A DNA stretch of 64,000 nucleotides, from IMG/VR virus record IMGVR_UViG_3300050138_000621, positions 104,647 to 168,646 of that record; one strand, 5' to 3'. Shown one piece after another: positions 1 to 64,000 of the stretch. This DNA comes from a virus. Under the pieces are notes generated by a model, which was not told the origin of the DNA, did no database searches, and was given only the letters and a program-made list of their open reading frames with translations. The translations under genes and the position numbers were made by a program. The first letter of the stretch is position 1; each line of letters starts with the position of its first letter.

Positions 1-30
1 AGAAACCGAAAAGCGAACAAGGGCCGGCAA

Positions 31-444
31 GTGCACAAACACGCCGCACCGACCAAGATCACTAAAGACACCGCGGGAGTTTCGATCCAGGTCAGTCCGG
101 AAGATGAGCAAGAGGGCCCGGAGGGGTCTTTTGCATCGGGTGACGACGCCGCGGATCGCGAGGATTGCGCGATCGTCCGCCGAATGCTCAACCGTGGCAA
201 TTTTTGGGCGTGGTTTTGCGCCAAGGTTACCGTGTCGTTTGACGGGTTGACCTCGGATCAGTACCTTGGCGCTTGCAGCTACTCGGATGAGGCTGATTTC
301 CGGTCCTGTGGCTACTTCAATGACATGGTGTCGGAGGCTATCGACGATCTGAACACGCAGATCGAGAAGCGTGACCACTTCGCCACGTGCGGACATTGCG
401 CCGCGGTTTCGTCGGGCAAGCTACCGCCCCCGGTCCGCGCCTAA
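31..444 (+). CDS. Hypothetical protein, possibly 5'-truncated by the window edge
   Basis: I do not recognise this 137-residue acidic protein. It carries scattered cysteines and a CxxC near its C-terminus (ATCGHC). The GTG at 31 is only a formal start: the frame stays open to base 1, so the true start may lie outside the window. No good Shine-Dalgarno site precedes the GTG. It opens a run of small plus-strand genes. Confidence 0.5.
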   Translation: MHKHAAPTKITKDTAGVSIQVSPEDEQEGPEGSFASGDDAADREDCAIVRRMLNRGNFWAWFCAKVTVSFDGLTSDQYLGACSYSDEADFRSCGYFNDMVSEAIDDLNTQIEKRDHFATCGHCAAVSSGKLPPPVRA

Positions 445-490
445 CCCCTTTCCAAACTTCCAACCCTTCCCAACATCGGAGATCCACACC

Positions 491-922
491 ATGCGCAACG
501 GAAAAGAGTTACGGCAGATTGGCAAAAACGCTTACGCCGCGATCCTCGAAATGGTCGAAGCCCTGCAAAAGGCGGACAATGACGCGGACAATGACGCGGA
601 CGCGGTCGCGTGTGAGAAAGCACGCGAGGTGGCACGCGAGGCGATCGAACAAGATCCGTTGTCCATCGAAGTGCGCGCGGGCTGGCGGAGTCTTGGGGAA
701 AGTGAGCCCGACAATACCCCGGAAGAATACCGGATCCTTTTGGCTACTGGCGGGCCCGCGGTCCGGATCGTGGGGGAGCTTGGCGCGCACGGGGAGCCGT
801 CTAACGCCACGCTGCAGGTCCAAGACTGGGGGACCCCTTGGACGGACTACCGCAAGGCGGAAGCCGCGATCTTGATGGCTTACGTTTCGGTTTTCGCCTT
901 CGACGCGTACGAAGCGCGCTAG
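491..922 (+). CDS. Conserved-type hypothetical protein (143 aa)
   Basis: The ATG at 491 has a GGAG Shine-Dalgarno site 10 bases upstream. The same layout (CGGAGATC-ACAC-ATG) recurs at the gene starting at 1150, which supports both starts. The N-terminal 30 residues are helical. They are followed by a short acidic repeat (ADNDADNDADA) and a C-terminal region with GGPAVRIVGEL and QDWGTPWT. I recall this kind of C-terminal region from uncharacterised phage and proteobacterial proteins, but no function can be given. Confidence 0.7.
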   Translation: MRNGKELRQIGKNAYAAILEMVEALQKADNDADNDADAVACEKAREVAREAIEQDPLSIEVRAGWRSLGESEPDNTPEEYRILLATGGPAVRIVGELGAHGEPSNATLQVQDWGTPWTDYRKAEAAILMAYVSVFAFDAYEAR

Positions 923-1108
923 CCTGCCACGTTCGGGATCGCCCCGCCCCGCAAGGGTGCGAATCGTTCGAGGATTCGCGAACGTCTAAGATCTACCCAA
1001 ATTCTAGCGCGGCGCATAGGTGCCGCGCAGATCCTCGCCATCATGGCCAAGGCCGCGAAGCAGTAACCCCCACCCCATCAAGATCGGCATTCGTCCGGGG
1101 AGCCGATC

Positions 1109-1136
1109 CCGAGTTTGGTTATGACCTTTTCAACAG
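1109..1136 (+). promoter_or_regulatory. Repeated upstream element, copy 1
   Basis: The stretch reads roughly GAGTTTGGTTATGAC then TTTTCAACAGC. It matches the element at 1450-1476 (GAGAATGGTGATCGA then TTTTCAACGC) and lies a short distance before the gene at 1150. It is probably a promoter or operator; the role is inferred from position and repetition only. Confidence 0.4.
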
Positions 1137-1149
1137 CGGAGATCTACAC

Positions 1150-1404
1150 ATGACGACAAGTGACATCCTCGGCAAGATCCGGAAACGTGACAGCGCTTTG
1201 ATCGTTTACTCTGCGCCCCTCTTGCGCAAGGTCCGAACGGTCGCCAATGCCAGAAAGCAGACCACGCGGGCCCTCACTGCCTCCGAGGTCGCCGAGCTTG
1301 GGGAGATCCACCCGTCGGCCGCGGGATCGGGTTGGTTCATGCACAACGGTCGCCAGATTTGCGCCGAGGTCACGGGCGGCGTGACCAAGATTTTCCGGAT
1401 CTGA
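1150..1404 (+). CDS. Hypothetical protein (84 aa)
   Basis: A small basic protein with no recognised domain. The ATG at 1150 is chosen over longer possibilities because a GGAG site lies 10 bases upstream in the same arrangement as for the gene at 491. A repeated element (1109-1136) lies in front. The stop is followed by a GC-rich inverted repeat around GACCCCCCGGGGGTC. Confidence 0.65.
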   Translation: MTTSDILGKIRKRDSALIVYSAPLLRKVRTVANARKQTTRALTASEVAELGEIHPSAAGSGWFMHNGRQICAEVTGGVTKIFRI

Positions 1405-1449
1405 CCCCCCGGGGGTCAGATCCGCGATCGTCAGGATTGGGTAATCCCG

Positions 1450-1476
1450 AGAATGGTGATCGAGTTTTCAACGCTC
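1450..1476 (+). promoter_or_regulatory. Repeated upstream element, copy 2
   Basis: Second copy of the element at 1109-1136, here just before the gene at 1499. Related GAGAT(C/T)GGT(G/A)ATGG words also occur near 1659, 2011, 2653 and 2686, always between genes. Confidence 0.4.
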
Positions 1477-1479
1477 TCA

Positions 1480-1498
1480 ACTTGAAGGACCTTCACAC
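1480..1498 (+). promoter_or_regulatory. Class C motif ACTTGAAGGACCTTCACAC
   Basis: Nineteen-base motif immediately before the ATG at 1499. Close copies lie upstream of the tail tube (37380-37398) and tail sheath (39923-39941) genes on the other strand. Consensus ACTTNAARNNCCTTCACAC. A promoter or mRNA-leader role is inferred. Confidence 0.45.
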
Positions 1499-1657
1499 AT
1501 GGCCAAGCAATCCAGGGACGACAGCGACGGGATACCCGTCTACATCAACGATGACGAGGGGGACGCCACCGCGGTGATTCCATACGAGAGCACTGCTCAA
1601 CTGGCCCGGCAAAGGCTGCAGGAGCTGCGGCAGGGACCGGAGGCCTTCGCCAACTGA
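1499..1657 (+). CDS. Small acidic protein (52 aa)
   Basis: Starts MAKQSRDDSDGIPVYIND and ends QGPEAFAN. No domain is recognised. The ATG directly abuts the class C motif, which itself contains AAGGA, so either a leader or a Shine-Dalgarno reading is possible. Coding is supported by spacing between two other plus-strand genes and an upstream repeat. Confidence 0.6.
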   Translation: MAKQSRDDSDGIPVYINDDEGDATAVIPYESTAQLARQRLQELRQGPEAFAN

Positions 1658-1706
1658 GATCGGTGATGGAGATTTGGTAATCAACCCCACAAAAGGAAAC
1701 CCGCCC

Positions 1707-1868
1707 GTGGACCACAAGACCATCAGGATCGCCATCTGCATCGGCATTATCGCGGGCCTCCTCGGGTGTACGACTTCAGTCCCTGGCCAGCGCCGCCCAG
1801 ACGACAAGGTGGCCATGCGCCAGCAGGAGGATCTCACCCTGGCTCGGGGGCGGAGAACCTCGCCATGA
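1707..1868 (+). CDS. Small lipoprotein (53 aa), possible outer-membrane spanin-like
   Basis: The GTG start is preceded by AAAGGAAA. Residues 3-20 form a hydrophobic signal segment ending in the lipobox LLGC, so Cys21 would be lipidated after cleavage by signal peptidase II. The mature part is only about 33 polar residues. The stop overlaps the ATG of the next gene (ATGA at 1865), a tight translational coupling. A lipoprotein coupled to a tiny membrane peptide resembles two-component spanins, but the order and the short lengths are unusual, so this is only a suggestion. Confidence 0.6.
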   Translation: MDHKTIRIAICIGIIAGLLGCTTSVPGQRRPDDKVAMRQQEDLTLARGRRTSP

Positions 1869-1975
1869 AGTTCCTGGTAGGCCTGGTGCTGGGATTGGTG
1901 ATAGGCGCCGGCGTGCTCCCGGTCAAGCGCCTTGTGCGAGAAGCGGCCAGGGAGGTGGCGCAGTCGGTTCAGTAA
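1865..1975 (+). CDS. Tiny membrane protein (36 aa)
   Basis: Begins MKFLVGLVLGLVIGAGVLPV, a single hydrophobic segment, followed by a charged helical tail. Its ATG overlaps the stop of the lipoprotein gene, so the two are probably co-translated. Its 3' end overlaps the convergent endonuclease gene by 53 bases. Partnership with the lipoprotein is inferred from coupling. Confidence 0.5.
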   Translation: MKFLVGLVLGLVIGAGVLPVKRLVREAAREVAQSVQ

Positions 1976-2603
1976 CCCCCACCCCATCGGGATTTGTGAT
2001 CGCGATTTGGGAGATGGACGAGATTGGTGATGGAAGTTTGGCACTCTTCTCTAGGTTGCCCTTGGCCCACAGTGGTTGCAAGTTCGTGTAATGGCAGGCC
2101 TCTAGAAATTGCTGGCGGTCGGTGAGAGTGAACGAATCGAGAGGCCTAATGTGGTCAATGTGCCAGCCCCGAAGCCCATGGTTCTCCCAGGTCATAGCCT
2201 CTCCCGTGATTGGGTGAGGATAGAACATGGCCTCGAACCGCGCTTTGAGTTCGGTGACGGTGCAGCCGAGGTCGCGGACTGCAGATCCCCGCTTAGCGTC
2301 CCCGTCGAGCGCGGACCAAATCCGCACCCTGAGGCGCGGTGCCAGCCAGACCATGGGGTTCTCTTGACGATGCCTCTTCCTGTACTCATTTGCGGCGGCA
2401 CGACGCCGAGGCTTCGCCAGCTCCTGGTATTCTCTTCGACATGCCGCACACCAACTCGAACAGCCGTTTCGCCTGAGCCTATCGACATGGAAGGCGCCTA
2501 TAGGTTTGTTGGCCTTGCATTTACCGCAGTAGCTCTCGCCCGGTCCGGTTCCACGTTTTGTCGCCAAAGCGGCGACTCTTTTGTTTGCAGCCTCAGGTGT
2601 CAC
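1923..2603 (-). CDS. HNH homing endonuclease, GSAVRDLGCT family
   Basis: A free-standing endonuclease expected to cut DNA and spread its own gene. Features in order: two CxxC zinc-binding pairs (CGKC, CAAC) near the N-terminus, the family signature GSAVRDLGCTVTEL, a FYPHPITGEAMTWEN segment, and the HNH core GWHIDHIRPL with HYTNLQPLW. The GTG at 2603 is chosen because it lies exactly 6 bases after a CAATCAT element. Close relatives lie at 23734, 42914 and 53139, and a more distant one at 8427. The C-terminal 30 residues are low complexity and overlap the convergent small membrane gene, suggesting recent insertion. Confidence 0.9.
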   Translation of the reverse strand: MTPEAANKRVAALATKRGTGPGESYCGKCKANKPIGAFHVDRLRRNGCSSWCAACRREYQELAKPRRRAAANEYRKRHRQENPMVWLAPRLRVRIWSALDGDAKRGSAVRDLGCTVTELKARFEAMFYPHPITGEAMTWENHGLRGWHIDHIRPLDSFTLTDRQQFLEACHYTNLQPLWAKGNLEKSAKLPSPISSISQIAITNPDGVGVTEPTAPPPWPLLAQGA

Positions 2604-2609
2604 CAACTC

Positions 2610-2616
2610 ATGATTG
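2610..2616 (-). promoter_or_regulatory. Class B element CAATCAT
   Basis: CAATCAT on the minus strand with exactly 6 bases to the GTG at 2603 of the HNH gene. Confidence 0.6.
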
Positions 2617-2790
2617 CTTCTTGGTTACGCCAACTTACCCCCCCTCCCCCAATGACATCGGTGATGGCCTTAGACATCAAACCCGAGATCGGTAATGCCA
2701 CTCCGCGACACCGTCAGCCAGCATACTAATTTGATCGCGACTGCAAAAAAAGACTAGACCTACATCAAAGACCAGGAGACACTCATCATC

Positions 2791-3144
2791 ATGAACGCAA
2801 AAGAGCTACAGGCGCTGGGACCGGAAGCGTTCTTGAGCTGCGAGATGTTCAAGCTCGGCGCCGACAGCCGCGACCTCAAGCCCTACAAGAAGGGCCTCGA
2901 CGTCGGCCGACACGCAGACGAGGTCCACGTCTCCGTCACGAATTCATGGAGTGCGAACATGCGAGACGGCACTACGCTGTCTTCGAACGAACGAATTGGG
3001 CTCCACAAGAACACGGCCTTGCTGTTCTGCGGCTTCCTCGATTCGAAAGTCCCCATCATCCTGCACAGGATGGAGACCGGGTCCGTAGCCCACTATGGAC
3101 TCATCGTCGTCGACGGAGTCCGCATAGTCCGCCCGACCAAGTAG
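2791..3144 (+). CDS. Hypothetical protein (117 aa)
   Basis: No domain is recognised. The ATG at 2791 has an AGGAGA site 12 bases upstream. The protein is mixed alpha/beta in composition with conserved-looking HMETGS and GVRIVRPTK stretches. It heads a plus-strand group. The 121 bases before the next gene hold only an open frame that becomes a shadow of that gene, so I leave it unannotated. Confidence 0.65.
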   Translation: MNAKELQALGPEAFLSCEMFKLGADSRDLKPYKKGLDVGRHADEVHVSVTNSWSANMRDGTTLSSNERIGLHKNTALLFCGFLDSKVPIILHRMETGSVAHYGLIVVDGVRIVRPTK

Positions 3145-3265
3145 GCCGTGGCTCCATTCATGAAACGTATGGCGGCCACGGAAGCGCCCGAGGCCAAAGC
3201 CACAACGCCGGAAGAAGCGACAGCAGGCGACGGACCGACTCAAGATCAAAAAGGGAGCAAACTAA

Positions 3266-3667
3266 ATGACCCGCGAGACGTTCGACATGGACAAGGTGAA
3301 CGAGATCCAGACCGCACTCAAGGAGGCGCCCCCAGCGACCGGGAAGCTGTCGAAGGCGGACGTGCTGCGCCAACTGGCCCCCACCTTGAAGGAGCTGCGC
3401 GAGGACAAAGGCTACACCCTGGAGGCCCTCGTCGAGCTGCTCAAGACCAAAGGGCTCGACGTCAAGGTGTCGACGCTCCAGGGCGCGCTGAAGAAGAAGG
3501 GCACGGGGACAAAGCGGAGGTTGCCGTCAGTGCCCCCTCCTCCCTCGTCACCCCAGACGACGCCACCGCCGGCGGCAACCTCCGCTGGTAGCGTAGTTAC
3601 GACCCAGGATGGGGTCAAGTCAGGCGACCTCACGATCCTCGGCGGCAAGACCAAGAAGACGGCGTAG
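3266..3667 (+). CDS. Putative helix-turn-helix DNA-binding protein with proline-rich tail (133 aa)
   Basis: Residues about 10-75 are helical and contain LREDKGYTLEALVELLKT followed by KVSTLQGALKKKG. This resembles the small helix-turn-helix domains of plasmid and phage regulators (growing helix, turn, recognition helix). A Pro/Thr-rich linker and a basic end follow. A strong AAAGGGAG site precedes the ATG. Inferred role: DNA binding; no target can be named. Confidence 0.6.
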   Translation: MTRETFDMDKVNEIQTALKEAPPATGKLSKADVLRQLAPTLKELREDKGYTLEALVELLKTKGLDVKVSTLQGALKKKGTGTKRRLPSVPPPPSSPQTTPPPAATSAGSVVTTQDGVKSGDLTILGGKTKKTA

Positions 3668-3670
3668 CCT

Positions 3671-3682
3671 CGTTCGCTATAG
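3671..3682 (+). promoter_or_regulatory. Class A promoter CGTTCGCTATAG
   Basis: Exact motif; 6 bases to the ATG at 3689. Too little room remains for a Shine-Dalgarno site, so the mRNA is probably leaderless or nearly so. Confidence 0.85.
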
Positions 3683-3688
3683 GGTGGT

Positions 3689-4060
3689 ATGTGCAAACAC
3701 AAGCCAGGCGACCCGAACTGCGGCTCGTACAGGCCGCAACCTCCCGCCCCGAAGACGCCTGACGCCGAGAACTACACCGTCGAGGACGTGGAGTGGGTCG
3801 GCCAAACCCGCGTCGTGATGATGGTGAAGTATCCCAACTGCTCCAACTGCGCGTACGAGGGCAACAAAGTCATGGTTTTCCTCGGCGTCACCGTGCAGCA
3901 GGCGATGAAGTGGAGACGGATCGACCCACACTTCCGCGACCCGAGCCTCAAGAGCTTGCCAACGCACGCCCCGAGCCCTGCTGCCCGCTTCCCGGGAACC
4001 CCCGAGGGCTGGCAGGACGCCATCTCCTACGCAGAGACCAAAGCGATGGTGGACGCGTAA
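3689..4060 (+). CDS. Hypothetical Cys-containing protein (123 aa)
   Basis: First gene behind a class A promoter. Contains several cysteines, including CKHKPGDPNC at the N-terminus and CSNC near residue 50, which could bind a metal. No known family is recognised. Its stop overlaps the next start (TAATG), so it heads an operon of three overlapping genes. Confidence 0.7.
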   Translation: MCKHKPGDPNCGSYRPQPPAPKTPDAENYTVEDVEWVGQTRVVMMVKYPNCSNCAYEGNKVMVFLGVTVQQAMKWRRIDPHFRDPSLKSLPTHAPSPAARFPGTPEGWQDAISYAETKAMVDA

Positions 4061-4383
4061 TGGGTGCCTGGATGGATGCGTTGATGGAGGTCGAGACGAT
4101 GAAGGGTCGAGCCCTGGTCAAGATTCTGAAGGGGTTGCTAACAGTGGCGCTCGTGGCGCTGGCGATCGGCCTGCTCTTCCTACCAATGGTCGTGCTCATG
4201 GCGGCTCAGCACTTCCCTCACGCCAGCGCGTTCTATCTCTGGGAGAACTTCGCCGATCCCCGGGCCCGGGCCGAAGACATCGTTCCACTTCAGGTCTGCT
4301 ACCTCGCCGCCCTCGTCGTCCTTGGCTTCCTCATCGCTGGTGCCGTGGCCCTGGCTCGCACGATCTGGGACTGGCTGTCGTGA
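4060..4383 (+). CDS. Two-segment membrane protein (107 aa)
   Basis: Two hydrophobic segments are visible (about residues 25-46 and 80-101), separated by a loop with an acidic stretch. The start overlaps the previous stop (TAATG) and the stop overlaps the next GTG (GTGA), so it is translationally coupled on both sides. A holin-like role is possible but unsupported beyond topology. Confidence 0.65.
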   Translation: MGAWMDALMEVETMKGRALVKILKGLLTVALVALAIGLLFLPMVVLMAAQHFPHASAFYLWENFADPRARAEDIVPLQVCYLAALVVLGFLIAGAVALARTIWDWLS

Positions 4384-4970
4384 GCACCGACCTGTCCAAA
4401 TCCGAGGCTCGCGCTCTCTTGGCGGTGGTGAAGTACGTCGCCCTCACCTGCGCGAACCTAGGCGCCGAGCTTTGGGGAAAGCGCGGCCGGGCCAACTGCT
4501 CTTGTCCGTGGGCGCGTCCCGCGGGCGCCGTGATCAAGAAGCTGCGGGCGCGGGGCTTCGTCGACCGGCACCGCGTTGCTGGCGACCCGCGAACGTTCTA
4601 CAAGGCCACTTGGCGCGGAGAGCGTCACCTGATGACGGACGCGACCACGCGAGCGACTGCGGGCCTGGGGCCGACCGCCACGCCAGACCAACAAATGAAG
4701 GCCCTCACTCTCACCCAGATCTCCGTCCGCCTAGATGCCCATCTCCGGAGGATCGAGGAGGACCCGGTCCCCAATCCATGGAACGACGGCAAAGTCAACG
4801 GGACCAAGCCCTTCTACAACGCAGGGGCGTCGGTCGGTGGGGCGCGGGTCAGCATTTGCTACGTCTCGTACCAGGGCAGGACCCGCCTCAAGAAGGTGGA
4901 CGCGCTCAAGTACCTGGCGTGGCTCGATGCCGGCAACGTCGGCAAGCACTGGAACATCCTGCCGCGCTGA
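4380..4970 (+). CDS. Putative winged-helix protein (196 aa)
   Basis: The N-terminal half (helical ARALLAVVKYVALTC, then AGAVIKKLRARGFVDRH) has the layout of a winged-helix domain: helices followed by a recognition helix ending in RGFVDR and a beta-hairpin wing. The C-terminal half is unrecognised. It starts with GTG overlapping the upstream stop. DNA binding is inferred. Confidence 0.6.
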   Translation: MSTDLSKSEARALLAVVKYVALTCANLGAELWGKRGRANCSCPWARPAGAVIKKLRARGFVDRHRVAGDPRTFYKATWRGERHLMTDATTRATAGLGPTATPDQQMKALTLTQISVRLDAHLRRIEEDPVPNPWNDGKVNGTKPFYNAGASVGGARVSICYVSYQGRTRLKKVDALKYLAWLDAGNVGKHWNILPR

Positions 4971-4977
4971 TTTGCGC

Positions 4978-5006
4978 TTGACAGCAAATCCCGGATCCGG
5001 CATGCT
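4978..5006 (+). promoter_or_regulatory. Sigma70-type promoter (TTGACA-17-CATGCT)
   Basis: Perfect -35 TTGACA (4978-4983), a 17-base spacer and -10 CATGCT (5001-5006). Exactly 6 bases then separate the -10 from the GTG at 5013, so the start of transcription should fall on or next to the start codon. Confidence 0.75.
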
Positions 5007-5012
5007 CAATCC

Positions 5013-5270
5013 GTGGCCAAGGATTTCATCACGCTACCGAAGAGGACCGCCGTCGCGAAGCTCGGGGCGGCCAAGGGCGCCACCTACTTTTACCTTCCTC
5101 GCGACGGCATCCACGTGGAGCGAGAGGCCGATGTCGAGCAGGTGGTCCGCACGTTCGCCAACAGCCCCAAGATGAAGCTGAGGGTATGCCTACGCCGCGA
5201 CTCTGAGCATGTCATCGTCATCGTGGACACCAAGAGGTTGCAGTACGGGTACCGGATCAGGTTCGGATAG
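5013..5270 (+). CDS. Hypothetical protein (85 aa)
   Basis: Small basic protein of alternating strand-like segments, no family recognised. The GTG at 5013 is supported by the strong sigma70-type promoter whose -10 is 6 bases away. Its 3' end overlaps the convergent endonuclease gene by 81 bases. Confidence 0.65.
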   Translation: MAKDFITLPKRTAVAKLGAAKGATYFYLPRDGIHVEREADVEQVVRTFANSPKMKLRVCLRRDSEHVIVIVDTKRLQYGYRIRFG

Positions 5271-5780
5271 AGGCCGACGTTGCTCCAAATAAGTGGCCGC
5301 CCCTCTTAGAGTCACGGGACTGTCTCGCATCAGCCCGATTGCGAGATTGCAGGTATAGCAGAGGAGCCCGCGAACAAGTTTGCGCCGCCCGAGCGGCGGC
5401 AGCCTAGAAAATCCCTCCACGTGAAGGTGATCGACGCAGAAGACCTCTTCCTTCCCCGGCTCGGTCGTCCTGCATCCAGGGTTGGCGCAACGGTGCCCCT
5501 GATCCTCAAGCAAGGAGTTGAAGTCCTCTGTCGTGAGCCCATATCTCAGAAGAACTCGGTCCCGCTTCTCTACTGCAGTTCTCCTGGCGTGCTTCTCGCG
5601 CTCAAGGAGATTACGACGTGCCCGGGCCTCCTCGCTAAGAGGGACGTTCGCATTCTTCAGGCGACACTCCTTCTGATATGCCTTCTGGCACTCCCTACAT
5701 TCCGGACGAAGCCCGCCCCTAAACAGCCGCCGGAACTCGTTCTCGTCCTTGGGAAAACTACACTTAGAGCAGGCCTTCAC
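5190..5780 (-). CDS. HNH endonuclease, endonuclease VII-like
   Basis: The N-terminus has a zinc-binding pair (CSKC, CREC). The middle carries the recombination-endonuclease-VII-type core: CANPGC, VDHLHVEG, RGLLCYTCNLAIGLMRD. The GTG at 5780 is chosen because it gives MKACSKC, like the start of the HNH gene at 42914, and sits exactly 6 bases after CAATCAT. It lies just downstream of the tail-fibre gene, a typical homing-endonuclease position. The C-terminal tail after TYLEQRR is low complexity and overlaps the gene at 5013. Confidence 0.88.
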   Translation of the reverse strand: MKACSKCSFPKDENEFRRLFRGGLRPECRECQKAYQKECRLKNANVPLSEEARARRNLLEREKHARRTAVEKRDRVLLRYGLTTEDFNSLLEDQGHRCANPGCRTTEPGKEEVFCVDHLHVEGFSRLPPLGRRKLVRGLLCYTCNLAIGLMRDSPVTLRGAATYLEQRRPLSEPDPVPVLQPLGVHDDDDMLRVAA

Positions 5781-5786
5781 CTGCCC

Positions 5787-5793
5787 ATGATTG
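5787..5793 (-). promoter_or_regulatory. Class B element CAATCAT
   Basis: Six bases before the GTG at 5780 of the endonuclease gene. It lies downstream of the end of the fibre gene. Confidence 0.6.
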
Positions 5794-5824
5794 CGGCCTG
5801 GCTTTACTTCAAAGAACGGATGGG

Positions 5825-6711
5825 TTACGTCAATTGTGCGGACATCCAAGCCGAGCCAATCCAGAACCAGATTTTGTTGTTCGCCGTATCGACGACGAAC
5901 GGTACTTGACCATCCATAATCTTGGCTGGGTCCGGGGTTCCGGTGGGCGCCCCCGGCATGCTGGGGAGCTGGAAGAAGCCTTGGGTGTCGGCCATGTCCT
6001 TGGCGCCGCTGTCCATTGCGATGCCGTTGGTGCCAATGTGGTATAGGCAGCCACAGTGCCACCCTCGTCGTAGACCAAAAACGAGTTGTTATCCGGCCCA
6101 AGGACTAGGTGACCGCCCGTCACCACCAATCCGTTGCCGTAGAAATATGCGACCCTCGCACCATGAACGGAGATATTTAGACGTTGCAGATCTAAGTCCG
6201 TTGAGATGCCGTCACCGGGGCTTGCCGAAAACGAATACGCCGGTGCCTCGGGAGTGCCGGGGTCCAAGAGTAAAGGTCCCGTCGCCGGGGCCAAGAGCGC
6301 GATCAACTGCGCTTCGCTCAGCGTGGTGCTATTGAGCGTGAGGGAGCCGTCGTCGGCCATCACGGCTCCAATGCCGGTGTCCGAATTGTACACGCCTGCT
6401 TGGCCAGGAACTAGGTAGGCCCGGTGAACGTTGGCAAGATCCTCCACCTTGATGGACGTGCCATCCCCTCGCCCTACCACCTCTCCGGTAGGATTGTCGT
6501 CCCCGTCCAATGTCGCCGTCCAATACGGCAACGGAAGCTGGGTCCCGGCGCCGGCGGTACTGAATGCCTGCCACTTCAGGGCACTGGCCGCGATCTGGTT
6601 GAGGTTTACGACGACTGCGCTGGCCGAGGCCGCTGAAGACTTGGCGGCGGCGGCGGCGGCCTGAGCGGCCTGAACGGCTCGGGCGATCTGGGCTTCTTGA
6701 GCGGCGGACAT
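5825..6711 (-). CDS. Tail-fibre-like protein with an apparent -1 frameshift
   Basis: The ATG at 6711 opens a frame with an Ala-rich coiled-coil-like start and beta-rich repeats (NSTTLSEAQLIALLAP, GNGLVVTGGHLVLGPDN). After VYDEGGTVAAY, near 6040-6047, that frame turns into nonsense, while the -1 frame continues with a natural fibre end: GTNGIAMDSGAKDM and then FVVDTANNKIWFWIGSAW, ending MSAQLT. The product would be about 295 residues. No classic slippery heptamer is visible, so a sequencing error, a real mutation or programmed frameshifting are all open. A CAATCAT element lies 9 bases before the ATG. Likely a receptor-binding or fibre component of the virion. Confidence 0.65.
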
Positions 6712-6720
6712 CTCCCCGAG

Positions 6721-6727
6721 ATGATTG
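6721..6727 (-). promoter_or_regulatory. Class B element CAATCAT
   Basis: Nine bases before the ATG at 6711 of the fibre gene. The interval CTCGGGGAG also contains a Shine-Dalgarno-like GGGGAG. Confidence 0.5.
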
Positions 6728-6881
6728 TGACCCGCCTATGGCTAACGCTTTCCCCGGACTTGAAGGGCCTTCTTGGGTCGTGTACAAGAATTCCACTTGC
6801 CACGGTTTTCGATCGTGACTATTCTTTCAGTTCACTCAAATCTGAATCTGTTCTAGGGACCGACATGGGAAGGGGGCTGAG

Positions 6882-7094
6882 ATGATGACAGTGCTGGCGG
6901 ATGACCTGGTGGAGGGCCACCGAGTGGTCACCTACAAAAGCGAGTACGGCGACAAGATCCTGGCGCCGCCGCCGTATCGGACGGAGGTGGTGGAGCCTGG
7001 CCAGAGCCTGCCGGCGTATGGTATGGATCATGAATCCGAGGATGTGGCCCTGAGGGCCCACCAGGAGAAGATCGACATGCTGCGCGGGAGGTAG
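6882..7094 (+). CDS. Hypothetical protein (70 aa)
   Basis: Starts MMTVLADDL after a GAAGGGG site. No domain recognised. It is followed after one base by the helix-turn-helix gene and probably shares its transcript. The 170 bases upstream hold no gene and no promoter I can define. Confidence 0.55.
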   Translation: MMTVLADDLVEGHRVVTYKSEYGDKILAPPPYRTEVVEPGQSLPAYGMDHESEDVALRAHQEKIDMLRGR

Positions 7095-7095
7095 G

Positions 7096-7314
7096 ATGCT
7101 GACGACGAAGTGGAAGCGACCGGAGACCAAGATCAAGGTCGGGAAGAAGCTGAAGCGGGTCCGGGAGAAGTACGGCCTGACTCAGCTCCAGGTGGCCAGG
7201 AGCATCGGCTGCAGCCCGTCGGCGGTCTCGATCCTGGAAAATGGGAAGTTCGGCAGCTTCGAACTGATAGGAGGCTATCTGTACGTCATGGGCCTGGACT
7301 TCGGCGACCTATAG
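7096..7314 (+). CDS. XRE/Cro-type helix-turn-helix regulator (72 aa)
   Basis: The protein is essentially one Cro/CI-type DNA-binding domain: GKKLKRVREKYGLTQLQVARSIG, then CSPSAVSILENG. The residues GLTQLQVARSIG form helices 2-3 of the motif and SPSAVSILE is the recognition helix. Phage proteins of this kind repress or switch promoters. Neither promoter class nor an operator is obvious nearby, so the target is unknown. Confidence 0.85.
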   Translation: MLTTKWKRPETKIKVGKKLKRVREKYGLTQLQVARSIGCSPSAVSILENGKFGSFELIGGYLYVMGLDFGDL

Positions 7315-7509
7315 GGTGTGCCCGGGCGGCAGCACCGTCCTAAGCGCAAACCCCGCGAACGTGACCTTGGGCGGCCCCTCTCCTCCGGTCTCGAAGCCGG
7401 CGAACTGAGACTTGGAAAGCAGCACGAGCCCGTCCTCCCAGTGGATGACCAAGTCGTCGCCCGCGTGGAGGTGGACGATGTTGCGCTTCTTCTCGTCTGT
7501 GTCGGCCAT
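7309..7509 (-). CDS. Hypothetical protein (66 aa)
   Basis: Begins MADTDEKKRNIVHLHAGDD. Short beta-rich protein, no family recognised. Its ATG overlaps the stop of the membrane protein gene upstream (TAATG), so it is coupled to that gene, and its end overlaps the convergent regulator gene by 6 bases. Confidence 0.6.
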   Translation of the reverse strand: MADTDEKKRNIVHLHAGDDLVIHWEDGLVLLSKSQFAGFETGGEGPPKVTFAGFALRTVLPPGHTL

Positions 7510-8072
7510 TAGAGGGCTCCCGCGATTTTCAATACCGCGTAGATGGCGGCGTAGTTCGTGAGGTGGTGCACGGACTGGTCGAAGCCGAGGCTCCACCAGA
7601 ACAGTCGGTTGCCGTGAAGGGCGCGCCGGGCGTCACGCTGGTCCAGCTTCAGGAGGTATTCCTCGTACTCGCACCACTGGTCGAAGGTGGGCTCGAAGTA
7701 CCTGTCCCCGGGCTTCGCAGCGAGGATCTCCTTGCAGCAAAGCACCTGGTGCCCGGAGCGCATCTTCCAGCGGCCCATGTACTTGGGGCCTGCCTTGATG
7801 CGGTCGAAGTAGAAGTGGACGATACCGTCGCCGAGGCCGATGAGCATCCCGAACCCGAGCGGGGCCGGGTGGTCGAAATAGAACAGGACGCCGGCAGAGA
7901 TCAGCGTTGTGAAGATGAAATGGTTCGAGACGTGGGACAACAAGGGGCCCAGGAAGTCCCATCCGCGCGCCGCTTTGCGCTGGTGGTAGTCAGTCTGGAG
8001 GAGCCAGTCGGCTACGAGCTGCTTGTAGTTGAAGACGACCAGCAGCAGGAAGATGAGGGGCACGATGTTCAT
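7509..8072 (-). CDS. Membrane protein, DUF3307-like (187 aa)
   Basis: Starts with a membrane segment (IVPLIFLLLVVFNY) followed by LVADWLLQTDYHQRKA and further hydrophobic segments with HVSNHFIF and GDGIVHFYFDRIK. The paired His/Asp residues inside membrane segments resemble the DUF3307 family as I remember it, whose function is unknown. The ATG is 7 bases after a class A promoter. Confidence 0.7.
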   Translation of the reverse strand: MNIVPLIFLLLVVFNYKQLVADWLLQTDYHQRKAARGWDFLGPLLSHVSNHFIFTTLISAGVLFYFDHPAPLGFGMLIGLGDGIVHFYFDRIKAGPKYMGRWKMRSGHQVLCCKEILAAKPGDRYFEPTFDQWCEYEEYLLKLDQRDARRALHGNRLFWWSLGFDQSVHHLTNYAAIYAVLKIAGAL

Positions 8073-8079
8073 GGTCAGC

Positions 8080-8091
8080 CTATAGCGAACG
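8080..8091 (-). promoter_or_regulatory. Class A promoter
   Basis: CGTTCGCTATAG on the minus strand, 7 bases to the ATG at 8072. The TAG of TATAG also serves as the stop codon of the upstream gene (ending NRSL). Confidence 0.85.
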
Positions 8092-8355
8092 GTTGCGTTT
8101 CGCCAAGTCCCTGGCCTTCATGGGATGGTCGAAGCCCCTCTCCGTCAGCCGGTTGAGGATGTCGAGCAGGTCTTTGCGCTCCCAAGTGGTGCCGTATTTG
8201 ACGACCGTCCAGTTCGCTGGGTCCAGGGCGTACACGAAGTCCGGTCGTTCACCCACGAACTTGGCGTCGAGCAGGTGGTCGACATGGTTCTCTCGGCACC
8301 AGAACCGATACTGTTCGTAGGTCCCGGCGATGACCAGGTACCGTTTTTGAGGCAT
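8080..8355 (-). CDS. Hypothetical protein (91 aa)
   Basis: Begins MPQKRYLVIAGTYEQYRFWC; alternating helix and strand with several aromatic residues. It resembles small uncharacterised phage proteins that carry a Rossmann-like start, but no motif is diagnostic. The ATG is 7 bases after a class A promoter and its stop lies inside the next class A promoter. Confidence 0.65.
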   Translation of the reverse strand: MPQKRYLVIAGTYEQYRFWCRENHVDHLLDAKFVGERPDFVYALDPANWTVVKYGTTWERKDLLDILNRLTERGFDHPMKARDLAKRNRSL

Positions 8356-8362
8356 GCCCGGT

Positions 8363-8374
8363 CTATAGCGAACG
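8363..8374 (-). promoter_or_regulatory. Class A promoter
   Basis: Seven bases to the ATG at 8355. Confidence 0.85.
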
Positions 8375-8410
8375 GCCCCCCGGGGGACGCGCTATACGAG
8401 CAGCGAGTCG

Positions 8411-8417
8411 CAATCAT
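8411..8417 (+). promoter_or_regulatory. Class B element CAATCAT
   Basis: Plus strand, 9 bases to the ATG at 8427 of the HNH gene. Confidence 0.5.
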
Positions 8418-8426
8418 CCCTGTGCG

Positions 8427-9239
8427 ATGATATCCGCTGAGAAACCCTGCGGTCACTGCACGCTAACCAAGCCGGCCGCCGAGTTCTATGTCGAGAACAG
8501 AAGTGGTACACACCGCCTGACCTCATGGTGCCGCTCGTGTACTCAGGCCGCAAATAGGGCTCGGACCTGGGATCCGGAGACCGGCACCTTCGTCAAGAGG
8601 CCCACCCGCCAATCACCTCCTGGCATGAAATATTGCGGCGCGTGCAAGCAAGACAAAGCCAGTGGCCGGTTCTTTCGCAAACGGGACTCAAAGGATGGTC
8701 TCCAGAGCTACTGCATAGACTGTCGCAATAAAGCGGCCCGCGCACCTACGGGACGGAAGCAATCACGAACCGCGCAACAGAGATTCAGTCGCTCAGCAAA
8801 GGGAAGGGCCGCGCAGCGGATGCGCCAGTCGACTCCAGAGTACAAATTGGTGCACCGCCTAAGGGAGCGTCAACGCAAGATCCTCAAACGAGGCAAGAGC
8901 GCCAAACTCATGAGCACGATGGAGGCCCTGGACTGTACGGCAAAGGAGTTGGTACAACACCTAGAGAGGCAGTTCACCGATGGGATGACCTGGGAGAATA
9001 TGGGGACGGCGTGGCATGTAGACCATGTGCTTGAAATCGCACGGTTCGACCTTGCCGACCCAAAGCAGTACGGATGTGCGTTCCACTATTCAAATCTACA
9101 GCCCTTGTCGATCGAGAACCACCGAACCAAAACTGCGGAATTCCTTAGCTACTGGCATTCGGGGCAGAGGCGATCAGGGCCTCAACCTCTTCTTGCGTCA
9201 GTGGCCGGCCCTCAAACTTCGACTGGAGCGCCTTGCTGA
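8427..9239 (+). CDS. HNH homing endonuclease, divergent member (270 aa)
   Basis: Contains two zinc-ribbon-like repeats (CGHC/CRSC and CGAC/CIDC), a basic middle, and an HNH core: MTWENMGTAWHVDHVLEIARF with FHYSNLQPL. It belongs with the GSAVRDLGCT group but has LDCTAKEL in place of the signature. The last 30 residues, rich in Gly/Pro/Gln, overlap the convergent RNase H gene by 95 bases and are probably read-through of displaced sequence. Confidence 0.85.
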   Translation: MISAEKPCGHCTLTKPAAEFYVENRSGTHRLTSWCRSCTQAANRARTWDPETGTFVKRPTRQSPPGMKYCGACKQDKASGRFFRKRDSKDGLQSYCIDCRNKAARAPTGRKQSRTAQQRFSRSAKGRAAQRMRQSTPEYKLVHRLRERQRKILKRGKSAKLMSTMEALDCTAKELVQHLERQFTDGMTWENMGTAWHVDHVLEIARFDLADPKQYGCAFHYSNLQPLSIENHRTKTAEFLSYWHSGQRRSGPQPLLASVAGPQTSTGAPC

Positions 9240-9663
9240 GGCGATCGGCTATCTGATTGAACTCCCGCCTGATCCACTGGAATCGCACCGATGGGAACTT
9301 CTTCATCAGCCCTTTGGTCGAGGCCGTGTACTTCGCCAGCGTTGGTTCATGGACATTGAAGGCGCCTGATAAATGCCCGGCGATCAGTTGGGAATCGAGA
9401 TGGACGACGATGTGGTCCCCTTCGTGGCCGTTCTGAATGAGCCATCGCAAGAGGCTGTTGACGGCGAAGTGCTCGGCGGTGTTACCCGTTAGGTGCTCGC
9501 CCTCGCCCATGTAGAACGAGTGGTGGGCGACGTACTCGCCGGTCGAGCGCCGGACCAGCCATCCGATGTAATTGCACGGGGTCGTCTTCGGGCCCGTCTT
9601 CTTGCCCCAGGCGCCGCCGACGACGGAGCCATCTGTCCAGCAGTGCAACATGTTCTCACCCAC
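9145..9663 (-). CDS. rnhA: Ribonuclease HI
   Basis: RNase HI removes RNA from RNA-DNA hybrids, for example primers during phage DNA replication. Visible signatures: the first catalytic Asp in CWTDGSVVGG, Glu in GNTAEHFAVNSLL, Asp in VVHLDSQL, and the last Asp region in REFNQIADRLSKAL. About 172 residues, normal for the family. The start could be GTG at 9663 or the ATG at 9651; the GGGTGAG before the ATG slightly favours the shorter form. It overlaps the upstream gene by 8 bases. Confidence 0.88.
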   Translation of the reverse strand: MGENMLHCWTDGSVVGGAWGKKTGPKTTPCNYIGWLVRRSTGEYVAHHSFYMGEGEHLTGNTAEHFAVNSLLRWLIQNGHEGDHIVVHLDSQLIAGHLSGAFNVHEPTLAKYTASTKGLMKKFPSVRFQWIRREFNQIADRLSKALQSKFEGRPLTQEEVEALIASAPNASS

Positions 9664-9889
9664 GACGATCCCGAATCCAAAATAATAATCGGTAGATAAG
9701 TCGAAGAGGGCCCTCGTGGCTTTTGAGGTTAAGTCTCCACCAGGCGTTTGACCCGACGGGTGGCAAGGGCGGGATCTTCGACCAAACCCATCTCGCGGCC
9801 TTGACGAGGCGGGGCCTCACGATGACCATCGCGCCGACTACTGCCGAGGCGGCCATGACAGCGTCGGTCCACTTCGCTTCTGAAGACAT
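9656..9889 (-). CDS. Small membrane-associated protein (77 aa)
   Basis: Begins MSSEAKWTDAVMAASAVVGAMVIVRP with an AGAGGGA site upstream. One hydrophobic segment is followed by a basic, Trp-rich tail (WWRLNLKS, RLLFWIRDRRG) that should lie against the membrane. No family recognised. It overlaps the RNase H gene by 8 bases. Confidence 0.55.
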   Translation of the reverse strand: MSSEAKWTDAVMAASAVVGAMVIVRPRLVKAARWVWSKIPPLPPVGSNAWWRLNLKSHEGPLRLIYRLLFWIRDRRG

Positions 9890-10025
9890 GTTCGTCCCTC
9901 TGGCCAGGTGTGAGCTGGCGCACCAAGAAAGTCGGCGTTCAACAGGTGTCTGCCCCGTGCGCACAGAGCATTGGCCACCTTCAGAGGGGAGGCGCCCGAC
10001 TAACCTAGGACTAGCGAGCGCTTTG

Positions 10026-10098
10026 TGGACCCTGTCGGACTTGAACCGACCACCCCCTGCGTGCAAAGCAGGTGCTCTCCCAGATGAGCTAAGGGCCC
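10026..10098 (-). tRNA. tRNA-Ala (anticodon TGC)
   Basis: Complete 73-base cloverleaf: acceptor GGGCCCT with AGGGTCC, D arm from TAGCTC, anticodon stem CCTGC/GCAGG around TTTGCAC, and T arm GTCGG/CCGAC. CCA is not encoded. It lies between two minus-strand genes. Confidence 0.95.
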
Positions 10099-10105
10099 CG
10101 TGAAA

Positions 10106-10378
10106 CTACTTCTTGTGGACTCTGCTGACCATCGTGCTCGTCGACTCGGGCTCCTGTGGGCTGAAGATCCCGCGCAATGCTTCCAGGTCGCTCAGACCGG
10201 CGGGGGAGAGCGACCCGTACTTCGCGGCGCCCTCCAGGGTCGCGAGCATGCGGGCGAGCTGTTCTATGAGGGACGAGACGGCCACAAACGACGTGAGACC
10301 GTTCCCTTCGACCCCAAATGCTTTCGCGTACGTGGAGCCGCACTCTCTCCGGACATCGATCTTGAAGGTGGTTGTCAC
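10106..10378 (-). CDS. Hypothetical protein (90 aa)
   Basis: Begins MTTTFKIDVRRECGSTYAKAF; mainly helical with no known motif. Its ATG overlaps the stop of the upstream gene, so it is co-translated. The gene ends close to the tRNA-Ala gene. Confidence 0.65.
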   Translation of the reverse strand: MTTTFKIDVRRECGSTYAKAFGVEGNGLTSFVAVSSLIEQLARMLATLEGAAKYGSLSPAGLSDLEALRGIFSPQEPESTSTMVSRVHKK

Positions 10379-10662
10379 CGCATCTCTCCGGAGCGGTCGA
10401 CGGGGCCGCGGCAGGGCGTGCAGCAGGACCCGTCGGGGCAGTGGGCTCCGTCGCTGTCGCAGGCGTTGACCGTCTGGCCCCCGGCGATGATCTCGTTGAC
10501 GGCCAAATCCAGGAGGTCGATGAGGGCAAGGGCGTCGCAGCCGTGGATCGTCACCACGTCGCAGTCGAAGTCACCGTTATACTGCGTGATGGTGATTTCC
10601 TCGCCGTCCACGTGGACGTCGAACCCTGAGCGGTCTGGGATGCTTCCGATTTCTTTTTCCAT
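10375..10662 (-). CDS. Hypothetical protein with Cys-rich C-terminus (95 aa)
   Basis: An acidic N-terminal half (VDGEEITITQYNGDFDCD) is followed by a helix and a cysteine cluster (CDSDGAHCPDGSCCTPC) that could bind zinc. First gene behind a class A promoter, 7 bases away. Function unknown. Confidence 0.65.
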   Translation of the reverse strand: MEKEIGSIPDRSGFDVHVDGEEITITQYNGDFDCDVVTIHGCDALALIDLLDLAVNEIIAGGQTVNACDSDGAHCPDGSCCTPCRGPVDRSGEMR

Positions 10663-10669
10663 GATCTAC

Positions 10670-10681
10670 CTATAGCGAACG
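10670..10681 (-). promoter_or_regulatory. Class A promoter
   Basis: Seven bases to the ATG at 10662; its TAG is the stop codon of the gene ending at 10670. Confidence 0.85.
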
Positions 10682-10873
10682 CCCGAGAGTGTGCGTCGCG
10701 CAGCACTCCTCGCTGCAGATCGGAGCCCCTCCCTTGGCCTTGGGCGACTGGTAGTCGATGAATCTCGTGAGGTACCCGCACTCCCAGCACGGATACCAGT
10801 CGGACACCACGAAGATGTCCTTCATCGGCTCCTGGAACGGCTCGGCGTCGGGGTATTTGGCTGAGAACCTCAT
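10670..10873 (-). CDS. Zinc-ribbon-like small protein (67 aa)
   Basis: Contains WYPCWECGYLTRF and PICSEECCATH, two cysteine pairs spaced like a zinc ribbon. The ATG overlaps the stop of the AAA ATPase gene (ATGA), so it is translated with it. The stop codon is the TAG of the next class A promoter. It could be a partner of the ATPase; this is inferred only from coupling. Confidence 0.6.
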   Translation of the reverse strand: MRFSAKYPDAEPFQEPMKDIFVVSDWYPCWECGYLTRFIDYQSPKAKGGAPICSEECCATHTLGRSL

Positions 10874-12201
10874 TGCTTGTTGTCCCAGAGGAGCGCCACT
10901 GCCCGCCGCTTGCAGCGGCCGGTCAGGCCGCTGGGGCTCTCGGTCACCGGGGAGCTGTCCGCCATCGCCTTGGCCTCGATGTCGTCGCGGAGGATGCGCT
11001 TGCAAATCTTCAAGCGGCCCTCGTAGTCCAGCTCGGGGATCTCTATGATGACGTCGACGCGGCCAGAGCGTGTGGATTCGCCGTTCTCGTCGGGTCGACC
11101 GATCGCCTCGTCGATCTGGTCGATGTGGTTGGTGGTGATGAACAGCAGGCAGCCCGCGTTCCCCTGAATGCCGTCGATCGCGTTCAGGACTGTGGTGAAG
11201 TTCAGGGTGCCTGTCACGTTCTTGCGGCCATGGAAGACGGTGTCGAAGTCCTCGAAGAGAACGATTCGCTGGCCGAACTTCTCGGAGCCCTGCTTCCACG
11301 CCCTCAGGAATTGGGCATCGGACATGCCGGCGACGTTGATGATGACGACGGGGATGTCCAGGTCGTGGGCGACGGCAGAGATCAAGCTCGTCTTGCCGGT
11401 CCCTGGCTTGCCGTGGAGCAGGTATCCGCGCTTGTACTCCAGCTCGGCGTCGACGTACCACTGCCGGTTCTCCTTCCAGAAGCGAACGTCCTGGAAGAGC
11501 ATGCGATGCGCGTCCGTGAACGACAGACGATGCGAGAACGGAGTCGCGTGAGGCGCTGGGTCCTCGGCGGGGTCGAAATTGACGGGCTCACCAGCATCCC
11601 TCCAGGCTGTGCTCGGCTCCGTAGATTTGAATTCGTGGTCGATCGAGATGCCGGTGCCGGCGGCGTCCGGGGAGATGGTGACGATCGAGAACGCGCGTTT
11701 ACTGCGAGTCTCTTCCTCCTTGGCGAGATCGAGGAACTCCCCGGCGTCGGTGAGAAGGTCTTTCATGTTGACGGTCCCGTTGATGAAGCGCATCTGTGAC
11801 CGCTTGACCATGTCCCCATCGGCATCCCGTGCAATTGGGGTGAGCAGGATGGGCGCGCCCTTGTAGAAGTAGAGGCTCAGGGAGTCGGCGACCTTCCTGT
11901 AGAAGATGTGCCGCGTCTTGCCGGTGGTGAACGTATGCGGCAGCAGGTCGTAGCAGTCACCGCCGACAGAATGAGTGCGCCCGGTTCGGCTCAAAAAGAC
12001 GGAGACGGCTTCGGTGGTCTGGATGTCGTTCAGCTCGATGGACGTAATCACCAGGCTCCCAGCGACTCCCAGCGCCTTCTCTCCGATCTTCTTCGCGACG
12101 GCCCGAAGGGCTGTCATCAACGGGGAGGTCGCGACGAGGGCGAAGGCGATGCCGGCGGAGATGTAGGGGTGTCGGTGGATCTCGCGGAGGAGGGCATCCA
12201 T
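10870..12201 (-). CDS. BCS1-like AAA ATPase with N-terminal membrane segment (443 aa)
   Basis: The N-terminus has a hydrophobic segment (ISAGIAFALVATSPLM) and a beta-rich middle. The C-terminal AAA module shows Walker A HGKPGTGKTS, a VIINVAGMSDAQFL segment, Walker B IVLFEDFDTV, sensor 1 LLFITTNHIDQID and the arginine region SGRVDVIIEIPELD. The order N-anchor, beta domain, AAA is that of mitochondrial BCS1 and its bacterial and phage relatives, which move or remodel proteins. The start at 12201 follows the class A promoter by 7 bases. Substrate unknown; the downstream zinc-ribbon gene is coupled. Confidence 0.85.
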   Translation of the reverse strand: MDALLREIHRHPYISAGIAFALVATSPLMTALRAVAKKIGEKALGVAGSLVITSIELNDIQTTEAVSVFLSRTGRTHSVGGDCYDLLPHTFTTGKTRHIFYRKVADSLSLYFYKGAPILLTPIARDADGDMVKRSQMRFINGTVNMKDLLTDAGEFLDLAKEEETRSKRAFSIVTISPDAAGTGISIDHEFKSTEPSTAWRDAGEPVNFDPAEDPAPHATPFSHRLSFTDAHRMLFQDVRFWKENRQWYVDAELEYKRGYLLHGKPGTGKTSLISAVAHDLDIPVVIINVAGMSDAQFLRAWKQGSEKFGQRIVLFEDFDTVFHGRKNVTGTLNFTTVLNAIDGIQGNAGCLLFITTNHIDQIDEAIGRPDENGESTRSGRVDVIIEIPELDYEGRLKICKRILRDDIEAKAMADSSPVTESPSGLTGRCKRRAVALLWDNKQ

Positions 12202-12208
12202 GTGAGGT

Positions 12209-12220
12209 CTATAGCGAACG
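12209..12220 (-). promoter_or_regulatory. Class A promoter
   Basis: Seven bases to the ATG at 12201 of the AAA ATPase. Divergent from the class A promoter at 12257. Confidence 0.85.
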
Positions 12221-12256
12221 GCGTCAGCCACTTACGCGACGCAGCACGACGGAACT

Positions 12257-12268
12257 CGTTCGCTATAG
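12257..12268 (+). promoter_or_regulatory. Class A promoter
   Basis: Seven bases to the ATG at 12276. Confidence 0.85.
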
Positions 12269-12275
12269 GCCTGGT

Positions 12276-12752
12276 ATGTCCATCGGTCGGGTCTCTTACG
12301 AATCCGCCTTTCATCGCGCCGCCAAGTTCGAGCACCTGTTCGAGTTCGTCTTCAGTCAGGTTCCTGTCGCAAGACGGGTCAAATTCATCGTCAGCGACAT
12401 GCTGAAGCCAGGCTTCAGCACAGGCGGTCTCACCTACACGCAGGGCGTCGTGACGATCGTCTTCATCGGCGTCAGCCGCGGAGACAAGCCGTACCCCTAC
12501 TTGGACCGACATGCGGTCCCCGAGGTGGACGCGGCCGTTGGTGGGACCGAGATCGAGAGCTGGGAGGAAGAGGTTCTCCTCACCCTCCTGCACGAGGCCC
12601 GGCACGTGCATCAGTTCGCGCAGCAAACGTTCCCCGCCAAGGAATCGATCCCCGCCGAGATCGACGCCGAGAGCTTCGCCAAGCGCGGGCTTACGAAGTG
12701 GCGACGTCTGCATCGGATCGCCGAGCACGTGACCGCGAAGATGGCCGCCTAG
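12276..12752 (+). CDS. Zincin-like putative metalloprotease (158 aa)
   Basis: The motif LLHEARHVHQ (HExxH at residues 106-110) plus a downstream PAEIDAE acid cluster fit a zinc metalloprotease in which two His and a distal Glu bind the metal. No signal peptide, so probably cytoplasmic. Single gene between two class A promoters. Substrate unknown. It is one of four HExxH proteins in the window, all different in context. Confidence 0.65.
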   Translation: MSIGRVSYESAFHRAAKFEHLFEFVFSQVPVARRVKFIVSDMLKPGFSTGGLTYTQGVVTIVFIGVSRGDKPYPYLDRHAVPEVDAAVGGTEIESWEEEVLLTLLHEARHVHQFAQQTFPAKESIPAEIDAESFAKRGLTKWRRLHRIAEHVTAKMAA

Positions 12753-12764
12753 CGTTCGCTATAG
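12753..12764 (+). promoter_or_regulatory. Class A promoter
   Basis: Seven bases to the ATG at 12772. Confidence 0.85.
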
Positions 12765-12771
12765 GCTGAGC

Positions 12772-13179
12772 ATGGCAAACGAACTGAAGCTCGCCAAGGC
12801 CGCCCGCGAGATCGCCCGTGAGCTGGACGAATCCCCTCGGCAAAATCCGTACCCGTTCGGGCGCGGCTTCGTGTTCCAGGGGGACGACAAGACTCCTTGC
12901 TGCGCCATCGGGCACGTGATCCAGAGGGCGGGACTGTCCGGCCTGGCCAAGGGCCGTCCCGACAACGACGGCAAGATCACATTCACCCGGAGCGATTGCG
13001 CCGTTGCCGATGCCTGCAACCTGAGACAGTTGTTCCCGAAGCGCGTCAACGACGCGATCTGCGACTTGGTCGACGCCAACGACGGCGCTCACGGCGCCCA
13101 GAGCGTCGCGGTGGCGATTTACCATTTCGCCGACGTTCTGGAGCTGGCTGCCGCTCCGACGGGCGACAAGGAGGAATAG
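12772..13179 (+). CDS. Hypothetical protein (135 aa)
   Basis: Begins MANELKLAKAAREIARELD and contains CCAIGHVIQRAG. The same Cys-CAI arrangement is seen in the gene at 21781 (PCGCAIAAAA), so the two may be distant relatives of an uncharacterised family. Heads the operon that continues into the Dam methylase. Confidence 0.6.
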   Translation: MANELKLAKAAREIARELDESPRQNPYPFGRGFVFQGDDKTPCCAIGHVIQRAGLSGLAKGRPDNDGKITFTRSDCAVADACNLRQLFPKRVNDAICDLVDANDGAHGAQSVAVAIYHFADVLELAAAPTGDKEE

Positions 13180-13184
13180 CCACG

Positions 13185-13448
13185 ATGGAAAACGAAGAGA
13201 TCACGACCGTGCTCACCCGCGAAGACCTCAAGGCCCGCGGCTGGACCGCACGCCAGATCCGCAAGCAGAAGCCCGACACCATCATCCGGGCGAAGCACCG
13301 CGGACGCCCGCGCTTCGGACACTCGCTCGTCAAAGTGCTGGCCGTCGAGGCCGCCATCGCCGAAGCCAAAGCGATCGTCGCTGCGTCCCGCGAGAAAACA
13401 GCCCCGATGGTCGTCGAGACCATCGCCCCGATCGCCGCGGTCGCCTGA
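13185..13448 (+). CDS. Small basic protein (87 aa)
   Basis: Starts after a strong GGAGG site (13171-13175). Contains LTREDLKARGWTARQIRKQK, which reads like a small DNA-binding or helix-turn-helix-like segment, then HRGRPRFGHS. Its stop overlaps the Dam start (TGATG), so the two are translationally coupled and may act together. Confidence 0.55.
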   Translation: MENEEITTVLTREDLKARGWTARQIRKQKPDTIIRAKHRGRPRFGHSLVKVLAVEAAIAEAKAIVAASREKTAPMVVETIAPIAAVA

Positions 13449-15421
13449 TGGCCAGACCATTTCTCAAGTGGGCAGGGGGAAAGACCCAGCTCTTGAAGGA
13501 CCTTCTCGCCCGCGCTCCCTCTACTTACGGGACCTACCATGAGCCGTTTGTTGGAGCAGGGGCCCTTTTCTTCGCTTTGCGGCCCCAAGCCGCCTTCCTC
13601 GGCGACATGAACCATGAGCTGATCATCACCTATCGCTCGATCCAAGACGATGTCGATGGTCTGGTGTCTGAGCTGCGGTCGGACGGCTACGAAAACAGCG
13701 CGGAAATGTTCGCCGAGATCCGGGCACTGGCCCCGACTTTTGAGGTGGAGATTGCCGCCCGCATGATCTACCTCAACAAGACCTGCTTCACTCCCAGATC
13801 TCAGGTCCTTCGAGAGGACGAAACTACCGCCGACATCGAAACTGTCCGCGTTGGCGACAGACTATGGAACGGCCGGGTCGTCCACGAGGTCCTGCGGCAG
13901 CACTACAGCGGGATCGTGCGGCGGATCAAGGTCCAAGGAAACCCATGGACAATGTCTGTTACGGCAGACCATCCAGTTCTGTCCATAAAGGCACCCACCG
14001 GACGTCAAGAACGTCGCTCGGTCGAAGCTCTGCGCAGCGCCATGCGCCTGGTCTCATCTAGCGAGTTGAAAAAAGGGGACTACGTCTGCTTGCCCACGTC
14101 CGGGACGGCCGCTCGAATGATCGACTGGCACCGCTTTTGGCCCTCCGACGCCGACTTCGGCCCCCAGGCCGAGAAGGTCCGTCTGTCCTCTGATGCCGGG
14201 GACGGAGACGTCGCCAGATTGCTTGGGTACTACGCCGCAGAAGGCAGCGCTTCGTACCAAGAGCGCCGCCCCGACGGTACCCGGGGGAATCTTCGTGGCC
14301 TCAGGTGGACCTTTGGCGAACACGAGCGTGACACCCACATCGCCGATCTAGATTCTATCTGCCAGCGATTGTTTGGAATCGCGCCGGCAGTGCGAAAGGG
14401 GGTTGGACGCAAATACTCGGTCGAGCTGAACTCAGTGCACGTAGCCAAGTTTGTGACGACCCTGGTGCCGGGACAATCGTGGGCCGAAGAGCCTTCCGAA
14501 CGAAAGACAAAACGATTTCACCCCTGTTTGCTGACGGCCCCCGTTGACGTCCAGGTCGACTTGCTGCGGGGCTGGTACCGAGCCAGGCAAAACAGTACCG
14601 AACTTACGGGTACGTGCACCGTGCTCCCCATGGCGCGGCAGATATACCGAATGGCCCAGCGCTGCGGGCTCAAGCCCTCCTGGCACATCTCCCATCCCAA
14701 GGGCGCAACCAAGCATCTAGACGGCACGCCAGTCGACAATACGACCGCACACGTCAGACTCTCAGGAGAGGACGTTGCGGTGCTCGGGTTTCCGCTCCAA
14801 CCGACCAGGAAGCGACGGCCCATTCAGAGAAGGGTTATCGACGGGTATTTGGTCGTCCGGGCGAGGGACATCGCCGACCTTGACTACGAGGGCGTCGTTT
14901 ACAACATCGAGGTCGACGGAGACCACCTCATTTGCGTCGACGGAGTGGTGTCACATAATTGTTTCAACGGCTTGTACCGAGTCAATAAAAAGGGCCGATT
15001 CAATGCACCTTTTGGCCGGTACAAGAACCCGACCATCTGCGACGAGGTCAACCTGCGAGCTTGCAGCGCCGCCCTCCACGCAAACGTGCAGGTGAACCAT
15101 GAGCACTTCACCGCGGTCGAAGGGCGCGCCAAGGAGGGCGACTTCGTTTACTTCGACCCGCCATACGCGCCGGTGACCGCCACCTCCAACTTCACCGCCT
15201 ACACCGCTGGCGGCTTCGGCCTCCAGGAGCAGACCGACCTGCGGGATATGGCCCTTCGAATGAAGAAGGCTGGGGTCCAGGTTCTGCTGTCGAACTCGTC
15301 GGCTCCATTGGTGGAGGAGCTGTACGGAGCCGACTTCTGCCTCGAACCGGTCCAAGCCCGCCGCAGCATCAATGAATCTGGCGACAAGCGCGGCAAGGTC
15401 AAGGAGTACCTCATCCGATGA
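13448..15421 (+). CDS. dam: DNA adenine methyltransferase (Dam type) interrupted by an intein
   Basis: Dam transfers a methyl group from S-adenosylmethionine to adenine N6. The N-extein (residues 1-112) holds the cofactor motif FLKWAGGKTQLL and FVGAGALFFAL; the C-extein (from residue 505) holds the catalytic FVYFDPPYAPV. Joining the exteins restores the conserved Dam segment MIYLNKT-CFNGLYRVN and gives a 265-residue enzyme, close to the usual 260-280. The intein therefore sits in a strictly conserved stretch. The ATG overlaps the upstream stop; the 3' end overlaps the next gene (ATGA). Likely role: protecting phage DNA from host restriction. Confidence 0.95.
   Translation: MARPFLKWAGGKTQLLKDLLARAPSTYGTYHEPFVGAGALFFALRPQAAFLGDMNHELIITYRSIQDDVDGLVSELRSDGYENSAEMFAEIRALAPTFEVEIAARMIYLNKTCFTPRSQVLREDETTADIETVRVGDRLWNGRVVHEVLRQHYSGIVRRIKVQGNPWTMSVTADHPVLSIKAPTGRQERRSVEALRSAMRLVSSSELKKGDYVCLPTSGTAARMIDWHRFWPSDADFGPQAEKVRLSSDAGDGDVARLLGYYAAEGSASYQERRPDGTRGNLRGLRWTFGEHERDTHIADLDSICQRLFGIAPAVRKGVGRKYSVELNSVHVAKFVTTLVPGQSWAEEPSERKTKRFHPCLLTAPVDVQVDLLRGWYRARQNSTELTGTCTVLPMARQIYRMAQRCGLKPSWHISHPKGATKHLDGTPVDNTTAHVRLSGEDVAVLGFPLQPTRKRRPIQRRVIDGYLVVRARDIADLDYEGVVYNIEVDGDHLICVDGVVSHNCFNGLYRVNKKGRFNAPFGRYKNPTICDEVNLRACSAALHANVQVNHEHFTAVEGRAKEGDFVYFDPPYAPVTATSNFTAYTAGGFGLQEQTDLRDMALRMKKAGVQVLLSNSSAPLVEELYGADFCLEPVQARRSINESGDKRGKVKEYLIR
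13784..14959 (+). mobile_element. Intein (392 aa) with LAGLIDADG homing endonuclease, in the Dam gene
   Basis: Splice residues are Cys1 at the start (CFTPRSQVL) and HN at the end (VVSHN) followed by Cys+1. Block B shows VTADHPVLS with the expected T..H. Blocks F and G are VYNIEVDGDHLICVDGVVSHN-like. The inner DOD motif is LLGYYAAEGS. All residues needed for protein splicing are present, so it should remove itself and join the two Dam parts. Confidence 0.95.
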
Positions 15422-15984
15422 TGACCAAGGGCAGCCTGCTCTGGGACGGAGAAATCAGGATCGACGCCTGGTGCAGAGAGAACGCGATTACCCCGCCAAA
15501 GGTCGAGATCCACGAAACCGGTAGGTGCCCATTCGGCGTCTGTGCCTACTACAGGAACGGCCAGATCGACATCTGGCCAAACATGTGCGCAGCCGTGGGG
15601 ACGGCTGGACGTCAGTGGAGCTACCCCGGCTACTGCGTCGACCGGACCCCGTTCGGCGTCCTAGCGCACGAACTCGGTCATCACGTCGACCGTCAGCATG
15701 GCCCGGCAGGTGGCGACCTCTCTCACAGGTGGCGCCCCGAAGACCCAAAACCGCTGACTGGCTACTGCCCGAACGACAACGAGTGGTTCGCCGAACTCTT
15801 CCGCCTTTTCGTCACGAACCCGGATCTGCTGAAGGCAGTGCGACCCAAAATCTACCCACGCTTCGCCGCACAATGGAAGTCGGTCGAGACGAGGGGGTGG
15901 CGGGAGGTATTGGCCGGCGCCGAGCGCCAGTTGAAAGCGGCAGAGAACCGGATCGGCGTCGCCGTCAGGAGCCGCGGCAAATGA
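15418..15984 (+). CDS. Zincin-like putative metalloprotease (188 aa)
   Basis: Contains GVLAHELGHHVDRQHG (HELGH at residues 84-88) and a downstream NEWFAELFRLF that can supply the third metal ligand. The middle has several cysteines (CPFGVC, NMC, YC). No signal peptide. Start is ATG at 15418 or 15421, overlapping the Dam stop. Resembles phage and plasmid HExxH proteins of unknown substrate. Confidence 0.65.
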   Translation: MMTKGSLLWDGEIRIDAWCRENAITPPKVEIHETGRCPFGVCAYYRNGQIDIWPNMCAAVGTAGRQWSYPGYCVDRTPFGVLAHELGHHVDRQHGPAGGDLSHRWRPEDPKPLTGYCPNDNEWFAELFRLFVTNPDLLKAVRPKIYPRFAAQWKSVETRGWREVLAGAERQLKAAENRIGVAVRSRGK

Positions 15985-16361
15985 ACGACAGCATCAAGGA
16001 TCGCCAGCGTGGTCAGCCCTGGGCCAAGACCTACTCCACCGGCGTCGAGTACGCCAAGGCCAACTCTGTCCCCCACATCCTCGGCACCCACTGCGTCCTA
16101 CACGTGACGAAGTCCGTAGGGAAACTGGCGGCCGTCTTCGAGAGCTTGGACCATCCGTTGCTCGGGTCGAACAAGTCCAGATTGGGCCCGCTCGGCCCCA
16201 ACGACCTCCAACTGGAGATCATCAAGGACATGGCCGCGGATCTGCTCACGAACGCCCTCCGGCTCGCCAACCTCTACGGCTTCGATCTCGCCGACGAGCA
16301 CAATCGCCGTGTTGTCGAGCAGAACTACCCGAGCGGGTGCGCGGCGGACCTCTTCCGATAA
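15981..16361 (+). CDS. MazG-like NTP pyrophosphohydrolase, putative (126 aa)
   Basis: The C-terminal half, LQLEIIKDMAADLLTNALRLANLYGFDL then HNRRVVEQNYP, follows the layout of all-alpha MazG-type enzymes: acidic helix with E..D, a helix ending in LYGFDL and a closing helix. Such enzymes cleave NTPs to NMP and pyrophosphate and in phages shape nucleotide pools. The metal-binding acids are fewer than in good MazG proteins, so activity is uncertain. Coupled to the upstream gene (ATGA). Confidence 0.5.
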   Translation: MNDSIKDRQRGQPWAKTYSTGVEYAKANSVPHILGTHCVLHVTKSVGKLAAVFESLDHPLLGSNKSRLGPLGPNDLQLEIIKDMAADLLTNALRLANLYGFDLADEHNRRVVEQNYPSGCAADLFR

Positions 16362-16365
16362 ACGG

Positions 16366-16377
16366 CGTTCGCTATAG
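16366..16377 (+). promoter_or_regulatory. Class A promoter
   Basis: Seven bases to the ATG at 16385. Confidence 0.85.
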
Positions 16378-16384
16378 GCCTGGT

Positions 16385-16768
16385 ATGGGCAAGAACCTCC
16401 TCAAAGTCCTTTTGGCCGTCGGAATCGTGACGGCGCTCTCCCTCGGGAGCGGCGACGACGCTGCAGCTCGGACGCACCGACGCGCACCTCCGCCTCCTCA
16501 CATCGTCCAGCAGAAGCAGGTGGCCGACAAGCGCTTCATCTACTTCCACAACACGCTGAGCAAGCCGATCTGGGGCTACTTCGAGTGCGAGCAGCACCTG
16601 ACGCAGACCCCTCTCGATCTCGCCGCCGAGCGGGTGACCGAGGTCGTGCTGACGGGCATCGGCCCCGACGAGAAGTGTCTGCTCAACCACTACCGCGTCC
16701 AAGTCCGCGGACAAAGCCCGGAGCCCTGGGATCCATCCAACGCGGACCAGGACGGAGGCGTTCAATGA
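16385..16768 (+). CDS. Exported hypothetical protein (127 aa)
   Basis: N-terminal signal peptide: MGKNLL then VLLAVGIVTALSLGS, cleavage likely near AAA-RT. The mature part starts with a basic, Pro-rich stretch and has two cysteines (FECEQ, EKCLL) that may form a disulphide in the periplasm. Its stop overlaps the start of the membrane cupin gene, suggesting a joint envelope function. Confidence 0.65.
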   Translation: MGKNLLKVLLAVGIVTALSLGSGDDAAARTHRRAPPPPHIVQQKQVADKRFIYFHNTLSKPIWGYFECEQHLTQTPLDLAAERVTEVVLTGIGPDEKCLLNHYRVQVRGQSPEPWDPSNADQDGGVQ

Positions 16769-17451
16769 GTGCCTACTTCCGCCTCTTCTTCATGGTCCCC
16801 CTCGTCTCCGTCTTCTGCTTCGCGCAGTACGTGAGGCTGGGGACGCTGGGCCGGCGGCGGACGCGACAGGCCCTCAAGTACGTCTACTGCGGCGTGAAGC
16901 TCGCTCTCGCGATCCCGTTGATCCCGGCTCTATGGGCTCTCTTCTGGGTGTTCCCCGAGATCTTCAAGGTGGTGTTCACGGCTCTGTGGCCGCACCTCGA
17001 TATCCTCCGCGAGGACGGCAGCCTGTACCTGCGGCGCTTCTTTATGACGCCGAAGACGCAGTGGTACCGACCGCGCTTCCTGCACTACATCGCCCAGGGC
17101 GACACAGGAAGGGACCCGCACGACCATCCAGGCCCGTTCATCACAACGATCCTATACGGCGGCTACGAAGAGCGCGTGTACTTCCCCCGCGAGATGGGAC
17201 GCCGGCGCGCACACGGACTCTTCGAGTCCCACGTCGTCCTCCCGGGCGACACCCTCCGCAACAGCGCCGGGCACACGCACATAGTCACCCTCATCGCCCC
17301 CACCTGGACCTGGGTGGTCGGCTGGATCCGCGGCAAGCCCTGGGGCTTCTGGCAACTGGATCCGGAGGACTCGTCGAAGGACGTCTGGACCGAGAGCGAG
17401 CAGTACGGAGTCAAAGGTGAAGAGATCAAGAGCTGGGAGATTCGAACATGA
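16765..17451 (+). CDS. Membrane-anchored cupin-like protein (228 aa)
   Basis: Two N-terminal hydrophobic segments (residues about 4-22 and 40-70) are followed by a soluble domain with PHDHPGPFITTILYGGYEE and, about 50 residues on, GHTHIVTLI. This spacing of HxH...G and GxxH is that of a cupin barrel metal site. Cupins of this sort bind small molecules or oxidise them; the substrate is unknown. It sits between an exported protein and a Nudix hydrolase, with overlapping starts and stops on both sides. Confidence 0.65.
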   Translation: MSAYFRLFFMVPLVSVFCFAQYVRLGTLGRRRTRQALKYVYCGVKLALAIPLIPALWALFWVFPEIFKVVFTALWPHLDILREDGSLYLRRFFMTPKTQWYRPRFLHYIAQGDTGRDPHDHPGPFITTILYGGYEERVYFPREMGRRRAHGLFESHVVLPGDTLRNSAGHTHIVTLIAPTWTWVVGWIRGKPWGFWQLDPEDSSKDVWTESEQYGVKGEEIKSWEIRT

Positions 17452-17891
17452 ACATCAAGTACGCGGCAACGCTCGCCTTCAGCCCCGACCTGCGTAAGGT
17501 CGTCCTCATCCAAAAGAAGCGGCCCGAGTGGCTGGCGGGGAAGTGGACCATCATCGGCGGCAATATCGAGGACGGCGAAATCCCCGTCACCGCCGCCATG
17601 CGGGAGCTGGCCGAGGAGTCGGGGCTCTACGTGGAGAACTACCAGAGGATGGTCCCGTTCGCGCGCATCGAGTGGAGCGGCCAGTCCGCCTGCCAGGTGT
17701 ACGCGACGATCATGTCGAACATCGACTTCGCGCGGACCAAGACCGACGAAAAGGTGATGGTCTGGACCGTCTCCACGTTGCCGGCCTACCAGAGCGACCT
17801 CTCCGACGACCTCTGTGCCCTCGTCGAGATGGCGAAGATGGCGATGCGCAGCCCCCGCAAGGTCTTCTTTGTTCAGCAAGTGAACCGGTAG
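17448..17891 (+). CDS. Nudix hydrolase (147 aa)
   Basis: Complete Nudix box at residues 38-60: G, five residues, E44, seven residues, R52-E53-L, E56-E57, G59. Nudix enzymes hydrolyse nucleoside diphosphates linked to another group, with Mg bound by the Glu residues. The C-terminus (ALVEMAKMAMRSPRKVFFVQQ) is clearly related to that of the degenerate protein at 32121. Coupled to the cupin gene by ATGA overlap. Substrate unknown. Confidence 0.88.
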   Translation: MNIKYAATLAFSPDLRKVVLIQKKRPEWLAGKWTIIGGNIEDGEIPVTAAMRELAEESGLYVENYQRMVPFARIEWSGQSACQVYATIMSNIDFARTKTDEKVMVWTVSTLPAYQSDLSDDLCALVEMAKMAMRSPRKVFFVQQVNR

Positions 17892-17893
17892 CC

Positions 17894-17977
17894 ATGAATC
17901 CTTGTCACGAGATCGAGGATGAAATCAATCGTTTCTACCATGCTTATCCGGTTGACACACTTGGGCCCAACCTGTAG
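17894..17977 (+). CDS. Possible micropeptide (27 aa)
   Basis: Short open frame MNPCHEIEDEINRFYHAY ending in the TAG of the next promoter's -10. It also contains the -35 of that promoter. Coding is uncertain; there is no strong ribosome site. Confidence 0.25.
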   Translation: MNPCHEIEDEINRFYHAYPVDTLGPNL

Positions 17978-17980
17978 AAT
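17952..17980 (+). promoter_or_regulatory. Sigma70-type promoter (TTGACA-17-TAGAAT)
   Basis: Perfect -35 (17952-17957), 17-base spacer and good -10 TAGAAT (17975-17980). The ATG at 17988 follows after exactly 7 bases, predicting a leaderless mRNA made by host RNA polymerase. Confidence 0.85.
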
Positions 17981-17987
17981 CTGAGTC

Positions 17988-18263
17988 ATGAACAAAACGA
18001 CCTTTCTGAAGACCCTGGAGAACGACAAGAGCGTCCGCTTGGTGCCCGGTGGCAAGCACTGCGTGGCCGCCACCAAGAGAACCAACAAGGCGATCTGCTG
18101 GATGCCGAGCGTCAATGGCGATCGTCTCCGCGACATCTACAACGAGGCCAAGGCCCTTGGGCTGTCGAAGCCCATCAAGGTCTTCGGGCACGTGTCGACG
18201 GTTGCGGAGAGCGAGACCTACCGGTTCGAGCAGGTCCCCACCGATCGCAAGGGGAGCAGGTAG
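17988..18263 (+). CDS. Hypothetical protein (91 aa)
   Basis: Begins MNKTTFLKTLENDKSVRLVPGGKHC. Basic, mixed alpha/beta, with no known motif. First gene behind a consensus sigma70 promoter, so it may be expressed early by the host enzyme. Leads into the transposase and methylase genes. Confidence 0.65.
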   Translation: MNKTTFLKTLENDKSVRLVPGGKHCVAATKRTNKAICWMPSVNGDRLRDIYNEAKALGLSKPIKVFGHVSTVAESETYRFEQVPTDRKGSR

Positions 18264-18266
18264 GTC

Positions 18267-18479
18267 ATGGCCGCCAAACGCGGGCCAATGCCGACCGTCA
18301 CAGTCAACGGCGAGACCTACACGCTGAAAAGCAAGAAGACCATCGTTCCAGACTTGGCGCGCATGGAACGTTTCGACGCGCTCCGTTGGCTCTGCAACAA
18401 CACTCGGCCCCGTGGTTACAGCAAAGCCGCCAACCCACTGCGCGGTATGTGCGCGGCCATCTCCGTCAAGGTGGTCTGA
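18267..18479 (+). CDS. Hypothetical protein (70 aa)
   Basis: Begins MAAKRGPMPTVTVNGETYTLKSKKT; small and basic. No family recognised. It lies 3 bases after the preceding gene and 3 bases before the transposase gene, so the three share a transcript. Confidence 0.6.
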   Translation: MAAKRGPMPTVTVNGETYTLKSKKTIVPDLARMERFDALRWLCNNTRPRGYSKAANPLRGMCAAISVKVV

Positions 18480-18482
18480 GCC

Positions 18483-19508
18483 ATGGGCGAGCTTCCTTTC
18501 CCCAAGAGCCTCCCCGAGTTCCAGAAGCTCTTTCCGGATGACGCGCACTGCGCCGACTACATGGAGCGCGTTCGCTGGCCGGACGGCTTTGTCTGCCCGA
18601 GCTGCGAGACCAAGGGCGAACCCGGACGCATCGCCACGCGTCCGCACGTGCTCCGCTGCAAGAAGTGCAAGAAAGAGGCGCGGTTGACTGCTGGGACTGT
18701 GATGCAGGACAGTCACACGCCGCTCCTGACGTGGTTCTGGGGCGCGTACCTCGTGGCCAGCCTCACGCCGGGCATGTCGGCCGTTCAGTTCCAGCGTCAA
18801 CTTGGGCTCGGTCGCTACGAGACGGCATTCCAGATCCTCCACAAGCTTCGGGCTGGCATGGTGCGCCGCGACGTCGACATGATTGGCGGCGTCCACACCG
18901 TGGAGCTGGATGAGACCTGGGTCGGGGGCCGCACCCGTGGCGAGGGGCGAGGGTCCCACAACAAGACGCTGGTCGTGGGGGCTGTCGAGGTCCGCAAGCG
19001 GCAGGGGCCACGCCCTGGAGAGAACGTCTTTGGCGAGCAGAGCAAGGCTATTCCGCGACGCGGCGGGCGCTACGCGGGACGCCTCCGATTGGCCGTCGCC
19101 CCCGATCGCACGGCAAAGAGCTTGGTCGGCTTCGCCCGCATGGCCATCGAGCCAGGCTCCGACATCATTACGGACGATTGGGTGGCGTACGGGCAGCTCA
19201 AGAAACACGACTTCAAGCACCATCCGTTCGCGGAGAACGGAGACCCCAGCGTCGCGGAGGAGCACCTCCCGCTCATCCACCTTGTGTTCTCGAACCTCAA
19301 GGCGTGGTTGCTGGGCGTTCACCACGGCGTCGCGCCGCAGCATCTCCAGGCCTACCTGAACGAGTTCACATTTCGTTTCAACCGCCGGTTCTTCCCCTTC
19401 ACGTCGTTCCGGTCGCTGCTGGGCATCGGCGCCGATTCGGAGTCGGCCACCTACGCCGAACTGTACTCGGGCGAGTGGGAACACCCGAGCTTCGTGGTGG
19501 AGGACTAA
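18483..19508 (+). CDS. IS1595-family (ISXO2-like) transposase (341 aa)
   Basis: DDE transposase. N-terminal zinc ribbon: CPSC with CKKC. Then TAGTVMQDSHTPLLTWFWGAY, typical of the family. Catalytic residues appear intact: Asp in TVELDETWVGG, Asp in DIITDDWVAYGQL, and the C-terminal LNEFTFRFNRR with its Glu. There is no room for terminal inverted repeats: neighbours are 3 bases upstream and 1 base downstream. It may be a domesticated gene or an IS that lost its ends. Confidence 0.9.
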   Translation: MGELPFPKSLPEFQKLFPDDAHCADYMERVRWPDGFVCPSCETKGEPGRIATRPHVLRCKKCKKEARLTAGTVMQDSHTPLLTWFWGAYLVASLTPGMSAVQFQRQLGLGRYETAFQILHKLRAGMVRRDVDMIGGVHTVELDETWVGGRTRGEGRGSHNKTLVVGAVEVRKRQGPRPGENVFGEQSKAIPRRGGRYAGRLRLAVAPDRTAKSLVGFARMAIEPGSDIITDDWVAYGQLKKHDFKHHPFAENGDPSVAEEHLPLIHLVFSNLKAWLLGVHHGVAPQHLQAYLNEFTFRFNRRFFPFTSFRSLLGIGADSESATYAELYSGEWEHPSFVVED

Positions 19509-19509
19509 G

Positions 19510-20232
19510 GTGGTCGAACTTGGTGACGGCCTGGAGGGCCTGCGCTCGTTGCCACAAGGGAGCGTCGCGGCGATCGTGTCGGACCTTCCGTCTGGAGAAA
19601 CCCGCGCGGAGTTCGATGTAGCGCCCGACTTTGCAGTGTTCTGGCCCGCGGTATGGCACGCGCTGCGTGACGACGGGAAGGCGATCTTGATGGCTTCGTC
19701 GCTGCGCTTCGCGGCGCGCCTACTGGAGTCCCAGAAAGCCCATTTTCGGCACGATCTGATCTGGAGCAAGAGCCTCGCGACTGGCCACCTGAACGCGTCT
19801 AAGGCTCCTTTGCGAGCGCACGAATTCATTCTGGTTTTCTCCCGAGAGGTCGGGACGTTTCATCCCCAAATGGTTCAAGGAGCCACACCAATCCATGCGG
19901 CGCGGCGAGCCTGTCATGGTGAGAACTACGGTCCCCAGACGAAGGCGGGGTACAGCCGCGCCGGGGCGACTGACAGATTCCCGACGTCGGTCCTTGAATT
20001 CGCCTCCGTTGGAACGAGCAGCAAGGCCAGGAAGCACCCGCAACAGAAACCTGACCCGTTGCTGGCCTGGCTGATTCGGTCCTACTCCAATCCCGGTGAG
20101 CTGATCGTTGACCCGTACGCGGGCAGCGGTAGCACCGGCGACGCGGCTGCCGCGGAAGGCCGAACGTTTCGTGGATGGGATTCATCGCCGCGCTTTGGTG
20201 TGGATGCGTCACTTGCCAGGGGTTGTGGTTAG
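19510..20232 (+). CDS. DNA methyltransferase, N4/N6 amino type (240 aa)
   Basis: SAM-binding motif DPYAGSGST near residue 205 and a catalytic-loop region SDLPSGETRAEFD near residue 25, with the order (catalytic first, SAM last) of beta-class amino methylases. DLPSG stands where DPPY is usual, a variant I remember from phage modification methylases. Also shows HPQQKPDPLLAWLIRSYS. The GTG start lies one base after the transposase stop. It likely protects phage DNA. Confidence 0.8.
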   Translation: MVELGDGLEGLRSLPQGSVAAIVSDLPSGETRAEFDVAPDFAVFWPAVWHALRDDGKAILMASSLRFAARLLESQKAHFRHDLIWSKSLATGHLNASKAPLRAHEFILVFSREVGTFHPQMVQGATPIHAARRACHGENYGPQTKAGYSRAGATDRFPTSVLEFASVGTSSKARKHPQQKPDPLLAWLIRSYSNPGELIVDPYAGSGSTGDAAAAEGRTFRGWDSSPRFGVDASLARGCG

Positions 20233-20466
20233 GTGCATGATCCGGATAAGCATGGTTTCTACGAGCGGAACATGCGAGCCCCCGACTTCGTGCTCGTCGG
20301 GCTCATGGAGTGGACCCGGATGGAGCAATGGGCCGGGAGCTTCCCCTTGTCCGAGGCGCTTGCCAGCGGCCAATTCTTCGTGTGGACCGGCTCGGGCAAG
20401 GTCGAAGTCCGGCGCCACCCAACCTACTACTCGATGATCGCGCCGGTACTGGAGAAGATGCCATGA
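20233..20466 (+). CDS. Hypothetical protein (77 aa)
   Basis: Starts with GTG directly after the methylase stop. Sequence MHDPDKHGFYERNMRAPDF, with many aromatic residues. No family recognised. Its stop overlaps the next ATG. Confidence 0.6.
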   Translation: MHDPDKHGFYERNMRAPDFVLVGLMEWTRMEQWAGSFPLSEALASGQFFVWTGSGKVEVRRHPTYYSMIAPVLEKMP

Positions 20467-20642
20467 AACTTCAAAGTGACTTTTCGGATCTCTTCGACAT
20501 CGAGGCCGCCAAGGCCCACCCGGCCTACTCGGCCTTCGTCGAGGAGATGGAGGACCGCTGCTACGGACGCGAGGCCCTCAACGATGCCTGGTGCTGGTTC
20601 AAGGCCGGCTGGAGCCGAGCCAAAGGGGAGAACCCCGAATGA
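20463..20642 (+). CDS. Hypothetical protein (59 aa)
   Basis: Begins MKLQSDFSDLFDIEAAKAHP and has RCYGREALNDAWCWFKAGW. The layout recalls small phage proteins of unknown role. Overlaps both neighbours by 4 bases, so translation is coupled. Confidence 0.6.
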   Translation: MKLQSDFSDLFDIEAAKAHPAYSAFVEEMEDRCYGREALNDAWCWFKAGWSRAKGENPE

Positions 20643-21397
20643 AGATCCAGCTCTGGTCCGATCTTCACCTGGAGTTCAACAACGACTGGGGAGGGCGGTT
20701 CCTCGACACGCACGGCCCGGCCGCGGAGACGCTGGTGCTCGCAGGCGACATCACGAGTGCCGCCTTTCGTGAGCCTATCGACCTCGTATTCGCCAGCACC
20801 TCGATGCGCTGGAAACATGTTGTCTATGTGCCCGGAAACCACGAGTTCTTCAAGACCTCGTTGACCGAGGGCTGGGCCAACATCAGGGCCGCGGCGCAGG
20901 ATCGCCCCAACGTACACGTCCTCGACAACGAAGGCGTTACGTTGGACGGCGTGCGCTTCTTCGGCGGCACCGGCTGGTACCCCGAGATCTCGCAGCACTC
21001 CTTGGCTCCGTACGAGGCTGAACGCGACAGGGCCCGGCGCGGCATGTCCGACTTCCGGCTCATCCGTGACTTCGAGCCGGCGGTGTACATGAGCCGCAAG
21101 AAGCTCGCCGACTCCCTATACTCGACGGCCGAGAACCCGGACGTCGTGGTCACCCACCACCTACCTCACGGGCTCTGCGTGCTGCCCAAATACATCGGCG
21201 ACCCGCAAAACTGCTTCTTCGTGTCAGACCTGGACGTCGAGACCGTGGGCGCCAAGCTCTGGCTCCACGGGCACACGCACGACCTGGTCGACGTCAAGAT
21301 CGGCGACACGCGGGTGCTGGCAAACCCGCACGGCTATAAGCACGAGAGGATTGGGACACCGCCGTGGAACAGCGACTTCACGGTTGAGGTCCAATGA
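20639..21397 (+). CDS. Calcineurin-like metallophosphoesterase (252 aa)
   Basis: All five metal-binding blocks of the family are visible in order: WSDLHLE, VLAGDI, VPGNHEFF, VVTHHLPH and WLHGHTHD. Such enzymes hydrolyse phosphomonoesters or phosphodiesters with two metal ions in the active site. In this phage block it may process nucleotides or tRNA/DNA ends; the substrate cannot be read from sequence. Overlaps its neighbours by 4 bases on each side. Confidence 0.9.
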   Translation: MKIQLWSDLHLEFNNDWGGRFLDTHGPAAETLVLAGDITSAAFREPIDLVFASTSMRWKHVVYVPGNHEFFKTSLTEGWANIRAAAQDRPNVHVLDNEGVTLDGVRFFGGTGWYPEISQHSLAPYEAERDRARRGMSDFRLIRDFEPAVYMSRKKLADSLYSTAENPDVVVTHHLPHGLCVLPKYIGDPQNCFFVSDLDVETVGAKLWLHGHTHDLVDVKIGDTRVLANPHGYKHERIGTPPWNSDFTVEVQ

Positions 21398-21774
21398 AGC
21401 CTTGCGAGTTCTGCGTCGAAAAGGTCTTGATCTTCGAGGCGCAGGCCCGTGGCGCCCAGGGTCTCTGTTCGGCGCCCATCCCAGATCCGCGGAACCCGAA
21501 GTGGATCCTGACGCGTTTGTTCGTTGTCGGTCCGGGCCAGACGTGGGATCACAGGCTCGAAGGTCCGCACTGGCGCGCCACCGTGTCTTGTCCGAGCCCG
21601 CAGAAATGCGTCTGCGACCGGCCGGCGCCGACCGGCAAGCAGGTCTGGGGCAACAGCAGGGACGAGGCGTGGCCGCACAAATGTCCCGACTGCGGCTACC
21701 ACGCAGCGGTCGTGGCCAACAGTGGCACTGTCCTCAAGTGCCGGGCACACGACTGCCGTCACCGTTCGCTATAG
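21394..21774 (+). CDS. Zinc-binding hypothetical protein (126 aa)
   Basis: Contains CEFC at the N-terminus, CPSPQKCVC in the middle and HKCPDCGYHAAVV with a late C..H..C, probably two or three zinc knuckles. No enzyme motif. The stop codon is the TAG of the class A promoter at 21763. Confidence 0.6.
   Translation: MKPCEFCVEKVLIFEAQARGAQGLCSAPIPDPRNPKWILTRLFVVGPGQTWDHRLEGPHWRATVSCPSPQKCVCDRPAPTGKQVWGNSRDEAWPHKCPDCGYHAAVVANSGTVLKCRAHDCRHRSL
21763..21774 (+). promoter_or_regulatory. Class A promoter
   Basis: Six bases to the ATG at 21781; its TAG ends the upstream gene (HRSL stop). Confidence 0.85.
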
Positions 21775-21780
21775 GTGAGC

Positions 21781-22167
21781 ATGGCCAAGAGAGAGCAGGA
21801 AGCCGGGGCCCTGGAGCGCAAGATCCTACGGGCCATCGAGCGCGGAGAGTTCACGCCCGCACGCGGATACCTGAGGGCCCACGTCTACATAGGCTTCGGG
21901 ATCCCCTCAACCGTGGTCGGGCCCTGCGGCTGCGCCATCGCCGCTGCGGCCTCGGTCAAGGGGTTCGACGTTGACGTGCGCGGATTCGCGGGACAGGACG
22001 AGCTGGTCGCCTATCTGAAGACGGTGGGCCTGAAACCGAGGGACTCCCTGGCCCTGGAGAGCGGCTACGAAGGCGACTTCGTCCAGCACTCGACGAATCC
22101 CTACTTTCAGGTCGGCAAACGCTTGCGCCGGTTCCACCCGAACACGGATGGCCGGGTCGAAGCCTAA
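21781..22167 (+). CDS. Hypothetical protein (128 aa)
   Basis: Begins MAKREQEAGALERKILRAIERG and contains GPCGCAIAAAASVKGFD, similar in layout to the gene at 12772. Last gene of the plus-strand accessory block; its stop meets the convergent structural gene. Confidence 0.6.
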   Translation: MAKREQEAGALERKILRAIERGEFTPARGYLRAHVYIGFGIPSTVVGPCGCAIAAAASVKGFDVDVRGFAGQDELVAYLKTVGLKPRDSLALESGYEGDFVQHSTNPYFQVGKRLRRFHPNTDGRVEA

Positions 22168-22655
22168 GAGAGCGGGCCGACGGTCGGGCTCGGCACGGTC
22201 GCGTTCGTAACGATGACCGTGCGAGAGAAGGCGTCCAGGGCCGTCGCGATCCCCCGCGCTGCCTGCTCGCCCGACGCCTTCGAGGCGAAGTTGCTAAACC
22301 ACGCCGAGAGTAGGGCAGTCTGAAGCAGGGCCGTGCCGGCCACCGCCGTGACCACGCCAGGGAAGACGTCTGTCGTCGCCACCGGGGGCAACAGCCAGAA
22401 CGCGGTGAAGGCCGCCGCCATCTGCGTGGCGGTCTGTGGCGCGAGCTGGTAGGGGTTGGCGAAGACACCCGTCAGCGCGCCCTGGAGCGTGGCCTGGGCC
22501 GCGTCCAGTGAGAGCGGGTGGCCTCCGAGCAGCGTGGTGCCATCAGCCGCGTAAGTGGCGTAGAGCTGAGCCCAGTTGCGGGCCACGACCGGCGCCCGGT
22601 CCGGGCTCTTCATCAGGTCGACGATCGAGTGCGTGAGTGAGTCCGGGTCGAACAT
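22164..22655 (-). CDS. Hypothetical virion-cluster protein (163 aa)
   Basis: Ala/Thr-rich protein with a hydrophobic centre (AAAFTAFWLLPPV, VVTAVAGTALLQTALLSAWF). Last gene of the leftward baseplate transcript, so probably a baseplate or tail-tip component. No homologue recognised. Confidence 0.6.
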   Translation of the reverse strand: MFDPDSLTHSIVDLMKSPDRAPVVARNWAQLYATYAADGTTLLGGHPLSLDAAQATLQGALTGVFANPYQLAPQTATQMAAAFTAFWLLPPVATTDVFPGVVTAVAGTALLQTALLSAWFSNFASKASGEQAARGIATALDAFSRTVIVTNATVPSPTVGPLS

Positions 22656-22859
22656 CTACTTCCGGGCCCCCGGGCACTCGGGCTCGCCGCAGGGTGAGTT
22701 CCGGGGTAGGGCTTCGTCCTGCTCGATCTCTTTGCGGTCCGCCTGCCTGGCCGAGCGCTTCTCTGCCCGCCCATTTCTGCGGTCCTTGTGTGAGCTGAGG
22801 GCGTTGTCCTCGCGCCAGTCGTAGCCGGCGCGGCTCAAGTTCTGCCGGTAGCGGTCCAT
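22656..22859 (-). CDS. Small charged protein (67 aa)
   Basis: Begins MDRYRQNLSRAGYDWREDN and is very rich in Arg, Lys and Glu. The ATG overlaps the stop of the gpV-like gene, so it is translated with it. No known domain. Confidence 0.6.
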   Translation of the reverse strand: MDRYRQNLSRAGYDWREDNALSSHKDRRNGRAEKRSARQADRKEIEQDEALPRNSPCGEPECPGARK

Positions 22860-23749
22860 TACTCCACGAATGCTTTCTCGCTGAGCAACGTGTCCAGCTC
22901 CTCGGCCAGCTCCTGGAACTCAGGCAGGTTGATTGGGGGTGAGGACTCGCCAACGGCGGTGAACACCGTGATCTTTTCGATGGCCTGAACCACCCGGTTC
23001 ATCCAGCTCTTCCACTTGTTGCCCATCACGTGGGGCTCTGAGGCGCTCGGGGAACCGTGCCTGATCTTGTCCGCTACCACGTCGTACTCGCTGGTGGTCA
23101 CAACGACCTTCGAATTCGGACGGTCCATGAGCACGGAGTTGTCACCCTTGGCGTCCGACATGAGCACGCTGCCGTCTTTCGCGAGAGTGATAAAAGTTCC
23201 CACGGCGTCCTGGTCCACGCCGTCCGCCAGCGTACCGTCGGCGTTCGTGGCGCCGCGGTAGGCGATGAGCAGCTCACCCTGGGCATTGATGTTGAATTCC
23301 ACGCCGTTGAACATCGCCTCCAGGTGATGGCCATCCTCGGTGGGGTCCGGATCTGTCTCTCGGTTGGCGTCGGGGATCCCGCTGAGGATGACCGGATTCT
23401 GGCTTTCTCCGTTGATGCAGAGGATCAAGACCTTGGCGCCCACGCCAGGCCTGACCGGGTTCCGGCGGGCAGACGGGTCCGCGCGAAGCGTAAACCTGAT
23501 AAAGTCGGCAAAACTACCAAAAGCGTCTGATAGGAAGCAGTGCTCGTACAATTTGGTCACGATCGTACCGTTAGCCCGATGAGTAACGAAGACCTGATAC
23601 TCGTTCCGTTTCTTAGAGACGTTGAGCGGATGCTTGGGGCCGAACACGGCCTGCACCTCACCTACGCGCAAGCGGATGTTCGAGAGCCCATCGCCGTCAT
23701 TGTCTACGGTCCGAGCTGTATAGAACGAGGGAATTACATCGCCGAGCAT
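22859..23749 (-). CDS. Baseplate spike/hub protein, gpV/gp5 OB-fold-like (296 aa)
   Basis: The N-terminal part (ARTVDNDGDGLSNIRLRVGEV) and the middle (RRNPVRPGVGAKVLILCINGES then NPVILSGIPDANRE) form the OB-fold layout found in phage baseplate assembly proteins gpV, T4 gp5 and VgrG, which sit under the tail tube. The beta-rich C-terminal half could form the spike shaft. The ATG at 23749 is chosen for its AAGGA site; longer readings run into the upstream endonuclease gene. Confidence 0.75.
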   Translation of the reverse strand: MLGDVIPSFYTARTVDNDGDGLSNIRLRVGEVQAVFGPKHPLNVSKKRNEYQVFVTHRANGTIVTKLYEHCFLSDAFGSFADFIRFTLRADPSARRNPVRPGVGAKVLILCINGESQNPVILSGIPDANRETDPDPTEDGHHLEAMFNGVEFNINAQGELLIAYRGATNADGTLADGVDQDAVGTFITLAKDGSVLMSDAKGDNSVLMDRPNSKVVVTTSEYDVVADKIRHGSPSASEPHVMGNKWKSWMNRVVQAIEKITVFTAVGESSPPINLPEFQELAEELDTLLSEKAFVE

Positions 23750-24411
23750 TTTGTACCGTCCTTCGCGCCCTTCGCCAGGTTCTGCTCTGCCCACAGGGGC
23801 TGCAGGTTCGTGTAGTGACAGGCTTGTAGGACTTGCTCGCGATCCGTCAAATCGAAGAGTTTTAGGGGCTTCTTGTGGTCGACGTGCCATCCGGTGGGAG
23901 ACCAGTTCTCCCAGGTCATCTCCTCGCCCGTGATTGGGTGTGGGTAGAACTTTGATTCCAAGTAGGTCTTTAGCTCGGGGATAGTGCAGCCGAGGTCGCG
24001 GACGGCGGAGCCGGCTTTTGAACCGTTCACAGCCGCCTGATGCAATCTAGCTCTAAGGTTCACCCTCAGCTTGTACTGAACGTCGGTGGGACTACGTCGG
24101 TCCCACTCGCTTTCGTGTGAATCAAGGTACCGTTTCCGTTTTGCACGCACCTTTTCGGGGTTTGCCTTCGCCCAAGCTCCATTGTTCGAGCTGACCTGGT
24201 CTGGGTGCCTGGCGTTCCATTTTCTTGACAGAGTGCGATGGCGGTCTCTGTTGTCGCCACGCCATCGAGCATTGCCCCCCCTCACGCAAACGATACACCT
24301 GGATCGCACCAATGTGGATCCCTGACTCAGCGGGTAGAACTCCTTCCTGTCCTTGGAGGTGTTGCATCCGTTGCAGTGCTTGGGTGCGTCGAATTTTAGA
24401 CGGAGAGACAT
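23734..24411 (-). CDS. HNH homing endonuclease, GSAVRDLGCT family (225 aa)
   Basis: Zinc pairs CNGC and CIVC, then GSAVRDLGCTIPELKTYLE, FYPHPITGEEMTWENW, the HNH core GWHVDHKKPLKLF and HYTNLQPLW. The ATG has a GGGAG site; no class A or B promoter directly precedes it. It sits between two baseplate genes and overlaps the downstream one by 16 bases, a normal insertion site for such elements. Close relatives at 1923, 42914 and 53139. Confidence 0.9.
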   Translation of the reverse strand: MSLRLKFDAPKHCNGCNTSKDRKEFYPLSQGSTLVRSRCIVCVRGGNARWRGDNRDRHRTLSRKWNARHPDQVSSNNGAWAKANPEKVRAKRKRYLDSHESEWDRRSPTDVQYKLRVNLRARLHQAAVNGSKAGSAVRDLGCTIPELKTYLESKFYPHPITGEEMTWENWSPTGWHVDHKKPLKLFDLTDREQVLQACHYTNLQPLWAEQNLAKGAKDGTKCSAM

Positions 24412-24572
24412 GGCTCCCTTTCAGCCAGCATTCGGTATGCGATCGTTAGGGCCTTGCTGAACGCCTCGATCTCAGTGCGGCCGACGGAACCGCGACAGAA
24501 GGTTGTTGAGGAACCCCACGCCAGCCAGCGCTTGTCGGTCTCCTGTTCGATCTCGATGTTCAACTTGATCAC
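24396..24572 (-). CDS. HicB-like small protein (58 aa)
   Basis: GTG start after a GAGG site. The sequence IEIEQETDKRWLAWGS, then GRTEIEAFSKALTIAYRML follows the HicB pattern: strand, RW, GxT..EA and a closing helix. HicB proteins are usually antitoxins, but no HicA toxin is visible beside it. Its middle overlaps a 46-base segment that is nearly identical to DNA at 40253-40298 read in another frame. The endonuclease start lies inside its 3' end. Confidence 0.5.
   Translation of the reverse strand: MIKLNIEIEQETDKRWLAWGSSTTFCRGSVGRTEIEAFSKALTIAYRMLAEREPCLSV
24477..24522. repeat. 46-base dispersed repeat, copy 1
   Basis: Identical to 40253-40298 except for one base (C at 24493, A at 40269). Weaker similarity continues for about 20 bases beyond the right end, with a one-base indel. 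The two copies lie in different genes and are translated in different frames. Confidence 0.9.
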
Positions 24573-24592
24573 GTTACGGCCTCGCGCCCGAT

Positions 24593-26590
24593 TTAGAATT
24601 GGCCAAGCAGTTCTTGATCGCCTGCCAACGCATCGTTGATTTGGTCATGCGACAGAGGCGTCGGTTGCGCCGCATCGGAGAATGATTGTCCCGGGGCGCT
24701 GGCGCCGCCCGTGGTCCTCCGCTGCTCCAGGGAGAGGCCAGGATCCAGTCCCCGGTTGTCCTCCACTTCGACGCCGGGATAGATCGGGAAGGCCCCCTGG
24801 TCGCTGCGCATCTCACCCGGGGCCTCTTTGCGCATGCCGTTGGAGAGACCGATGGTAGTCGTCCAGGTCTTCTTGCCGGTATCCGGGTTCATCTGTCCGT
24901 GATCGATCACGGACTCAACATGGTAAACGACCCCGTCCAACTCCAGGTTGTCGCCCTCGCAGAGAGGCGCCTGAATGCCGAAGCACACGATCGTCCCATT
25001 CAGAGTCAGGTGCGCGCCGATCAGCCAGTCGGCCGCCAGGTTGATCCAGGCGCTGGGGGCGTGTCCGACGGTCTGATCGACCCAGCACTCAACTTGGCCG
25101 ACGTACGGCCTCATCCCACTCCGCATCGCGTCCAAGTGATCGAAGACCGGCGGCGAGTTCACGATTTGCTCGGACGCGCTGATGGCGTTGATTTGGTAGC
25201 TGCTGGTCCCGTAGATGTGGACCATGTTGATGCGTGTCGCATCGCTGGACCCGATGTCGTACTGCTTGGTGATGTTCGTCGGAACGCCCCAGCGCGGCAG
25301 GTCTAGGAATCGCGTGACCGCTTGGATATTGCGGGTGTCGTCGCCAACGGCGAGGGTGTCGTTGTCCTTCGGACCCAGTGTGCTCGTTTGCTTGAACGCG
25401 TCCGTGGTGAACGGGATCTGCCGGAAGACCATCGTCGGCACGATGTTGCCATCAGGGTTGACCCGCATGCAGGTGTAGATCTCGTTGATGACCGGGTTCA
25501 GGTATTGCTGGAACACGGTCCACATGGGCTTGTTCGCCATGTCGGGCAGAAAGGGCAGGAAGGTCCCCAGCAGCTCGCCCGCGCTGCAGACGCGTCGAGT
25601 GGGTGTCGAGTCCGACTTCAGGTCTGGCACGAACATTCCCGGGCCCGTTTTGTTGCTGTAGCTCTGGACGCCCAGGATCAGCTCCAGAAGGTCTGCGTAC
25701 GCCATCACGTGGCGGCTGACGTCGGCCGACGACTTCCCCAGCAACTGCCCCGCCATGATGGGGGCTACATACGCGTACGGGGCCGTCTCGGTGAACTGTG
25801 GCTCAGCCGACACCGTCTTGTCTCCGGCAGCGCCTACGTTGATGACTCCGTCCCCTCCCTGGGGACCGGGGCCCGTGCCCACGATCAGGTTGAGGATGGT
25901 CGGGATGATCCGGTTGATGTTGTTGGGCTCGATGTTGCTATCGGCGTCGTACCCGAACAGCTTTTGGACGTCGACGCCGAGGCGGGTGAGCCACTGCCCG
26001 ATGTCCTTCTCTAGGACGTCGCTGCTGGCAAGGCTGTTGTCGTAGAACAGGTTCGAGTCCAACTCCTCGAAACCGCCGCACTGGAGGTTGTAGCTCGCGA
26101 CGTGCTGATGCTCGTCCCTGACGCCGACCTTCCTCATCGAGGTGACCCGCCCCATGAACTTCAGGCCGCTGTTGAAGTCGTTCGCCTGCTTGCCTGCCTC
26201 GATCTTGGCAACGAGATCTTTGAAGTCCGTCTCGTTGTTGACCATCCATCCGAATACCCAGTCGCCGTTACGGACTTCGGCGAGGTAGTTCACGTCCGTC
26301 TGCTTGAGCTGGGCAGTCAGGCGCTTGCGGTGATCGCCCTTTGGCTTCGAGATCATGATTTGGAGGCAGTCGTCGGTGATGACCAACGGCTTCTCGGAGC
26401 GCAGCAGGGCGCCGGCCGACAGGTTCTTCGAGACCGAACTCATGATGGATCGGTCGAAGCTCAGGGGTGTCCCGAGCCGGATCACGGCAATGACCCAGTA
26501 CGGCGACATGCTGACCTCGTAGACGCCGTCCTCACCCGGCTGGAACCCGAAGTCCTGCCCGAGATCGTAAGTTGCTCCCCGATCCCCCAT
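24593..26590 (-). CDS. Large tail/baseplate protein, hub-like (665 aa)
   Basis: Lies between the tape measure side and the gpV-like gene, where phages encode baseplate hub or distal tail proteins. It opens with a beta-rich domain (SPYWVIAVIRLGTPLSF). It also contains a low-complexity PGPQGGDG linker, and the C-terminal third has GAHLTLNGTIVCFG and VYHVESVIDHGQM, which look like a hub-type barrel. No exact family is assigned. The ATG directly follows the KTSC gene's stop. Confidence 0.6.
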   Translation of the reverse strand: MGDRGATYDLGQDFGFQPGEDGVYEVSMSPYWVIAVIRLGTPLSFDRSIMSSVSKNLSAGALLRSEKPLVITDDCLQIMISKPKGDHRKRLTAQLKQTDVNYLAEVRNGDWVFGWMVNNETDFKDLVAKIEAGKQANDFNSGLKFMGRVTSMRKVGVRDEHQHVASYNLQCGGFEELDSNLFYDNSLASSDVLEKDIGQWLTRLGVDVQKLFGYDADSNIEPNNINRIIPTILNLIVGTGPGPQGGDGVINVGAAGDKTVSAEPQFTETAPYAYVAPIMAGQLLGKSSADVSRHVMAYADLLELILGVQSYSNKTGPGMFVPDLKSDSTPTRRVCSAGELLGTFLPFLPDMANKPMWTVFQQYLNPVINEIYTCMRVNPDGNIVPTMVFRQIPFTTDAFKQTSTLGPKDNDTLAVGDDTRNIQAVTRFLDLPRWGVPTNITKQYDIGSSDATRINMVHIYGTSSYQINAISASEQIVNSPPVFDHLDAMRSGMRPYVGQVECWVDQTVGHAPSAWINLAADWLIGAHLTLNGTIVCFGIQAPLCEGDNLELDGVVYHVESVIDHGQMNPDTGKKTWTTTIGLSNGMRKEAPGEMRSDQGAFPIYPGVEVEDNRGLDPGLSLEQRRTTGGASAPGQSFSDAAQPTPLSHDQINDALAGDQELLGQF

Positions 26591-26830
26591 TTACTCGGCC
26601 TTCGGCGGCAACTTCTCGCAGGCGTACAGCCCCTTCACGTAGCGATGGAAGTAGGTTCCCGGGGACTCAGCCTTGACGAGGGTCTCGGCAACCGTCTTGG
26701 GCACCGAGGCGTAGACGTACGAGATGATGCCCTTCCGCGCGCGGAACTGGACCTCCATGGCCTCGGTGTCCTGGTCGTACCCAACGAGGGCGATCGTTTC
26801 CGACTTGTTGAACGGCTCGACGTAGCGCAT
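26591..26830 (-). CDS. KTSC-domain protein (79 aa)
   Basis: Matches the KTSC pattern throughout: IALVGYDQDTEAMEVQF, a strand-turn with YVYASVPKTVAETLVKAES, and PGTYFHRYVKGLYAC. KTSC proteins are small beta-strand proteins near phage tail genes or attached to lysyl-tRNA synthetases; function is unknown. The ATG lies 7 bases after a class A promoter, which also drives the baseplate gene downstream. Confidence 0.8.
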   Translation of the reverse strand: MRYVEPFNKSETIALVGYDQDTEAMEVQFRARKGIISYVYASVPKTVAETLVKAESPGTYFHRYVKGLYACEKLPPKAE

Positions 26831-26837
26831 CAATTAC

Positions 26838-26849
26838 CTATAGCGAACG
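26838..26849 (-). promoter_or_regulatory. Class A promoter
   Basis: Seven bases to the ATG at 26830; one of few class A sites inside the tail cluster. Confidence 0.85.
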
Positions 26850-26853
26850 CCCC

Positions 26854-29418
26854 TTATCGGGGAGCGCCGGCCTTTCCGGTTGGGGACATGTCTCGCTTGA
26901 TGGCGTTGACGAACGCGTTCAATGCAGTCGACACGGCCTCGATTGAGCCCTGGACGTCGGCACCGGGGCCGAGGGCGCGGAGGGCTTTGGTCCGGGCCGA
27001 GTCGTTGGAGTTGCGCTGTTTGGGGGCATCGATGAAGTCCGCTTTCTGGGAGTCGGACTCAGCGGCAGTCTTTGCGCCGGTCTGGACGCCAAGCTCGCCC
27101 TTGGTTGCCGCCGCCCGGGCCTGCGCGGTGTTGCGCCTCATGGTGTCGTGGACGCCCTGGCCCTTGCCGCCGGCAAGGATCTTCGACGAAGCCAGGGAGA
27201 AGCGGATCGACGAGAGGGCGGACGCGTTGGTGTCGGCGCCGCCGGCCATGCGAAGAGCTGGGGCCAGGAGCTTGGCGGAGTGCTGGATCTCGTCCAGGCT
27301 CTTGCCGCGCAGGTACTCGAAGCTGTTCCCTGAGGCCTTGAACTTCGCCAGCTCGTCGCCGGACTTGCCGCCGATCATTTTGGAGCTGATGCGCGAGAAC
27401 ATTCCGCCTGTCTGGAGCGACAGGTATGACTTCAGCATCTTGTCCGTGACGCCCATCCCCAGCATGTCCGTGGGGACTCTGCCGGTGCGCTCGAACTCTG
27501 CCTTCTGGGCTGGGTCCATGTGCATCATGGACCACTTGGCGCTGTAAGGAGCGTCCTTTGCGGACTTCATTGCCGCCGATGCATTGAGGGCCTGCTGGAG
27601 CGGATCAATGGATCCGTTCATCAGACGGGTCTGCGCTGCGACGCCGCCGCCCATGGCGTTCGACATCCGCATGTCACCGCCCGGAGTCCCGGTGTAGCCG
27701 GCGGCGAGGAGAGTCGCCATGACGCCGCCCCCGCCCTCCATGAGGCCCCCGGAGTTCATCATGTTGCCGCCCAGGCCCGTCAGCCCGACCGCCGCGCTGG
27801 CGTCGGTGCCGCCCCGCCCGATCATGCCCTGGATGCCGTAGCCGCCCCTGCCGCGGGCGTTGTTGCCGCGACCTAGGAACGCGCTGGCGCCATTCCAACC
27901 GCCGCCCCCGAACTGAGCCCCCAACCCCAGGAGCTGGGCAACGTTGGACAGGCCGCCGGTCTGGGGCCCCAGAACGGACTCGTAGTGGCCCGCCAGGCCA
28001 CGGCCGGCAGAGCCCGAAAGCGCCGAGAAGGCCCCCGAGAACTCGCCTACGTCACGCATCTGGGCGTCGGCCTTGGCCTGAATCCAGGAGGCCTGCTCGA
28101 CGTCGGCGCCCCTCTTGCCGCCGATGCGAACGTTGCCGCCGCCCATGCCCAGGGAGCGGAGCATACCGGCGTTTCCGGTCGAGCCCGCGTACATGGCGTT
28201 GAGGCGATCCGAGTAGCCCGGATCCTCCCTCATCTTGTTCTCGATCATCTTCTGGGCGGCCTGAGACTGGAGCGCGTTCTCGGCAGCGGACCGACGGAGA
28301 AAGTCGTTCTGGGCAGTGATCGCGTTACCGACGCCGCCCGATGAGGTAAGGCCCACAGCGTTCGTCGCCGAGCCGATGTACTGCATGCCGAGGCTAGCCA
28401 TGCCGCCGAGCCCGCCGGGGACGGCCTCGGTGAGGCGCCGTTCCTTCAGGAGCTTGTTGTACTCGGCGCTGACGACCCTTTGGTAGGCCGGGTCGCTCTG
28501 CATTGCTCGCGTGGCGTGGACTCGGGCCATGTCCCCGCCAGCAATGGCCTGGGCGTTGCCGCCGTACATGCCCCCGATGCTCGCCCGGGAGTCGCTGCGA
28601 AACATGTTCGCATCGATGGCGTAGTTCAAGTTGCTGATCTGGTTGGTCCTGCCCAGATCCATAATTTTGGACCCCAGCATCACGCCGCCGGCAACGGCGC
28701 CCGCAGGGCTGGCCAACGCAGTTCCGATACCCCCGAGACCGGCGCCCTGCATTGCCGCGCCGAACAACCCTCCGCCGCCCCCGGCACTCTTCCCGTTCGA
28801 AAAGTAGTTCCTGAGCCGGCCCATGACGGAGGGCGAGTTGACCTCCTCCATGTCCTCCTGGGCCTTGGCGAGCTTCGCGCGGCTGCTGCGCGCGCGATCG
28901 AGCTGGTCGGCAGTCTGGAAAAACTGACCTTTGACCGACCCCAGGCCGGCGTCGACGATGCCGCCGTTGGCTCCGCGCTCCTTCAGCTTGTTATAGGCGT
29001 TGCCGAGCCGCCCGAGCTTCTGTTCGAGCTTCGAGATCTCGTTGTCGGCGGTGCGGACGTGATCCTTGATCCCGTCGCTCATGATCTTGAACGCGTCTTT
29101 GGACCCGGCCGCAGCCCCTTTGAAGAGCTGGGCCGAGTTCTGGACCGCCCTCGTCAGGCCGTCGGTGAGGCTGCCGGCGGCACCCGTGGCCTTGTTCTGA
29201 GCGTTCTGCCGGCCGCTCATGCCCGGCTGGCCGAAGCTGTTGCCTACGGTCGCGCCTCCTCCTCCCCCGAAGATGCCCCCGGCCCCCTTGGTCGAGGCTA
29301 CGAGGCGCTCGACCTCCTCCGCGATGCTCCTGATCGCCCGCTTCGCCTTGTCGACCGAATCTTGGTCGAGGGCGATTGAGAACTTGATGCTTTTATCGCC
29401 GGACGCGGGAGAACTCAC
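26854..29418 (-). CDS. Tape measure protein (854 aa)
   Basis: The longest tail gene, lying between the chaperone-like genes and the baseplate. The first 300 residues hold an N-terminal helix (DSVDKAKRAIRSIAEEVERL), Gly-rich linkers and long coiled coils (ADNEISKLEQKLGRLGNAYN). A hydrophobic Gly/Ala stretch near residue 230 (GIGTALASPAGAVAGGVML) is typical of tape measures that pass DNA into the cell. Tail length would be roughly 0.15 nm per residue, about 130 nm. The GTG start is exactly 6 bases after CAATCAT. Confidence 0.85.
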   Translation of the reverse strand: MSSPASGDKSIKFSIALDQDSVDKAKRAIRSIAEEVERLVASTKGAGGIFGGGGGATVGNSFGQPGMSGRQNAQNKATGAAGSLTDGLTRAVQNSAQLFKGAAAGSKDAFKIMSDGIKDHVRTADNEISKLEQKLGRLGNAYNKLKERGANGGIVDAGLGSVKGQFFQTADQLDRARSSRAKLAKAQEDMEEVNSPSVMGRLRNYFSNGKSAGGGGGLFGAAMQGAGLGGIGTALASPAGAVAGGVMLGSKIMDLGRTNQISNLNYAIDANMFRSDSRASIGGMYGGNAQAIAGGDMARVHATRAMQSDPAYQRVVSAEYNKLLKERRLTEAVPGGLGGMASLGMQYIGSATNAVGLTSSGGVGNAITAQNDFLRRSAAENALQSQAAQKMIENKMREDPGYSDRLNAMYAGSTGNAGMLRSLGMGGGNVRIGGKRGADVEQASWIQAKADAQMRDVGEFSGAFSALSGSAGRGLAGHYESVLGPQTGGLSNVAQLLGLGAQFGGGGWNGASAFLGRGNNARGRGGYGIQGMIGRGGTDASAAVGLTGLGGNMMNSGGLMEGGGGVMATLLAAGYTGTPGGDMRMSNAMGGGVAAQTRLMNGSIDPLQQALNASAAMKSAKDAPYSAKWSMMHMDPAQKAEFERTGRVPTDMLGMGVTDKMLKSYLSLQTGGMFSRISSKMIGGKSGDELAKFKASGNSFEYLRGKSLDEIQHSAKLLAPALRMAGGADTNASALSSIRFSLASSKILAGGKGQGVHDTMRRNTAQARAAATKGELGVQTGAKTAAESDSQKADFIDAPKQRNSNDSARTKALRALGPGADVQGSIEAVSTALNAFVNAIKRDMSPTGKAGAPR

Positions 29419-29424
29419 GGGTTA

Positions 29425-29431
29425 ATGATTG
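29425..29431 (-). promoter_or_regulatory. Class B element CAATCAT
   Basis: Exactly 6 bases to the GTG at 29418 of the tape measure gene. Confidence 0.65.
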
Positions 29432-29434
29432 CCG

Positions 29435-30016
29435 TCAGCCCTTGGGCGGCTTGGCTGCCCGCGGGGGTGGCATTTCCAGCAGTCCCAGGCCGTCCCCCTC
29501 CATGTCGAAGTCGGCGTCGTCGTCGCTGAACTTGATCGAGATGCTCTCGGGGAGCTTCTCCAAGTCCTTGATGTCGATCTTGGGGGCGATCTCTGCCTCC
29601 TTGAGCGTGGACCTCCTCGGGCCCTTGGGGCCTGGCTTGGGCGGCCCGGCCGGAGCCTTGGTGGTGGCAAGGTTCCCGTACGCCCCGGATGCCACCGCCG
29701 CCGCGAGGGCGTCGAACGCCAACTCGCCCAGGTCGTCTTTGTCGTCGAGCTTCTTCAGCTCCTCATCGGAGAGGGCGGCCTGGCGGACGGCTGCCTCCAG
29801 GTCGTCTTCGGACAGGGCCTCGTAGCTCTGCTCCCAGTACGCCCTGATCACGTCAACCAGGGGAAGGGTCTCTACGACGTGAAGGGGAGTATTGAAGTGG
29901 GCACTATAAAAGCGGAAGATCCGGCGCCGGTTGTAGTCGGCGTCGTCGGCCTTGTCGATGTGTCGGAGCCAAACGTCCCGAAGGGCGATAATCCGAATGG
30001 CTTCAGTGGCGTGCAC
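29435..30016 (-). CDS. Putative tail assembly chaperone (193 aa)
   Basis: Immediately precedes the tape measure gene, the usual place for tail assembly chaperones. The N-terminal half is helical with RFYSAHFNTPLHVVET and a stretch of acidic helices; the C-terminal half is Pro/Lys-rich and disordered. It starts with GTG directly after the stop of the small membrane gene. I saw no -1 slippery site linking it to the gene at 30160. Confidence 0.55.
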   Translation of the reverse strand: MHATEAIRIIALRDVWLRHIDKADDADYNRRRIFRFYSAHFNTPLHVVETLPLVDVIRAYWEQSYEALSEDDLEAAVRQAALSDEELKKLDDKDDLGELAFDALAAAVASGAYGNLATTKAPAGPPKPGPKGPRRSTLKEAEIAPKIDIKDLEKLPESISIKFSDDDADFDMEGDGLGLLEMPPPRAAKPPKG

Positions 30017-30154
30017 TTATTTCTCGCGCCGGTCTCGGGCGGCCTCTTTGAGTAAATAGAGCGCTGTGGCGATCAACAGCCCAATGATTGCGATCCAGAG
30101 CAGGACCTTGTCGACGAACAGCGCGCGACGGTCCCGTACCGCAGGCCGCCGCAT
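30017..30154 (-). CDS. Small membrane protein (45 aa)
   Basis: Begins MRRPAVRDRRALFVDKVL; one membrane helix (VLLWIAIIGLLIATALYLL) flanked by basic ends. It lies in frame-tight order between two tail genes, with its stop touching the next GTG. The CAATCAT inside it appears to be coincidental coding sequence. Confidence 0.5.
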   Translation of the reverse strand: MRRPAVRDRRALFVDKVLLWIAIIGLLIATALYLLKEAARDRREK

Positions 30155-30159
30155 GGGGT

Positions 30160-30567
30160 TTAGGTCAGCGGCGCGGGCTGATTCGCCTTGAGGTCGGCCT
30201 GGGCCTTATCGCCTTCCGTCACGAGGGAGTTGATCAGGTCCTGCTCGGCCTTGGCGGCGAGCGCGAATACCTCGGAGAGGATATTCAGGTCGGCCAGCTC
30301 CATGCCGCCGTCGGAAGCCTTCCACCAAATGGGGGAGTCGATCACGCGGACGGACATCTCGGACACCAGGCTCGCGACGAAGGCGGCGCCCTGGGAGGCC
30401 TCGGTTCCCGTCGGCCCCAGCAAGCTGCGCCGGATCTCGTCGCGGCGGAGCTGGTCGCGGAACGAGAGACGGGTGCGGACCTTGAACTTGCCGTTGAACG
30501 GGGTGCCCGTGGTCGTGCCCTTGAGGTTGTCGACGCTGAACTCTGCTTCGTATTTTTCGTTGGCCAT
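30160..30567 (-). CDS. Hypothetical tail-cluster protein (135 aa)
   Basis: Begins MANEKYEAEFSVDNLKGTTTG after an AAGGAA site. A beta-rich start (FNGKFKVRTRLSF) is followed by helices with IWWKASDGGMELADLN. Position before the chaperone-like gene suggests a tail assembly role. Not recognised. Confidence 0.6.
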   Translation of the reverse strand: MANEKYEAEFSVDNLKGTTTGTPFNGKFKVRTRLSFRDQLRRDEIRRSLLGPTGTEASQGAAFVASLVSEMSVRVIDSPIWWKASDGGMELADLNILSEVFALAAKAEQDLINSLVTEGDKAQADLKANQPAPLT

Positions 30568-30575
30568 TGATTTCC

Positions 30576-31010
30576 TTACGGGCTGGGGGTGGCGGGAGCA
30601 GCGACGGGGGCTGGCTTCTCCATGGAGAGCGTTGCGGCACGGTCGGCCGAATGCAGGGCGCCAATGAGCTGCACCACGGCGGTGCCGAAGTCGTTGCTAT
30701 AAGCGACGATTCGCTCGGCACCGGAGGGCGGAAACTCTTGCTGGCCGGTGTGATAGAGCTGTTGCGGGAACTGAAGAAACCGGTAATCGGTGGTGGTGCC
30801 GGTAGGAACCAGTCCGAGGTCGCTGTTTTGCGCGTAGCTCGGCCGCCCCATCTTGACTATCACCCACCCGTGCATCGCAGGCAGCTTGGTGGCCGGCGCG
30901 TTCTTGCCACGCGATTGCGGATTCGTCATCATCTGTAGAAACGAGCCAACGGTTGGTTTGCCGGGGACCTCGGTCCAGGTGAGCTTGTCGGTGTCGATCT
31001 CGATCTTCAT
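30576..31010 (-). CDS. Hypothetical tail-cluster protein (144 aa)
   Basis: Begins MKIEIDTDKLTWTEVPGKP after an AAGGAAG site. It contains a beta-rich core (MHGWVIVKMGRPSYAQ) and an Ala/Pro-rich tail. Probably a minor tail protein by position. The transcript reaching it must cross the structured region upstream. Confidence 0.6.
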   Translation of the reverse strand: MKIEIDTDKLTWTEVPGKPTVGSFLQMMTNPQSRGKNAPATKLPAMHGWVIVKMGRPSYAQNSDLGLVPTGTTTDYRFLQFPQQLYHTGQQEFPPSGAERIVAYSNDFGTAVVQLIGALHSADRAATLSMEKPAPVAAPATPSP

Positions 31011-31035
31011 GTCTTCCTTTGTTGATTGTCGCTCG

Positions 31036-31154
31036 TGGGGTCAGCAGGGTTCGAACCTGCAAATCCTACAGCCGTTGAGCGCTCGTCAGCGCCCTGGTTT
31101 CGTAGGTCCGGTCATTCATTGCCGGTGCGTCTGCTCATGTTCCGCCATGATCCC
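31036..31154 (-). ncRNA. Degenerate tRNA-Leu-like element
   Basis: The 5' end GGGATCA pairs with 3' TGACCCC with one mismatch, a Leu-type D arm (GGCGG then AGACGC) follows and the T arm is GCAGG/CCTGC around TTCGAAC. The anticodon stem CCGG/CCGG encloses 10 bases with no proper U33. The variable arm is about 45 bases with a nested GGGCGCT/AGCGCTC hairpin. Probably not a working tRNA. Confidence 0.4.
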
Positions 31155-31174
31155 AGTATTCTGTTTTTCTGTCG

Positions 31175-31252
31175 TGGATCCGCAGGGAGTCGAACCCTGG
31201 TCTTGAGAACTTCGTCTTCCAAGCGCTACGTGCGTGTCCGGTCTTGAGATCC
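31175..31252 (-). ncRNA. Second tRNA-like remnant
   Basis: T arm CAGGG/CCCTG around TTCGACT, then CGGATCC and discriminator A. A 5' GGATC pairs five bases only, and no D arm or clear anticodon arm can be drawn. TCTCAAGACC is repeated at both ends. Reported as a remnant. Confidence 0.3.
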
Positions 31253-31385
31253 GGCAATCTTGCTTCCTCCACACCTTGGCGGGTGTGATGTCGGCGCCTC
31301 CACCAGGCGGTTTAAAGTTCCGCCAAACTTTGATGCCTCTGTTTAGACGGCAGGGGTACCGAAGCGTCTACCCTGCCCAGCCGGA

Positions 31386-31514
31386 TTAGGCCTGGGCGCG
31401 AACGCCGGGGCCGTATCCGAAAGCCGAAGCCGGGGTGAGATCGAAAGTGATCCCGCCAAAGTCTTCGTCTTCGAGCATAACCATTTTGGTTTTTGCTTTT
31501 GTTTTTTTGGCCAT
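31386..31514 (-). CDS. Possible small protein (42 aa)
   Basis: MAKKTKAKTKMVMLEDEDFGG and a Gly/Phe-containing end. The ATG has no strong ribosome site. It lies downstream of a class A and a class B element that sit inside the endonuclease tail, and could be the gene those promoters once served. Confidence 0.4.
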   Translation of the reverse strand: MAKKTKAKTKMVMLEDEDFGGITFDLTPASAFGYGPGVRAQA

Positions 31515-31519
31515 CTTTT

Positions 31520-32116
31520 TTACGAGGCCTGATGGCCAACCTCGGCACGCTCTCGGTTTTCTAGTTTCCCAATCGATTCCGGTTCGGACCCATTTTGTTG
31601 CTTTGCGATGATTGCTTGCTGGGCTGCCTCCTGTGATCTGTCTATAGCGAACGCCCGATCCAAGTAGAGAATGGCGGCCTTCAAAAGGGTCGGTGAATCG
31701 CCGAAGAAACCCAAGCCACGATTGCAGGAGCCACAAAGGAGGCCTCGAATCTGTCCGGTCTCATGGTCGTGGTCCACCGCGAGCCGGCAGGGGGTCCCGT
31801 ACCTGGACAGATGGCCCACAGGAGTGCCGCATATTGCGCACCCTCCGTTTTGAGATTTTAATAGGACGTCGTACGAGTCCTCGTCGGTTCCCAGCGTTTT
31901 TAGATCCGAACGCCTGGCAGCAGCGCGGAGACACTTGCGGCACGCATAGCGCCCGTACGTCTCCGCCGCTTTTTGCTCTGAATCCGTCAGGTCCTTGCCG
32001 CACTTACAGTCCCTAATCGTGCTTGGGCTGGAGTGCCGCCCGTCTCGAATCAGTGAACTGCGATAGGTCGAGTACGGGATGCCGAGGTCCCGGGCACGTT
32101 GCCGCAGGGAGGGCAC
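31520..32116 (-). CDS. HNH endonuclease, endonuclease VII-like (198 aa)
   Basis: N-terminal helix-turn-helix-like part, zinc pair (CKCG, CRKC), and the core CAICGTP, AVDHDHETGQIRGLLCGSCN, GLGFFGDSP. The natural domain ends near LYLDR. The remaining 40 residues are translated promoter DNA: the class A motif gives RAFAID. This shows an insertion upstream of an existing promoter. The GTG start lies 4 bases after the upstream stop. Confidence 0.88.
   Translation of the reverse strand: MPSLRQRARDLGIPYSTYRSSLIRDGRHSSPSTIRDCKCGKDLTDSEQKAAETYGRYACRKCLRAAARRSDLKTLGTDEDSYDVLLKSQNGGCAICGTPVGHLSRYGTPCRLAVDHDHETGQIRGLLCGSCNRGLGFFGDSPTLLKAAILYLDRAFAIDRSQEAAQQAIIAKQQNGSEPESIGKLENRERAEVGHQAS
31608..31614 (-). 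promoter_or_regulatory. Class B element CAATCAT inside an endonuclease tail
   Basis: No start codon at 6 or 9 bases; the next ATG is 14 bases away with a short frame. Could serve the downstream small gene. Confidence 0.35.
31642..31653 (-). promoter_or_regulatory. Class A promoter inside an endonuclease tail
   Basis: Exact motif but no start codon follows at the usual distance. It lies in the 3' part of the endonuclease frame. Likely an older promoter now separated from its gene. Confidence 0.6.
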
Positions 32117-32120
32117 CGCC

Positions 32121-32546
32121 CTATCGCATCTCTGCTGTGAAGAAGATGTCGTTCGGAAACGTGAGGGCCAGCTTGGCCATCTCGATCATCACAGGGACGT
32201 CCAAGGCCATCTCGGACAGGTACTTCGGGAGCTGGGACAGCGCCCACTGGCAGGCGGGCACGTTGCCTTCGAGCCCGATCGCAAAAAGAGTACAGGTCCC
32301 GACGGAGTCGCTGGTTCTGGCGAACGCGACCAGCTCGTCGGCGGAAACGTCGAGATTCAGTAGATCCCGCAGCCACCTCTGCGCCGCCAGGGCTCCGGGC
32401 TCCCCCTCCCGCTTGTCCCCACCGTAGTACGTCCACGCCTCGCCGTTGTCCCGCAGCGCCACGGACTGGAGGACGTCGTTGAGCTTCGAGAAGACGACGA
32501 TCCCTACCGTGTCCCGGGGCTTCTCCTCGATGGTGATCCTATCCAT
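32121..32546 (-). CDS. Degenerate Nudix-fold protein (141 aa)
   Basis: Related to the Nudix hydrolase at 17448: both end in an EMAK.A...P...FF pattern. The Nudix box region (residues 43-64) keeps the G and first E but has RWLRDLL where REL.EE is required and lacks the final G, so metal-dependent hydrolysis should be lost. It may bind a nucleotide or act as a scaffold. The ATG is 7 bases after a class A variant (TATAA). Confidence 0.7.
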   Translation of the reverse strand: MDRITIEEKPRDTVGIVVFSKLNDVLQSVALRDNGEAWTYYGGDKREGEPGALAAQRWLRDLLNLDVSADELVAFARTSDSVGTCTLFAIGLEGNVPACQWALSQLPKYLSEMALDVPVMIEMAKLALTFPNDIFFTAEMR

Positions 32547-32553
32547 ACCAGAC

Positions 32554-32565
32554 TTATAGCGAACG
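32554..32565 (-). promoter_or_regulatory. Class A promoter variant CGTTCGCTATAA
   Basis: One-base variant; 7 bases to the ATG at 32546. Divergent from the class B element at 32584. Confidence 0.75.
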
Positions 32566-32583
32566 TCAGCCTCCAGTCGGCGC

Positions 32584-32590
32584 CAATCAT
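32584..32590 (+). promoter_or_regulatory. Class B element CAATCAT
   Basis: Nine bases to the ATG at 32600. Confidence 0.5.
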
Positions 32591-32599
32591 TCAGGGACT

Positions 32600-32947
32600 A
32601 TGGCCGATCCCGCCTGCACCTGTCCCTGCTCCCAGCACCGTATCCGCGCCGCCTTTTACAAGATGATCGACGGCTTCACAAACCGCAAAGCCTCGATGAC
32701 CCTGGTCACGTTCGGGATGGTGGTTTTGATGTGCCTGATCGCCGGCAAGTTCAAGGCCTTGGAGGCCAATCTGCCCACGGTCCTGGGAGCCATCGTCGGG
32801 GCCCTGACGGTCTTCATCACGGGGCACGCCGTTGATCAAAAGTGGACGCCCAGCGCCCCGGAGCCCATCGAGAAGGAGGACTTGCCAAAGGTCGCCAAGG
32901 TCATCGCCAAGGACGTGGTCAAGGAAGAGCAGGAAGAGGGCTCGTAA
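32600..32947 (+). CDS. Two-helix membrane protein, holin-like (115 aa)
   Basis: Cys-rich start (CTCPCSQH), then two membrane helices (ASMTLVTFGMVVLMCLIAG and LPTVLGAIVGALTVFITG) and a charged cytoplasmic tail. Size and topology suit a class II holin, which would permeabilise the inner membrane at lysis. A transglycosylase exists elsewhere (49588) but not next door, so the role is tentative. Confidence 0.55.
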   Translation: MADPACTCPCSQHRIRAAFYKMIDGFTNRKASMTLVTFGMVVLMCLIAGKFKALEANLPTVLGAIVGALTVFITGHAVDQKWTPSAPEPIEKEDLPKVAKVIAKDVVKEEQEEGS

Positions 32948-32965
32948 GTCGCCGCCAACGGCGAA

Positions 32966-32972
32966 CAATCAT
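32966..32972 (+). promoter_or_regulatory. Class B element CAATCAT
   Basis: Exactly 6 bases to the ATG at 32979. Confidence 0.65.
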
Positions 32973-32978
32973 CCCTGC

Positions 32979-33545
32979 ATGACCCTCTTCTTCATGTTCA
33001 AGATGTTCGGCACGATCGCCTGGTTCCTCCTCGACCACGTCTTCCTGCGCCACTGGGTCCTTTCCACGATCCTGGCCGGGCTGGTGGTCGCCGTGGAGCT
33101 GATCGCGAAGCCTCGTCGCCTCGTCAAGACGCAGCCACCCGGAAACACCAAGAAGGTCTTCGAGATCACCGTCAACGGCTGGCTAGGCAAGAAGATGACC
33201 GCCGCCTACTGGGCCGGCACCACGATTCCGTTCCCGGGATTCGTTCTGATGCTGTTCTGGCTTGGCCCCGTGATCCCCGAGGTCGATCCGCTGGTACGAA
33301 CCCACGAATGGGTTCACGTGCAGCAGGACATCGACGCCAAGTGGTGGTTCGTAAGTTGGTACCGCTACATCAAGGAGTGGTGCATCGAGGCCTGGAAGAA
33401 CACGCCGGCCAAGCTCGACTTCCTAAGGCCGTGGAAGTGGTACACGATCTACGGGAACGGCTACTGGTCCAATAGATATGAGGTCCAAGCGTATGCGATC
33501 GAGTACGCCGACCGCGACAACAACACCGTACCTGACTGGGCGTAA
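32979..33545 (+). CDS. Membrane-associated zincin-like protein (188 aa)
   Basis: Hydrophobic segments at residues about 3-40 and 80-100 are followed by VRTHEWVHVQQD (HEWVH, residues 109-113), a zinc-protease-type helix, and an E-containing region (RYEVQAYAIEYADRD) that can supply the third ligand. Probably a membrane-bound peptidase facing the cytoplasm or periplasm. ATG fixed by the class B spacing. Confidence 0.65.
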   Translation: MTLFFMFKMFGTIAWFLLDHVFLRHWVLSTILAGLVVAVELIAKPRRLVKTQPPGNTKKVFEITVNGWLGKKMTAAYWAGTTIPFPGFVLMLFWLGPVIPEVDPLVRTHEWVHVQQDIDAKWWFVSWYRYIKEWCIEAWKNTPAKLDFLRPWKWYTIYGNGYWSNRYEVQAYAIEYADRDNNTVPDWA

Positions 33546-33561
33546 GGGGAGCGAAGGCGCG

Positions 33562-34053
33562 CTAACGGGGCGCGGGGAAATTCAGGACTGCGAACTCCCC
33601 TTGGTACTGAAGCGCGGCCAGATCATAGGCCTTGGCTGCTTCGATAGGATTGTCGAAATAGCCAAGGTGCCAGTTTTTACCGTTGACCATGATTTTGGCA
33701 TGCCACTTGTTCTTTCCCTTGTTCCAGCTCACACCCTTGAAGCCGCTCGTGTTGTTGGTACGGACGCCCCGGTGAGCCCCCTGTTGGCTCGCGTTCGCCT
33801 GCCTCAGGTTCGATCGGCGATTGTTCAATCCGTTGAAGTCGATATGGTCGGGAGGGCCCTCGATGCCCATGCGTTCGGCGATGACCTGGTGGAGAAGTAA
33901 CGTCGTCTGCCTGCCATCGGGCTTGGGGACGTTGCGCTTCGCGTAGAAGGTCTTGTTATTCTTACCCTTCCACGTGTGCCACCTGAACGCCGCCTGATCG
34001 GCGTCCACATCGTCGAGGGCCGTGACCTGACCTTGGGTGAGCTGAATCTCCAC
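33562..34053 (-). CDS. HNH endonuclease with AP2 domain (163 aa)
   Basis: The HNH_3-type core (LLLHQVIAERMGI, DHIDFNGLNNRRSNLR) is followed by an AP2 DNA-binding domain (SGFKGVSWNKGKNKWHA, YFDNPIEAAKAYDLAA). This is the standard architecture of AP2-HNH homing endonucleases. A near copy lies at 61392. The GTG start is fixed by a class A promoter exactly 7 bases upstream. Confidence 0.92.
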   Translation of the reverse strand: MEIQLTQGQVTALDDVDADQAAFRWHTWKGKNNKTFYAKRNVPKPDGRQTTLLLHQVIAERMGIEGPPDHIDFNGLNNRRSNLRQANASQQGAHRGVRTNNTSGFKGVSWNKGKNKWHAKIMVNGKNWHLGYFDNPIEAAKAYDLAALQYQGEFAVLNFPAPR

Positions 34054-34060
34054 ACCTGTA

Positions 34061-34072
34061 CTATAGCGAACG
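34061..34072 (-). promoter_or_regulatory. Class A promoter
   Basis: Seven bases to the GTG at 34053 of the AP2-HNH gene. Confidence 0.85.
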
Positions 34073-34117
34073 CCCGATCCAATCATGATGTGATGGAGGC
34101 CGATCAGGACCACGTAG

Positions 34118-34201
34118 TGCTGGCCGGGGGAGTCGAACCCCCAAGGACGTTAGTCCGCCGGAGTTTGAAGCCGGAGCGTATACCAGTTCCGCCAGGCCAG
34201 C
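34118..34201 (-). tRNA. tRNA-Leu, anticodon probably CAA
   Basis: Acceptor GCTGGCC/GGCCAGC, Leu-type D arm (GGCGGAACTGG then ACGC), long variable arm GGAC/GTCC and T arm GGGGG/CCCCC. The anticodon stem has four pairs (CCGG/CCGG) and a C-T mismatch next to the loop, so the anticodon reading (CAA, or TCA if the loop is shifted) is less certain. Confidence 0.75.
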
Positions 34202-34247
34202 ATCGGAGCCCCGCAGTGTAGCAGGGCTCTCCTAGATCACAAGCGCC

Positions 34248-35090
34248 CTACTTCTTCTTCGCGTCTGGCAGGCCCGGGAGCTTCGAGGTGCCCTTGCTGC
34301 AGACCAGGTCGCCAGAGTTCTCCAGAGATTTGCGGGCGTCCGTGGCGGTTCCGTTGACGACACAGTCGACGGCGCCGACGCCAAAGGCCTCGTCCGATTC
34401 GAAGTACCACGTCTTATCGTTGACCCTGTCGAGGTACTCTTTCATCGAGATCTTGAGCCGGTGCTGGCCCTGCCACGCAATGGCTTTGGAGTCGACGTCG
34501 AGGGTGTTGGCCGCCTTCTTCAGTTCCGCAATTGTCCCAGGGGCCACCTGCATGAAGAGGACCTGGTGCGACATCAGGACTGAACGGGCGGTGATGGCGC
34601 GGACCGGGCAGCTCTGAAGCATGAAGTATCCCATCGACAGCGCGTTGCCATCGACGACGCACACGACCTCGGCCTTGGTCTCCTCGATCTGACGGACCAG
34701 CTCCATGCCGGCGTCCAGAGAGCCGCCGTGGGTGTTGATCTCCAGCATGATCCGTTGCGGCTTGGCTTCGTCGGCCTTCTTCAGGAACTCGATGGCTGCT
34801 TTTGTGGTCTTTTCGTTTACATCTCCGTCGAAGCGGTAGCTGAGGGTGCAGTATTTCGCGCCCTTGGAACATTCGACGTTGTCGGGGGTCTTGTCCTTGT
34901 CGCCCATGATGAGGGACATGAACTCGCTGGGGTCGAACGGTAGGTCGTCGGCCTTGGCCGGAGGCGCCGCGGGGCTGGGAGCCGGTAGGGCGACGTAGCC
35001 GGCGGCATCGACGGTGCTTGCCTGTGGCTTGTGGATTGCGGAAAAGGAAACTCCCATAGCAATCAGAGCGAACAGAACAAGCTTCTTCAC
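34248..35090 (-). CDS. Exported ClpP-like serine protease (280 aa)
   Basis: An N-terminal signal peptide (KKLVLFALIAMGVSFSAIH) is followed by a Pro/Ala linker and a ClpP/crotonase-fold domain: LEINTHGGSLDAGMELVRQI, VDGNALSMGYFML carrying the likely catalytic Ser, and RSVLMSHQVLF with the catalytic His. ClpP-type enzymes normally work in the cytosol, so an exported version made by a phage is unusual. The GTG start has a GGAG site 7 bases upstream. It may degrade envelope proteins late in infection. Confidence 0.8.
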   Translation of the reverse strand: MKKLVLFALIAMGVSFSAIHKPQASTVDAAGYVALPAPSPAAPPAKADDLPFDPSEFMSLIMGDKDKTPDNVECSKGAKYCTLSYRFDGDVNEKTTKAAIEFLKKADEAKPQRIMLEINTHGGSLDAGMELVRQIEETKAEVVCVVDGNALSMGYFMLQSCPVRAITARSVLMSHQVLFMQVAPGTIAELKKAANTLDVDSKAIAWQGQHRLKISMKEYLDRVNDKTWYFESDEAFGVGAVDCVVNGTATDARKSLENSGDLVCSKGTSKLPGLPDAKKK

Positions 35091-35103
35091 ATCGATCTCC
35101 TTG

Positions 35104-35541
35104 TTAGAGCCCAATCTCGGCCAGCGCTTCATTTGCCTTCTGGACCAATCCACCTTCAACGAAACACGCCCCAATATGATTAGGGTCGAGATCCTGGCCG
35201 TTCGTGACGATCCCGTCACGGAGGTGACAAAGCTCGTGGGCGAGGGCCGTGGTGGAGAACACCGATCCAGCGGGCCACGCCACCAGGGCATTGAAGGGCT
35301 GCCAGGTGGATTCGCCTGCAACGCAGAGGTCCTCGCCAAAGTCGTAGGACTCCCAGCCCCCGTCATTGGCGCCGCAGTTCAGGGATGAGCCGGTCACCCA
35401 CTCGATCGGGGGAGGCTCAACGGTCATTCCGTACTGCTCGTTCCAGACGATGGTCGTGGCGGACGACTGGTCGGGCATCGGAGGCGCCGGCTGGCGGCAA
35501 GCGCCGAGAAGCAGCGCGAGTGCCAGGCCCAGCCAACGCAT
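35104..35541 (-). CDS. Lipoprotein with HExxH motif (145 aa)
   Basis: Signal segment LGLALALLLGAC with lipobox (Cys15). The mature domain contains TALAHELCHLRDG (HELCH, residues 102-106) and later DPNHIGACF. Four further cysteines may form disulphides. Probably an outer-membrane-anchored zinc peptidase. It lies just upstream of the exported protease, suggesting joint action at the envelope. Confidence 0.7.
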   Translation of the reverse strand: MRWLGLALALLLGACRQPAPPMPDQSSATTIVWNEQYGMTVEPPPIEWVTGSSLNCGANDGGWESYDFGEDLCVAGESTWQPFNALVAWPAGSVFSTTALAHELCHLRDGIVTNGQDLDPNHIGACFVEGGLVQKANEALAEIGL

Positions 35542-35546
35542 GGGAA

Positions 35547-35846
35547 CTAGTTGATCCCTTTACGGCGCCGAAGCCGCTCCAGCGCCTTCGCGATCACGAC
35601 CTCGTCGCGCTTGTACTCATCCTCCAGGACCCGTTTGACCTCCTCGTCGACCTCAGCGGTCGGGAATATCTGCCCGCAGCTCTGGCACGTCGGGATGTAG
35701 ACGCTCATCGGCAAGTTGATGACGACCTCCTTGTAGGCGAAGAACCGTCCGTCACGAGCCGTGGGGATCACGTAGCCGACCATGCAGTCGGGGCAACGGT
35801 GTGGTCGGATCTGGGGTTTGTCCGGTGTCGAAGAGGAGGGGTTCAT
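35547..35846 (-). CDS. Zinc-ribbon protein, MqsA/YgiT N-terminal-like (99 aa)
   Basis: CPDC at residues 18-21 and CQSCG about 36 residues later form a zinc ribbon separated by a beta-rich segment (YKEVVINLPMSVYIPTC). This is the layout of the N-terminal domain of MqsA-type antitoxins. The C-terminal part is a charged helix, not the DNA-binding domain of MqsA. No toxin is adjacent. The ATG is 7 bases after a class A promoter. Confidence 0.55.
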   Translation of the reverse strand: MNPSSSTPDKPQIRPHRCPDCMVGYVIPTARDGRFFAYKEVVINLPMSVYIPTCQSCGQIFPTAEVDEEVKRVLEDEYKRDEVVIAKALERLRRRKGIN

Positions 35847-35853
35847 ACGAGGT

Positions 35854-35865
35854 CTATAGCGAACG
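35854..35865 (-). promoter_or_regulatory. Class A promoter
   Basis: Seven bases to the ATG at 35846. Confidence 0.85.
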
Positions 35866-35868
35866 CCC

Positions 35869-36159
35869 TTACCCACACCCCTTGATCACCAGCACCAGGA
35901 ACGCGCTGATTGCGGTGGCGGCCAAGCCGCTTCCCCACTTGAGCGCGGCGCGTCGACGACGGATGGGACGGTCCACCAATTCCGAGACGTCACCCGCTGT
36001 CCGGGCATCCGCCTGAACGTGAGCGGCGAAATCGTTCGTCAGTTGGACCAGGGCCTTGCTGCCCACCTGCAGCTCTCCCAGGATCCGGTCCTGGCCATCG
36101 AGGCGACTCTCGATCCGGCCCAGGGCCCGGCTCATATCAATCAGGATGTCGTGTTCCAA
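35869..36159 (-). CDS. Tail-anchored coiled-coil membrane protein, XhlA-like (96 aa)
   Basis: Amphipathic helices (MSRALGRIESRLDGQDRILGEL) are followed by a basic patch and one C-terminal membrane helix (LAATAISAFLVLVIKG). Size and order recall XhlA-type proteins that assist holins. TTG start supported by AAGAGGA 7 bases upstream. Confidence 0.5.
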   Translation of the reverse strand: MEHDILIDMSRALGRIESRLDGQDRILGELQVGSKALVQLTNDFAAHVQADARTAGDVSELVDRPIRRRRAALKWGSGLAATAISAFLVLVIKGCG

Positions 36160-36207
36160 ATGGTTCCTCTTGATGGCTAGGGGCTGTACCCAAGATGATT
36201 GGTTGCG

Positions 36208-36219
36208 GGTTCGCTATAG
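36208..36219 (+). promoter_or_regulatory. Class A promoter (first base G)
   Basis: GGTTCGCTATAG; 7 bases to the ATG of a 15-codon frame at 36227. A CAATCAT on the other strand overlaps the same interval (about 36195). Confidence 0.75.
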
Positions 36220-36226
36220 GTAAGAA

Positions 36227-36274
36227 ATGGGCACCTTTGCGACCTCCCTTTGGTCCGCTATACTGAGTGGATAG
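36227..36274 (+). CDS. Possible leader peptide (15 aa)
   Basis: MGTFATSLWSAILSG begins exactly 7 bases after the class A motif and stops 2 bases before the next ATG. The spacing marks it as the translated start of this transcript; re-initiation would then read the main gene. No runs of a single amino acid suggest attenuation. Confidence 0.35.
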   Translation: MGTFATSLWSAILSG

Positions 36275-36276
36275 CG

Positions 36277-36798
36277 ATGGCGCGAGACGTTGAAACGGAG
36301 CTAATGGTCGGCGGGCGCCCAGCGCCGGACCAAACAACGACAGCAGCGACTGACACGATCGAGGTCGGGCGCTGGTACTGGGTCAAGAAGAACGGTGAGG
36401 ACGACCGCTGGCTAGCGTGCGTGACGCACCTGGGCTCGAACTACGCGCGCCTGACCGGCGCCAGCGACCATGGCGGCACCCAGAGCCATCGCTTTCACTT
36501 CGACATCTTCTGGCAGCACTGCGAGTACGTCGCGGAGCCCGACCCCATCATCAACGGGAAGATGCTGCAGTACCAACAGGAGACCCGGGCGTTGATGGAC
36601 GAGGTGCGCCGGGTGACCGCGATGCTGGGGGTCGCGCATCGGCAGGGGTTGCCGGCGCCGGCTAACAGCGAGGTCCAGGCGCTCACGATTCACCGCGACG
36701 AGCCAATCCAGGAGTACAAGGCCGCCCTCATCAAAGCGAAGGACGGCATGCGGCGCATCCGCGGCGTCGCCACCTACCAGGTCGAGCTGCTGGAGTAG
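36277..36798 (+). CDS. Hypothetical protein (173 aa)
   Basis: Begins MARDVETELMVGGRPAPDQ. A small beta domain (GRWYWVKKNGEDDRWLACV) is followed by HFDIFWQHCEYV and a long helix (MLQYQQETRALMDEVRRV) likely to form a coiled coil. Unrecognised. Single gene, convergent with the tail tube gene; a terminator-like hairpin lies between. Confidence 0.65.
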   Translation: MARDVETELMVGGRPAPDQTTTAATDTIEVGRWYWVKKNGEDDRWLACVTHLGSNYARLTGASDHGGTQSHRFHFDIFWQHCEYVAEPDPIINGKMLQYQQETRALMDEVRRVTAMLGVAHRQGLPAPANSEVQALTIHRDEPIQEYKAALIKAKDGMRRIRGVATYQVELLE

Positions 36799-36803
36799 TC
36801 GCC

Positions 36804-36833
36804 AAAAAGAAAGAGCCCCGTCGTTTCCGACGG
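36804..36833 (-). terminator. Putative terminator after the tail tube gene
   Basis: Minus-strand stem CCGTCG/CGACGG with a four-base loop, followed by GGCTCTTTCTTTTT. The gap before the T run makes it a weak intrinsic terminator. Confidence 0.45.
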
Positions 36834-36862
36834 AGCCCCTTCCAAATTAACGATCCTGCTGC

Positions 36863-37351
36863 TTAGGGCAGGTCTGCGGCGCCAGGGCCTTCCGCGTTGT
36901 CGACCGACTCGTCGCCGACCGTCATCGCCATGAAGGTCTGGCTCAGCTCCTGCTGATTGCGCGCGTTGATGGTCGTCGAGTAGCCCGTCGGCACAACGCC
37001 GGTGAACTTTGCGACCTGCGAGGGCGCGCCCTGGTTCTCCCGCTGGCGATCGATGATCGTCATCTCCAGGTACTCGAAGTCGATGAGGTCTTGGAGGCGC
37101 GGAAGGCCGCCGTCGATGTGCGGGCCGTGGTCGAGGACCCGATACCCGGACGCCGAGATGTTCACGACGTTCTGGGCGGTGTACGTGATCGCGGCCGGCG
37201 AATAGCGACCGAGGATGTGAGCCTCCTCGGCGCTGTACGACAGACCGTACGACACGTTGTTGTAGATGCCAACGATGCGGACCTTGCCGCTGTTGGCGTC
37301 ATAAACGCCCAAGAGGGCTCGGGCGCCAGTGACGATTGGGGAAGTCGACAT
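36863..37351 (-). CDS. Tail tube protein (162 aa)
   Basis: Lies directly downstream of the sheath gene, the universal order sheath-tube. Size and beta-rich content (NVVNISASGYRV, FEYLEMTIIDRQ, AKFTGVVPTGYSTTINA, a strand-turn closing with NQQELSQTFMAMTVGDE) fit contractile-tail tube proteins such as T4 gp19. Many copies should line the inner tail. Start has an AGAGGA site; class B and C motifs lie upstream. Confidence 0.8.
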   Translation of the reverse strand: MSTSPIVTGARALLGVYDANSGKVRIVGIYNNVSYGLSYSAEEAHILGRYSPAAITYTAQNVVNISASGYRVLDHGPHIDGGLPRLQDLIDFEYLEMTIIDRQRENQGAPSQVAKFTGVVPTGYSTTINARNQQELSQTFMAMTVGDESVDNAEGPGAADLP

Positions 37352-37373
37352 TTCGTTTGTGTCCTCTTAGGGG

Positions 37374-37380
37374 ATGATTG
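37374..37380 (-). promoter_or_regulatory. Class B element CAATCAT upstream of tail tube
   Basis: Twenty-two bases before the ATG, so this mRNA would have a short leader with a ribosome site. It overlaps the end of the class C motif. Confidence 0.4.
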
Positions 37381-37398
37381 TGTGAAGGAGCTTGAAGT
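37380..37398 (-). promoter_or_regulatory. Class C motif upstream of tail tube
   Basis: ACTTCAAGCTCCTTCACAC on the minus strand; matches 1480-1498 and 39923-39941. Confidence 0.5.
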
Positions 37399-37403
37399 CG
37401 CGA

Positions 37404-39896
37404 TTACGCGCTTTGCTGAACCTGCTCGACCGTGAAGTTGATGATGACGAAGTAGATCGAGGTCGAGAGCTTGATCGCCATCTTGACCGCCATGACGGGG
37501 CCCTTGATCTTGATCGAGACGTTCTTGTAGCCCTTGGGCGCGTCGTCGCTGGGGGCGATGAGCTTCAGGCGCATCAGGTCGGCCATGATCGAGGAGATCG
37601 TGGTGGAGGCGAGCGACGCCGAGACGTCGGCGAGCGACTTGCCAACGAACGCCTTTTGCATCCGCTGCGCGGTCGTCAGCGTGACAAGGTCCGCCGCGTA
37701 CATCGCCTGAATGCTGTTGAAGACGAAGTTGTTGTCCGCGGTGTACGTCGTCTGGTCCGACGAGAAGGTGTACAGACCCGTCTCGTCCCGAACAATCGGG
37801 AGCAAGCCGGCCTGGAGGGCCTCCTGGACTTGGTCGGGATCCTGGTCCTTGAAGTCACCGGCGGCCTGAACGGCGCCGCTGATGGCGATCCCCTTGGCGA
37901 AGATCGCCTGGTAGAACGCACCGGCCTGCATCGCAGCCGCCTTGACGGCCGCCATCCAGGGCTGGTACTGCTCCACGCCGACCGAGCCGTCCGCGTCCAT
38001 CACGTCCTCGAACGAGCAGCAGCAGCGCGAGGATGCGAGGTTGGCCGAGACCGCCTGGCAGTTGACGAACGTGTCGCGGATCGAGAGAAAGGCCTGGCGG
38101 TGCCGCTTGGCCTTCATGTTCGACATCTGCAGCACGTGCGCGCGGACGTAGGAGTGGATCCCGGCGATGGTGTAGGACGAGCTGGCGTCGGTCAGACCGT
38201 CGGCGATGTCCGCGGTCGCGTCCCGCGAGAACAGCGGGATCACGAAGTTGGCGCGAACGAGCCGCAGGGCGGACGTCGCCAACTGGATCTGGGCGTCCGT
38301 GGTCCCGCCCAACGTGCCGCCCGTGAGGAAGGCGATGGCCGAGGGGGCCGGCAAGCCGGCCGGAGCCTTCGCCGCGAGCTGGACCAGCACGGAGTTCGCG
38401 TTGGTCGTGGTGAAGAACGCGTACGCGTCCTGCTTGATGCGGCCGGGGGCGCCGCCGTTGCTGGAGGCGATGTGGAACGTGCCCTGGTCGAGCGTCTTCG
38501 GCGACTGCGACCCCAGGGTCGCCGTGCCCGGCGCCGAGGTGTAGCCCTCGGCCGCTTCGATGAACGCCGCCAGGTCCGCCACCGTCTGGTAGTCGGAGAG
38601 CCTCAGCGAGCCGAGCGAGGCGCCCGCGCCGCCGGCCACCGTGATGACGATGTTGGTGCCGTCGATGGTGGCCGTGCCGGACGTGCCCTGGTAGCCGATG
38701 GTGAGGCAAACCTTGCCGCCGGCCACGATGTCCTCGGAGAGATTGTCGGCCTTGCGGGCCGACTGCATGTCCGCGATGTACTCGGTCGCCGAGACGATGA
38801 TCTTCGGCGCGGCCGTGGTCGAGAAGAAGGTGACCGGACCGCTGGCGTCGAGCTTGTAGAAGATGTCGACGAGGCCACCGGCGCCCGTGCCGAGGTCCGC
38901 GATCTCCAGCGACTTGCCGAGCCCGTCGACGGGGTCCCCAGCGGAGACGCTGATCGTGACCTGGTGTGCCGCCACGAGGTCGCTCGTCCCAACGACCAGG
39001 ATCGATCCCTGGGTCGTCGGCGACGTCAAGGCGCCGTGAGCGCCGCTGACGTCACGAGCCTTGATGGCCGAGATCGTGTTTGCGCTCTGTCCGGTGACGA
39101 TGTACGTACCAGCGTTGTTCGCGTGAACGGACGCCAGGACGGACCCGCTCCCGATGAACGCGGTGTCGCCCGGGATCAACGCCGCACCACTCCACGGCGT
39201 GTCGTAGGACAGCGTGACTCGGTTGCCGGAGACGACCGTCAGAGACAGGTTTCCGGTGATCGTGCCGACGACGCCAACCGCGCCGCCGCCCGTGGCGACC
39301 ACGCCGGTGAGTCCGTTGATGGCGGACACCGCCGTCGCCGCAGTTTCCGACGCCGCGATGGTCAACGATTGCGCCACGCCGCCGTTGACGCGGATCGCGG
39401 TGTTGACGCCCTGGGTGGGAACCAGCATGGAGAACGGGCCCGTGGTGGGGACCGCCTCGGCCTGCTTCTGCAGGACGGCGTTCGAAATCAGGTTGCCCTT
39501 CTTGCCGTACGAACGGTCCTGGACCGTCGCGTAGGTCGAGGCCGTCCAGTCTTCCAGCGTCCCGGACGCCTTGCCGGAGACGTTGGTCTTCACGAAGATG
39601 GCGCTGGTGAACGAACCCTTGATGTCGGGATCGTTGGCGGCGGCAACGGCGCCGCGGTAGGCCTTTACCAGGTTGCCAGATCCGTACTTCGCAACGACCT
39701 CGGATTCCGAGTTCGGACCGAAGGCATTGCGGCCGAGATCGCTCTCGTCCGAGAAGTCGGGGCCCTGATCGGACTCTCCCATGATCACCAGAACGCCAGA
39801 GGTGGCCAAAGAGCTGGGGGAGCTGACGACCTGGTAGTCGGCGTACGCGCCCGGGATGGAAATGGTTCCGCTATCGGTCGATACTGATTGTGCCAC
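37404..39896 (-). CDS. Tail sheath protein (830 aa)
   Basis: Contractile sheath subunit. The N-terminus (ISIPGAYADYQVV) and C-terminal third (YSVRAH-like region HSYVRAHVLQMSNM, MRLKLIAPSDDAPKGY, VEQV) follow sheath proteins. The C-terminal beta strands interlock with neighbours. At 830 residues it is longer than T4 gp18 (659); the extra length lies in beta-rich, Gly/Thr/Val-rich domains in the middle that would project from the tail surface. GTG start with a GGAG site. Confidence 0.88.
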   Translation of the reverse strand: MAQSVSTDSGTISIPGAYADYQVVSSPSSLATSGVLVIMGESDQGPDFSDESDLGRNAFGPNSESEVVAKYGSGNLVKAYRGAVAAANDPDIKGSFTSAIFVKTNVSGKASGTLEDWTASTYATVQDRSYGKKGNLISNAVLQKQAEAVPTTGPFSMLVPTQGVNTAIRVNGGVAQSLTIAASETAATAVSAINGLTGVVATGGGAVGVVGTITGNLSLTVVSGNRVTLSYDTPWSGAALIPGDTAFIGSGSVLASVHANNAGTYIVTGQSANTISAIKARDVSGAHGALTSPTTQGSILVVGTSDLVAAHQVTISVSAGDPVDGLGKSLEIADLGTGAGGLVDIFYKLDASGPVTFFSTTAAPKIIVSATEYIADMQSARKADNLSEDIVAGGKVCLTIGYQGTSGTATIDGTNIVITVAGGAGASLGSLRLSDYQTVADLAAFIEAAEGYTSAPGTATLGSQSPKTLDQGTFHIASSNGGAPGRIKQDAYAFFTTTNANSVLVQLAAKAPAGLPAPSAIAFLTGGTLGGTTDAQIQLATSALRLVRANFVIPLFSRDATADIADGLTDASSSYTIAGIHSYVRAHVLQMSNMKAKRHRQAFLSIRDTFVNCQAVSANLASSRCCCSFEDVMDADGSVGVEQYQPWMAAVKAAAMQAGAFYQAIFAKGIAISGAVQAAGDFKDQDPDQVQEALQAGLLPIVRDETGLYTFSSDQTTYTADNNFVFNSIQAMYAADLVTLTTAQRMQKAFVGKSLADVSASLASTTISSIMADLMRLKLIAPSDDAPKGYKNVSIKIKGPVMAVKMAIKLSTSIYFVIINFTVEQVQQSA

Positions 39897-39922
39897 GATG
39901 GTCTCCGTTAGGTGCTGAGGTG

Positions 39923-39941
39923 GTGTGAAGGTTTTTAAAGT
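39923..39941 (-). promoter_or_regulatory. Class C motif upstream of tail sheath
   Basis: ACTTTAAAAACCTTCACAC on the minus strand, 26 bases before the GTG at 39896. Confidence 0.5.
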
Positions 39942-39947
39942 CGTGAG

Positions 39948-41216
39948 CTAGCGCCGATTGCGCTTGGAGTTGCCCCGCCGAATCTTCGTTGAGCCGACGC
40001 TCAACATGTTGCGGTTGTGATTGACACCCGACAGCCCCTCGGTAGGCGCGGGCATCTCCTCTTTGCAAATCCCCGAGTGCTCCGACTTCTTGCAGTTGAA
40101 ACAGGTCGCGGCGTCGGGGAACGGAGACTTCTTTGCGGCCTTCGTTGAGGGCTCGCTCCGTTGAAGCGGGAGAGCGCCATGGAAGCGGGCGGAGGCGACC
40201 CGGGGGGCGGCCGGGGCCGCTGCGATGCCGGGCGTGGGGGCGGCGCCGGCCGGCGGCCGACGGAACCGAGACAGAAGGTTGTTGAGGAACCCCACGCCGC
40301 CGGCGCGCTTGTCGGCGGACAGTTGCTGGCGGGCCGCGGGTGCCGGGGCTGCTGCGGGGCGGGCGACGATCGCCGTGGGGCGGGCCGGGGCCGCCGCAGG
40401 CGCCTTCGGTGCCAGAGCGTGACTGGCCTGAACGTTCTGGAGCTTCGCCTTCAGGCTCGGGAGCCCGGCGCCCTTCCAGGCCGCGTTGGGAGCCATCGCC
40501 TGCACGTTGCCTAGCGAGGCTTTGGTGTCGGGGTGCACTCCGGTCTTCGGCATCGCTGCGCCGGGGGCCTGGGCCGGGGCCGCTGCAGGCGCCTTGGCGC
40601 CCGGGAGCCCGGCCTTGTCCTTGGTCGCGTTGGCGGCGGCGGGCGCCAGTTGGCGCACGTCGTTCAACGAGGCGGAGGTCGCGGCGTGCGGGACCTTGAA
40701 CGCGTCACCACCGCCCTGGCCGACCGGCTGCTTGCCGGGGATGCCCGAGGGGGCTGGGCGAGCGTCGGGGCTCGGCGTCGCGGCCGTGTGCTTCTTGAGC
40801 TTGCCACCCTTCTTGCCGGGGATCTTGAACTTCTTGCCCATTCCGCATTCCGCTTTCGCGTTCGGGATCACTCCCGAGGCGGCGCGGTTGCCGTTGCCGG
40901 AGCGGGGGGCGGTCTTGGGGGCGTTGGTGACGGTGCCGCCGCCGAACGTCGGGTTCGACGCGACGGACTTGAAGCCCTTCATCTCGCGATTGGCCTCTTC
41001 GGCCGACGCCTTGCGGAGCCTCAGGCACGGGCACTCCTTCGGCAACCGCGCACAGATGAGGCAAAGGTCGCCCTTGGCCAGAGCCGTACGACCGACCTCA
41101 CGCTCGCGAAGCTTGCGGAGCTGGGTACCGTAGCTGTCGATCTTCTCCTGCAGGAGGGCGGCCAGTTCGCGCCGAACTTCTGCTGGGGTGTACTCGCTCT
41201 TGGTCAGTTTACGCAT
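39948..41216 (-). CDS. Ala/Pro-rich virion-cluster protein with zinc knuckles (422 aa)
   Basis: A helical N-terminus with CLICARLPKECPC is followed by about 250 residues of low-complexity Ala/Pro/Lys sequence, including 2-3 imperfect repeats around HPDTKASLGNVQAMAPNA. A C-terminal knuckle CFNCKKSEHSGIC and a basic Arg/Asn tail close the protein. The residues GVGFLNNLLSRFRR come from a 46-base DNA segment shared with 24477-24522. By position a neck or tail accessory protein. Confidence 0.6.
   Translation of the reverse strand: MRKLTKSEYTPAEVRRELAALLQEKIDSYGTQLRKLREREVGRTALAKGDLCLICARLPKECPCLRLRKASAEEANREMKGFKSVASNPTFGGGTVTNAPKTAPRSGNGNRAASGVIPNAKAECGMGKKFKIPGKKGGKLKKHTAATPSPDARPAPSGIPGKQPVGQGGGDAFKVPHAATSASLNDVRQLAPAAANATKDKAGLPGAKAPAAAPAQAPGAAMPKTGVHPDTKASLGNVQAMAPNAAWKGAGLPSLKAKLQNVQASHALAPKAPAAAPARPTAIVARPAAAPAPAARQQLSADKRAGGVGFLNNLLSRFRRPPAGAAPTPGIAAAPAAPRVASARFHGALPLQRSEPSTKAAKKSPFPDAATCFNCKKSEHSGICKEEMPAPTEGLSGVNHNRNMLSVGSTKIRRGNSKRNRR
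40253..40298. repeat. 46-base dispersed repeat, copy 2
   Basis: One mismatch to 24477-24522. Here it encodes GVGFLNNLLSRFRRPP on the minus strand, inside an otherwise low-complexity protein. Confidence 0.9.
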
Positions 41217-41247
41217 TTACACTCGCAAGGGTGAAGGTTGCAGATAG

Positions 41248-41254
41248 ATGATTG
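41248..41254 (-). promoter_or_regulatory. Class B element CAATCAT
   Basis: Thirty-one bases before the ATG at 41216; promoter activity for this gene would leave a normal leader. Confidence 0.35.
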
Positions 41255-41302
41255 GGCTCTCGATCGCGGCAAAACTCTGAGCTACGCGGCAAATGAGTGA
41301 AC

Positions 41303-42277
41303 TTACTGCTCGACCACGAAACCCTCTGCCGGATCGCCTTCCGTATCGACGGGGTTGGCGTCGTCGTCGACGAACACGAGGCTCTCGTCGATGCTCTCGA
41401 TCGTCTCGACGAACTTCTTCGGCCAGATCTGGCGCACGTACCCGACCATGTTGATGGTCCGCTTGAACACGATCTCGGGCAGGAGCCGTTCTTCGATCGT
41501 GAAGGGCCCCGAGGAGATCACGGTCCGCTCAATGCCGCGCCCCTCAATCAGCTCCTGCTTGTAGTGCAGCAACATGAACTGGAGGATCGCGTGCAGGTAG
41601 GTCAGGTAGATCGACTCGCCCTGGGCGTACGCAGTGAGCTGGTACGTCTCGCGCATGTTTACGCTCTCGACCGTCTGGGTGAGGCGCGGATGGGCCCCCT
41701 TGAGGTAGCAGGTGCGAAAGTCGGCAACCGTGCCGGGGGCGAGGCCGATGATGGCGTCGTCGACGACCTCTTGGATTAAATGTTCGGCTCCGGTGGAATC
41801 AATGACCCACATCCCGGGCGCCGGCACGATGTCGCCGAGGGCGGTGATGGGGATGGCCATCAGCCCTGAGGACGCGGCGTACTGTTCCGGGGCGAAGGGC
41901 CCTGCGATCGGCGGCCAGTCAATGTCGTCGAGCTGGACGGGCTCGACATGCTCGTAGTGGACGTCGCCGTGGGTCTGCTCGGCCTCGGTCGACTCCATGA
42001 GCGCGATCGTGATGCAGGGAAACCGCAGCTCGTCCATGCGGTAGGACATGAATACCGGGATGTCCACCGGCTCCTTGCCATCGCCACCGCAGAACCACTC
42101 CGAAATCCGAGCGATCTCTTCGTCTCCGTACCTTTGGCGGGTGAGCTTATCGTTGCGGAGGTTCGCAAAGATCGCGTCGAAGAATTTCTGATCGCTTGAC
42201 CGTAGCCGGCGGAGGGCCTCAACGATAGCCGTCCGCAGCAGAATGTCGGTCTGCAGGATCCCGTGCGCTTCCTTCAC
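41303..42277 (-). CDS. Putative tail completion/terminator protein (324 aa)
   Basis: Lies between neck-type and sheath genes. The N-terminal helices (TAIVEALRRLRSSDQKFFDAIF) are followed by a beta-rich middle (PVFMSYRMDELRFPCITIALME) typical of proteins that cap the tail and join it to the head. The C-terminus is acidic. The GTG start is fixed by CAATCAT exactly 6 bases upstream. Confidence 0.6.
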   Translation of the reverse strand: MKEAHGILQTDILLRTAIVEALRRLRSSDQKFFDAIFANLRNDKLTRQRYGDEEIARISEWFCGGDGKEPVDIPVFMSYRMDELRFPCITIALMESTEAEQTHGDVHYEHVEPVQLDDIDWPPIAGPFAPEQYAASSGLMAIPITALGDIVPAPGMWVIDSTGAEHLIQEVVDDAIIGLAPGTVADFRTCYLKGAHPRLTQTVESVNMRETYQLTAYAQGESIYLTYLHAILQFMLLHYKQELIEGRGIERTVISSGPFTIEERLLPEIVFKRTINMVGYVRQIWPKKFVETIESIDESLVFVDDDANPVDTEGDPAEGFVVEQ

Positions 42278-42283
42278 CTCCCC

Positions 42284-42290
42284 ATGATTG
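42284..42290 (-). promoter_or_regulatory. Class B element CAATCAT
   Basis: Exactly 6 bases to the GTG at 42277. Divergent and nearly adjacent to the class A promoter at 42296. Confidence 0.65.
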
Positions 42291-42295
42291 CGCCG

Positions 42296-42307
42296 CGTTC
42301 GCTATAG
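42296..42307 (+). promoter_or_regulatory. Class A promoter
   Basis: Seven bases to the ATG at 42315. Confidence 0.85.
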
Positions 42308-42314
42308 ACCTGGT

Positions 42315-42626
42315 ATGGACGACATCGCCGAGACTCAAGCCGCGCTCCTGGAGACCATGGGGAACGAGAGGCAGCGGCGGGCCAACGCCTCGCAACTGCG
42401 GGAGTTCCTCCGGAAGCAGCTGGAGGTCGGCATAACGCCGAACCACTACCGGATCGACTTCTTGCGCAACGGCGCCATGGCCGTCATTGAGGCGCTCGGC
42501 GTTATCGCCGACAAGTTCGACCACGACTACCCGATGGACAAGGTCACGGCCCTGGACCTGATCGACATCCTCAACACCACGAAGGCCAAGATCATGGCGC
42601 GCGCCCAGGCCGCTCAGGAGGAATAG
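42315..42626 (+). CDS. Helical hypothetical protein (103 aa)
   Basis: Begins MDDIAETQAALLETMGNERQ; almost entirely helical, Ala/Leu/Arg-rich. No family recognised. It is followed with no gap by the next gene. This plus-strand pair interrupts the minus-strand virion genes. Confidence 0.65.
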   Translation: MDDIAETQAALLETMGNERQRRANASQLREFLRKQLEVGITPNHYRIDFLRNGAMAVIEALGVIADKFDHDYPMDKVTALDLIDILNTTKAKIMARAQAAQEE

Positions 42627-42905
42627 ATGGCGCTCTCGCAGAACGATCCCGCGCTCAACTACGACGGCTCCTGGGGCGACGCCTCCAAGGATTGGCCGTC
42701 GATCACCTTCCCGACGGAAGAAGAGGCCCGGGCGGCCTACGTAAAGGCCTGGCAGGATGTCAAGATCCCCTACGGGTGCTACGTCCTGGTCGACAAGGAG
42801 CTACGGCTCGAAACGCCGCTCATGAAGAAGGCGATGCAAATTTACCTCGAAATCTTCCCGACGGCGCCGCCAACCAAGCTCGGGCCCTCCTTTACCGACC
42901 TCTAG
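42627..42905 (+). CDS. Hypothetical protein (92 aa)
   Basis: Starts directly after the previous stop with a GGAGGA site. Sequence MALSQNDPALNYDGSWGDAS, mixed composition, not recognised. An HNH gene begins 9 bases after it. Confidence 0.65.
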   Translation: MALSQNDPALNYDGSWGDASKDWPSITFPTEEEARAAYVKAWQDVKIPYGCYVLVDKELRLETPLMKKAMQIYLEIFPTAPPTKLGPSFTDL

Positions 42906-42913
42906 CCCGCCAG

Positions 42914-43555
42914 GTGAAGAAGTGCTCCAAATGTGGGGTGCCCCAAGAGCGATCCAACTTTCGCTCCGATAGGACCCGAAAGGATGGGCTGAGCTACTGG
43001 TGCGACACCTGCAACGACAGGAAGAACAAGACCTGGAACGCTGCGAATCCAGAACTTGTCAAGGCGAACAATCTTCGGTCAAGTAGAAAGACCGCGGCTA
43101 GCAAGCGTGCCTACAGCGCTAAATATCGCCAGGATCACCCCGATCGGGTAGCTGTCACTCGAAGAAAAAGTGAGAACAAAAGATACCGAAACGACATTGA
43201 ATTTCGCCTTCGGAAGGCCCTGCGCGGACGAATGGCCTGTGCGTTAGCCAATGACCAGAAAGTGGGCTCGGCCGTACGAGATCTTGGCTGCACCGTCCCA
43301 GAGCTGAGGACTTGGCTGGAAGCCAGGTTTTACCCGCACCCGGAGACCGGGGCGGCGATGACCTGGGAGAACTGGTCGCCCACGGGCTGGCATATCGACC
43401 ACAAGAGGCCGTTGATCTCATTCATTTTGACGGACCGCGGCCAGTTTCTTCAGGCCGGCCACTACACTAACTTGCAACCACTGTGGGCAGTCGAGCACAA
43501 AGCAAAGAGGCGTAAGGACCTTGAACAGAAGGCCCTCTTTCGGCCCCTTCTCTAG
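42914..43555 (+). CDS. HNH homing endonuclease, GSAVRDLGCT family (213 aa)
   Basis: Compact member: MKKCSKCGVPQERSNF with CDTC as zinc pairs, then GSAVRDLGCTVPELRTWLE, FYPHPETGAAMTWENW, HNH core GWHIDHKRPL and HYTNLQPLW. GTG start at 42914 gives the same N-terminus as the 5190 gene. Appended to the end of a plus-strand operon and ending within 4 bases of a convergent virion gene. Confidence 0.9.
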   Translation: MKKCSKCGVPQERSNFRSDRTRKDGLSYWCDTCNDRKNKTWNAANPELVKANNLRSSRKTAASKRAYSAKYRQDHPDRVAVTRRKSENKRYRNDIEFRLRKALRGRMACALANDQKVGSAVRDLGCTVPELRTWLEARFYPHPETGAAMTWENWSPTGWHIDHKRPLISFILTDRGQFLQAGHYTNLQPLWAVEHKAKRRKDLEQKALFRPLL

Positions 43556-44385
43556 GCGAGTATCTTCGCCATCAGCGCGGGACCTATTTGGCGGATCCAG
43601 ACGTCCTCTGCCCACTGAGCGGCCTCCTCGAAGAGGTACATCGGCTTGTTGCCGGGGTGTAGCCACTTCCCCGTGCCCTTGTGCTTTGAGCTGGCGATCC
43701 TGAACGTGGAGATCGATCGCTGGATCTTGCCGTTGTCGTCCTTGAACTGGTGGACCGACACATCTTGCAGGAACGGGATCCCCGCGTTGCCCTGACGGGC
43801 CTGCCCGAGCGGGCCCTTGCCCATCCCCGGGCTCTCCTGGGTCTTCAGGGGCTTGGTCATGATGGAGAAGTTGTGCAGGCGGCCGAGGCGGGCCTCACCG
43901 TTCGCATCCTTCTCGATTTTGCCCCAGGGGATCTTTTTGCTGCGCATCGCCGCCTGGATGGTGCTGACCAGGTCCTGCTGGATTGGGCCATTGGTGGCTG
44001 GACCAAGCTGGGGGCCGCCGGCTTTGCCTTGGCTCGGGCCACCGTGGGCGAAGTTTACGATCGCATATTGCGAACCGTCCTTGGCTGTCTTGGCGTTCTT
44101 GCTGGCGAGAAGCGAGGGGAGCATATCCCACGCCGGCTGGCCGTCCTCGATCCAACGCACCGACGCGTCCAGCACCACCATGTGGACGCCGTCCTCCTCG
44201 CCCAACGTGAGCTTCTCGACGTAGGCTTCGCGCCGCGAATGGAGCTTCTCCGCCGCAAGTTCTATAATTTTGCTCTGTGTCATCGCGGCGAGTTCGGCTG
44301 CGGCTCGATCTGCCTCTTTTTGGACACCATCGGTGATGTCGGCGATGCTGAGCAAATCGCTAAGATCAATGTTTATGTGGAGCAT
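43552..44385 (-). CDS. Neck/tail-completion protein, HK97 gp10-like (277 aa)
   Basis: The N-terminal helix with ADRAAAELAAMTQSKIIELA, the central WIEDGQPAWDMLPSLLASKNAKT and the C-terminal RIASSKHKGTGKWLHPG, then LFEEAAQWAEDVW follow the HK97 gp10 type of head-tail joining proteins (helix, loop, GW.HPG segment, closing helix). Its ATG lies 13 bases inside the GIY-YIG gene end. Confidence 0.65.
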   Translation of the reverse strand: MLHINIDLSDLLSIADITDGVQKEADRAAAELAAMTQSKIIELAAEKLHSRREAYVEKLTLGEEDGVHMVVLDASVRWIEDGQPAWDMLPSLLASKNAKTAKDGSQYAIVNFAHGGPSQGKAGGPQLGPATNGPIQQDLVSTIQAAMRSKKIPWGKIEKDANGEARLGRLHNFSIMTKPLKTQESPGMGKGPLGQARQGNAGIPFLQDVSVHQFKDDNGKIQRSISTFRIASSKHKGTGKWLHPGNKPMYLFEEAAQWAEDVWIRQIGPALMAKILA

Positions 44386-45239
44386 GCTGGTGCCTCTACG
44401 TAGATCAATACGTGCCCACGGGCTGACTTTCGCTTACCAGAAAGGACGGCGCTCACCTCACCTTGGGTAACCCCGAGCGCACGGGCGGCCTCCCCCTGGG
44501 TGACGTAAACCTCCCCAGCCTCGTCCCTAAAGGGCCTACCGCCGCCCTTAAGCCGAGCCTGATGGATGCGGTTGGCTGGATCGTCAAAAAAGATACGCGC
44601 TCTCTGGCCTTGGGCTTCGCGGAGTGCTGGCCGATTGGCAACCTCGGCATTGATCCTGCACCTCTCCTCCCGAAATGCAGGGTTCATCTTCCGACCTGTA
44701 AGAGCCTTGGAAATCGATGAGCGTGTTTCCTGGGAGCGCGGCCGGCCCTTAAGTGGGCTTGGGCGCCCTTTGTTGGCCTCCGACATGCGCTGGCGCGCCA
44801 ACGGTGAGTGACGGCGTCCGCGAAGTGCCTCGGAGATATGAAGAGAATGAAGCTTCGACAAACTCCTGCCCTTGTGAGTGATTGACTGCCTGTGCCGCCA
44901 CTCGTCGGTACGCTGGTAAGTGACCCCTGTGGCACCCTCCCCTCCGTCCGTCTTATTGAGTAACGGCACCCCTAAAGAACGAGCTGCCGCGATCCACTCG
45001 GCCTCGGCTGGAAATACTGGATCTGGGGACGCAAATTCCTCCAGTATCTCTATATCGTAACCGTTCGGTAAAGAGCGAATCCAATTGGCCTTGTGCCTAT
45101 TGTTAGATCGCCTCAAGGATGACGGGAATGCGTGGCTTTTCGCGCGCTTCATCCCCAACGTTGTCGCCCCTATATACCGCCAAGTCCCGTCCCTCGGATC
45201 CACAAGCGCGTAAATCAAAAATTGGGAGTTAGTTTTCAC
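44373..45239 (-). CDS. GIY-YIG homing endonuclease with NUMOD3 repeats (288 aa)
   Basis: GIY-YIG nuclease start: FLIYALVDPRDGTWRYIGAT with the conserved RAKSH helix and late E in LEEF. The middle has several NUMOD3 DNA-binding segments (HISEALRGRRHSPLARQRMSEAN, SISKALTGRKMNP). A helix-turn-helix at the end (YVTQGEAARALGVTQGEVSAVL). GTG start is 15 bases after a class A promoter, more than usual. Inserted in front of the gp10-like gene. Confidence 0.92.
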   Translation of the reverse strand: MKTNSQFLIYALVDPRDGTWRYIGATTLGMKRAKSHAFPSSLRRSNNRHKANWIRSLPNGYDIEILEEFASPDPVFPAEAEWIAAARSLGVPLLNKTDGGEGATGVTYQRTDEWRHRQSITHKGRSLSKLHSLHISEALRGRRHSPLARQRMSEANKGRPSPLKGRPRSQETRSSISKALTGRKMNPAFREERCRINAEVANRPALREAQGQRARIFFDDPANRIHQARLKGGGRPFRDEAGEVYVTQGEAARALGVTQGEVSAVLSGKRKSARGHVLIYVEAPACST

Positions 45240-45254
45240 AGGATCCCAACATCT

Positions 45255-45266
45255 CTATAGCGAACG
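45255..45266 (-). promoter_or_regulatory. Class A promoter with displaced start
   Basis: Exact motif, but the GTG of the GIY-YIG gene is 15 bases away; suggests that the endonuclease inserted between promoter and original gene. Confidence 0.7.
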
Positions 45267-45275
45267 GCCCCCTAT

Positions 45276-45315
45276 GACTGCAAGTTGTTGACGTTTTCGT
45301 CAATAGGCTGCAGTC
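45276..45315 (-). other. Long stem-loop after the palm-domain gene
   Basis: GACTGCA/TGCAGTC outer stem and TTGACG/CGTCAA inner stem with a four-base loop and an asymmetric internal loop. It lies just after the stop of the gene at 45321. No T run follows, so it may be a processing or stability element rather than an intrinsic terminator. Confidence 0.5.
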
Positions 45316-45320
45316 GTGAT

Positions 45321-46514
45321 TTACCCCTGTTGCTTGCCGGGCTGACGCGAGGAGACGGGGAAGGAGTTGGCGCCGAACAGGGGTGACGCCTCGAAGCCCG
45401 AGATCATTCCCGCCAGCATATTCTTCCAGCCGGCGGCACCGTCAGCGTGCCGGATTTTGATCTTGCCGGCCATGGTCGATCCCACCGGCAATTTGATGTG
45501 GGCGCGGCCGGCCGTCGTACCGCCGCCGCGGTGGGCCGCGGTGCCGGCATGAAGGTTCTGGGGGTTTTGAGGCAGGACGTTGGACGGGACCGTGTTGGCG
45601 GGCGTGTCGGGGTGCGGCATCAGTCGCGGGTTGGACGCGGACACCTCGGCCTTTTGGGCGGGCGTGGCGGCGGCCTGATCCGGAGGGACGTCACTGGGAG
45701 CAGCCTCGGCGGTCTCGGGGCCGGCGCCGACCACCTCGCGGCCGAGCGCGATCAGGCCCTGGACCAGCGCCATGATGGAGGCGTAGACCTCGGGGGCGGC
45801 GTCCTGGAGCTGCTGGATCAGCGGCATCTGGTCGCGGACCGCCGTCAATGTCTGGGCTACCTGGGCTCGGACCTCGTCGAGGTGTGACTCCTCGCCGGCC
45901 TGGTCCTGCTCGTCCTGCTGGCCCTGGGCCTCGGCCATGTTGTGCATCTGGGCTTCGAGAGCGTGGATCTGCGAAACGGGGTCAACGGGCTGGGGGGCCT
46001 CGGGGAGCTGCACGTGCGGCTGCTTCTCGGGCGCCGGGGGCGGGACGGGCGCCGGGCCGGCGCCGCCCTGGACGTCGGCCTTGCCAAGATAGGCCTCGCC
46101 GATCTTGTCGGATTCGGCCTTGGGGACGGCTGCGTCGAGTTCCTTTTGCATCGCCTCGTCCCAGACCACGACCAAGCCATTGCCGCCGCGGAGCTTCCCG
46201 ACCATGAGGGCCTTGGAGGATTCCGACATTCTCATCCCGACACCGACGGTGCAGGTGGCGCCCACGACCTCGGCGTACTGCCGCTGGATCGTCTGAACCT
46301 CGGACAGGCTCTGGGCGGGGATGGCGATTGCCCCCTCGTCTCCGCCAACCTCGATGGTTTCGCCCCCACAGCGGAGGGCGAGGGAGGTCCATAGATCGTT
46401 CCCGGCCCTGATGGCAAAGTCGACCTGACGCACCTTGGCGACGTCGTCGGAGAGACGGGCGCGGCCTGCCTCTCTCCCGATATGGTCGCCGTCGAACGAA
46501 ACGTAGCAGATCAC
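45321..46514 (-). CDS. GGDEF/mCpol-like palm-domain protein fused to a virion-type C-terminus (397 aa)
   Basis: Residues 1-118 read as a nucleotide-cyclase palm: MICYVSFDGDHIG gives strand 1 with Asp8/Asp10, IEVGGDEGAIAIP gives the GGDE hairpin (57-60), CTVGVGMRM and GKLRGGNGLVVVWD match the last strands of GGDEF domains. The DGD..G start and the lack of the GGDEF guanine-binding residues are closer to Cas10/mCpol palms. A Pro-rich linker, coiled-coil helices (residues about 185-260) and a C-terminal SH3-like segment (HIKLPVGSTMAGKIKIRHADG) follow. The GTG start lies exactly 6 bases after CAATCAT. It may make a signalling nucleotide or have been recruited as a structural fold. Confidence 0.7.
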   Translation of the reverse strand: MICYVSFDGDHIGREAGRARLSDDVAKVRQVDFAIRAGNDLWTSLALRCGGETIEVGGDEGAIAIPAQSLSEVQTIQRQYAEVVGATCTVGVGMRMSESSKALMVGKLRGGNGLVVVWDEAMQKELDAAVPKAESDKIGEAYLGKADVQGGAGPAPVPPPAPEKQPHVQLPEAPQPVDPVSQIHALEAQMHNMAEAQGQQDEQDQAGEESHLDEVRAQVAQTLTAVRDQMPLIQQLQDAAPEVYASIMALVQGLIALGREVVGAGPETAEAAPSDVPPDQAAATPAQKAEVSASNPRLMPHPDTPANTVPSNVLPQNPQNLHAGTAAHRGGGTTAGRAHIKLPVGSTMAGKIKIRHADGAAGWKNMLAGMISGFEASPLFGANSFPVSSRQPGKQQG

Positions 46515-46520
46515 GCATCT

Positions 46521-46527
46521 ATGATTG
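46521..46527 (-). promoter_or_regulatory. Class B element CAATCAT
   Basis: Exactly 6 bases to the GTG at 46514, and the reason for choosing that start. Confidence 0.65.
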
Positions 46528-46605
46528 CATCCAAGAGCAACCAGAGCTATCCTTTTGGGGTGAGCCCCGTTCTGGGGCATCAAAACCCACAAGGACTGGT
46601 GAATT

Positions 46606-47007
46606 TTGAACCTGAAGAAGCGAGAGGCCGAACGACGACGGGACTTCATGAAGGAAATCATCCTCAAAGACCCCTTGCTGTCGGCGGCAAAATTGAACGA
46701 GTTCGCCAAAAAGGAGTTCGGCGGCATGCTCCGGACCTCCACCATTTATGAGCTAAAGGAGGGTCTGGGCTTCGACCGTCTCGGGAACCTCCGGGTACCC
46801 AACCAGGATCTGGCGCCGGTGGCGCGGGCCCGAAACACCGGCGAGACCAATAGAGGGGTCTTTCCTTTGCTCATTTCGCTCCCGGACACGGATCGGCCGG
46901 TGGAGATCGCCAACAAGCTGCTGCAGCGTTTGGAAGAGAACGGGATCGTGAATCTGAAGATTTCTGGCAGTGGCGCCACCTGGATCGTCGTAGAGCCAGC
47001 AGCCTAG
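46606..47007 (+). CDS. Putative small DNA-binding regulator (133 aa)
   Basis: TTG start preceded by AAGGA. The N-terminal half (LSAAKLNEFAKKEFGGMLRTSTIYELKEGLG) has the layout of a helix-turn-helix; the C-terminal half ends with a strand-rich piece (NLKISGSGATWIVVEP). The gene at 61064 shows the same two-part layout, and both lie on the plus strand among leftward virion genes. Regulatory role inferred. Confidence 0.5.
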   Translation: MNLKKREAERRRDFMKEIILKDPLLSAAKLNEFAKKEFGGMLRTSTIYELKEGLGFDRLGNLRVPNQDLAPVARARNTGETNRGVFPLLISLPDTDRPVEIANKLLQRLEENGIVNLKISGSGATWIVVEPAA

Positions 47008-47011
47008 ACCC

Positions 47012-47023
47012 CGTTCGCTATAG
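47012..47023 (+). promoter_or_regulatory. Class A promoter
   Basis: Six bases to the ATG at 47030. Confidence 0.85.
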
Positions 47024-47029
47024 ATCGGG

Positions 47030-47869
47030 ATGAGCAAATCCCCGATCATCATTCTCGCAGGCAACGCAGGCTCAGGCAAGGACACCGTCGGCTCCTACCT
47101 GGTCGAGAAGTATGGCGCCGTCACCGTGGCGCAGGCCGATCCCATGAAGCGCTTCGCGGCCGAGATCTTCGGCTTCAGCGAGGACCAGCTCTGGGGGCCA
47201 AGTTCGAGCCGCAACGCTCCGGATCCGCGGACCGTCTTCGAGCGACAGGCGATCAACGACCGGTTCCAGGTGTGGACGATGAGGGCGAACAGCCGCGAGC
47301 TGTTCGGGCAGGTCATCCCCAGGACCGTGAACGCCGGGGTCGCGATGCGACTCCTAAACTACTGGTTCGACCGCCTCTACAAGGAACTGGAGGCCGGGAA
47401 CCCGGTCCCGCCGCGGCTCATGCTGCAAACGTTCGGCACCGAGTGGGGCCGAGTCGTCTCACGCAACATGTGGAACGACTACGCGGCCGAAACCTGCCTA
47501 AAGCTCCTTGCTGGCGGGTTCCACTACTCCCGCACCGCGGGCCTCATCAAGGACGACAACCAACCGGGCTACGACTTCGCGGTTATCACCGACGGCCGCT
47601 TCCGCAACGAGGTCGTCCTCACCACGACGAAGGGCGGGGTCGCGCTCCGCATTGTCCGCGAGAACCCCGACAAGGCAGCGGTCGAGGTCGGTGGCGTCAA
47701 GGGCCACGCCAGCGAGCGCGAGCTGGATGGAATTCCTCCGCACTTCTTCACGGCCCTCGTCGACAACAGCGAGTCGCTCACCGACCTCTACGCGATCATC
47801 GACCACGCCATGAACCGTATCTACGACGTTCCGCGCTTCAACAAGCTCCGCGTCGCCCAGGGCTACTGA
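47030..47869 (+). CDS. Deoxynucleoside monophosphate kinase (279 aa)
   Basis: P-loop GNAGSGKDTVGSYL at residues 11-24, followed by ADPMKRFAAEIFGF, LMLQTFGTEWGR and ITDGRFRNEV. These are the blocks of phage dNMP kinases like T4 gp1, which phosphorylate dNMPs, including modified ones, for phage DNA synthesis. Longer than T4 gp1 (241). First gene of the plus-strand operon that continues through ligase and NAD genes. Confidence 0.85.
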   Translation: MSKSPIIILAGNAGSGKDTVGSYLVEKYGAVTVAQADPMKRFAAEIFGFSEDQLWGPSSSRNAPDPRTVFERQAINDRFQVWTMRANSRELFGQVIPRTVNAGVAMRLLNYWFDRLYKELEAGNPVPPRLMLQTFGTEWGRVVSRNMWNDYAAETCLKLLAGGFHYSRTAGLIKDDNQPGYDFAVITDGRFRNEVVLTTTKGGVALRIVRENPDKAAVEVGGVKGHASERELDGIPPHFFTALVDNSESLTDLYAIIDHAMNRIYDVPRFNKLRVAQGY

Positions 47870-47961
47870 TGAAAGCCCTCGTCGGGATCCTGGTAGCCCT
47901 CGTTCTACTTGCAGTGGTCCTTGTCGTGCTGGACGGGGGCTTCAAAGGCCGTTCGCTATAG
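47869..47961 (+). CDS. Single-helix membrane peptide (30 aa)
   Basis: MKALVGILVALVLLAVVLVV then a short polar tail. ATG overlaps the kinase stop (TGATG). Its stop is the TAG of the next class A promoter. Function unknown. Confidence 0.5.
   Translation: MKALVGILVALVLLAVVLVVLDGGFKGRSL
47950..47961 (+). promoter_or_regulatory. Class A promoter
   Basis: Five bases to the GTG at 47967 and 8 to the ATG at 47970, so the start of the ligase gene is ambiguous. Confidence 0.8.
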
Positions 47962-47966
47962 GCAAG

Positions 47967-49127
47967 GTGATGAAAACGCCTCCGATCCTTTTCAAGAAAT
48001 CATCCACCGGCGCCATCCAGCAGTGGCGCATCTGGGTCGAGGGCTCGACCATCGTCACCGAGCACGGGCAGGTCGGAGGTGCGCTGCAGGTCGGGCGCGA
48101 CACCGTCAAAGAGGGGAGGAACGCGGGCAAAAAGAACGCGACCACCGCCGAGCAGCAAGCGGAAGCCGAGGCCCTCGCGAAGTGGACCAAGAAGCAGGCG
48201 CGAGAGCGCTACGTCATCGAGCTGGAGCGGGCACAGGCCGGCGAGACCGACGCGAAGGGCGGCATCGCCCCGATGCTCGCGCAGACCTACCAGGACATCC
48301 ACCCGAAGAACCGCCGCTGGCCCTATCACGGGCAACGCAAGTTCAACGGCGTCCGCCTCGTCGTGGAGATTCAGGACGGCGCGGTGTCGCTCTGGAGCCG
48401 CCGGCAGATGCCGTATCCCGGCGTGCCACACATCCAGGCCGCTTACGAGAAGGCCTTCGCTGGCGTCCCCGGCTACTTTCGGTTCGACGGCGAGATGTAT
48501 CGCCATGGCTGGTCGCTGCAGCGGATCTCCGGCTACGCCCGCAAGGAAAAGACGAAGCCGGGATTCGAGCAGCTCGGGCACTTCGTCTACGACATGCCCG
48601 ACGGTCCGAGCGGTGGCATCGAGCGGCCGTGGCACGTCCGGAAGCTCGATCTGGAGCGCGAGTTCGCGGGGCGGCTGGCGGGGATCTCGTGCATCCACCC
48701 GGTGGAGACGTTCCTCATCGAAAACGAGGAGCAGCTCCTAGCCTACCACGACCTCTGGGTCAAAGAGGGCTACGAGGGCGTCATCCTGCGCGGCATCGAC
48801 GGGGGCTACGCCGCCGGCAAGCGGGCGGTCTGGCTCATCAAGTTCAAGCTCTGGAAGGACCTGGAGTTCAAGATCGTTGCAGTCAACGAGGGGCGGGGCA
48901 AATTCGAGGGCCTTGCGATGTTCACTTGCCGGACACTCGAAGGTCGAGATCCGGGGGCACCGCTGGAGTTCGACTGCTGCGCGCCAGGAACCTTCGAGGA
49001 CCGGGCCGAGTACCTACGCCGAGGCGCCGATCTGATCGGCAAGCAATTCACCGTCAAGTTCTTCGAGTGGACCGAGACAAACCGACCGGAGTTCCCGATC
49101 GGCATGGCGGTTCGGGACTACGAATAA
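47967..49127 (+). CDS. ATP-dependent DNA ligase with N-terminal WGR domain (386 aa)
   Basis: Residues 1-75 resemble a WGR domain (QQWRIWVEGSTIVTEHGQVGG), a DNA-end and PARP-associated module. The ligase core shows motif I HGQRKFNGVR with Lys125 as the AMP-accepting residue, motif III FRFDGEMYRHG, motif IV EGVILRG and motif V WLIKFKLW; a small OB-type domain ends the protein. Motif I has Asn where Asp is usual (KxDG). The ligase would seal nicks in phage DNA. GTG at 47967 or ATG at 47970. Confidence 0.85.
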   Translation: MMKTPPILFKKSSTGAIQQWRIWVEGSTIVTEHGQVGGALQVGRDTVKEGRNAGKKNATTAEQQAEAEALAKWTKKQARERYVIELERAQAGETDAKGGIAPMLAQTYQDIHPKNRRWPYHGQRKFNGVRLVVEIQDGAVSLWSRRQMPYPGVPHIQAAYEKAFAGVPGYFRFDGEMYRHGWSLQRISGYARKEKTKPGFEQLGHFVYDMPDGPSGGIERPWHVRKLDLEREFAGRLAGISCIHPVETFLIENEEQLLAYHDLWVKEGYEGVILRGIDGGYAAGKRAVWLIKFKLWKDLEFKIVAVNEGRGKFEGLAMFTCRTLEGRDPGAPLEFDCCAPGTFEDRAEYLRRGADLIGKQFTVKFFEWTETNRPEFPIGMAVRDYE

Positions 49128-49141
49128 ACGAAAGGACCACC

Positions 49142-49585
49142 ATGAGCTTCACCTACGAGTATCCCCGGCGCGCCGTGGCCGTCGACATTCTGGCTTTCGA
49201 CAACTCCGGCCCGTCCAACAACCGGAGCATCCTCCTCATCAAGCGCGGGCACGAGCCATACAAAGGCCTCTGGGCGATCCCCGGCGGCCACCTGGATCCC
49301 AAAGAGGACCTCGTGGTTGCGGCGGTCCGCGAATTCGGCGAGGAGACCGGCATCAAAGTCACGGCGGACGATCTCCACCAACTCGGCGCCTACGGCACGC
49401 CTGGACGAGACCCGCGCGGCGACAACGTCTCCGTCGCCTTCGTCTGCAACCTCGGCTACAAGGTCATGCCGCACGCTGGCGACGATGCCACCGAGGCGCA
49501 GTGGTTCTCGGTCACCGCGCTACCTCAACTCGCATTCGATCACGCCAAGGTCGTCGACGACGCGCTCAAGGACCGGCGGTACTAG
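49142..49585 (+). CDS. Nudix hydrolase (147 aa)
   Basis: Intact Nudix box at residues 49-71 (GHLDPKE, REFGEETG). The flanks (VDILAFDNSG, IPGGHLDPKED, LGAYGTPGRDPRGDNVSVAFV) resemble the ADP-ribose or 8-oxo-dGTP type. An AAAGGA site precedes the ATG. Its place beside NAD-synthesis genes suggests ADP-ribose or a related nucleotide as substrate, but this is inference. Confidence 0.85.
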   Translation: MSFTYEYPRRAVAVDILAFDNSGPSNNRSILLIKRGHEPYKGLWAIPGGHLDPKEDLVVAAVREFGEETGIKVTADDLHQLGAYGTPGRDPRGDNVSVAFVCNLGYKVMPHAGDDATEAQWFSVTALPQLAFDHAKVVDDALKDRRY

Positions 49586-49587
49586 CC

Positions 49588-50265
49588 GTGCCCTTCGCCG
49601 ACCTGGCCTTCGCCTGCATCCTTCAAGTGCTCGGCGGCGGCCGGGTCGACGCTAAGTGCGAAACGCCCTACCTACAAACGATCGCTGGCACTGTTGGTGC
49701 CGCAGCCAAGGACTTCGACGTCGATCCCGAGATCATCGTCGCCGTCATGCACCGCGAATCAAAGTTCCGACAATACACCGTAGGTCCGTTCCACGAACTG
49801 GGCTTGATGCAGGTCAAGCGAAATGGCGCCATCCAAGGCGACTGGCGCAAGCTCTCTGATCACGACCTCTCCGACATCACGCTCAATATCTACTTGGGTA
49901 CGGCCTATCTGTCGAAGTGGAGCCACCGCTGCAAGGCCCCTGTCCGTTATCTGACCCCGTACAACGGAGGAAGCTGTGTGCCGTCTGACTACAGCAGGTC
50001 TGTGTTGAAGGATCTTCATGCGGCAAAGAGGGCGTTCGCTATAGACCGAGCAACACATGGACTACGTCGAGCCGTACGGAAACCCGATTCTCACCACCGA
50101 CTCGTACAAGCCGAGTCACTACGACCAGCTTCCGAGCGACGTCGAGAACCTGCATGCGTACCTGGAGGCCCGCGTTGGTGCCCGGTACAGCCACACCATG
50201 AACTTCGGGTTGCAGTATATCCTCAACCACTACTTCGACCGCTCCGACTGCCCAATCACGTCTGA
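49588..50265 (+). CDS. Lytic transglycosylase, SLT type, with read-through tail
   Basis: SLT fold: catalytic Glu in MHRESKFRQ, then GLMQVKRNGA, NIYLGTAYLSKW and YLTPYNGGSC. It cleaves the peptidoglycan glycan strand, for entry or lysis. The GTG start overlaps nothing. The recognisable domain ends near residue 145; no stop occurs before the class A promoter, and the frame runs 209 bases into the NAMPT gene in another frame. The tail (RAFAIDRATHG and beyond) is unlikely to be functional. Confidence 0.8.
   Translation: MPFADLAFACILQVLGGGRVDAKCETPYLQTIAGTVGAAAKDFDVDPEIIVAVMHRESKFRQYTVGPFHELGLMQVKRNGAIQGDWRKLSDHDLSDITLNIYLGTAYLSKWSHRCKAPVRYLTPYNGGSCVPSDYSRSVLKDLHAAKRAFAIDRATHGLRRAVRKPDSHHRLVQAESLRPASERRREPACVPGGPRWCPVQPHHELRVAVYPQPLLRPLRLPNHV
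50033..50044 (+). promoter_or_regulatory. Class A promoter
   Basis: Twelve bases to the ATG at 50057, an unusual spacing. Drives NAMPT. Confidence 0.75.
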
Positions 50266-51574
50266 CGACGTCAAGATTGCCGGCGAGTTCTGGAAGCTCC
50301 ACGGCGAGCCGTTCAATCACGCCGGCTGGATGAGGATTGTGGACGAGCACGGCGGCCGGCTGCCGCTGACGATCCGGGCACCGAAGGAAGGTCTGCTGAT
50401 CCCCATTGACATGCCACTGCTCACCTGCACCCTCACCAAGGACGACCCCCAGCTCGCTTGGTTGGTGACCTATGTCGAGATGATGCTGATGCGGCTTTGG
50501 TATCCGATGTCGGTCGCCACGAAGTCCTTCTTCTGCAAGGACGTCATCCGGCGCCATCTCATCAAATCGGCCCAGGACCCCGAAGCCGAGCTTCCGTTCA
50601 AGCTCCACGACTTCGGCGGTCGCGGCGCGACCTCGGACGAGAGCGCGGGCGTGGGCGCCATGGCCCACCTCATCAATTTCCTCGGCACCGACACCGTCGA
50701 AGGGATCATGCTGGGGAACGTCCACTACCCGGCGCACGGCGCGCTGGAGGACAGCTTTCGCATGCTGGGCTTCTCGATCCCGGCCATGGAGCACTCGACG
50801 GTCATCGCCTGGGGCAAGGGCGGCGAGGTCGAGAGCCTCCGCAACATGCTCCGCAAGAACAAGGAGAAGGGCTTCAGGATCATCGCCTGCATCAGCGACA
50901 CCTACGACTTCCTCAACTGCGTCGAGAACATCTGGTGCGGTGAGCTGCTCGAAGAGGTGAAGGCGTCAGGCATGACGGTGGTCGTACGTCCGGACTCAGG
51001 CGACGCCGTCGAGACCAACCGGGAGGCGCTCAAGATCTTCGCCCGCAAGCTCAATCGGGAGATGACCTTCAACTCGAAAGGCTTCGCGGTCATCCCGAGG
51101 TACTACCGCCTGATTCAGGGCGACGGCAACGACGACGAGCGGGACATAGACCGCGTCTACACCGGCATCGAGACGGCCGGCTTCTCCTCGACCAACGTCG
51201 GCTTCGGAATGGGCGGCGGCCTGCACCAGAAGCTGGACCGCGACATGCAGCGCTTCGCCTACAAGGTGTCGGCAGCCAAACGCTCGGGCCGGTGGATCGA
51301 GACGCGCAAGATACCGAAGACAGATCCGACGAAGGCAAGCAAAGGTGGGCGCGTGGCGCTGGCGCAGACGAAGGGCCGGCGCCAGGAGTTCGTCACCGTC
51401 AACCTCGACAAGCTCGACTTCAACGAAAAGTACGGGCACTGGGACAACGAGATCGAGGGGTACGTCACCCTCCCGATGGAGGACTACCTCAGAGACGGCG
51501 ACGTCGTATGCGGCGAGGCCTTCGAGGACGTACGGGCGCGGGCAGGCGAGCAGCGTCTGCCGGAGGTGCTCTAG
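50057..51574 (+). CDS. nadV: Nicotinamide phosphoribosyltransferase (NAMPT/NadV)
   Basis: Joins nicotinamide and PRPP to give NMN. Signatures: NPILTTDSYKPSHY at the N-terminus, LHDFGGRGATSDESAGVG, PAMEHSTVIAWGKGGE, TVVVRPDSGD and FSSTNVGFGMGGGL, all typical of NAMPT. About 505 residues, close to the human enzyme (491). It overlaps the fused NMN adenylyltransferase gene by two bases, so the two steps to NAD+ are co-expressed. Confidence 0.95.
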   Translation: MDYVEPYGNPILTTDSYKPSHYDQLPSDVENLHAYLEARVGARYSHTMNFGLQYILNHYFDRSDCPITSDDVKIAGEFWKLHGEPFNHAGWMRIVDEHGGRLPLTIRAPKEGLLIPIDMPLLTCTLTKDDPQLAWLVTYVEMMLMRLWYPMSVATKSFFCKDVIRRHLIKSAQDPEAELPFKLHDFGGRGATSDESAGVGAMAHLINFLGTDTVEGIMLGNVHYPAHGALEDSFRMLGFSIPAMEHSTVIAWGKGGEVESLRNMLRKNKEKGFRIIACISDTYDFLNCVENIWCGELLEEVKASGMTVVVRPDSGDAVETNREALKIFARKLNREMTFNSKGFAVIPRYYRLIQGDGNDDERDIDRVYTGIETAGFSSTNVGFGMGGGLHQKLDRDMQRFAYKVSAAKRSGRWIETRKIPKTDPTKASKGGRVALAQTKGRRQEFVTVNLDKLDFNEKYGHWDNEIEGYVTLPMEDYLRDGDVVCGEAFEDVRARAGEQRLPEVL

Positions 51575-52716
51575 TGGGACCGCGGATGGCTCGCGAGTCC
51601 TTCATCGGCCAGCGCCTCTACTTCGTGACGGCAGGCGCCGGCAGCCGCTTCCAGGACTGCCTCTGGATGGTACCAGGCGCCAGCGGGTTCCTGGTCGGCG
51701 CCGCCTTCCCGTACGCGAAGGACGACATCGACGAGTTCCTCGGGTTCAAGGTCGAGAAGTACTGCGGCCGTGAACAGGCCCTCAATCTCGCGATGGAGGC
51801 CTACATGCGGGCGCGGCGCGCGCCCAGCGGCGAGGCCATCGGGCTGGCAGTGACGGCCGCCGTCGCCAGTGTTGACGGACCGCCCCGCCGAGGCGATCAC
51901 CGAGTCTTCGTTGCGGTCATCAGCGAAACCGGCGGCTACGTGCTCTCGAAGACCCTCGAAAAGAACCCGGGCTTCGGGCGCCCTCAGCGCCAGGAAGACA
52001 ACGAGGCCGCGGGCCTGGCAGCGGAGGACTTGCTGCGGATCGCCCTCGGCGAGTGGACATTCGAGGATGCGGTCGAAGCCAATTACAGGCACCCAAACAG
52101 TACAACGATCGAGCGCGTCAAGGAGGCCGAGCTTCTGGGGCTCTTCTTCAAACACCCGTTCTTTGGCCAGGGCGGAGGGCGCGGAGCGCAGGCGCCAGCC
52201 ACCATGGAGGTCTTCTACCCGGGTACCTTCAACCCGATCCACGATGGCCACCGGCACATCGTTCACAACGTCGGCACGAGCGACGCCTGCTACGTGGTGA
52301 ACGTCGATAGCGTCCACAAGCCGGCAATGTCCATCATCCAGATCCTGGACACCGCGGCCCAGTTCCGCACCGAGCGCCTGGAGTGGAGGAACGGATCTGT
52401 GCTCTTCACCCACGGCGAGGCGCTGTTCGTCGACAAGTTCGAAAAGCGCCCGGAGAAGACCTTTGTCGTCGGCGTGGACACCTTCGAGCGGATGCTGGAC
52501 CCGAAGTGGGGAGTGAACCCAGTCGAGGTCATGGAGACGATCTGCGACAACAACATCACCTTGTTCGTTTGCGACCGGATCGTCGACGGAGTCCGGAAGA
52601 GCGCCATGGAGGCCATCGAGCGGCTGAACCCGTCAGACCGCAAGTACAATTTCATTCAAGCCCTCGACATCGAGCCTCGCGCTCTGTCGTCGAGCGCGAT
52701 CCGGGCCAGGACCTAG
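51573..52716 (+). CDS. CinA-like domain fused to NMN adenylyltransferase (380 aa)
   Basis: Residues about 10-165 resemble the CinA/PncC fold as found in plant and bacterial nucleotidylyltransferase fusions (MVPGASGFLVGAAFPYAKD, IGLAVTAAV then RRGDHRVFVAV, NEAAGLAAEDLLRIAL). The SCTGG motif of active NMN deamidases is replaced by AGAGS. The second part is an adenylyltransferase: FYPGTFNPIHDGHRHI with HxGH, and RALSSSAIRAR near the end. It would make NAD+ from NMN and ATP. GTG start overlapping the NAMPT stop. Confidence 0.85.
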
Positions 52717-53138
52717 TCCTTCTTCTCTTCGGTCTCTTCTTTGTGCTCGGGGAGCGCGAAAGCGTCTCCCCGATGTGCTTTGAACTTGTAGACCTCGGCC
52801 GGGGTGTGTTTCGCCTTGCTGGCAACCTCCGGCGGCGGGTTCATGACGTCGTCGTGGCCGAGGGCCTTCAGGGCGACACCGTACATGGCCGCGTGCTTCT
52901 TCGCGTCATCGCTGGCGCCGGCGGCGTGGGCCGCGGTGAGGCCGACGAGGTGGTGGGCGGCAGCCTCCGAGAGCTGGTCGTGGCGATAGTCAGAGTGAGC
53001 CCTCGCCTCGGCCTCGTGGCGGGGCATCTTGTGGCCGAACTCTCCGATCGCAGCGTCTTGCTCCAGGCGGTCAACGTGATCGGCGTCAACGATCGGGTAT
53101 TTTCCGAGCCAAAGAGGGCATTTTTCGAGAATTGACAT
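52713..53138 (-). CDS. Hypothetical virion-cluster protein (141 aa)
   Basis: Begins MSILEKCPLWLGKYPIVDAD and is rich in His, Ala and Glu (HEAEARAHSDYRHDQL). Helical; the C-terminus is highly charged. Convergent with the NMNAT gene by 4 bases. Likely a minor head or neck protein by position. Confidence 0.6.
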   Translation of the reverse strand: MSILEKCPLWLGKYPIVDADHVDRLEQDAAIGEFGHKMPRHEAEARAHSDYRHDQLSEAAAHHLVGLTAAHAAGASDDAKKHAAMYGVALKALGHDDVMNPPPEVASKAKHTPAEVYKFKAHRGDAFALPEHKEETEEKKD

Positions 53139-53795
53139 TTAAGCAGCCTCCCTGGCGCCTTTTGCAAGATTCTGGAACGCCCACAGCGGCTGAAGGTTTG
53201 TGTAGCTACAGGCCCGCAGAAGCTGCTCTCTATCGCTTAGATCGAACGACTTCAGGGGTTTTCTGTGATCGATGTGCCACCCCGTAGGTGACCAGTTGTC
53301 CCACGTCATAACCTCCCCGGTCTCAGGGTGCGGGTAGAACTTGGCTTCGAGCCAAGCCTTCAACTCAGGAATCGTGCAGCCAAGGTCGCGGACAGCAGAG
53401 CCAGATTTATTACCTTGCCTGATTGCAACCCCCAACCTCTCACGGAGCGCACAGGCCAGCCTGAACGCGGGGTCTGACGCCCTGCGGGTCCTACAGTAAT
53501 CTGCGTGATACTGAGGATTCGCAACTCGTCGCGCCTTTGCGGCTGCCACGAGGCGCTCCTGATTGTCAAGATAGTAGAGCCGCTTTTGCTCAGAGCGGGG
53601 TTCCGCATTCTTTTCACGCCAAATGGCGTGGTACTCGTTGAGGGCCGATAAGTTAGCCGCACGATACGCCCTTTGGTACGTACTTGTGCACAGTTGACAC
53701 CAGGTCCCTGGACGACGACGACCGTGTGAGGTCACATTCGGGAAGCCCCCTTCAGGGGAACCCAATCCGCACTTTGTGCACACCTTCATGGCCAC
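53139..53795 (-). CDS. HNH homing endonuclease, GSAVRDLGCT family (218 aa)
   Basis: CTKC and CQLC zinc pair, then GSAVRDLGCTIPELKAWLE, FYPHPETGEVMTWDNW, HNH core GWHIDHRKPLKSF and SYTNLQPLW. The GTG at 53795 lies exactly 7 bases after a class A promoter; the ATG six bases further in is the alternative. Its stop touches the next gene. Confidence 0.9.
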   Translation of the reverse strand: MAMKVCTKCGLGSPEGGFPNVTSHGRRRPGTWCQLCTSTYQRAYRAANLSALNEYHAIWREKNAEPRSEQKRLYYLDNQERLVAAAKARRVANPQYHADYCRTRRASDPAFRLACALRERLGVAIRQGNKSGSAVRDLGCTIPELKAWLEAKFYPHPETGEVMTWDNWSPTGWHIDHRKPLKSFDLSDREQLLRACSYTNLQPLWAFQNLAKGAREAA

Positions 53796-53802
53796 GATCT
53801 AC

Positions 53803-53814
53803 CTATAGCGAACG
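53803..53814 (-). promoter_or_regulatory. Class A promoter
   Basis: Seven bases to the GTG at 53795; the TAG is the stop codon of the gene at 53803. Confidence 0.85.
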
Positions 53815-54765
53815 TCCGAACGCGTCCGAGAGAGCGTCTACGTCGTCCTGTTCGAGTGTCCGCATGTCTAACTCCAGGACCAGCCCAGCATCGGTAACTG
53901 ACATCACCTTGATCGCCTTCGCAAAACTTTCGAAGCAGATGCAGCCCACGAACTTGTCGTCGACGAACTGATGGCCGGCGCAGTCGCCGCAGGGCGTGGC
54001 CGCCTCGGAGCGCGTGAGGCTCATCGTGGATGTCGACGTAGCCTTCGGGGTGGCCATTTTGGGTGCCGGGGAGGTGGCGGCCTTGGGGGCGCCGGCCTTC
54101 TGGGGCTTGGCGGCGGTGGGCGCCGCCGGCGGCAATGAGTCGCCGAGCGCCTTGTCCAGCTTCTTGGACTTCCGGGCCTTCAGGCGTTCGGCATCGTACT
54201 TGCGCTCGAACTCCTCGTCCGAAAGCTTGTCGTCGGGATCTTCCTCGGTCTTCTCTTCTTTGTTCTTCTGAGACCAGGCGATGGCGAATGCCTTGTCCGC
54301 GGGGTAGCCCTTTGCCTTCAGCTTTTCTGGAAGGTCGTTGAACTTCCCCGGGGGACTGGTCTTATCCAGCTCGACATTCACGCGGTGGGCCTTGCACATC
54401 AGGTCAATCGTTTTCCCGAGGCGCGAGATGTCGAGGGTGCGCAGCCCCTCTGACTCCAGTTCTTCCATACCTAGGGCGACGGCGACGGAGGCACCGACAT
54501 GGAAGACGTTGGCGTCCTGGAAGCAGTAGGAATCGCCGTTCACGTCGATGGCGCCAGTGAAGCCGGAGTCCGATTTTTCGAACGCCATATCGATCCCGTC
54601 CAGAACCTCTCCCTCGAATGAGGGTGCGGCTGACAGCCACGCCAAGATTGTCCGGGGGACGATGGCGTGCTCCAGGATAGGCGTCTGATCGATCGTTTTG
54701 ATCAGCAGCCCGGCGCTCTCTTCACCGAGGACGGAGGCCAGGAACTTTTGACGACGTGGGTCCAC
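53803..54765 (-). CDS. Virion-cluster protein with zinc-knuckle C-terminus (320 aa)
   Basis: The N-terminal half is globular (SGFTGAIDVNGDSYCFQD). A charged linker (KEEKTEEDPDDKLSDEEF) and an Ala/Pro/Lys stretch follow. The C-terminal domain begins CGDCAGHQFVDDKFVGCIC, a zinc-binding pattern, and ends LDMRTLEQDDVDAL. This order parallels the protein at 39948. Position suggests a head or neck protein. GTG start, 15 bases after CAATCAT. Confidence 0.6.
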   Translation of the reverse strand: MDPRRQKFLASVLGEESAGLLIKTIDQTPILEHAIVPRTILAWLSAAPSFEGEVLDGIDMAFEKSDSGFTGAIDVNGDSYCFQDANVFHVGASVAVALGMEELESEGLRTLDISRLGKTIDLMCKAHRVNVELDKTSPPGKFNDLPEKLKAKGYPADKAFAIAWSQKNKEEKTEEDPDDKLSDEEFERKYDAERLKARKSKKLDKALGDSLPPAAPTAAKPQKAGAPKAATSPAPKMATPKATSTSTMSLTRSEAATPCGDCAGHQFVDDKFVGCICFESFAKAIKVMSVTDAGLVLELDMRTLEQDDVDALSDAFGRSL

Positions 54766-54780
54766 TGTTTTAGCCCATAG

Positions 54781-54787
54781 ATGATTG
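54781..54787 (-). promoter_or_regulatory. Class B element CAATCAT
   Basis: Fifteen bases before the GTG at 54765; a weaker case than the 6-base sites. Confidence 0.35.
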
Positions 54788-54792
54788 GGGGC

Positions 54793-55614
54793 TTACCGTT
54801 CCCCAAAAATGTCGTTGGCTGCCGCCGGCACCTGGCGGGGGTCGTCTGGGTTTGGCGCCTTGCGATCATTATCCTGCTTTTCGAAAACGTACTCTCGGAT
54901 CACCGACATGCTCTGGGGCATACGGACCACGGCGCGTCCCCGGCCGACGTTCACCTGGGCGATGCGGATCTGGTGAATCATCCGATCCACGTAGAAGTAG
55001 GGCCGGTACGTGTACCTGACCGAGTAGATGACGCCCATTTTCTTCTCGACGTCGTAGCCGGGGCCGCCGTTGGTCCAAACGATCTGCCCGTCTACGATAG
55101 TGAAGTCGTCCGGGCCGTAGACCTTGCCGTTTGCGTCGATCAGGTCCGTGACCTGGACGATGGGGCGGCTGAGCCGGTCCCGGCCGGTGATGTGGGTCTC
55201 TTTGAGCTGGTGGTGGGGGACCGTGATGGCCTCCTCATCCAGGTACAGGCGATCGTAGGGCGCCACCTGGACCTCGGCGTCGCAGTCGTCGTAGTGGGGA
55301 GGCAACGTGACCTGGGCGGTGCCGCCGTCCATCATGCCGGCGTCCATCTGCTGCATGCGGTTGCTGTTGCTCGTGAAGAGCCCGGTGACGATGCCGGACT
55401 TCGAATAGATATGCCCGTTCGAGCATCCCGAGTGGTCGGGATGGGGCCGGCGCTCGCTGTCGCGATCTACCATGCCGACGGGGCAGCGGAGGGCCCGGTA
55501 GTGGACGAATTTGACCCCATGGTTCCGGAGCTTGTCGTCGAAGTCCTGGGGACTGAAGCTGTTTTCGACGGGGACGGACGTGATCGTGACGTCCTGCTCT
55601 ACGCGGCGTGGCAT
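54793..55614 (-). CDS. Neck/head-completion-type virion protein (273 aa)
   Basis: Begins MPRRVEQDVTITSVPVENSF. The middle has CPVGMVDRDSERRPHPD and CSNGHIY, a possible metal site. The C-terminal half is strand-rich (VDGQIVWTNGGPGYDVEKK, GVIYSVRYTYRPYFYVDRM, RAVVRMPQSMSVIREYVF). Lies between head-side and tail-side genes and is probably a connector protein. Confidence 0.55.
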   Translation of the reverse strand: MPRRVEQDVTITSVPVENSFSPQDFDDKLRNHGVKFVHYRALRCPVGMVDRDSERRPHPDHSGCSNGHIYSKSGIVTGLFTSNSNRMQQMDAGMMDGGTAQVTLPPHYDDCDAEVQVAPYDRLYLDEEAITVPHHQLKETHITGRDRLSRPIVQVTDLIDANGKVYGPDDFTIVDGQIVWTNGGPGYDVEKKMGVIYSVRYTYRPYFYVDRMIHQIRIAQVNVGRGRAVVRMPQSMSVIREYVFEKQDNDRKAPNPDDPRQVPAAANDIFGER

Positions 55615-55620
55615 GGGGCC

Positions 55621-55920
55621 TTACGCTCGGGAGCGGAGCTGGACCAAGAATTCTTCCCAGTACGGGAGGACGTGCTCGAAGTCGGCGATGTCGAGCTGCT
55701 CGGACTTGGCCAGCGCGTTGATCACCAGCTCCGGGTTGGCCTTTCTGGCGAGAAATCGGGCCACGGCGCGGCGGGGGCCGACGCCAAGCTGGTCGATCTT
55801 GTCCTTCTTGATGGCCACGACGATGTGGTAGCCGCCGGACGTCATCAGCTCGAACACCGGGGCTCCATTGAGGGCCCCGATCTGTTTCCTTGACGAAATC
55901 TCTCCGGGACGAGTTACCAT
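55621..55920 (-). CDS. Hypothetical protein (99 aa)
   Basis: Begins MVTRPGEISSRKQIGALNG; a beta-rich start and a C-terminal helix (FEHVLPYWEEFLVQLRSRA). The ATG is exactly 6 bases after CAATCAT, which rejects a longer upstream start. Precedes the neck protein gene. Confidence 0.65.
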   Translation of the reverse strand: MVTRPGEISSRKQIGALNGAPVFELMTSGGYHIVVAIKKDKIDQLGVGPRRAVARFLARKANPELVINALAKSEQLDIADFEHVLPYWEEFLVQLRSRA

Positions 55921-55926
55921 GTGCTT

Positions 55927-55933
55927 ATGATTG
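55927..55933 (-). promoter_or_regulatory. Class B element CAATCAT
   Basis: Exactly 6 bases to the ATG at 55920. Confidence 0.65.
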
Positions 55934-55949
55934 CGGGTGCAAAAACCAT

Positions 55950-55978
55950 TTGATCTTGGCACCAATCGCCCGCATAGT
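55950..55978 (+). promoter_or_regulatory. Sigma70-like promoter (TTGATC-17-CATAGT)
   Basis: Fair -35 and -10 with a 17-base spacer; 7 bases to the ATG at 55986. Confidence 0.55.
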
Positions 55979-55985
55979 GATCCGT

Positions 55986-56255
55986 ATGCCCCAGTACCAA
56001 TGGCTCTCGATTGGAGACACCCGGATCCTGATGCACCTTCAGGGTGCCGGGGAGAGGCCAGAGTGGCACCCGATCGCCCAGATCACCCTCCGCCAGATCT
56101 ATGCCACGGTGAAGCCGATGTACTACGCGTGGAAGAGCCTGGCTGAAGGGAGGGTCCCGACCGTCGAAGAGCCGATCGGCAAGTACGAGACGATCGAGGA
56201 AGCGATCTGGCAGACCGAGAGGTCGGTCGGGGTCGTCTCGACGAAGATGGACTAG
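55986..56255 (+). CDS. Hypothetical protein (89 aa)
   Basis: MPQYQWLSIGDTRILMHLQG, then PIAQITLRQIYATVKPMYYAW. Alternating strand and helix, unrecognised. Lone plus-strand gene in the head region with its own sigma70-like promoter, as expected for an early or host-takeover gene. Confidence 0.6.
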   Translation: MPQYQWLSIGDTRILMHLQGAGERPEWHPIAQITLRQIYATVKPMYYAWKSLAEGRVPTVEEPIGKYETIEEAIWQTERSVGVVSTKMD

Positions 56256-56261
56256 GCCTCT

Positions 56262-56588
56262 TTACGGCGACAACGGGATCGACGGATAGAGAGTATCGTT
56301 CCGCAGGTCACACTTTTCCCTGGGGAAGGTGAGGATGTCTTGCTCGGTGTGAGGTGGGACCGTCGTCAACGAGCTGTTGCAGTCGATCACGACCGCCTCG
56401 TTCGTGGGATTCACCACCGTCGCCAGGATCCAGACCGTGACCTTGATTCCGCCGAGGGCCGCAGCGTTGATGTGACGCTGGACCTGGACGTTGGCCCAGT
56501 AAGCTTTGGGCCCAGGGCCCAAGTGTGGGCGAGTCGTCGCGCAGCCAGCGGCAAGGAAAAGGGCGAAAACAAGGGCTCGGAACTTCAT
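56262..56588 (-). CDS. Lipoprotein (108 aa)
   Basis: Signal MKFRALVFALFLAAGC with lipobox (Cys16). The mature domain is beta-rich (GGIKVTVWILATVVNPTNEAVV) with a Cys pair (IDCNSS, EKCDL). Probably anchored in the outer membrane; superinfection exclusion or lysis are possible roles. The ATG is exactly 6 bases after CAATCAT. Confidence 0.7.
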   Translation of the reverse strand: MKFRALVFALFLAAGCATTRPHLGPGPKAYWANVQVQRHINAAALGGIKVTVWILATVVNPTNEAVVIDCNSSLTTVPPHTEQDILTFPREKCDLRNDTLYPSIPLSP

Positions 56589-56594
56589 GCCCTA

Positions 56595-56601
56595 ATGATT
56601 G
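56595..56601 (-). promoter_or_regulatory. Class B element CAATCAT
   Basis: Exactly 6 bases to the ATG at 56588. Confidence 0.65.
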
Positions 56602-56667
56602 GAAGCCGATCAGTCAAGCTTTGAGGGTTGACTTCCTCCAAATCAACCTCTGGAGGTTGACCGGACC

Positions 56668-59160
56668 CTACTCGCACTGGATGGAGAAATACCGGTTGAT
56701 CGCTTCGTCTGCCGGGTAGGAAGCGGTCAGGTCCCGCAGGACCTGCAGTCGATTCGCGCACGCCGGCCCATCCAGGCCGGGCCCGGTGCCGTTCAGCACC
56801 CCCGCGTTGACTCCCATCAGCCATTTTTTGATCACTTCGGCCGTCAACGCGTCAACCCTCGGAAGACGCTCCAGTCGGTTGCTCGGGGTCAGCGCCCCAT
56901 CGTCGGCCTGGTTCGTGAAGACGGTCAGCACGTACGGCACGAACGATCCATCAACCAGCCCGAGGGCTTGTCCTAGGAGGTTCCCGTGGTTGACGAAGCA
57001 GATGCCCGGCGGCGCGGCCTGCGGCTCTGACCGCATCGAGGCCATTGCCTCGTACATCGAGCGCTCGTCCGACTCCGACGCCCGGTCCTCCACCAGCACG
57101 TTCCACTCATTCGCGTCGCGGTTCCCCAGAATCGCTTCCATGGCCGCCCAGATGTGCACCTGTCCCGTGCCCAGGTATTTGCCGAGCTGCTTCCTGGCCG
57201 CATTGGGATCTTGCGAGGCGAGGTACCCGAGGGTCTTGTAGGAGGACGGGATCTGGGCGGTCGCTGCGTACGGCACCGCGTTCATCGTGATCAGCTCGGT
57301 GCGGGGGTAATATTTGTCCATCCCCCACCTCTTGGCGACCTGGTACCAGGAGGCATCACTCTGGGGCAGGTATTCCGCGCCCTCGCGGCGCAGGAACCAG
57401 GTCGAGCCCTTTGGGTCGTCCGCGCGCAGGACGCCGTTGCGAACGTGCACGATCTTGCCGGCGGCGCCGGCCCGCTTCACGGCCTCCGCGCAGTCGGCTC
57501 CCGAGCAGAGGTCCGCGATCACGTCCGTCGCCGGAATCGTCTCCTCTGCGATCTCGGCAGGCGCCAGGCCGAGCCCGACCGCGCCCTTGAGCGACGCCCG
57601 CGTCTCTTTCGTCACCTCGAACCCATACGCCGCGAGGGCGGCGACGCGGACGTCCTGGGCGGCTCGGAAGTACGCATCCCGGGCGCCCTGCTCGGACACC
57701 GCCGGCAGGCCTGACAGGAACTTCGCCGCCAGGAACTCGGGCGTCTCCACGAAACAGTGCCCGATCATGGCCTGATCGACGGATCCGACCTCCTCGCGCT
57801 TCGCGAGCAGCATCTGCAGGTGGCGGTTGCTGAAGAACTTGTGGTCCATCAGCCCGGCAAGGGCCTCCTGGTCGCCGGAGGCCTTCACCGTGGCGACGAT
57901 CCCATCGAGCTGGTGGGGAAGGAGGGCCCGCGACTGCGCGGCGCCCTGGAGCAGCGCAGGGCTCCCGGACTCGATGGCCTGCCCGACGTCCTCCGACGTC
58001 GCGGAGGGGCCTTGGAGGTACGCGCCCAGCAAGCGGTCGAACGGGGCGCCCTTGAGCGACCGCTGGACCTGGAGGTCGCGGTACAGCTCGGGCGAGACGG
58101 GACCCGAGCGCAGGAGGTGGCAACCCAGGGCCAGCAGGTGCTCCGGCGCCGAGACCGGGATCCGACGGACGAACGCGGAGCGGAACTCGGGGGACAGGTT
58201 CGGGTGCTGCGCAGCCTTCATCGAGAAGGGCTGCGCGTCGGCGGGGACCTCGACGCCGAGCTTGATCGCCTGGTGGAGGACGGGCTCGGGCGTGTTGGGA
58301 TGGTCCAGGAGGGCCAGGCGCTGGGCGCCGGTGGTCCCGTAATCGCTGTAGAGGCGAGAGATGTCGTCCGGCGCCAGGGCTGGGTGCGCGATGATCTGGT
58401 CGAAGAGCTGCTGCTGGACCGCGAGGTGAAGCGCGGGCGAGCGCGAGATCAGCTCGCTCAGGTGCTCGGGGCGCACGTGCGGCGAGCGCAGGAACGCGAG
58501 CTGGTTGGCGATGGGGTAGTTGCCGGCGCTGTCGTCCGAGGCCCGGGCGAGGTTCATGCCGTCGACGTCGCAGAACATCGGGTGATCGATGGCGGCCTGG
58601 TGGACCCGCGGGTCGGCGTCGAGCATCGCCGAATTGATGTGGTCGGCGCCCACGCTGTTGAGGCGCAGGGCCATCAGGCGCTCGACGGGATTCGGGTGGG
58701 TCAGGAGCCGGGCGACCTCGTGCTCGGCTTTCGCGAGGCTGCGGAGGCGTTCGGACTTCCCGAGATCGAAGAGCTGGCGGAGGATGTTCGAATCGTCCTC
58801 GGGGCCGTGGAGCTTGGAGTCCACCTTCGACGGAATGCCCTTAGAGACGTCGTAAAATTTCCAGTCGTTTCCACACTCATCGTCGGGATCAAAGTCCCCG
58901 TGGGGAGTGCCAGTCACATATGCCGAATAAATGTTCAGCTCGACATCCTCCGACGTCATGTAGCTGGTAACAAAGGAGATTGACTTTGGATGGAGGCCCG
59001 TCTCTTCGAGCAGCTCGCGAAGGGCCCCGTCACGGGGGTCTTCGCCCTCGTCGAGTCCGCCTCCGGGCAGCGTGAGCTTGCCATTGTCCTTGCGACGCCC
59101 CAGCAGAAGCTCCTGCTGTGCGTTATATACGGTGACGAGGGCCACACGCTTGGATGGCAT
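56668..59160 (-). CDS. Nudix - helical repeat - kinase-like fusion protein (830 aa)
   Basis: Residues 1-130 are a Nudix hydrolase with an intact box (G34 ... E40 ... R48-E49-L-L-E52-E53-T-G55). Residues about 140-560 are helical repeats with DHPN/THPN turns (LTHPNPVERLMAL, LDHPNTPEPVLHQAI), like HEAT or leucine-rich-variant repeats. The last 270 residues resemble a PI3K/HipA-type kinase fold: GSTWFLRREGAEYL, a catalytic-loop-like GNRDANEWNVL at 679-689 and FVNHGNLLG at 722-727 where kinases have a metal-binding D. Adjacent to connector genes, so possibly a virion or injected protein. The combination is unusual. Confidence 0.75.
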   Translation of the reverse strand: MPSKRVALVTVYNAQQELLLGRRKDNGKLTLPGGGLDEGEDPRDGALRELLEETGLHPKSISFVTSYMTSEDVELNIYSAYVTGTPHGDFDPDDECGNDWKFYDVSKGIPSKVDSKLHGPEDDSNILRQLFDLGKSERLRSLAKAEHEVARLLTHPNPVERLMALRLNSVGADHINSAMLDADPRVHQAAIDHPMFCDVDGMNLARASDDSAGNYPIANQLAFLRSPHVRPEHLSELISRSPALHLAVQQQLFDQIIAHPALAPDDISRLYSDYGTTGAQRLALLDHPNTPEPVLHQAIKLGVEVPADAQPFSMKAAQHPNLSPEFRSAFVRRIPVSAPEHLLALGCHLLRSGPVSPELYRDLQVQRSLKGAPFDRLLGAYLQGPSATSEDVGQAIESGSPALLQGAAQSRALLPHQLDGIVATVKASGDQEALAGLMDHKFFSNRHLQMLLAKREEVGSVDQAMIGHCFVETPEFLAAKFLSGLPAVSEQGARDAYFRAAQDVRVAALAAYGFEVTKETRASLKGAVGLGLAPAEIAEETIPATDVIADLCSGADCAEAVKRAGAAGKIVHVRNGVLRADDPKGSTWFLRREGAEYLPQSDASWYQVAKRWGMDKYYPRTELITMNAVPYAATAQIPSSYKTLGYLASQDPNAARKQLGKYLGTGQVHIWAAMEAILGNRDANEWNVLVEDRASESDERSMYEAMASMRSEPQAAPPGICFVNHGNLLGQALGLVDGSFVPYVLTVFTNQADDGALTPSNRLERLPRVDALTAEVIKKWLMGVNAGVLNGTGPGLDGPACANRLQVLRDLTASYPADEAINRYFSIQCE

Positions 59161-59162
59161 TG

Positions 59163-59663
59163 TTAGGCGGCCTCTCTCTGGCGCCCGACGACGTGGCCTC
59201 GAAGATAGGCGGCGGCAGATTCAAGAAGTTCTGGACTCTCCTGAAACTTGCCCAAACCCGTATTGCAGTCCACGCACAGAAGCGCCCTGACCTCACCTGT
59301 CACGTGATCGTGGTCTACGTGCAGGACCATCATGCCTCGCCCGCCTCCCGACGGTGGGCGTTCGCAGATTGCGCAGCGTCCATTCTGCCCAGAAAGGAGC
59401 AGCTCGTACTGCACCAACGAAATCTTGTAGAGGTGATACAACGCGTACGCCTTTTCCAGCTTCTCGTCTGGAACCCCATCATACTGAGGGGCGCGAGTTC
59501 CCTTTGGGGGCTTGTGGCGAATGGGGATCCCACGGCGGATAAGGGCACCTCTGACCGTACTCTTCCCGGCCCCATAAAGCGCCGAGATGCGACACACAGA
59601 GTCGCCAGCGAGGTACGAGTTGACCCAGGCGTCTACCGTCGCCTCGCCATGCTTGTACTTCAT
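59163..59663 (-). CDS. HNH endonuclease, endonuclease VII-like (166 aa)
   Basis: An N-terminal helix-turn-helix-like region (AGDSVCRISALYGAGKSTV) precedes the core CAICERP, LHVDHDHVTGEVRALLCVDC and TGLGKFQESPELL. Ends soon after the domain with a short basic tail. Inserted between two head genes with 2-4-base gaps, so it borrows the virion transcript. Confidence 0.88.
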   Translation of the reverse strand: MKYKHGEATVDAWVNSYLAGDSVCRISALYGAGKSTVRGALIRRGIPIRHKPPKGTRAPQYDGVPDEKLEKAYALYHLYKISLVQYELLLSGQNGRCAICERPPSGGGRGMMVLHVDHDHVTGEVRALLCVDCNTGLGKFQESPELLESAAAYLRGHVVGRQREAA

Positions 59664-59667
59664 GGCC

Positions 59668-60519
59668 TTAAATGGTGCCGACGGCCAGCTTGAGACCGGC
59701 CCAGGATTTGAGTTTCGAGGTCAACCATACGCGTTTATCGGCCAGGTCCTTGAGGCGGCGGGTAAAGATCTCCGGTCCCGGGCTTGAGGACGAGCTGGCC
59801 ATGCCGTCGATCGACAGCGAGCTAGACTGGCTCTTGCCGTACGTCGAGGCGAGCATCGACAGGATCTCCATCGCGGCGACGGCGCCAATCAGCTCGTTGA
59901 CGACCTTTGGCACCTTGCCCGACGGAAAGCCGGCGGTGTACTTGATCCGCCAAAACGCCGGGATCCAATTTCTGTACCCGAAGACCGAAAGAAATGCTGT
60001 CCCGTTCCCTGCCATCGGGATCGCAGTGCCCGATCGGGTCATCGCAATCGAGTAGGGGATGACGTTGATCTGGCCGCGGTGCAGGTTCGCCGTCTCGACC
60101 CACTCGATCGGCATGTCGTAGATGTCCTGCTCGTTCGACGGCGTGACCCGCAAAAGCTCGATCGACATAACGGGCCGGTTCTTCGTCTTCAGAAAGAAAA
60201 AGGAGTCGTAGAGGTGCTTGTCGAACGGAGGCTTCTCCTCGAACGACGTCGGGAAAATCGTCAGCCCGGTCTCGAACTCCACCTTGGCGGCGGCATCGGA
60301 GATGGCCTCTTCGATCATCGGGTCCGTGAACACGGCCAGCATCCCCGTGACCGGGTCCCGTAGGTTGCTGACGAGCGGGATCCCGAATAGGGCCTTGATC
60401 CGCAGCTGCTCAGCCGTGATGAGCGGCGCAGAGCGGTCCCACGACGTGCCATCCGTATTGGCGCCGTCCGGGAATACGAGCCCGCGCCCGCCCTTCGACT
60501 CGCCGTCGCTCCAGGACAT
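59668..60519 (-). CDS. Head-tail connector/adaptor-type protein (283 aa)
   Basis: The order helix (FTDPMIEEAISDAAAKVEFETGL), strand-rich centre (RPVMSIELLRVTPSN, RGQINVIPYSIAM) and helical end (KVVNELIGAVAAMEILSMLA) resembles phage adaptor proteins that sit below the portal. The C-terminus ends in a basic helix. Located two genes from the capsid side, consistent with that role. Confidence 0.6.
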   Translation of the reverse strand: MSWSDGESKGGRGLVFPDGANTDGTSWDRSAPLITAEQLRIKALFGIPLVSNLRDPVTGMLAVFTDPMIEEAISDAAAKVEFETGLTIFPTSFEEKPPFDKHLYDSFFFLKTKNRPVMSIELLRVTPSNEQDIYDMPIEWVETANLHRGQINVIPYSIAMTRSGTAIPMAGNGTAFLSVFGYRNWIPAFWRIKYTAGFPSGKVPKVVNELIGAVAAMEILSMLASTYGKSQSSSLSIDGMASSSSSPGPEIFTRRLKDLADKRVWLTSKLKSWAGLKLAVGTI

Positions 60520-60523
60520 CGGT

Positions 60524-60979
60524 TTAGACCATCCGCAGGAAGAGGCCGCGCGCTGTCACGACGCGGGGAGGGGATCCGGGCTCGGTCAGGGTGACTGCGA
60601 CGTTGACCGTCCCCTTCAGGGAGTCCGTACCCAGGAGCTGGACCCTCCAGATCGAGGTGTCTGGCGCAAACGGATTGACGGCACCCCGAACAAGCGTGGC
60701 CGGGACCGACGGATTGATGCGGGACCCGCCGAATTCCGTAACGCAGACGTCGGGGCCCGTGTCCGTGTTCGTAAACGTAACGGAAACGGTGGAACTCGCT
60801 GCCGGAATGTAACGGCGGCCCGGCGGATTGAACCCCTGATCTTTTCTGTCCACCGACGCGTCGATGAGCTGGAAGTACAGCCATTGGGTGTCGCCCACGT
60901 TCATCGAAACGGATGAGGCGACGCCGTCGAAACTATTGACGTTTGCTACGTCTGCGAGAAATCGGCAAGCGAGAAGCAT
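60524..60979 (-). CDS. Beta-rich virion protein (151 aa)
   Basis: MLLACRFLADVANVNSFDG, then strands with VTFTNTDTGPDVCV and QLLGTDSLKGTVNVAVTL. Could be an immunoglobulin-like or decoration protein. Chosen ATG at 60979 has GAGGAG 6 bases upstream; a CAATCAT lies 12 bases upstream. Confidence 0.6.
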   Translation of the reverse strand: MLLACRFLADVANVNSFDGVASSVSMNVGDTQWLYFQLIDASVDRKDQGFNPPGRRYIPAASSTVSVTFTNTDTGPDVCVTEFGGSRINPSVPATLVRGAVNPFAPDTSIWRVQLLGTDSLKGTVNVAVTLTEPGSPPRVVTARGLFLRMV

Positions 60980-60991
60980 TGGGCTCCTCAC

Positions 60992-60998
60992 ATGATTG
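60992..60998 (-). promoter_or_regulatory. Class B element CAATCAT
   Basis: Twelve bases before the ATG at 60979, with a ribosome site between. Confidence 0.4.
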
Positions 60999-61050
60999 CG
61001 TCTTGGTGCAACGCGCCATAAGCCCTATTCCTTCCCCCGGTTGCGTGTGT

Positions 61051-61056
61051 TACAGT
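61051..61056 (+). promoter_or_regulatory. Possible -10 element TACAGT
   Basis: Seven bases to the ATG at 61064; the -35 at 17 bases (TTCCTT) is weak. Confidence 0.35.
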
Positions 61057-61063
61057 CTGTGCT

Positions 61064-61435
61064 ATGACCGACCAGGAGCTTCCTCCGTCCAGCCCGAGTT
61101 CCCGCAGGGAGTGGGCGATCGAATACGCAACAGAAAAGGCGCGTATCGGCGAAAATGTAACAGTCCGTAACCTGCAGGATGCCATCAAGGCTCATTTTGG
61201 GAAGAAGATCGGCCAGGACCTTGCCCGTCAGATCGCCAAGGATGCCAACGCTACGACGGCGCGCGAGCCGCCGGTGATTCGGCATCGAAATTGGCCTCCC
61301 CCTGGAGACGGATTGACCATGATGGCGATCCGTTCGATGCAGGTGGAAGGGTGGGTCGTCACCTCCATGAAAACTAATGCTGACGGAACAATCACATTGA
61401 TCCTGACGCCCGGGAGCAAGCCGCCGGGAAGTTGA
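61064..61435 (+). CDS. Putative small DNA-binding regulator (123 aa)
   Basis: The N-terminal helices (REWAIEYATEKARIGENV, VRNLQDAIKAHFGKKIGQDL) fit a helix-turn-helix layout; a strand-rich C-terminus (GWVVTSMKTNADGTITLIL) follows. It mirrors the protein at 46606. Lone plus-strand gene in the leftward head cluster; the end overlaps the AP2-HNH gene by 44 bases. Regulatory role inferred. Confidence 0.5.
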   Translation: MTDQELPPSSPSSRREWAIEYATEKARIGENVTVRNLQDAIKAHFGKKIGQDLARQIAKDANATTAREPPVIRHRNWPPPGDGLTMMAIRSMQVEGWVVTSMKTNADGTITLILTPGSKPPGS

Positions 61436-61898
61436 GGACCGCAAACTCGCCGAACGCTGCGGGGGCTTCTCGATCATACGCCTTGGCGGCTTCGATCGGA
61501 TCGTCGTAGAGTCCCAGATAGCGCTGCTTGCCATCGATCTTGATGTATGCCATCAGCCTACCGGAGGCCTTGTGGAAGCACACTCCCCTGTAGCCGCTGG
61601 TATTGTTGGCGCGTACGTCCTGGTTAGCCTGGTTATGGCCATCGGGATCCGGCCTCAGGTTGCTCTCGCGATTGTTCAGGCCGTTCCGGTCTCGGTGGTC
61701 GGGAGGTCCGACGATCCCCATTCGCCCAGCGATGACCGCGTGCAAATATTCGGTCTTCCACCCGCCTTCTGGCTTGCGAACGCTGCGCTGCGCGTAGAAC
61801 GTCTTCCCCTTCCTGCCCGCGTACCACCCCAGACCCGCCAAATCGACGTGTACGTCATCGATGACGGTGACTTTGCCCTGGGTGAGTGGGATTTCCAC
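61392..61898 (-). CDS. HNH endonuclease with AP2 domain (168 aa)
   Basis: HNH core (YLHAVIAGRMGIVGPPDH, NGLNNRESNLR) then AP2 domain (SGYRGVCFHKASGRLMAYI, YDDPIEAAKAYDRE). Close relative of the protein at 33562. The GTG at 61898 is exactly 7 bases after a class A promoter. Confidence 0.92.
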   Translation of the reverse strand: MEIPLTQGKVTVIDDVHVDLAGLGWYAGRKGKTFYAQRSVRKPEGGWKTEYLHAVIAGRMGIVGPPDHRDRNGLNNRESNLRPDPDGHNQANQDVRANNTSGYRGVCFHKASGRLMAYIKIDGKQRYLGLYDDPIEAAKAYDREAPAAFGEFAVLNFPAACSRASGSM

Positions 61899-61905
61899 TC
61901 CAACC

Positions 61906-61917
61906 CTATAGCGAACG
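61906..61917 (-). promoter_or_regulatory. Class A promoter
   Basis: Seven bases to the GTG at 61898. Confidence 0.85.
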
Positions 61918-61920
61918 TGA

Positions 61921-62265
61921 TCAGCAGGGTTTGGTCTGGGTGTTCACGTGGGTGAGCAGGGCTTGCTCCAGCTCCACGTCTACCGGGTCGGCCGAGCCGC
62001 GGAGGAGCTTCCCCAGGGCGGTGGCGACGACCTTGAAAGTCGCGTCCTCATTCATCTGGACCGGCAAGACTTTGTCGACGTAGTCGCTGTCCAACCGCGC
62101 GATCAACGTGACCGCATCCTCCCTTTCGCCTAGCTCTATCAGGTCGTGGGCGAGCGCCAGGAGGCCCTTTTTGTACTCCGAGGCAGGCAGTTGTCCTCGG
62201 ACATGCATCGAGGTGATCGCGTCCGACATCTCTTTGAGTGCCCTGAGGGCCCGGGGGCGATCCAT
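61921..62265 (-). CDS. Helical hypothetical protein (114 aa)
   Basis: MDRPRALRALKEMSDAITSM; helical throughout with acidic Asp/Glu clusters. Its ATG touches the upstream stop (TAAATG). Third gene of a small operon behind the class A promoter at 62750. Unrecognised. Confidence 0.6.
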   Translation of the reverse strand: MDRPRALRALKEMSDAITSMHVRGQLPASEYKKGLLALAHDLIELGEREDAVTLIARLDSDYVDKVLPVQMNEDATFKVVATALGKLLRGSADPVDVELEQALLTHVNTQTKPC

Positions 62266-62442
62266 TTAGGAGCGCCGGCTCTGGTAGCCGTCTTCCCAGG
62301 CCGCTTCCAGTTGCTCGTCGCGTTCCTCCATCGTCGTCCCCAGGAGCCTATCGATCTCCTTCTGGAACGACTCTGGATCTGCGCCCTCTTTGATGAGCGC
62401 CGCGATCTCGTCCAGTCTTGCAGTGATGTCCTTGGTGGCCAC
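62266..62442 (-). CDS. Small helical protein (58 aa)
   Basis: GTG start; MATKDITARLDEIAALIKEG, then EIDRLLGTTMEERDEQLEAAWE. A coiled-coil-like, acidic helix pair. Starts 3 bases after the previous stop and ends one base before the next ATG. Unrecognised. Confidence 0.6.
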   Translation of the reverse strand: MATKDITARLDEIAALIKEGADPESFQKEIDRLLGTTMEERDEQLEAAWEDGYQSRRS

Positions 62443-62445
62443 GTT

Positions 62446-62742
62446 CTAGTCCTTTCCGTCCGTCTGTTTTGATAGAAAAATTTCCAGTCCCCCAGCCTCT
62501 TTGAGCTCGCGCTCGACTTCCACGAGCATTCCGGTCTCGTAGTGATCCGAAATGAGCTGGATCAAACTGGCGTACGGGATCTTTACGAACACGCCCACCT
62601 GGGCAGTTGCCATCGACAGGGCGCCGAGTGCGAAAAGGGGGTTTCCTTTCACTAGCTTGGCCGCGAGCAGGGCTAGCTCTTGGGCCGCGTCGATGATGTT
62701 TCTTGCATCATCGGGGGTCGGAGCTGCCGTTTTTTGTTCCAT
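62446..62742 (-). CDS. Hypothetical protein (98 aa)
   Basis: MEQKTAAPTPDDARNIIDAA, with Ala/Leu-rich helices and VEVERELKEAGGLEIF. First gene of a three-gene minus-strand operon, 7 bases after a class A promoter. Unrecognised. Confidence 0.65.
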   Translation of the reverse strand: MEQKTAAPTPDDARNIIDAAQELALLAAKLVKGNPLFALGALSMATAQVGVFVKIPYASLIQLISDHYETGMLVEVERELKEAGGLEIFLSKQTDGKD

Positions 62743-62749
62743 ACCCAGT

Positions 62750-62761
62750 CTATAGCGAACG
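62750..62761 (-). promoter_or_regulatory. Class A promoter
   Basis: Seven bases to the ATG at 62742; just downstream of the capsid-gene terminator. Confidence 0.85.
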
Positions 62762-62770
62762 CCGACCCCA

Positions 62771-62812
62771 AAAGAAAAAGGCCCGCCCAGCGATGAAGCC
62801 GAGCGAGCCTTT
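62771..62812 (-). terminator. Intrinsic terminator after the capsid gene
   Basis: Minus-strand stem AAAGGC...GCCTTT with inner GC pairs, followed by TTTTTC and TTTT. Lies 34 bases after the capsid stop. Confidence 0.75.
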
Positions 62813-62845
62813 GTTCTCGGGAGGTTACCCTCCCCGCCGGGCGGA

Positions 62846-64000
62846 TTACTCCGCCAGGTTGTCGACCAGCGCGTTGAAGCGCGGGCCCTTGACCGCCAAG
62901 CACACGAAGCGGAAGAAGGCTTCCGGGGTGCTGAGGTCGGTGACCGCCATGTGTGCGCGGCTGAACGGTGCCATCTCTTTCAGGCCCATGCTGTCCTTCT
63001 GGACCAAGAAGCCGGTCGCGAAACCGGGGTTCTTGTTGTCGAGGTCGACGAAGGTCGTCGAGGACCCGCCCTTGTTGATGACCACGCGGCCGATGAACTT
63101 CGCCTTGCTGGCCGTGGCGCCCGCGACGCTGCGGTACACGTTGAACCACTCGACAGTGCCCGAGGCCGGGTGATTGATGGTCACCGTCTCGGCGTCGCCG
63201 GTCGTGGTGATCGAGCGAGAGACCGCCGGGCAGGCCGGACCCTCACCGAGGAAGTTGCAGGGCGTCGCGACGTAGAGGTACACGTCGCCCGCCTTGAAGT
63301 CCGTCGGAGCCGCGCCAGCCCCCGATGCGATCGTGATCGTCATGCTGGCGTTGGTGAGGCCGGACTGCACGTGGTACGGAGCGGCGCCCGTCTTCCCGCG
63401 GAGGAACTGATGGCTCTTCAGCTTCACAGCTCCGACCGTGGTCCACTGGGTCTGGAGATCCGAGCCCGACGCGGTCTGGGGAGACCCACCGAGCACGTTC
63501 CGCTGGTAGGCCAGCAGGATCTTGTTGTAGCCCTGGAGGACCTTCGGGCTGACGAACAGCTCGTTGGCCTTGCCGAAGCCCAAAGAGCTGCGGAGGGCGG
63601 CGTCGTCGACCATCTCTTGCGTCAGGCTGCCGTTGCCGTTGATGACCACGGAGTCGCCCGAGCCGAACTCGGCGAACATCAGGTCGTGGGTGTCGCGTCG
63701 CGCGTCGGACTGACGAACCTGCAGGTCCACGCCCTGCATGTTCGGCATCCCCTGCGGGAGCACGAGCGGGTTGCCGTCGAACTGACCGGCGTTCGAGAAG
63801 TCCGCCTGACCGCGGAAGCAGTCCATCTCGATGTCGCAGCCCAAACGAAGGGCTGCCGACTCCGACGCGCGGTCCTCGGCCTTGGTGCCATCGAAGGTCG
63901 CGACGATGTTCGCGACCAGCGTGGTGCGGCGAAGCTCCGAGTAGTACGACATCGGAACGGTTGCTCGGATGTAGTCCGAGACCTCTTCCTGGCCGACCTG
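62846..64000 (-). CDS. Major capsid protein, 5' end outside the window
   Basis: At least 384 residues are visible; the frame is open to base 64000, so the N-terminus is missing. Features: EEVSDYIRATVPMSYYSELRR near the start, then GSGDSVVINGNGSLTQEMVDDAALRS, ELFVSPKVLQGYNKILL, a beta-rich insert (ASMTITIASGAG, FKAGDVYLYV, VEWFNVYRSVAGA), and the end EAFFRFVCLAVKGPRFNAL. The helix/E-loop/P-domain order and the terminator-bounded single gene fit an HK97-fold capsid protein. It is probably the most abundant virion protein. Confidence 0.75.
   Translation of the reverse strand, partial: QVGQEEVSDYIRATVPMSYYSELRRTTLVANIVATFDGTKAEDRASESAALRLGCDIEMDCFRGQADFSNAGQFDGNPLVLPQGMPNMQGVDLQVRQSDARRDTHDLMFAEFGSGDSVVINGNGSLTQEMVDDAALRSSLGFGKANELFVSPKVLQGYNKILLAYQRNVLGGSPQTASGSDLQTQWTTVGAVKLKSHQFLRGKTGAAPYHVQSGLTNASMTITIASGAGAAPTDFKAGDVYLYVATPCNFLGEGPACPAVSRSITTTGDAETVTINHPASGTVEWFNVYRSVAGATASKAKFIGRVVINKGGSSTTFVDLDNKNPGFATGFLVQKDSMGLKEMAPFSRAHMAVTDLSTPEAFFRFVCLAVKGPRFNALVDNLAE

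Follow-up and report, generated by a model that had tools for sequence, protein, structure and literature searches.

A large tailed phage, represented by an IMG/VR virus record of 168,646 bases, encodes among its virion genes a protein whose N-terminal domain is almost certainly an mCpol nucleotide cyclase palm. The gene is located at 45321-46514 on the minus strand of the window, i.e. the whole stretch of 64,000 nucleotides analysed here, and its product of 397 amino acids is very probably a virion-module protein. The catalytic residues are intact, and about 25 related phages show the same arrangement; it is thus a conserved part of these viruses.

Results

Identification of an mCpol palm

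The open reading frame starts with GTG at 46514, where the ATG starts of relatives align, and ends with a stop at 45321. A promoter scan 5' of the gene and an Rfam search of the palm-gene region gave no match. An earlier note, made from the DNA letters, had placed a palm of the GGDEF, Cas10 or mCpol kind in this frame on account of four motifs. Frame and motifs were recovered, namely FDGDHIG (residues 7-13), VGGDEG (56-61), TVGVG (89-93) and GKLRGGN (106-112), in this order.

The palm comprises residues 1-130 (46125-46514, minus strand). Pfam family mCpol (PF18182) matched residues 4-115 with E=2.4e-6 and 28.3 bits, passing the curated cut-off of 26.4 and covering positions 1-112 of the 114 positions of the profile; relatives of the same family matched down to E=6.5e-17. 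The GGDEF family (PF00990) gave no match to the window protein at E≤1, and the Pfam search of this protein yielded no Cas10 match; among the relatives weak matches to Cas10-Cmr2_palm2 occurred, one of them above cut-off (L038). When the window protein was compared with PDB chains by plain phmmer, OptS ranked first at a non-significant E=0.22. A profile built from eleven phage relatives found OptS with E=7e-15, collinear across the entire domain, and the next molecule was a GGDEF protein with E=0.12.

An AlphaFold2 model of the window protein was built with 25 related proteins; pLDDT exceeded 90 in the palm and was low in the linkers. The best PDB matches of the palm in Foldseek were the OptS structures 9mnr, 9pd0 and 9nwn (TM-score over target 0.83-0.87; 1.5-2.0 Å). 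GGDEF and Cas10 proteins ranked behind OptS, the match to Csm being much weaker. The palm fold is secure because Pfam, the OptS profile match, AlphaFold2 and Foldseek agree. The structure prediction and fold search proposed in the earlier note thus returned a palm with OptS as its closest PDB relative, of the mCpol type and not of the GGDEF or Cas10 type. A non-palm fold or diverging metal residues had been named there as grounds for abandoning the idea; the predicted fold is a palm and the metal residues converge, as judged by the alignment with OptS.

Domain architecture

The palm is followed by a Pro-rich linker of low model confidence (residues 131-178; 45981-46124), a helical region (179-261; 45732-45980), a disordered linker (262-345; 45480-45731) and a C-terminal beta domain (346-397; 45324-45479), all on the minus strand. 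Palm, linker and helical region are common to nearly all members. This order of palm, Pro-rich linker, helices and end domain had been described correctly beforehand; the label SH3-like for the end domain remains unproven, the C-terminal beta domain being only moderately confident in the model. A profile of this domain, which is about 60 residues long, found many palm proteins and, in the sequences searched, otherwise only a weak match to a small ORF directly 3' of the L044 palm gene. Small ORFs resembling that of L044 occupy the corresponding position in L011, L012, L013, L015, L034, L036 and L040, and the L056 palm protein carries a similar C-terminal stretch in fused form (similarity judged by eye in all of these). 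Such a mixture of fused and separately encoded adjoining forms is typical of components acting together.

The disordered linker is the site at which further domains are inserted in relatives. Above the Pfam cut-off, these are a GNAT (acetyltransferase) domain in L024 and DUF5661 in L029 and L032; furthermore, part of the L024 palm protein is common to another large virion-module protein of Myxococcus phage Mx1 (E=9e-84). In the window copy the palm is the only recognised enzyme domain and no enzyme domain is inserted. The middle of the L031 palm protein (about 8595-9434) appeared ADP-ribosyltransferase-like by eye and was dropped, having no match in Pfam or among PDB sequences.

Conservation of the active site

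The catalytic codons lie at 46491-46493 (D8), 46485-46487 (D10), 46335-46346 (GGDE) and 46194-46196 (K107) on the minus strand. In the sequence alignments, D6 and D57 of OptS fall on D8 and D59 of the window protein. The exchange D57A in OptS abolishes c-di-AMP synthesis (PMC12657230). By analogy with GGDEF enzymes, K107 may contact the triphosphate.

Conservation was counted over 28 distinct phage palms and 137 alignment columns. D10 is invariant, D8 is kept in 26 of the 28 palms, 27 have Asp or Glu at position 59 and 27 have Lys at position 107; D8, D59 and K107 belong to the 14 most conserved columns. By alignment, the metal-site residues D8 and D59 are intact in the window protein, as the earlier note had stated, and they are conserved among the phage relatives. 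Mx1 is the sole member in which D8, D59 and K107 are all lost, and the L006 palm is without D8; catalysis is thus dispensable in some members. Mx1 also forms the longest phage branch of the palm tree (2.71 versus a median of 0.49) inside an 18-row clade (support 95/96) in which its exact placement is weak. Bacterial mCpol was represented in this tree by a single OptS outgroup sequence, whose branch is very long. Conservation of D8, D59 and K107, together with the loss of all three on the longest branch, is expected if the site is selected elsewhere. Since the protein persists in Mx1 despite its degenerate site, it probably has a catalysis-independent role as well.

Comparison of the window palm with that of its closest relative L002 gave a dN/dS of 0.08, i.e. 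strong purifying selection; the virion neighbours gave 0.11-0.14, which is of similar order. The palm is probably catalytically active in this phage. The base-contact residues S30 and N34 of OptS correspond to D32 and R36 in the window protein and are variable among phage palms; because they differ from OptS, the nucleotide preference is not readable from the sequence.

Gene order in related phages

Nearly thirty distinct phage relatives of the palm protein were found, drawn from viral contigs, one bacterial MAG and phage Mx1. A search of 58 genomes of the phylum of this MAG, which holds L044, detected mCpol in that MAG alone, and capsid and sheath genes are present on one of its two contigs. 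Portal, sheath and major capsid of the phage record were identified by PHROGs. Where the contig extends, the gene order is capsid, adaptor-position gene, phrog_1004-type gene, a further gene, palm, neck-position gene, a gene for 324 amino acids, sheath and tube.

In the window these genes lie on the minus strand. The major capsid gene (62846-64000; PHROG major head protein, E=1.9e-25) is cut by the record end, and the phrog_1004 virion structural gene is found at 54793-55614. Downstream of the palm follow the neck-position gene for 277 amino acids (phrog_16819; 43552-44385), the gene for 324 amino acids (41303-42277), for which tail terminator is a weak guess, the tail sheath gene (37404-39896; PHROG tail sheath, E=2.8e-27) and a probable tail tube gene (36863-37351), whose homologue in Mx1 directly follows the sheath gene. 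Of 26 loci, 25 have this neck-position gene as the first marker virion gene downstream of the palm, mostly with sheath and tube thereafter. The association with tail and neck genes, which the first reading of the DNA had asserted, thus holds in nearly all relatives, the palm gene being on the same strand and upstream of the neck-position, sheath and tube genes. The predicted fold of the 277-residue neighbour had no match in the PDB at E≤0.001; with no solved structural relative, the term neck rests on position.

In most loci little space separates the palm and neck-position genes, but the window has about 890 bases there and L038 has 3.2 kb. A homing endonuclease gene (NUMOD3, I-HmuI-like; 44373-45239, minus strand) occupies the gap in the window, and a homing-endonuclease-type ORF likewise lies between the two genes in L008 (about 9406-9898). 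No palm was seen in more distant phages with a neck-position gene (L016-L018 and Bacillus phage Goe26); the palm is therefore a feature of one lineage and not of all such necks. A human-gut phage fragment (H8; L046) with a weak tblastn match contained an ordinary GGDEF-type frame and was dropped.

Two further observations concern other enzymes encoded in the window. An 830-residue protein of the virion cluster (56668-59160, minus strand) has an N-terminal NUDIX domain and is related to Mx1 proteins annotated as 'NUDIX hydrolase' (1479 amino acids) and 'kinase' (619 amino acids). On the plus strand, a nicotinamide phosphoribosyltransferase gene (50057-51574) is followed by a nucleotidyltransferase-like ORF (about 51571-52716; weak CTP_transf_like match), and the two are possibly an NAD+ salvage pair. 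Such pairs can counter NAD+-depleting defences.

A second cyclase palm

A record-wide search with GGDEF (PF00990) gave one match above cut-off, at 2678-3046 of the record (minus strand), which is outside the window and not in the palm protein. The ORF that contains it codes for 808 amino acids (record 2363-4786, minus strand) and is situated upstream of the gene for the major capsid protein; within the product, the GGDEF domain lies on the C-terminal side of a probable prohead protease. Over 324 aligned positions, the N-terminal part of the 808-residue protein shares 38% identity with the 'putative prohead protease' of Mx1; Pfam did not confirm a protease in this protein and PHROGs gave a hint only. 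The same GGDEF domain, with its GGDE motif intact, is present in this phage and five relatives (G002-G005 and Mx1), and G006-G008, which represent the other branch of the lineage, gave no GGDEF match. In Mx1 it is a separate gene annotated 'nucleotide cyclase' (OR576727.2, 17173-17904), so that this phage combines a degenerate mCpol with an intact GGDEF. A GGDEF match in an E. coli P2-like record, annotated DgcN and located beside an integrase, was set aside as probably flanking host DNA.

Comparison with known systems

The phage palm and Panoptes OptS have in common the palm fold, the length, a collinear alignment, the first Asp, the second Asp (D57 in OptS) and the Lys near the end. They differ in context, OptS being encoded in a two-gene defence operon and the phage palm in a virion operon. 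OptS consists of about 120-130 residues, whereas the phage palm continues into long linkers, helices and an additional domain at the C-terminus; furthermore, the window palm has GGDE where OptS has AADG, and the base-contact residues differ. Panoptes operons carry a membrane effector (S-2TM-beta or related), whereas the constant neighbour of the phage palm is a virion-module gene. A Cap15 effector profile had no match in eight records, the control search being equally silent.

GGDEF diguanylate cyclases (PF00990) share the palm fold and the GGDE loop with the window palm, although their fold match is weaker than that of OptS. The Cas10 palm of type III CRISPR is alike in fold, with lower similarity than OptS; the window protein is without HD or other Cas10 domains, and no CRISPR genes were seen. 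Phage polyvalent proteins combine several unrelated domains and are encoded with virion genes, and the relatives L024, L029 and L032 do likewise; the window protein shares the location, but its recognised domain is the palm only. Iyer et al. (2017; PMC5512222) suggested that GGDEF domains in polyvalent proteins disturb the nucleotide signals of the host, and the consulted parts of that article name GGDEF, not mCpol, among the domains. The ADP-ribosyltransferase Alt of phage T4 is similarly encoded with virion genes and resembles the palm protein in its possible mode of delivery; the chemistry differs, and Alt is packaged and injected, whereas the palm protein is known here from genes alone.

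On the conjugative Sulfitobacter plasmid pSpoCB-3 (NZ_CP072616.1, 71912-72894) an mCpol gene overlaps a small hypothetical gene and lies near genes for a DncV-like nucleotidyltransferase and a ThiF-family protein; this locus is likely a Panoptes-CBASS pair.

Discussion

Host mCpol enzymes make decoy cyclic nucleotides and thereby punish phages that remove such signals. Our preferred explanation, which we hold tentatively, is that the window gene encodes a virion-module mCpol cyclase whose product acts on host nucleotide signalling. In this view, the palm heads a conserved multidomain protein that is produced along with the products of the virion-assembly genes. Two such palms would associate as they do in OptS and couple two NTPs into a cyclic dinucleotide, Asp8 and Asp59 holding the metal and Lys107 being placed at the triphosphate. 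The linkers, the helical region and the C-terminal domain may link the palm to either the particle or an assembly complex; we give its location in the particle an even chance. Whether it is produced late or enters with the particle, the palm would add cyclic nucleotide to the cell and disturb nucleotide-signalled immunity of the host, e.g. by holding a Panoptes-type effector inactive or crowding the receptors of CBASS. That the palm acts on host signalling at all is a guarded suggestion. The cyclase explanation is favoured because of the OptS match, the conserved site, the low dN/dS and the fixed place in the virion module, and also because of the swappable, polyvalent-style enzyme domains and the second intact GGDEF among the virion genes of the same phage.

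The fixed place among assembly genes is also compatible with an assembly role. The main rival accordingly regards the palm as an assembly part, located where head and tail join or within the head, which dimerises and binds NTP or a cyclic nucleotide as a switch or glue; any catalysis would serve assembly and not signalling. This is a serious possibility, although short of even, and it agrees with the constant position between phrog_1004-type and sheath genes, with the presence of the palm protein in both branches of the lineage, with its retention in Mx1 despite the degenerate site and with a C-terminal domain that forms a separate adjoining ORF in several members, as is typical of structural parts. 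However, the metal and Lys positions show much stronger conservation than a scaffold fold needs, relatives carry inserted enzyme domains, and L016-L018 and Goe26 have the neck-position gene without a palm, so that the palm is not required for such necks. Both roles, in host signalling and in assembly, may hold.

An injected polyvalent effector, with the palm as one of several host-modifying domains acting on physiology (e.g. c-di-GMP-type signalling) and not on immunity, appears unlikely. The GNAT and DUF5661 insertions, the stretches shared by the L024 protein and the large Mx1 protein, the GGDEF nature of the second palm and the precedent in polyvalent proteins (PMC5512222) are in line with it, but the window copy is without an inserted enzyme domain. 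That the phage carries a host-type Panoptes module aimed at rival phages is most improbable: the catalytic domain is the same as in OptS, yet gene context already disfavours this idea, the constant neighbour being a virion-module gene and not an effector, and the multidomain architecture contrasts with the short OptS; the missing Cap15-type match adds a weak argument in view of the silent control. It is also very unlikely that the palm of the window's phage is a functionless remnant. Mx1 shows that the site can be lost, but every tested catalytic position is intact in the window palm, and its dN/dS is low.

Neither the mCpol domain nor the occurrence of cyclase domains in phage polyvalent proteins is new in itself. 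Among host mCpol enzymes, OptS of Panoptes is the one that has been characterised, and the consulted parts of two Panoptes papers describe host mCpol only. No virion-module mCpol came up in literature searches, whose scope did not extend to supplementary tables or to most subscription journals; an earlier mention is possible. What looks new is the combination of a conserved virion-operon mCpol lineage with another, protease-linked cyclase encoded by the same phage. A more far-reaching idea, which we consider rather doubtful, is that the mCpol of this lineage, joined in one branch by the protease-linked GGDEF, belongs to the particle or to its assembly core and that these phages deliver or produce cyclic nucleotides by which host sensors are fed or jammed. 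If this held, the phages would have a reply to defences that watch over the cyclic-nucleotide pool.

The palm is a small domain, so the cyclase proposal is directly testable, and the isolated phage Mx1, with its degenerate mCpol and intact GGDEF, provides a natural comparison. An mCpol that keeps its catalytic residues and is fixed in a virion operon suggests that phages may supply such nucleotides themselves. Should the palm serve no offensive purpose, it would suggest that particle assembly includes a nucleotide-dependent step, which would be unexpected too.
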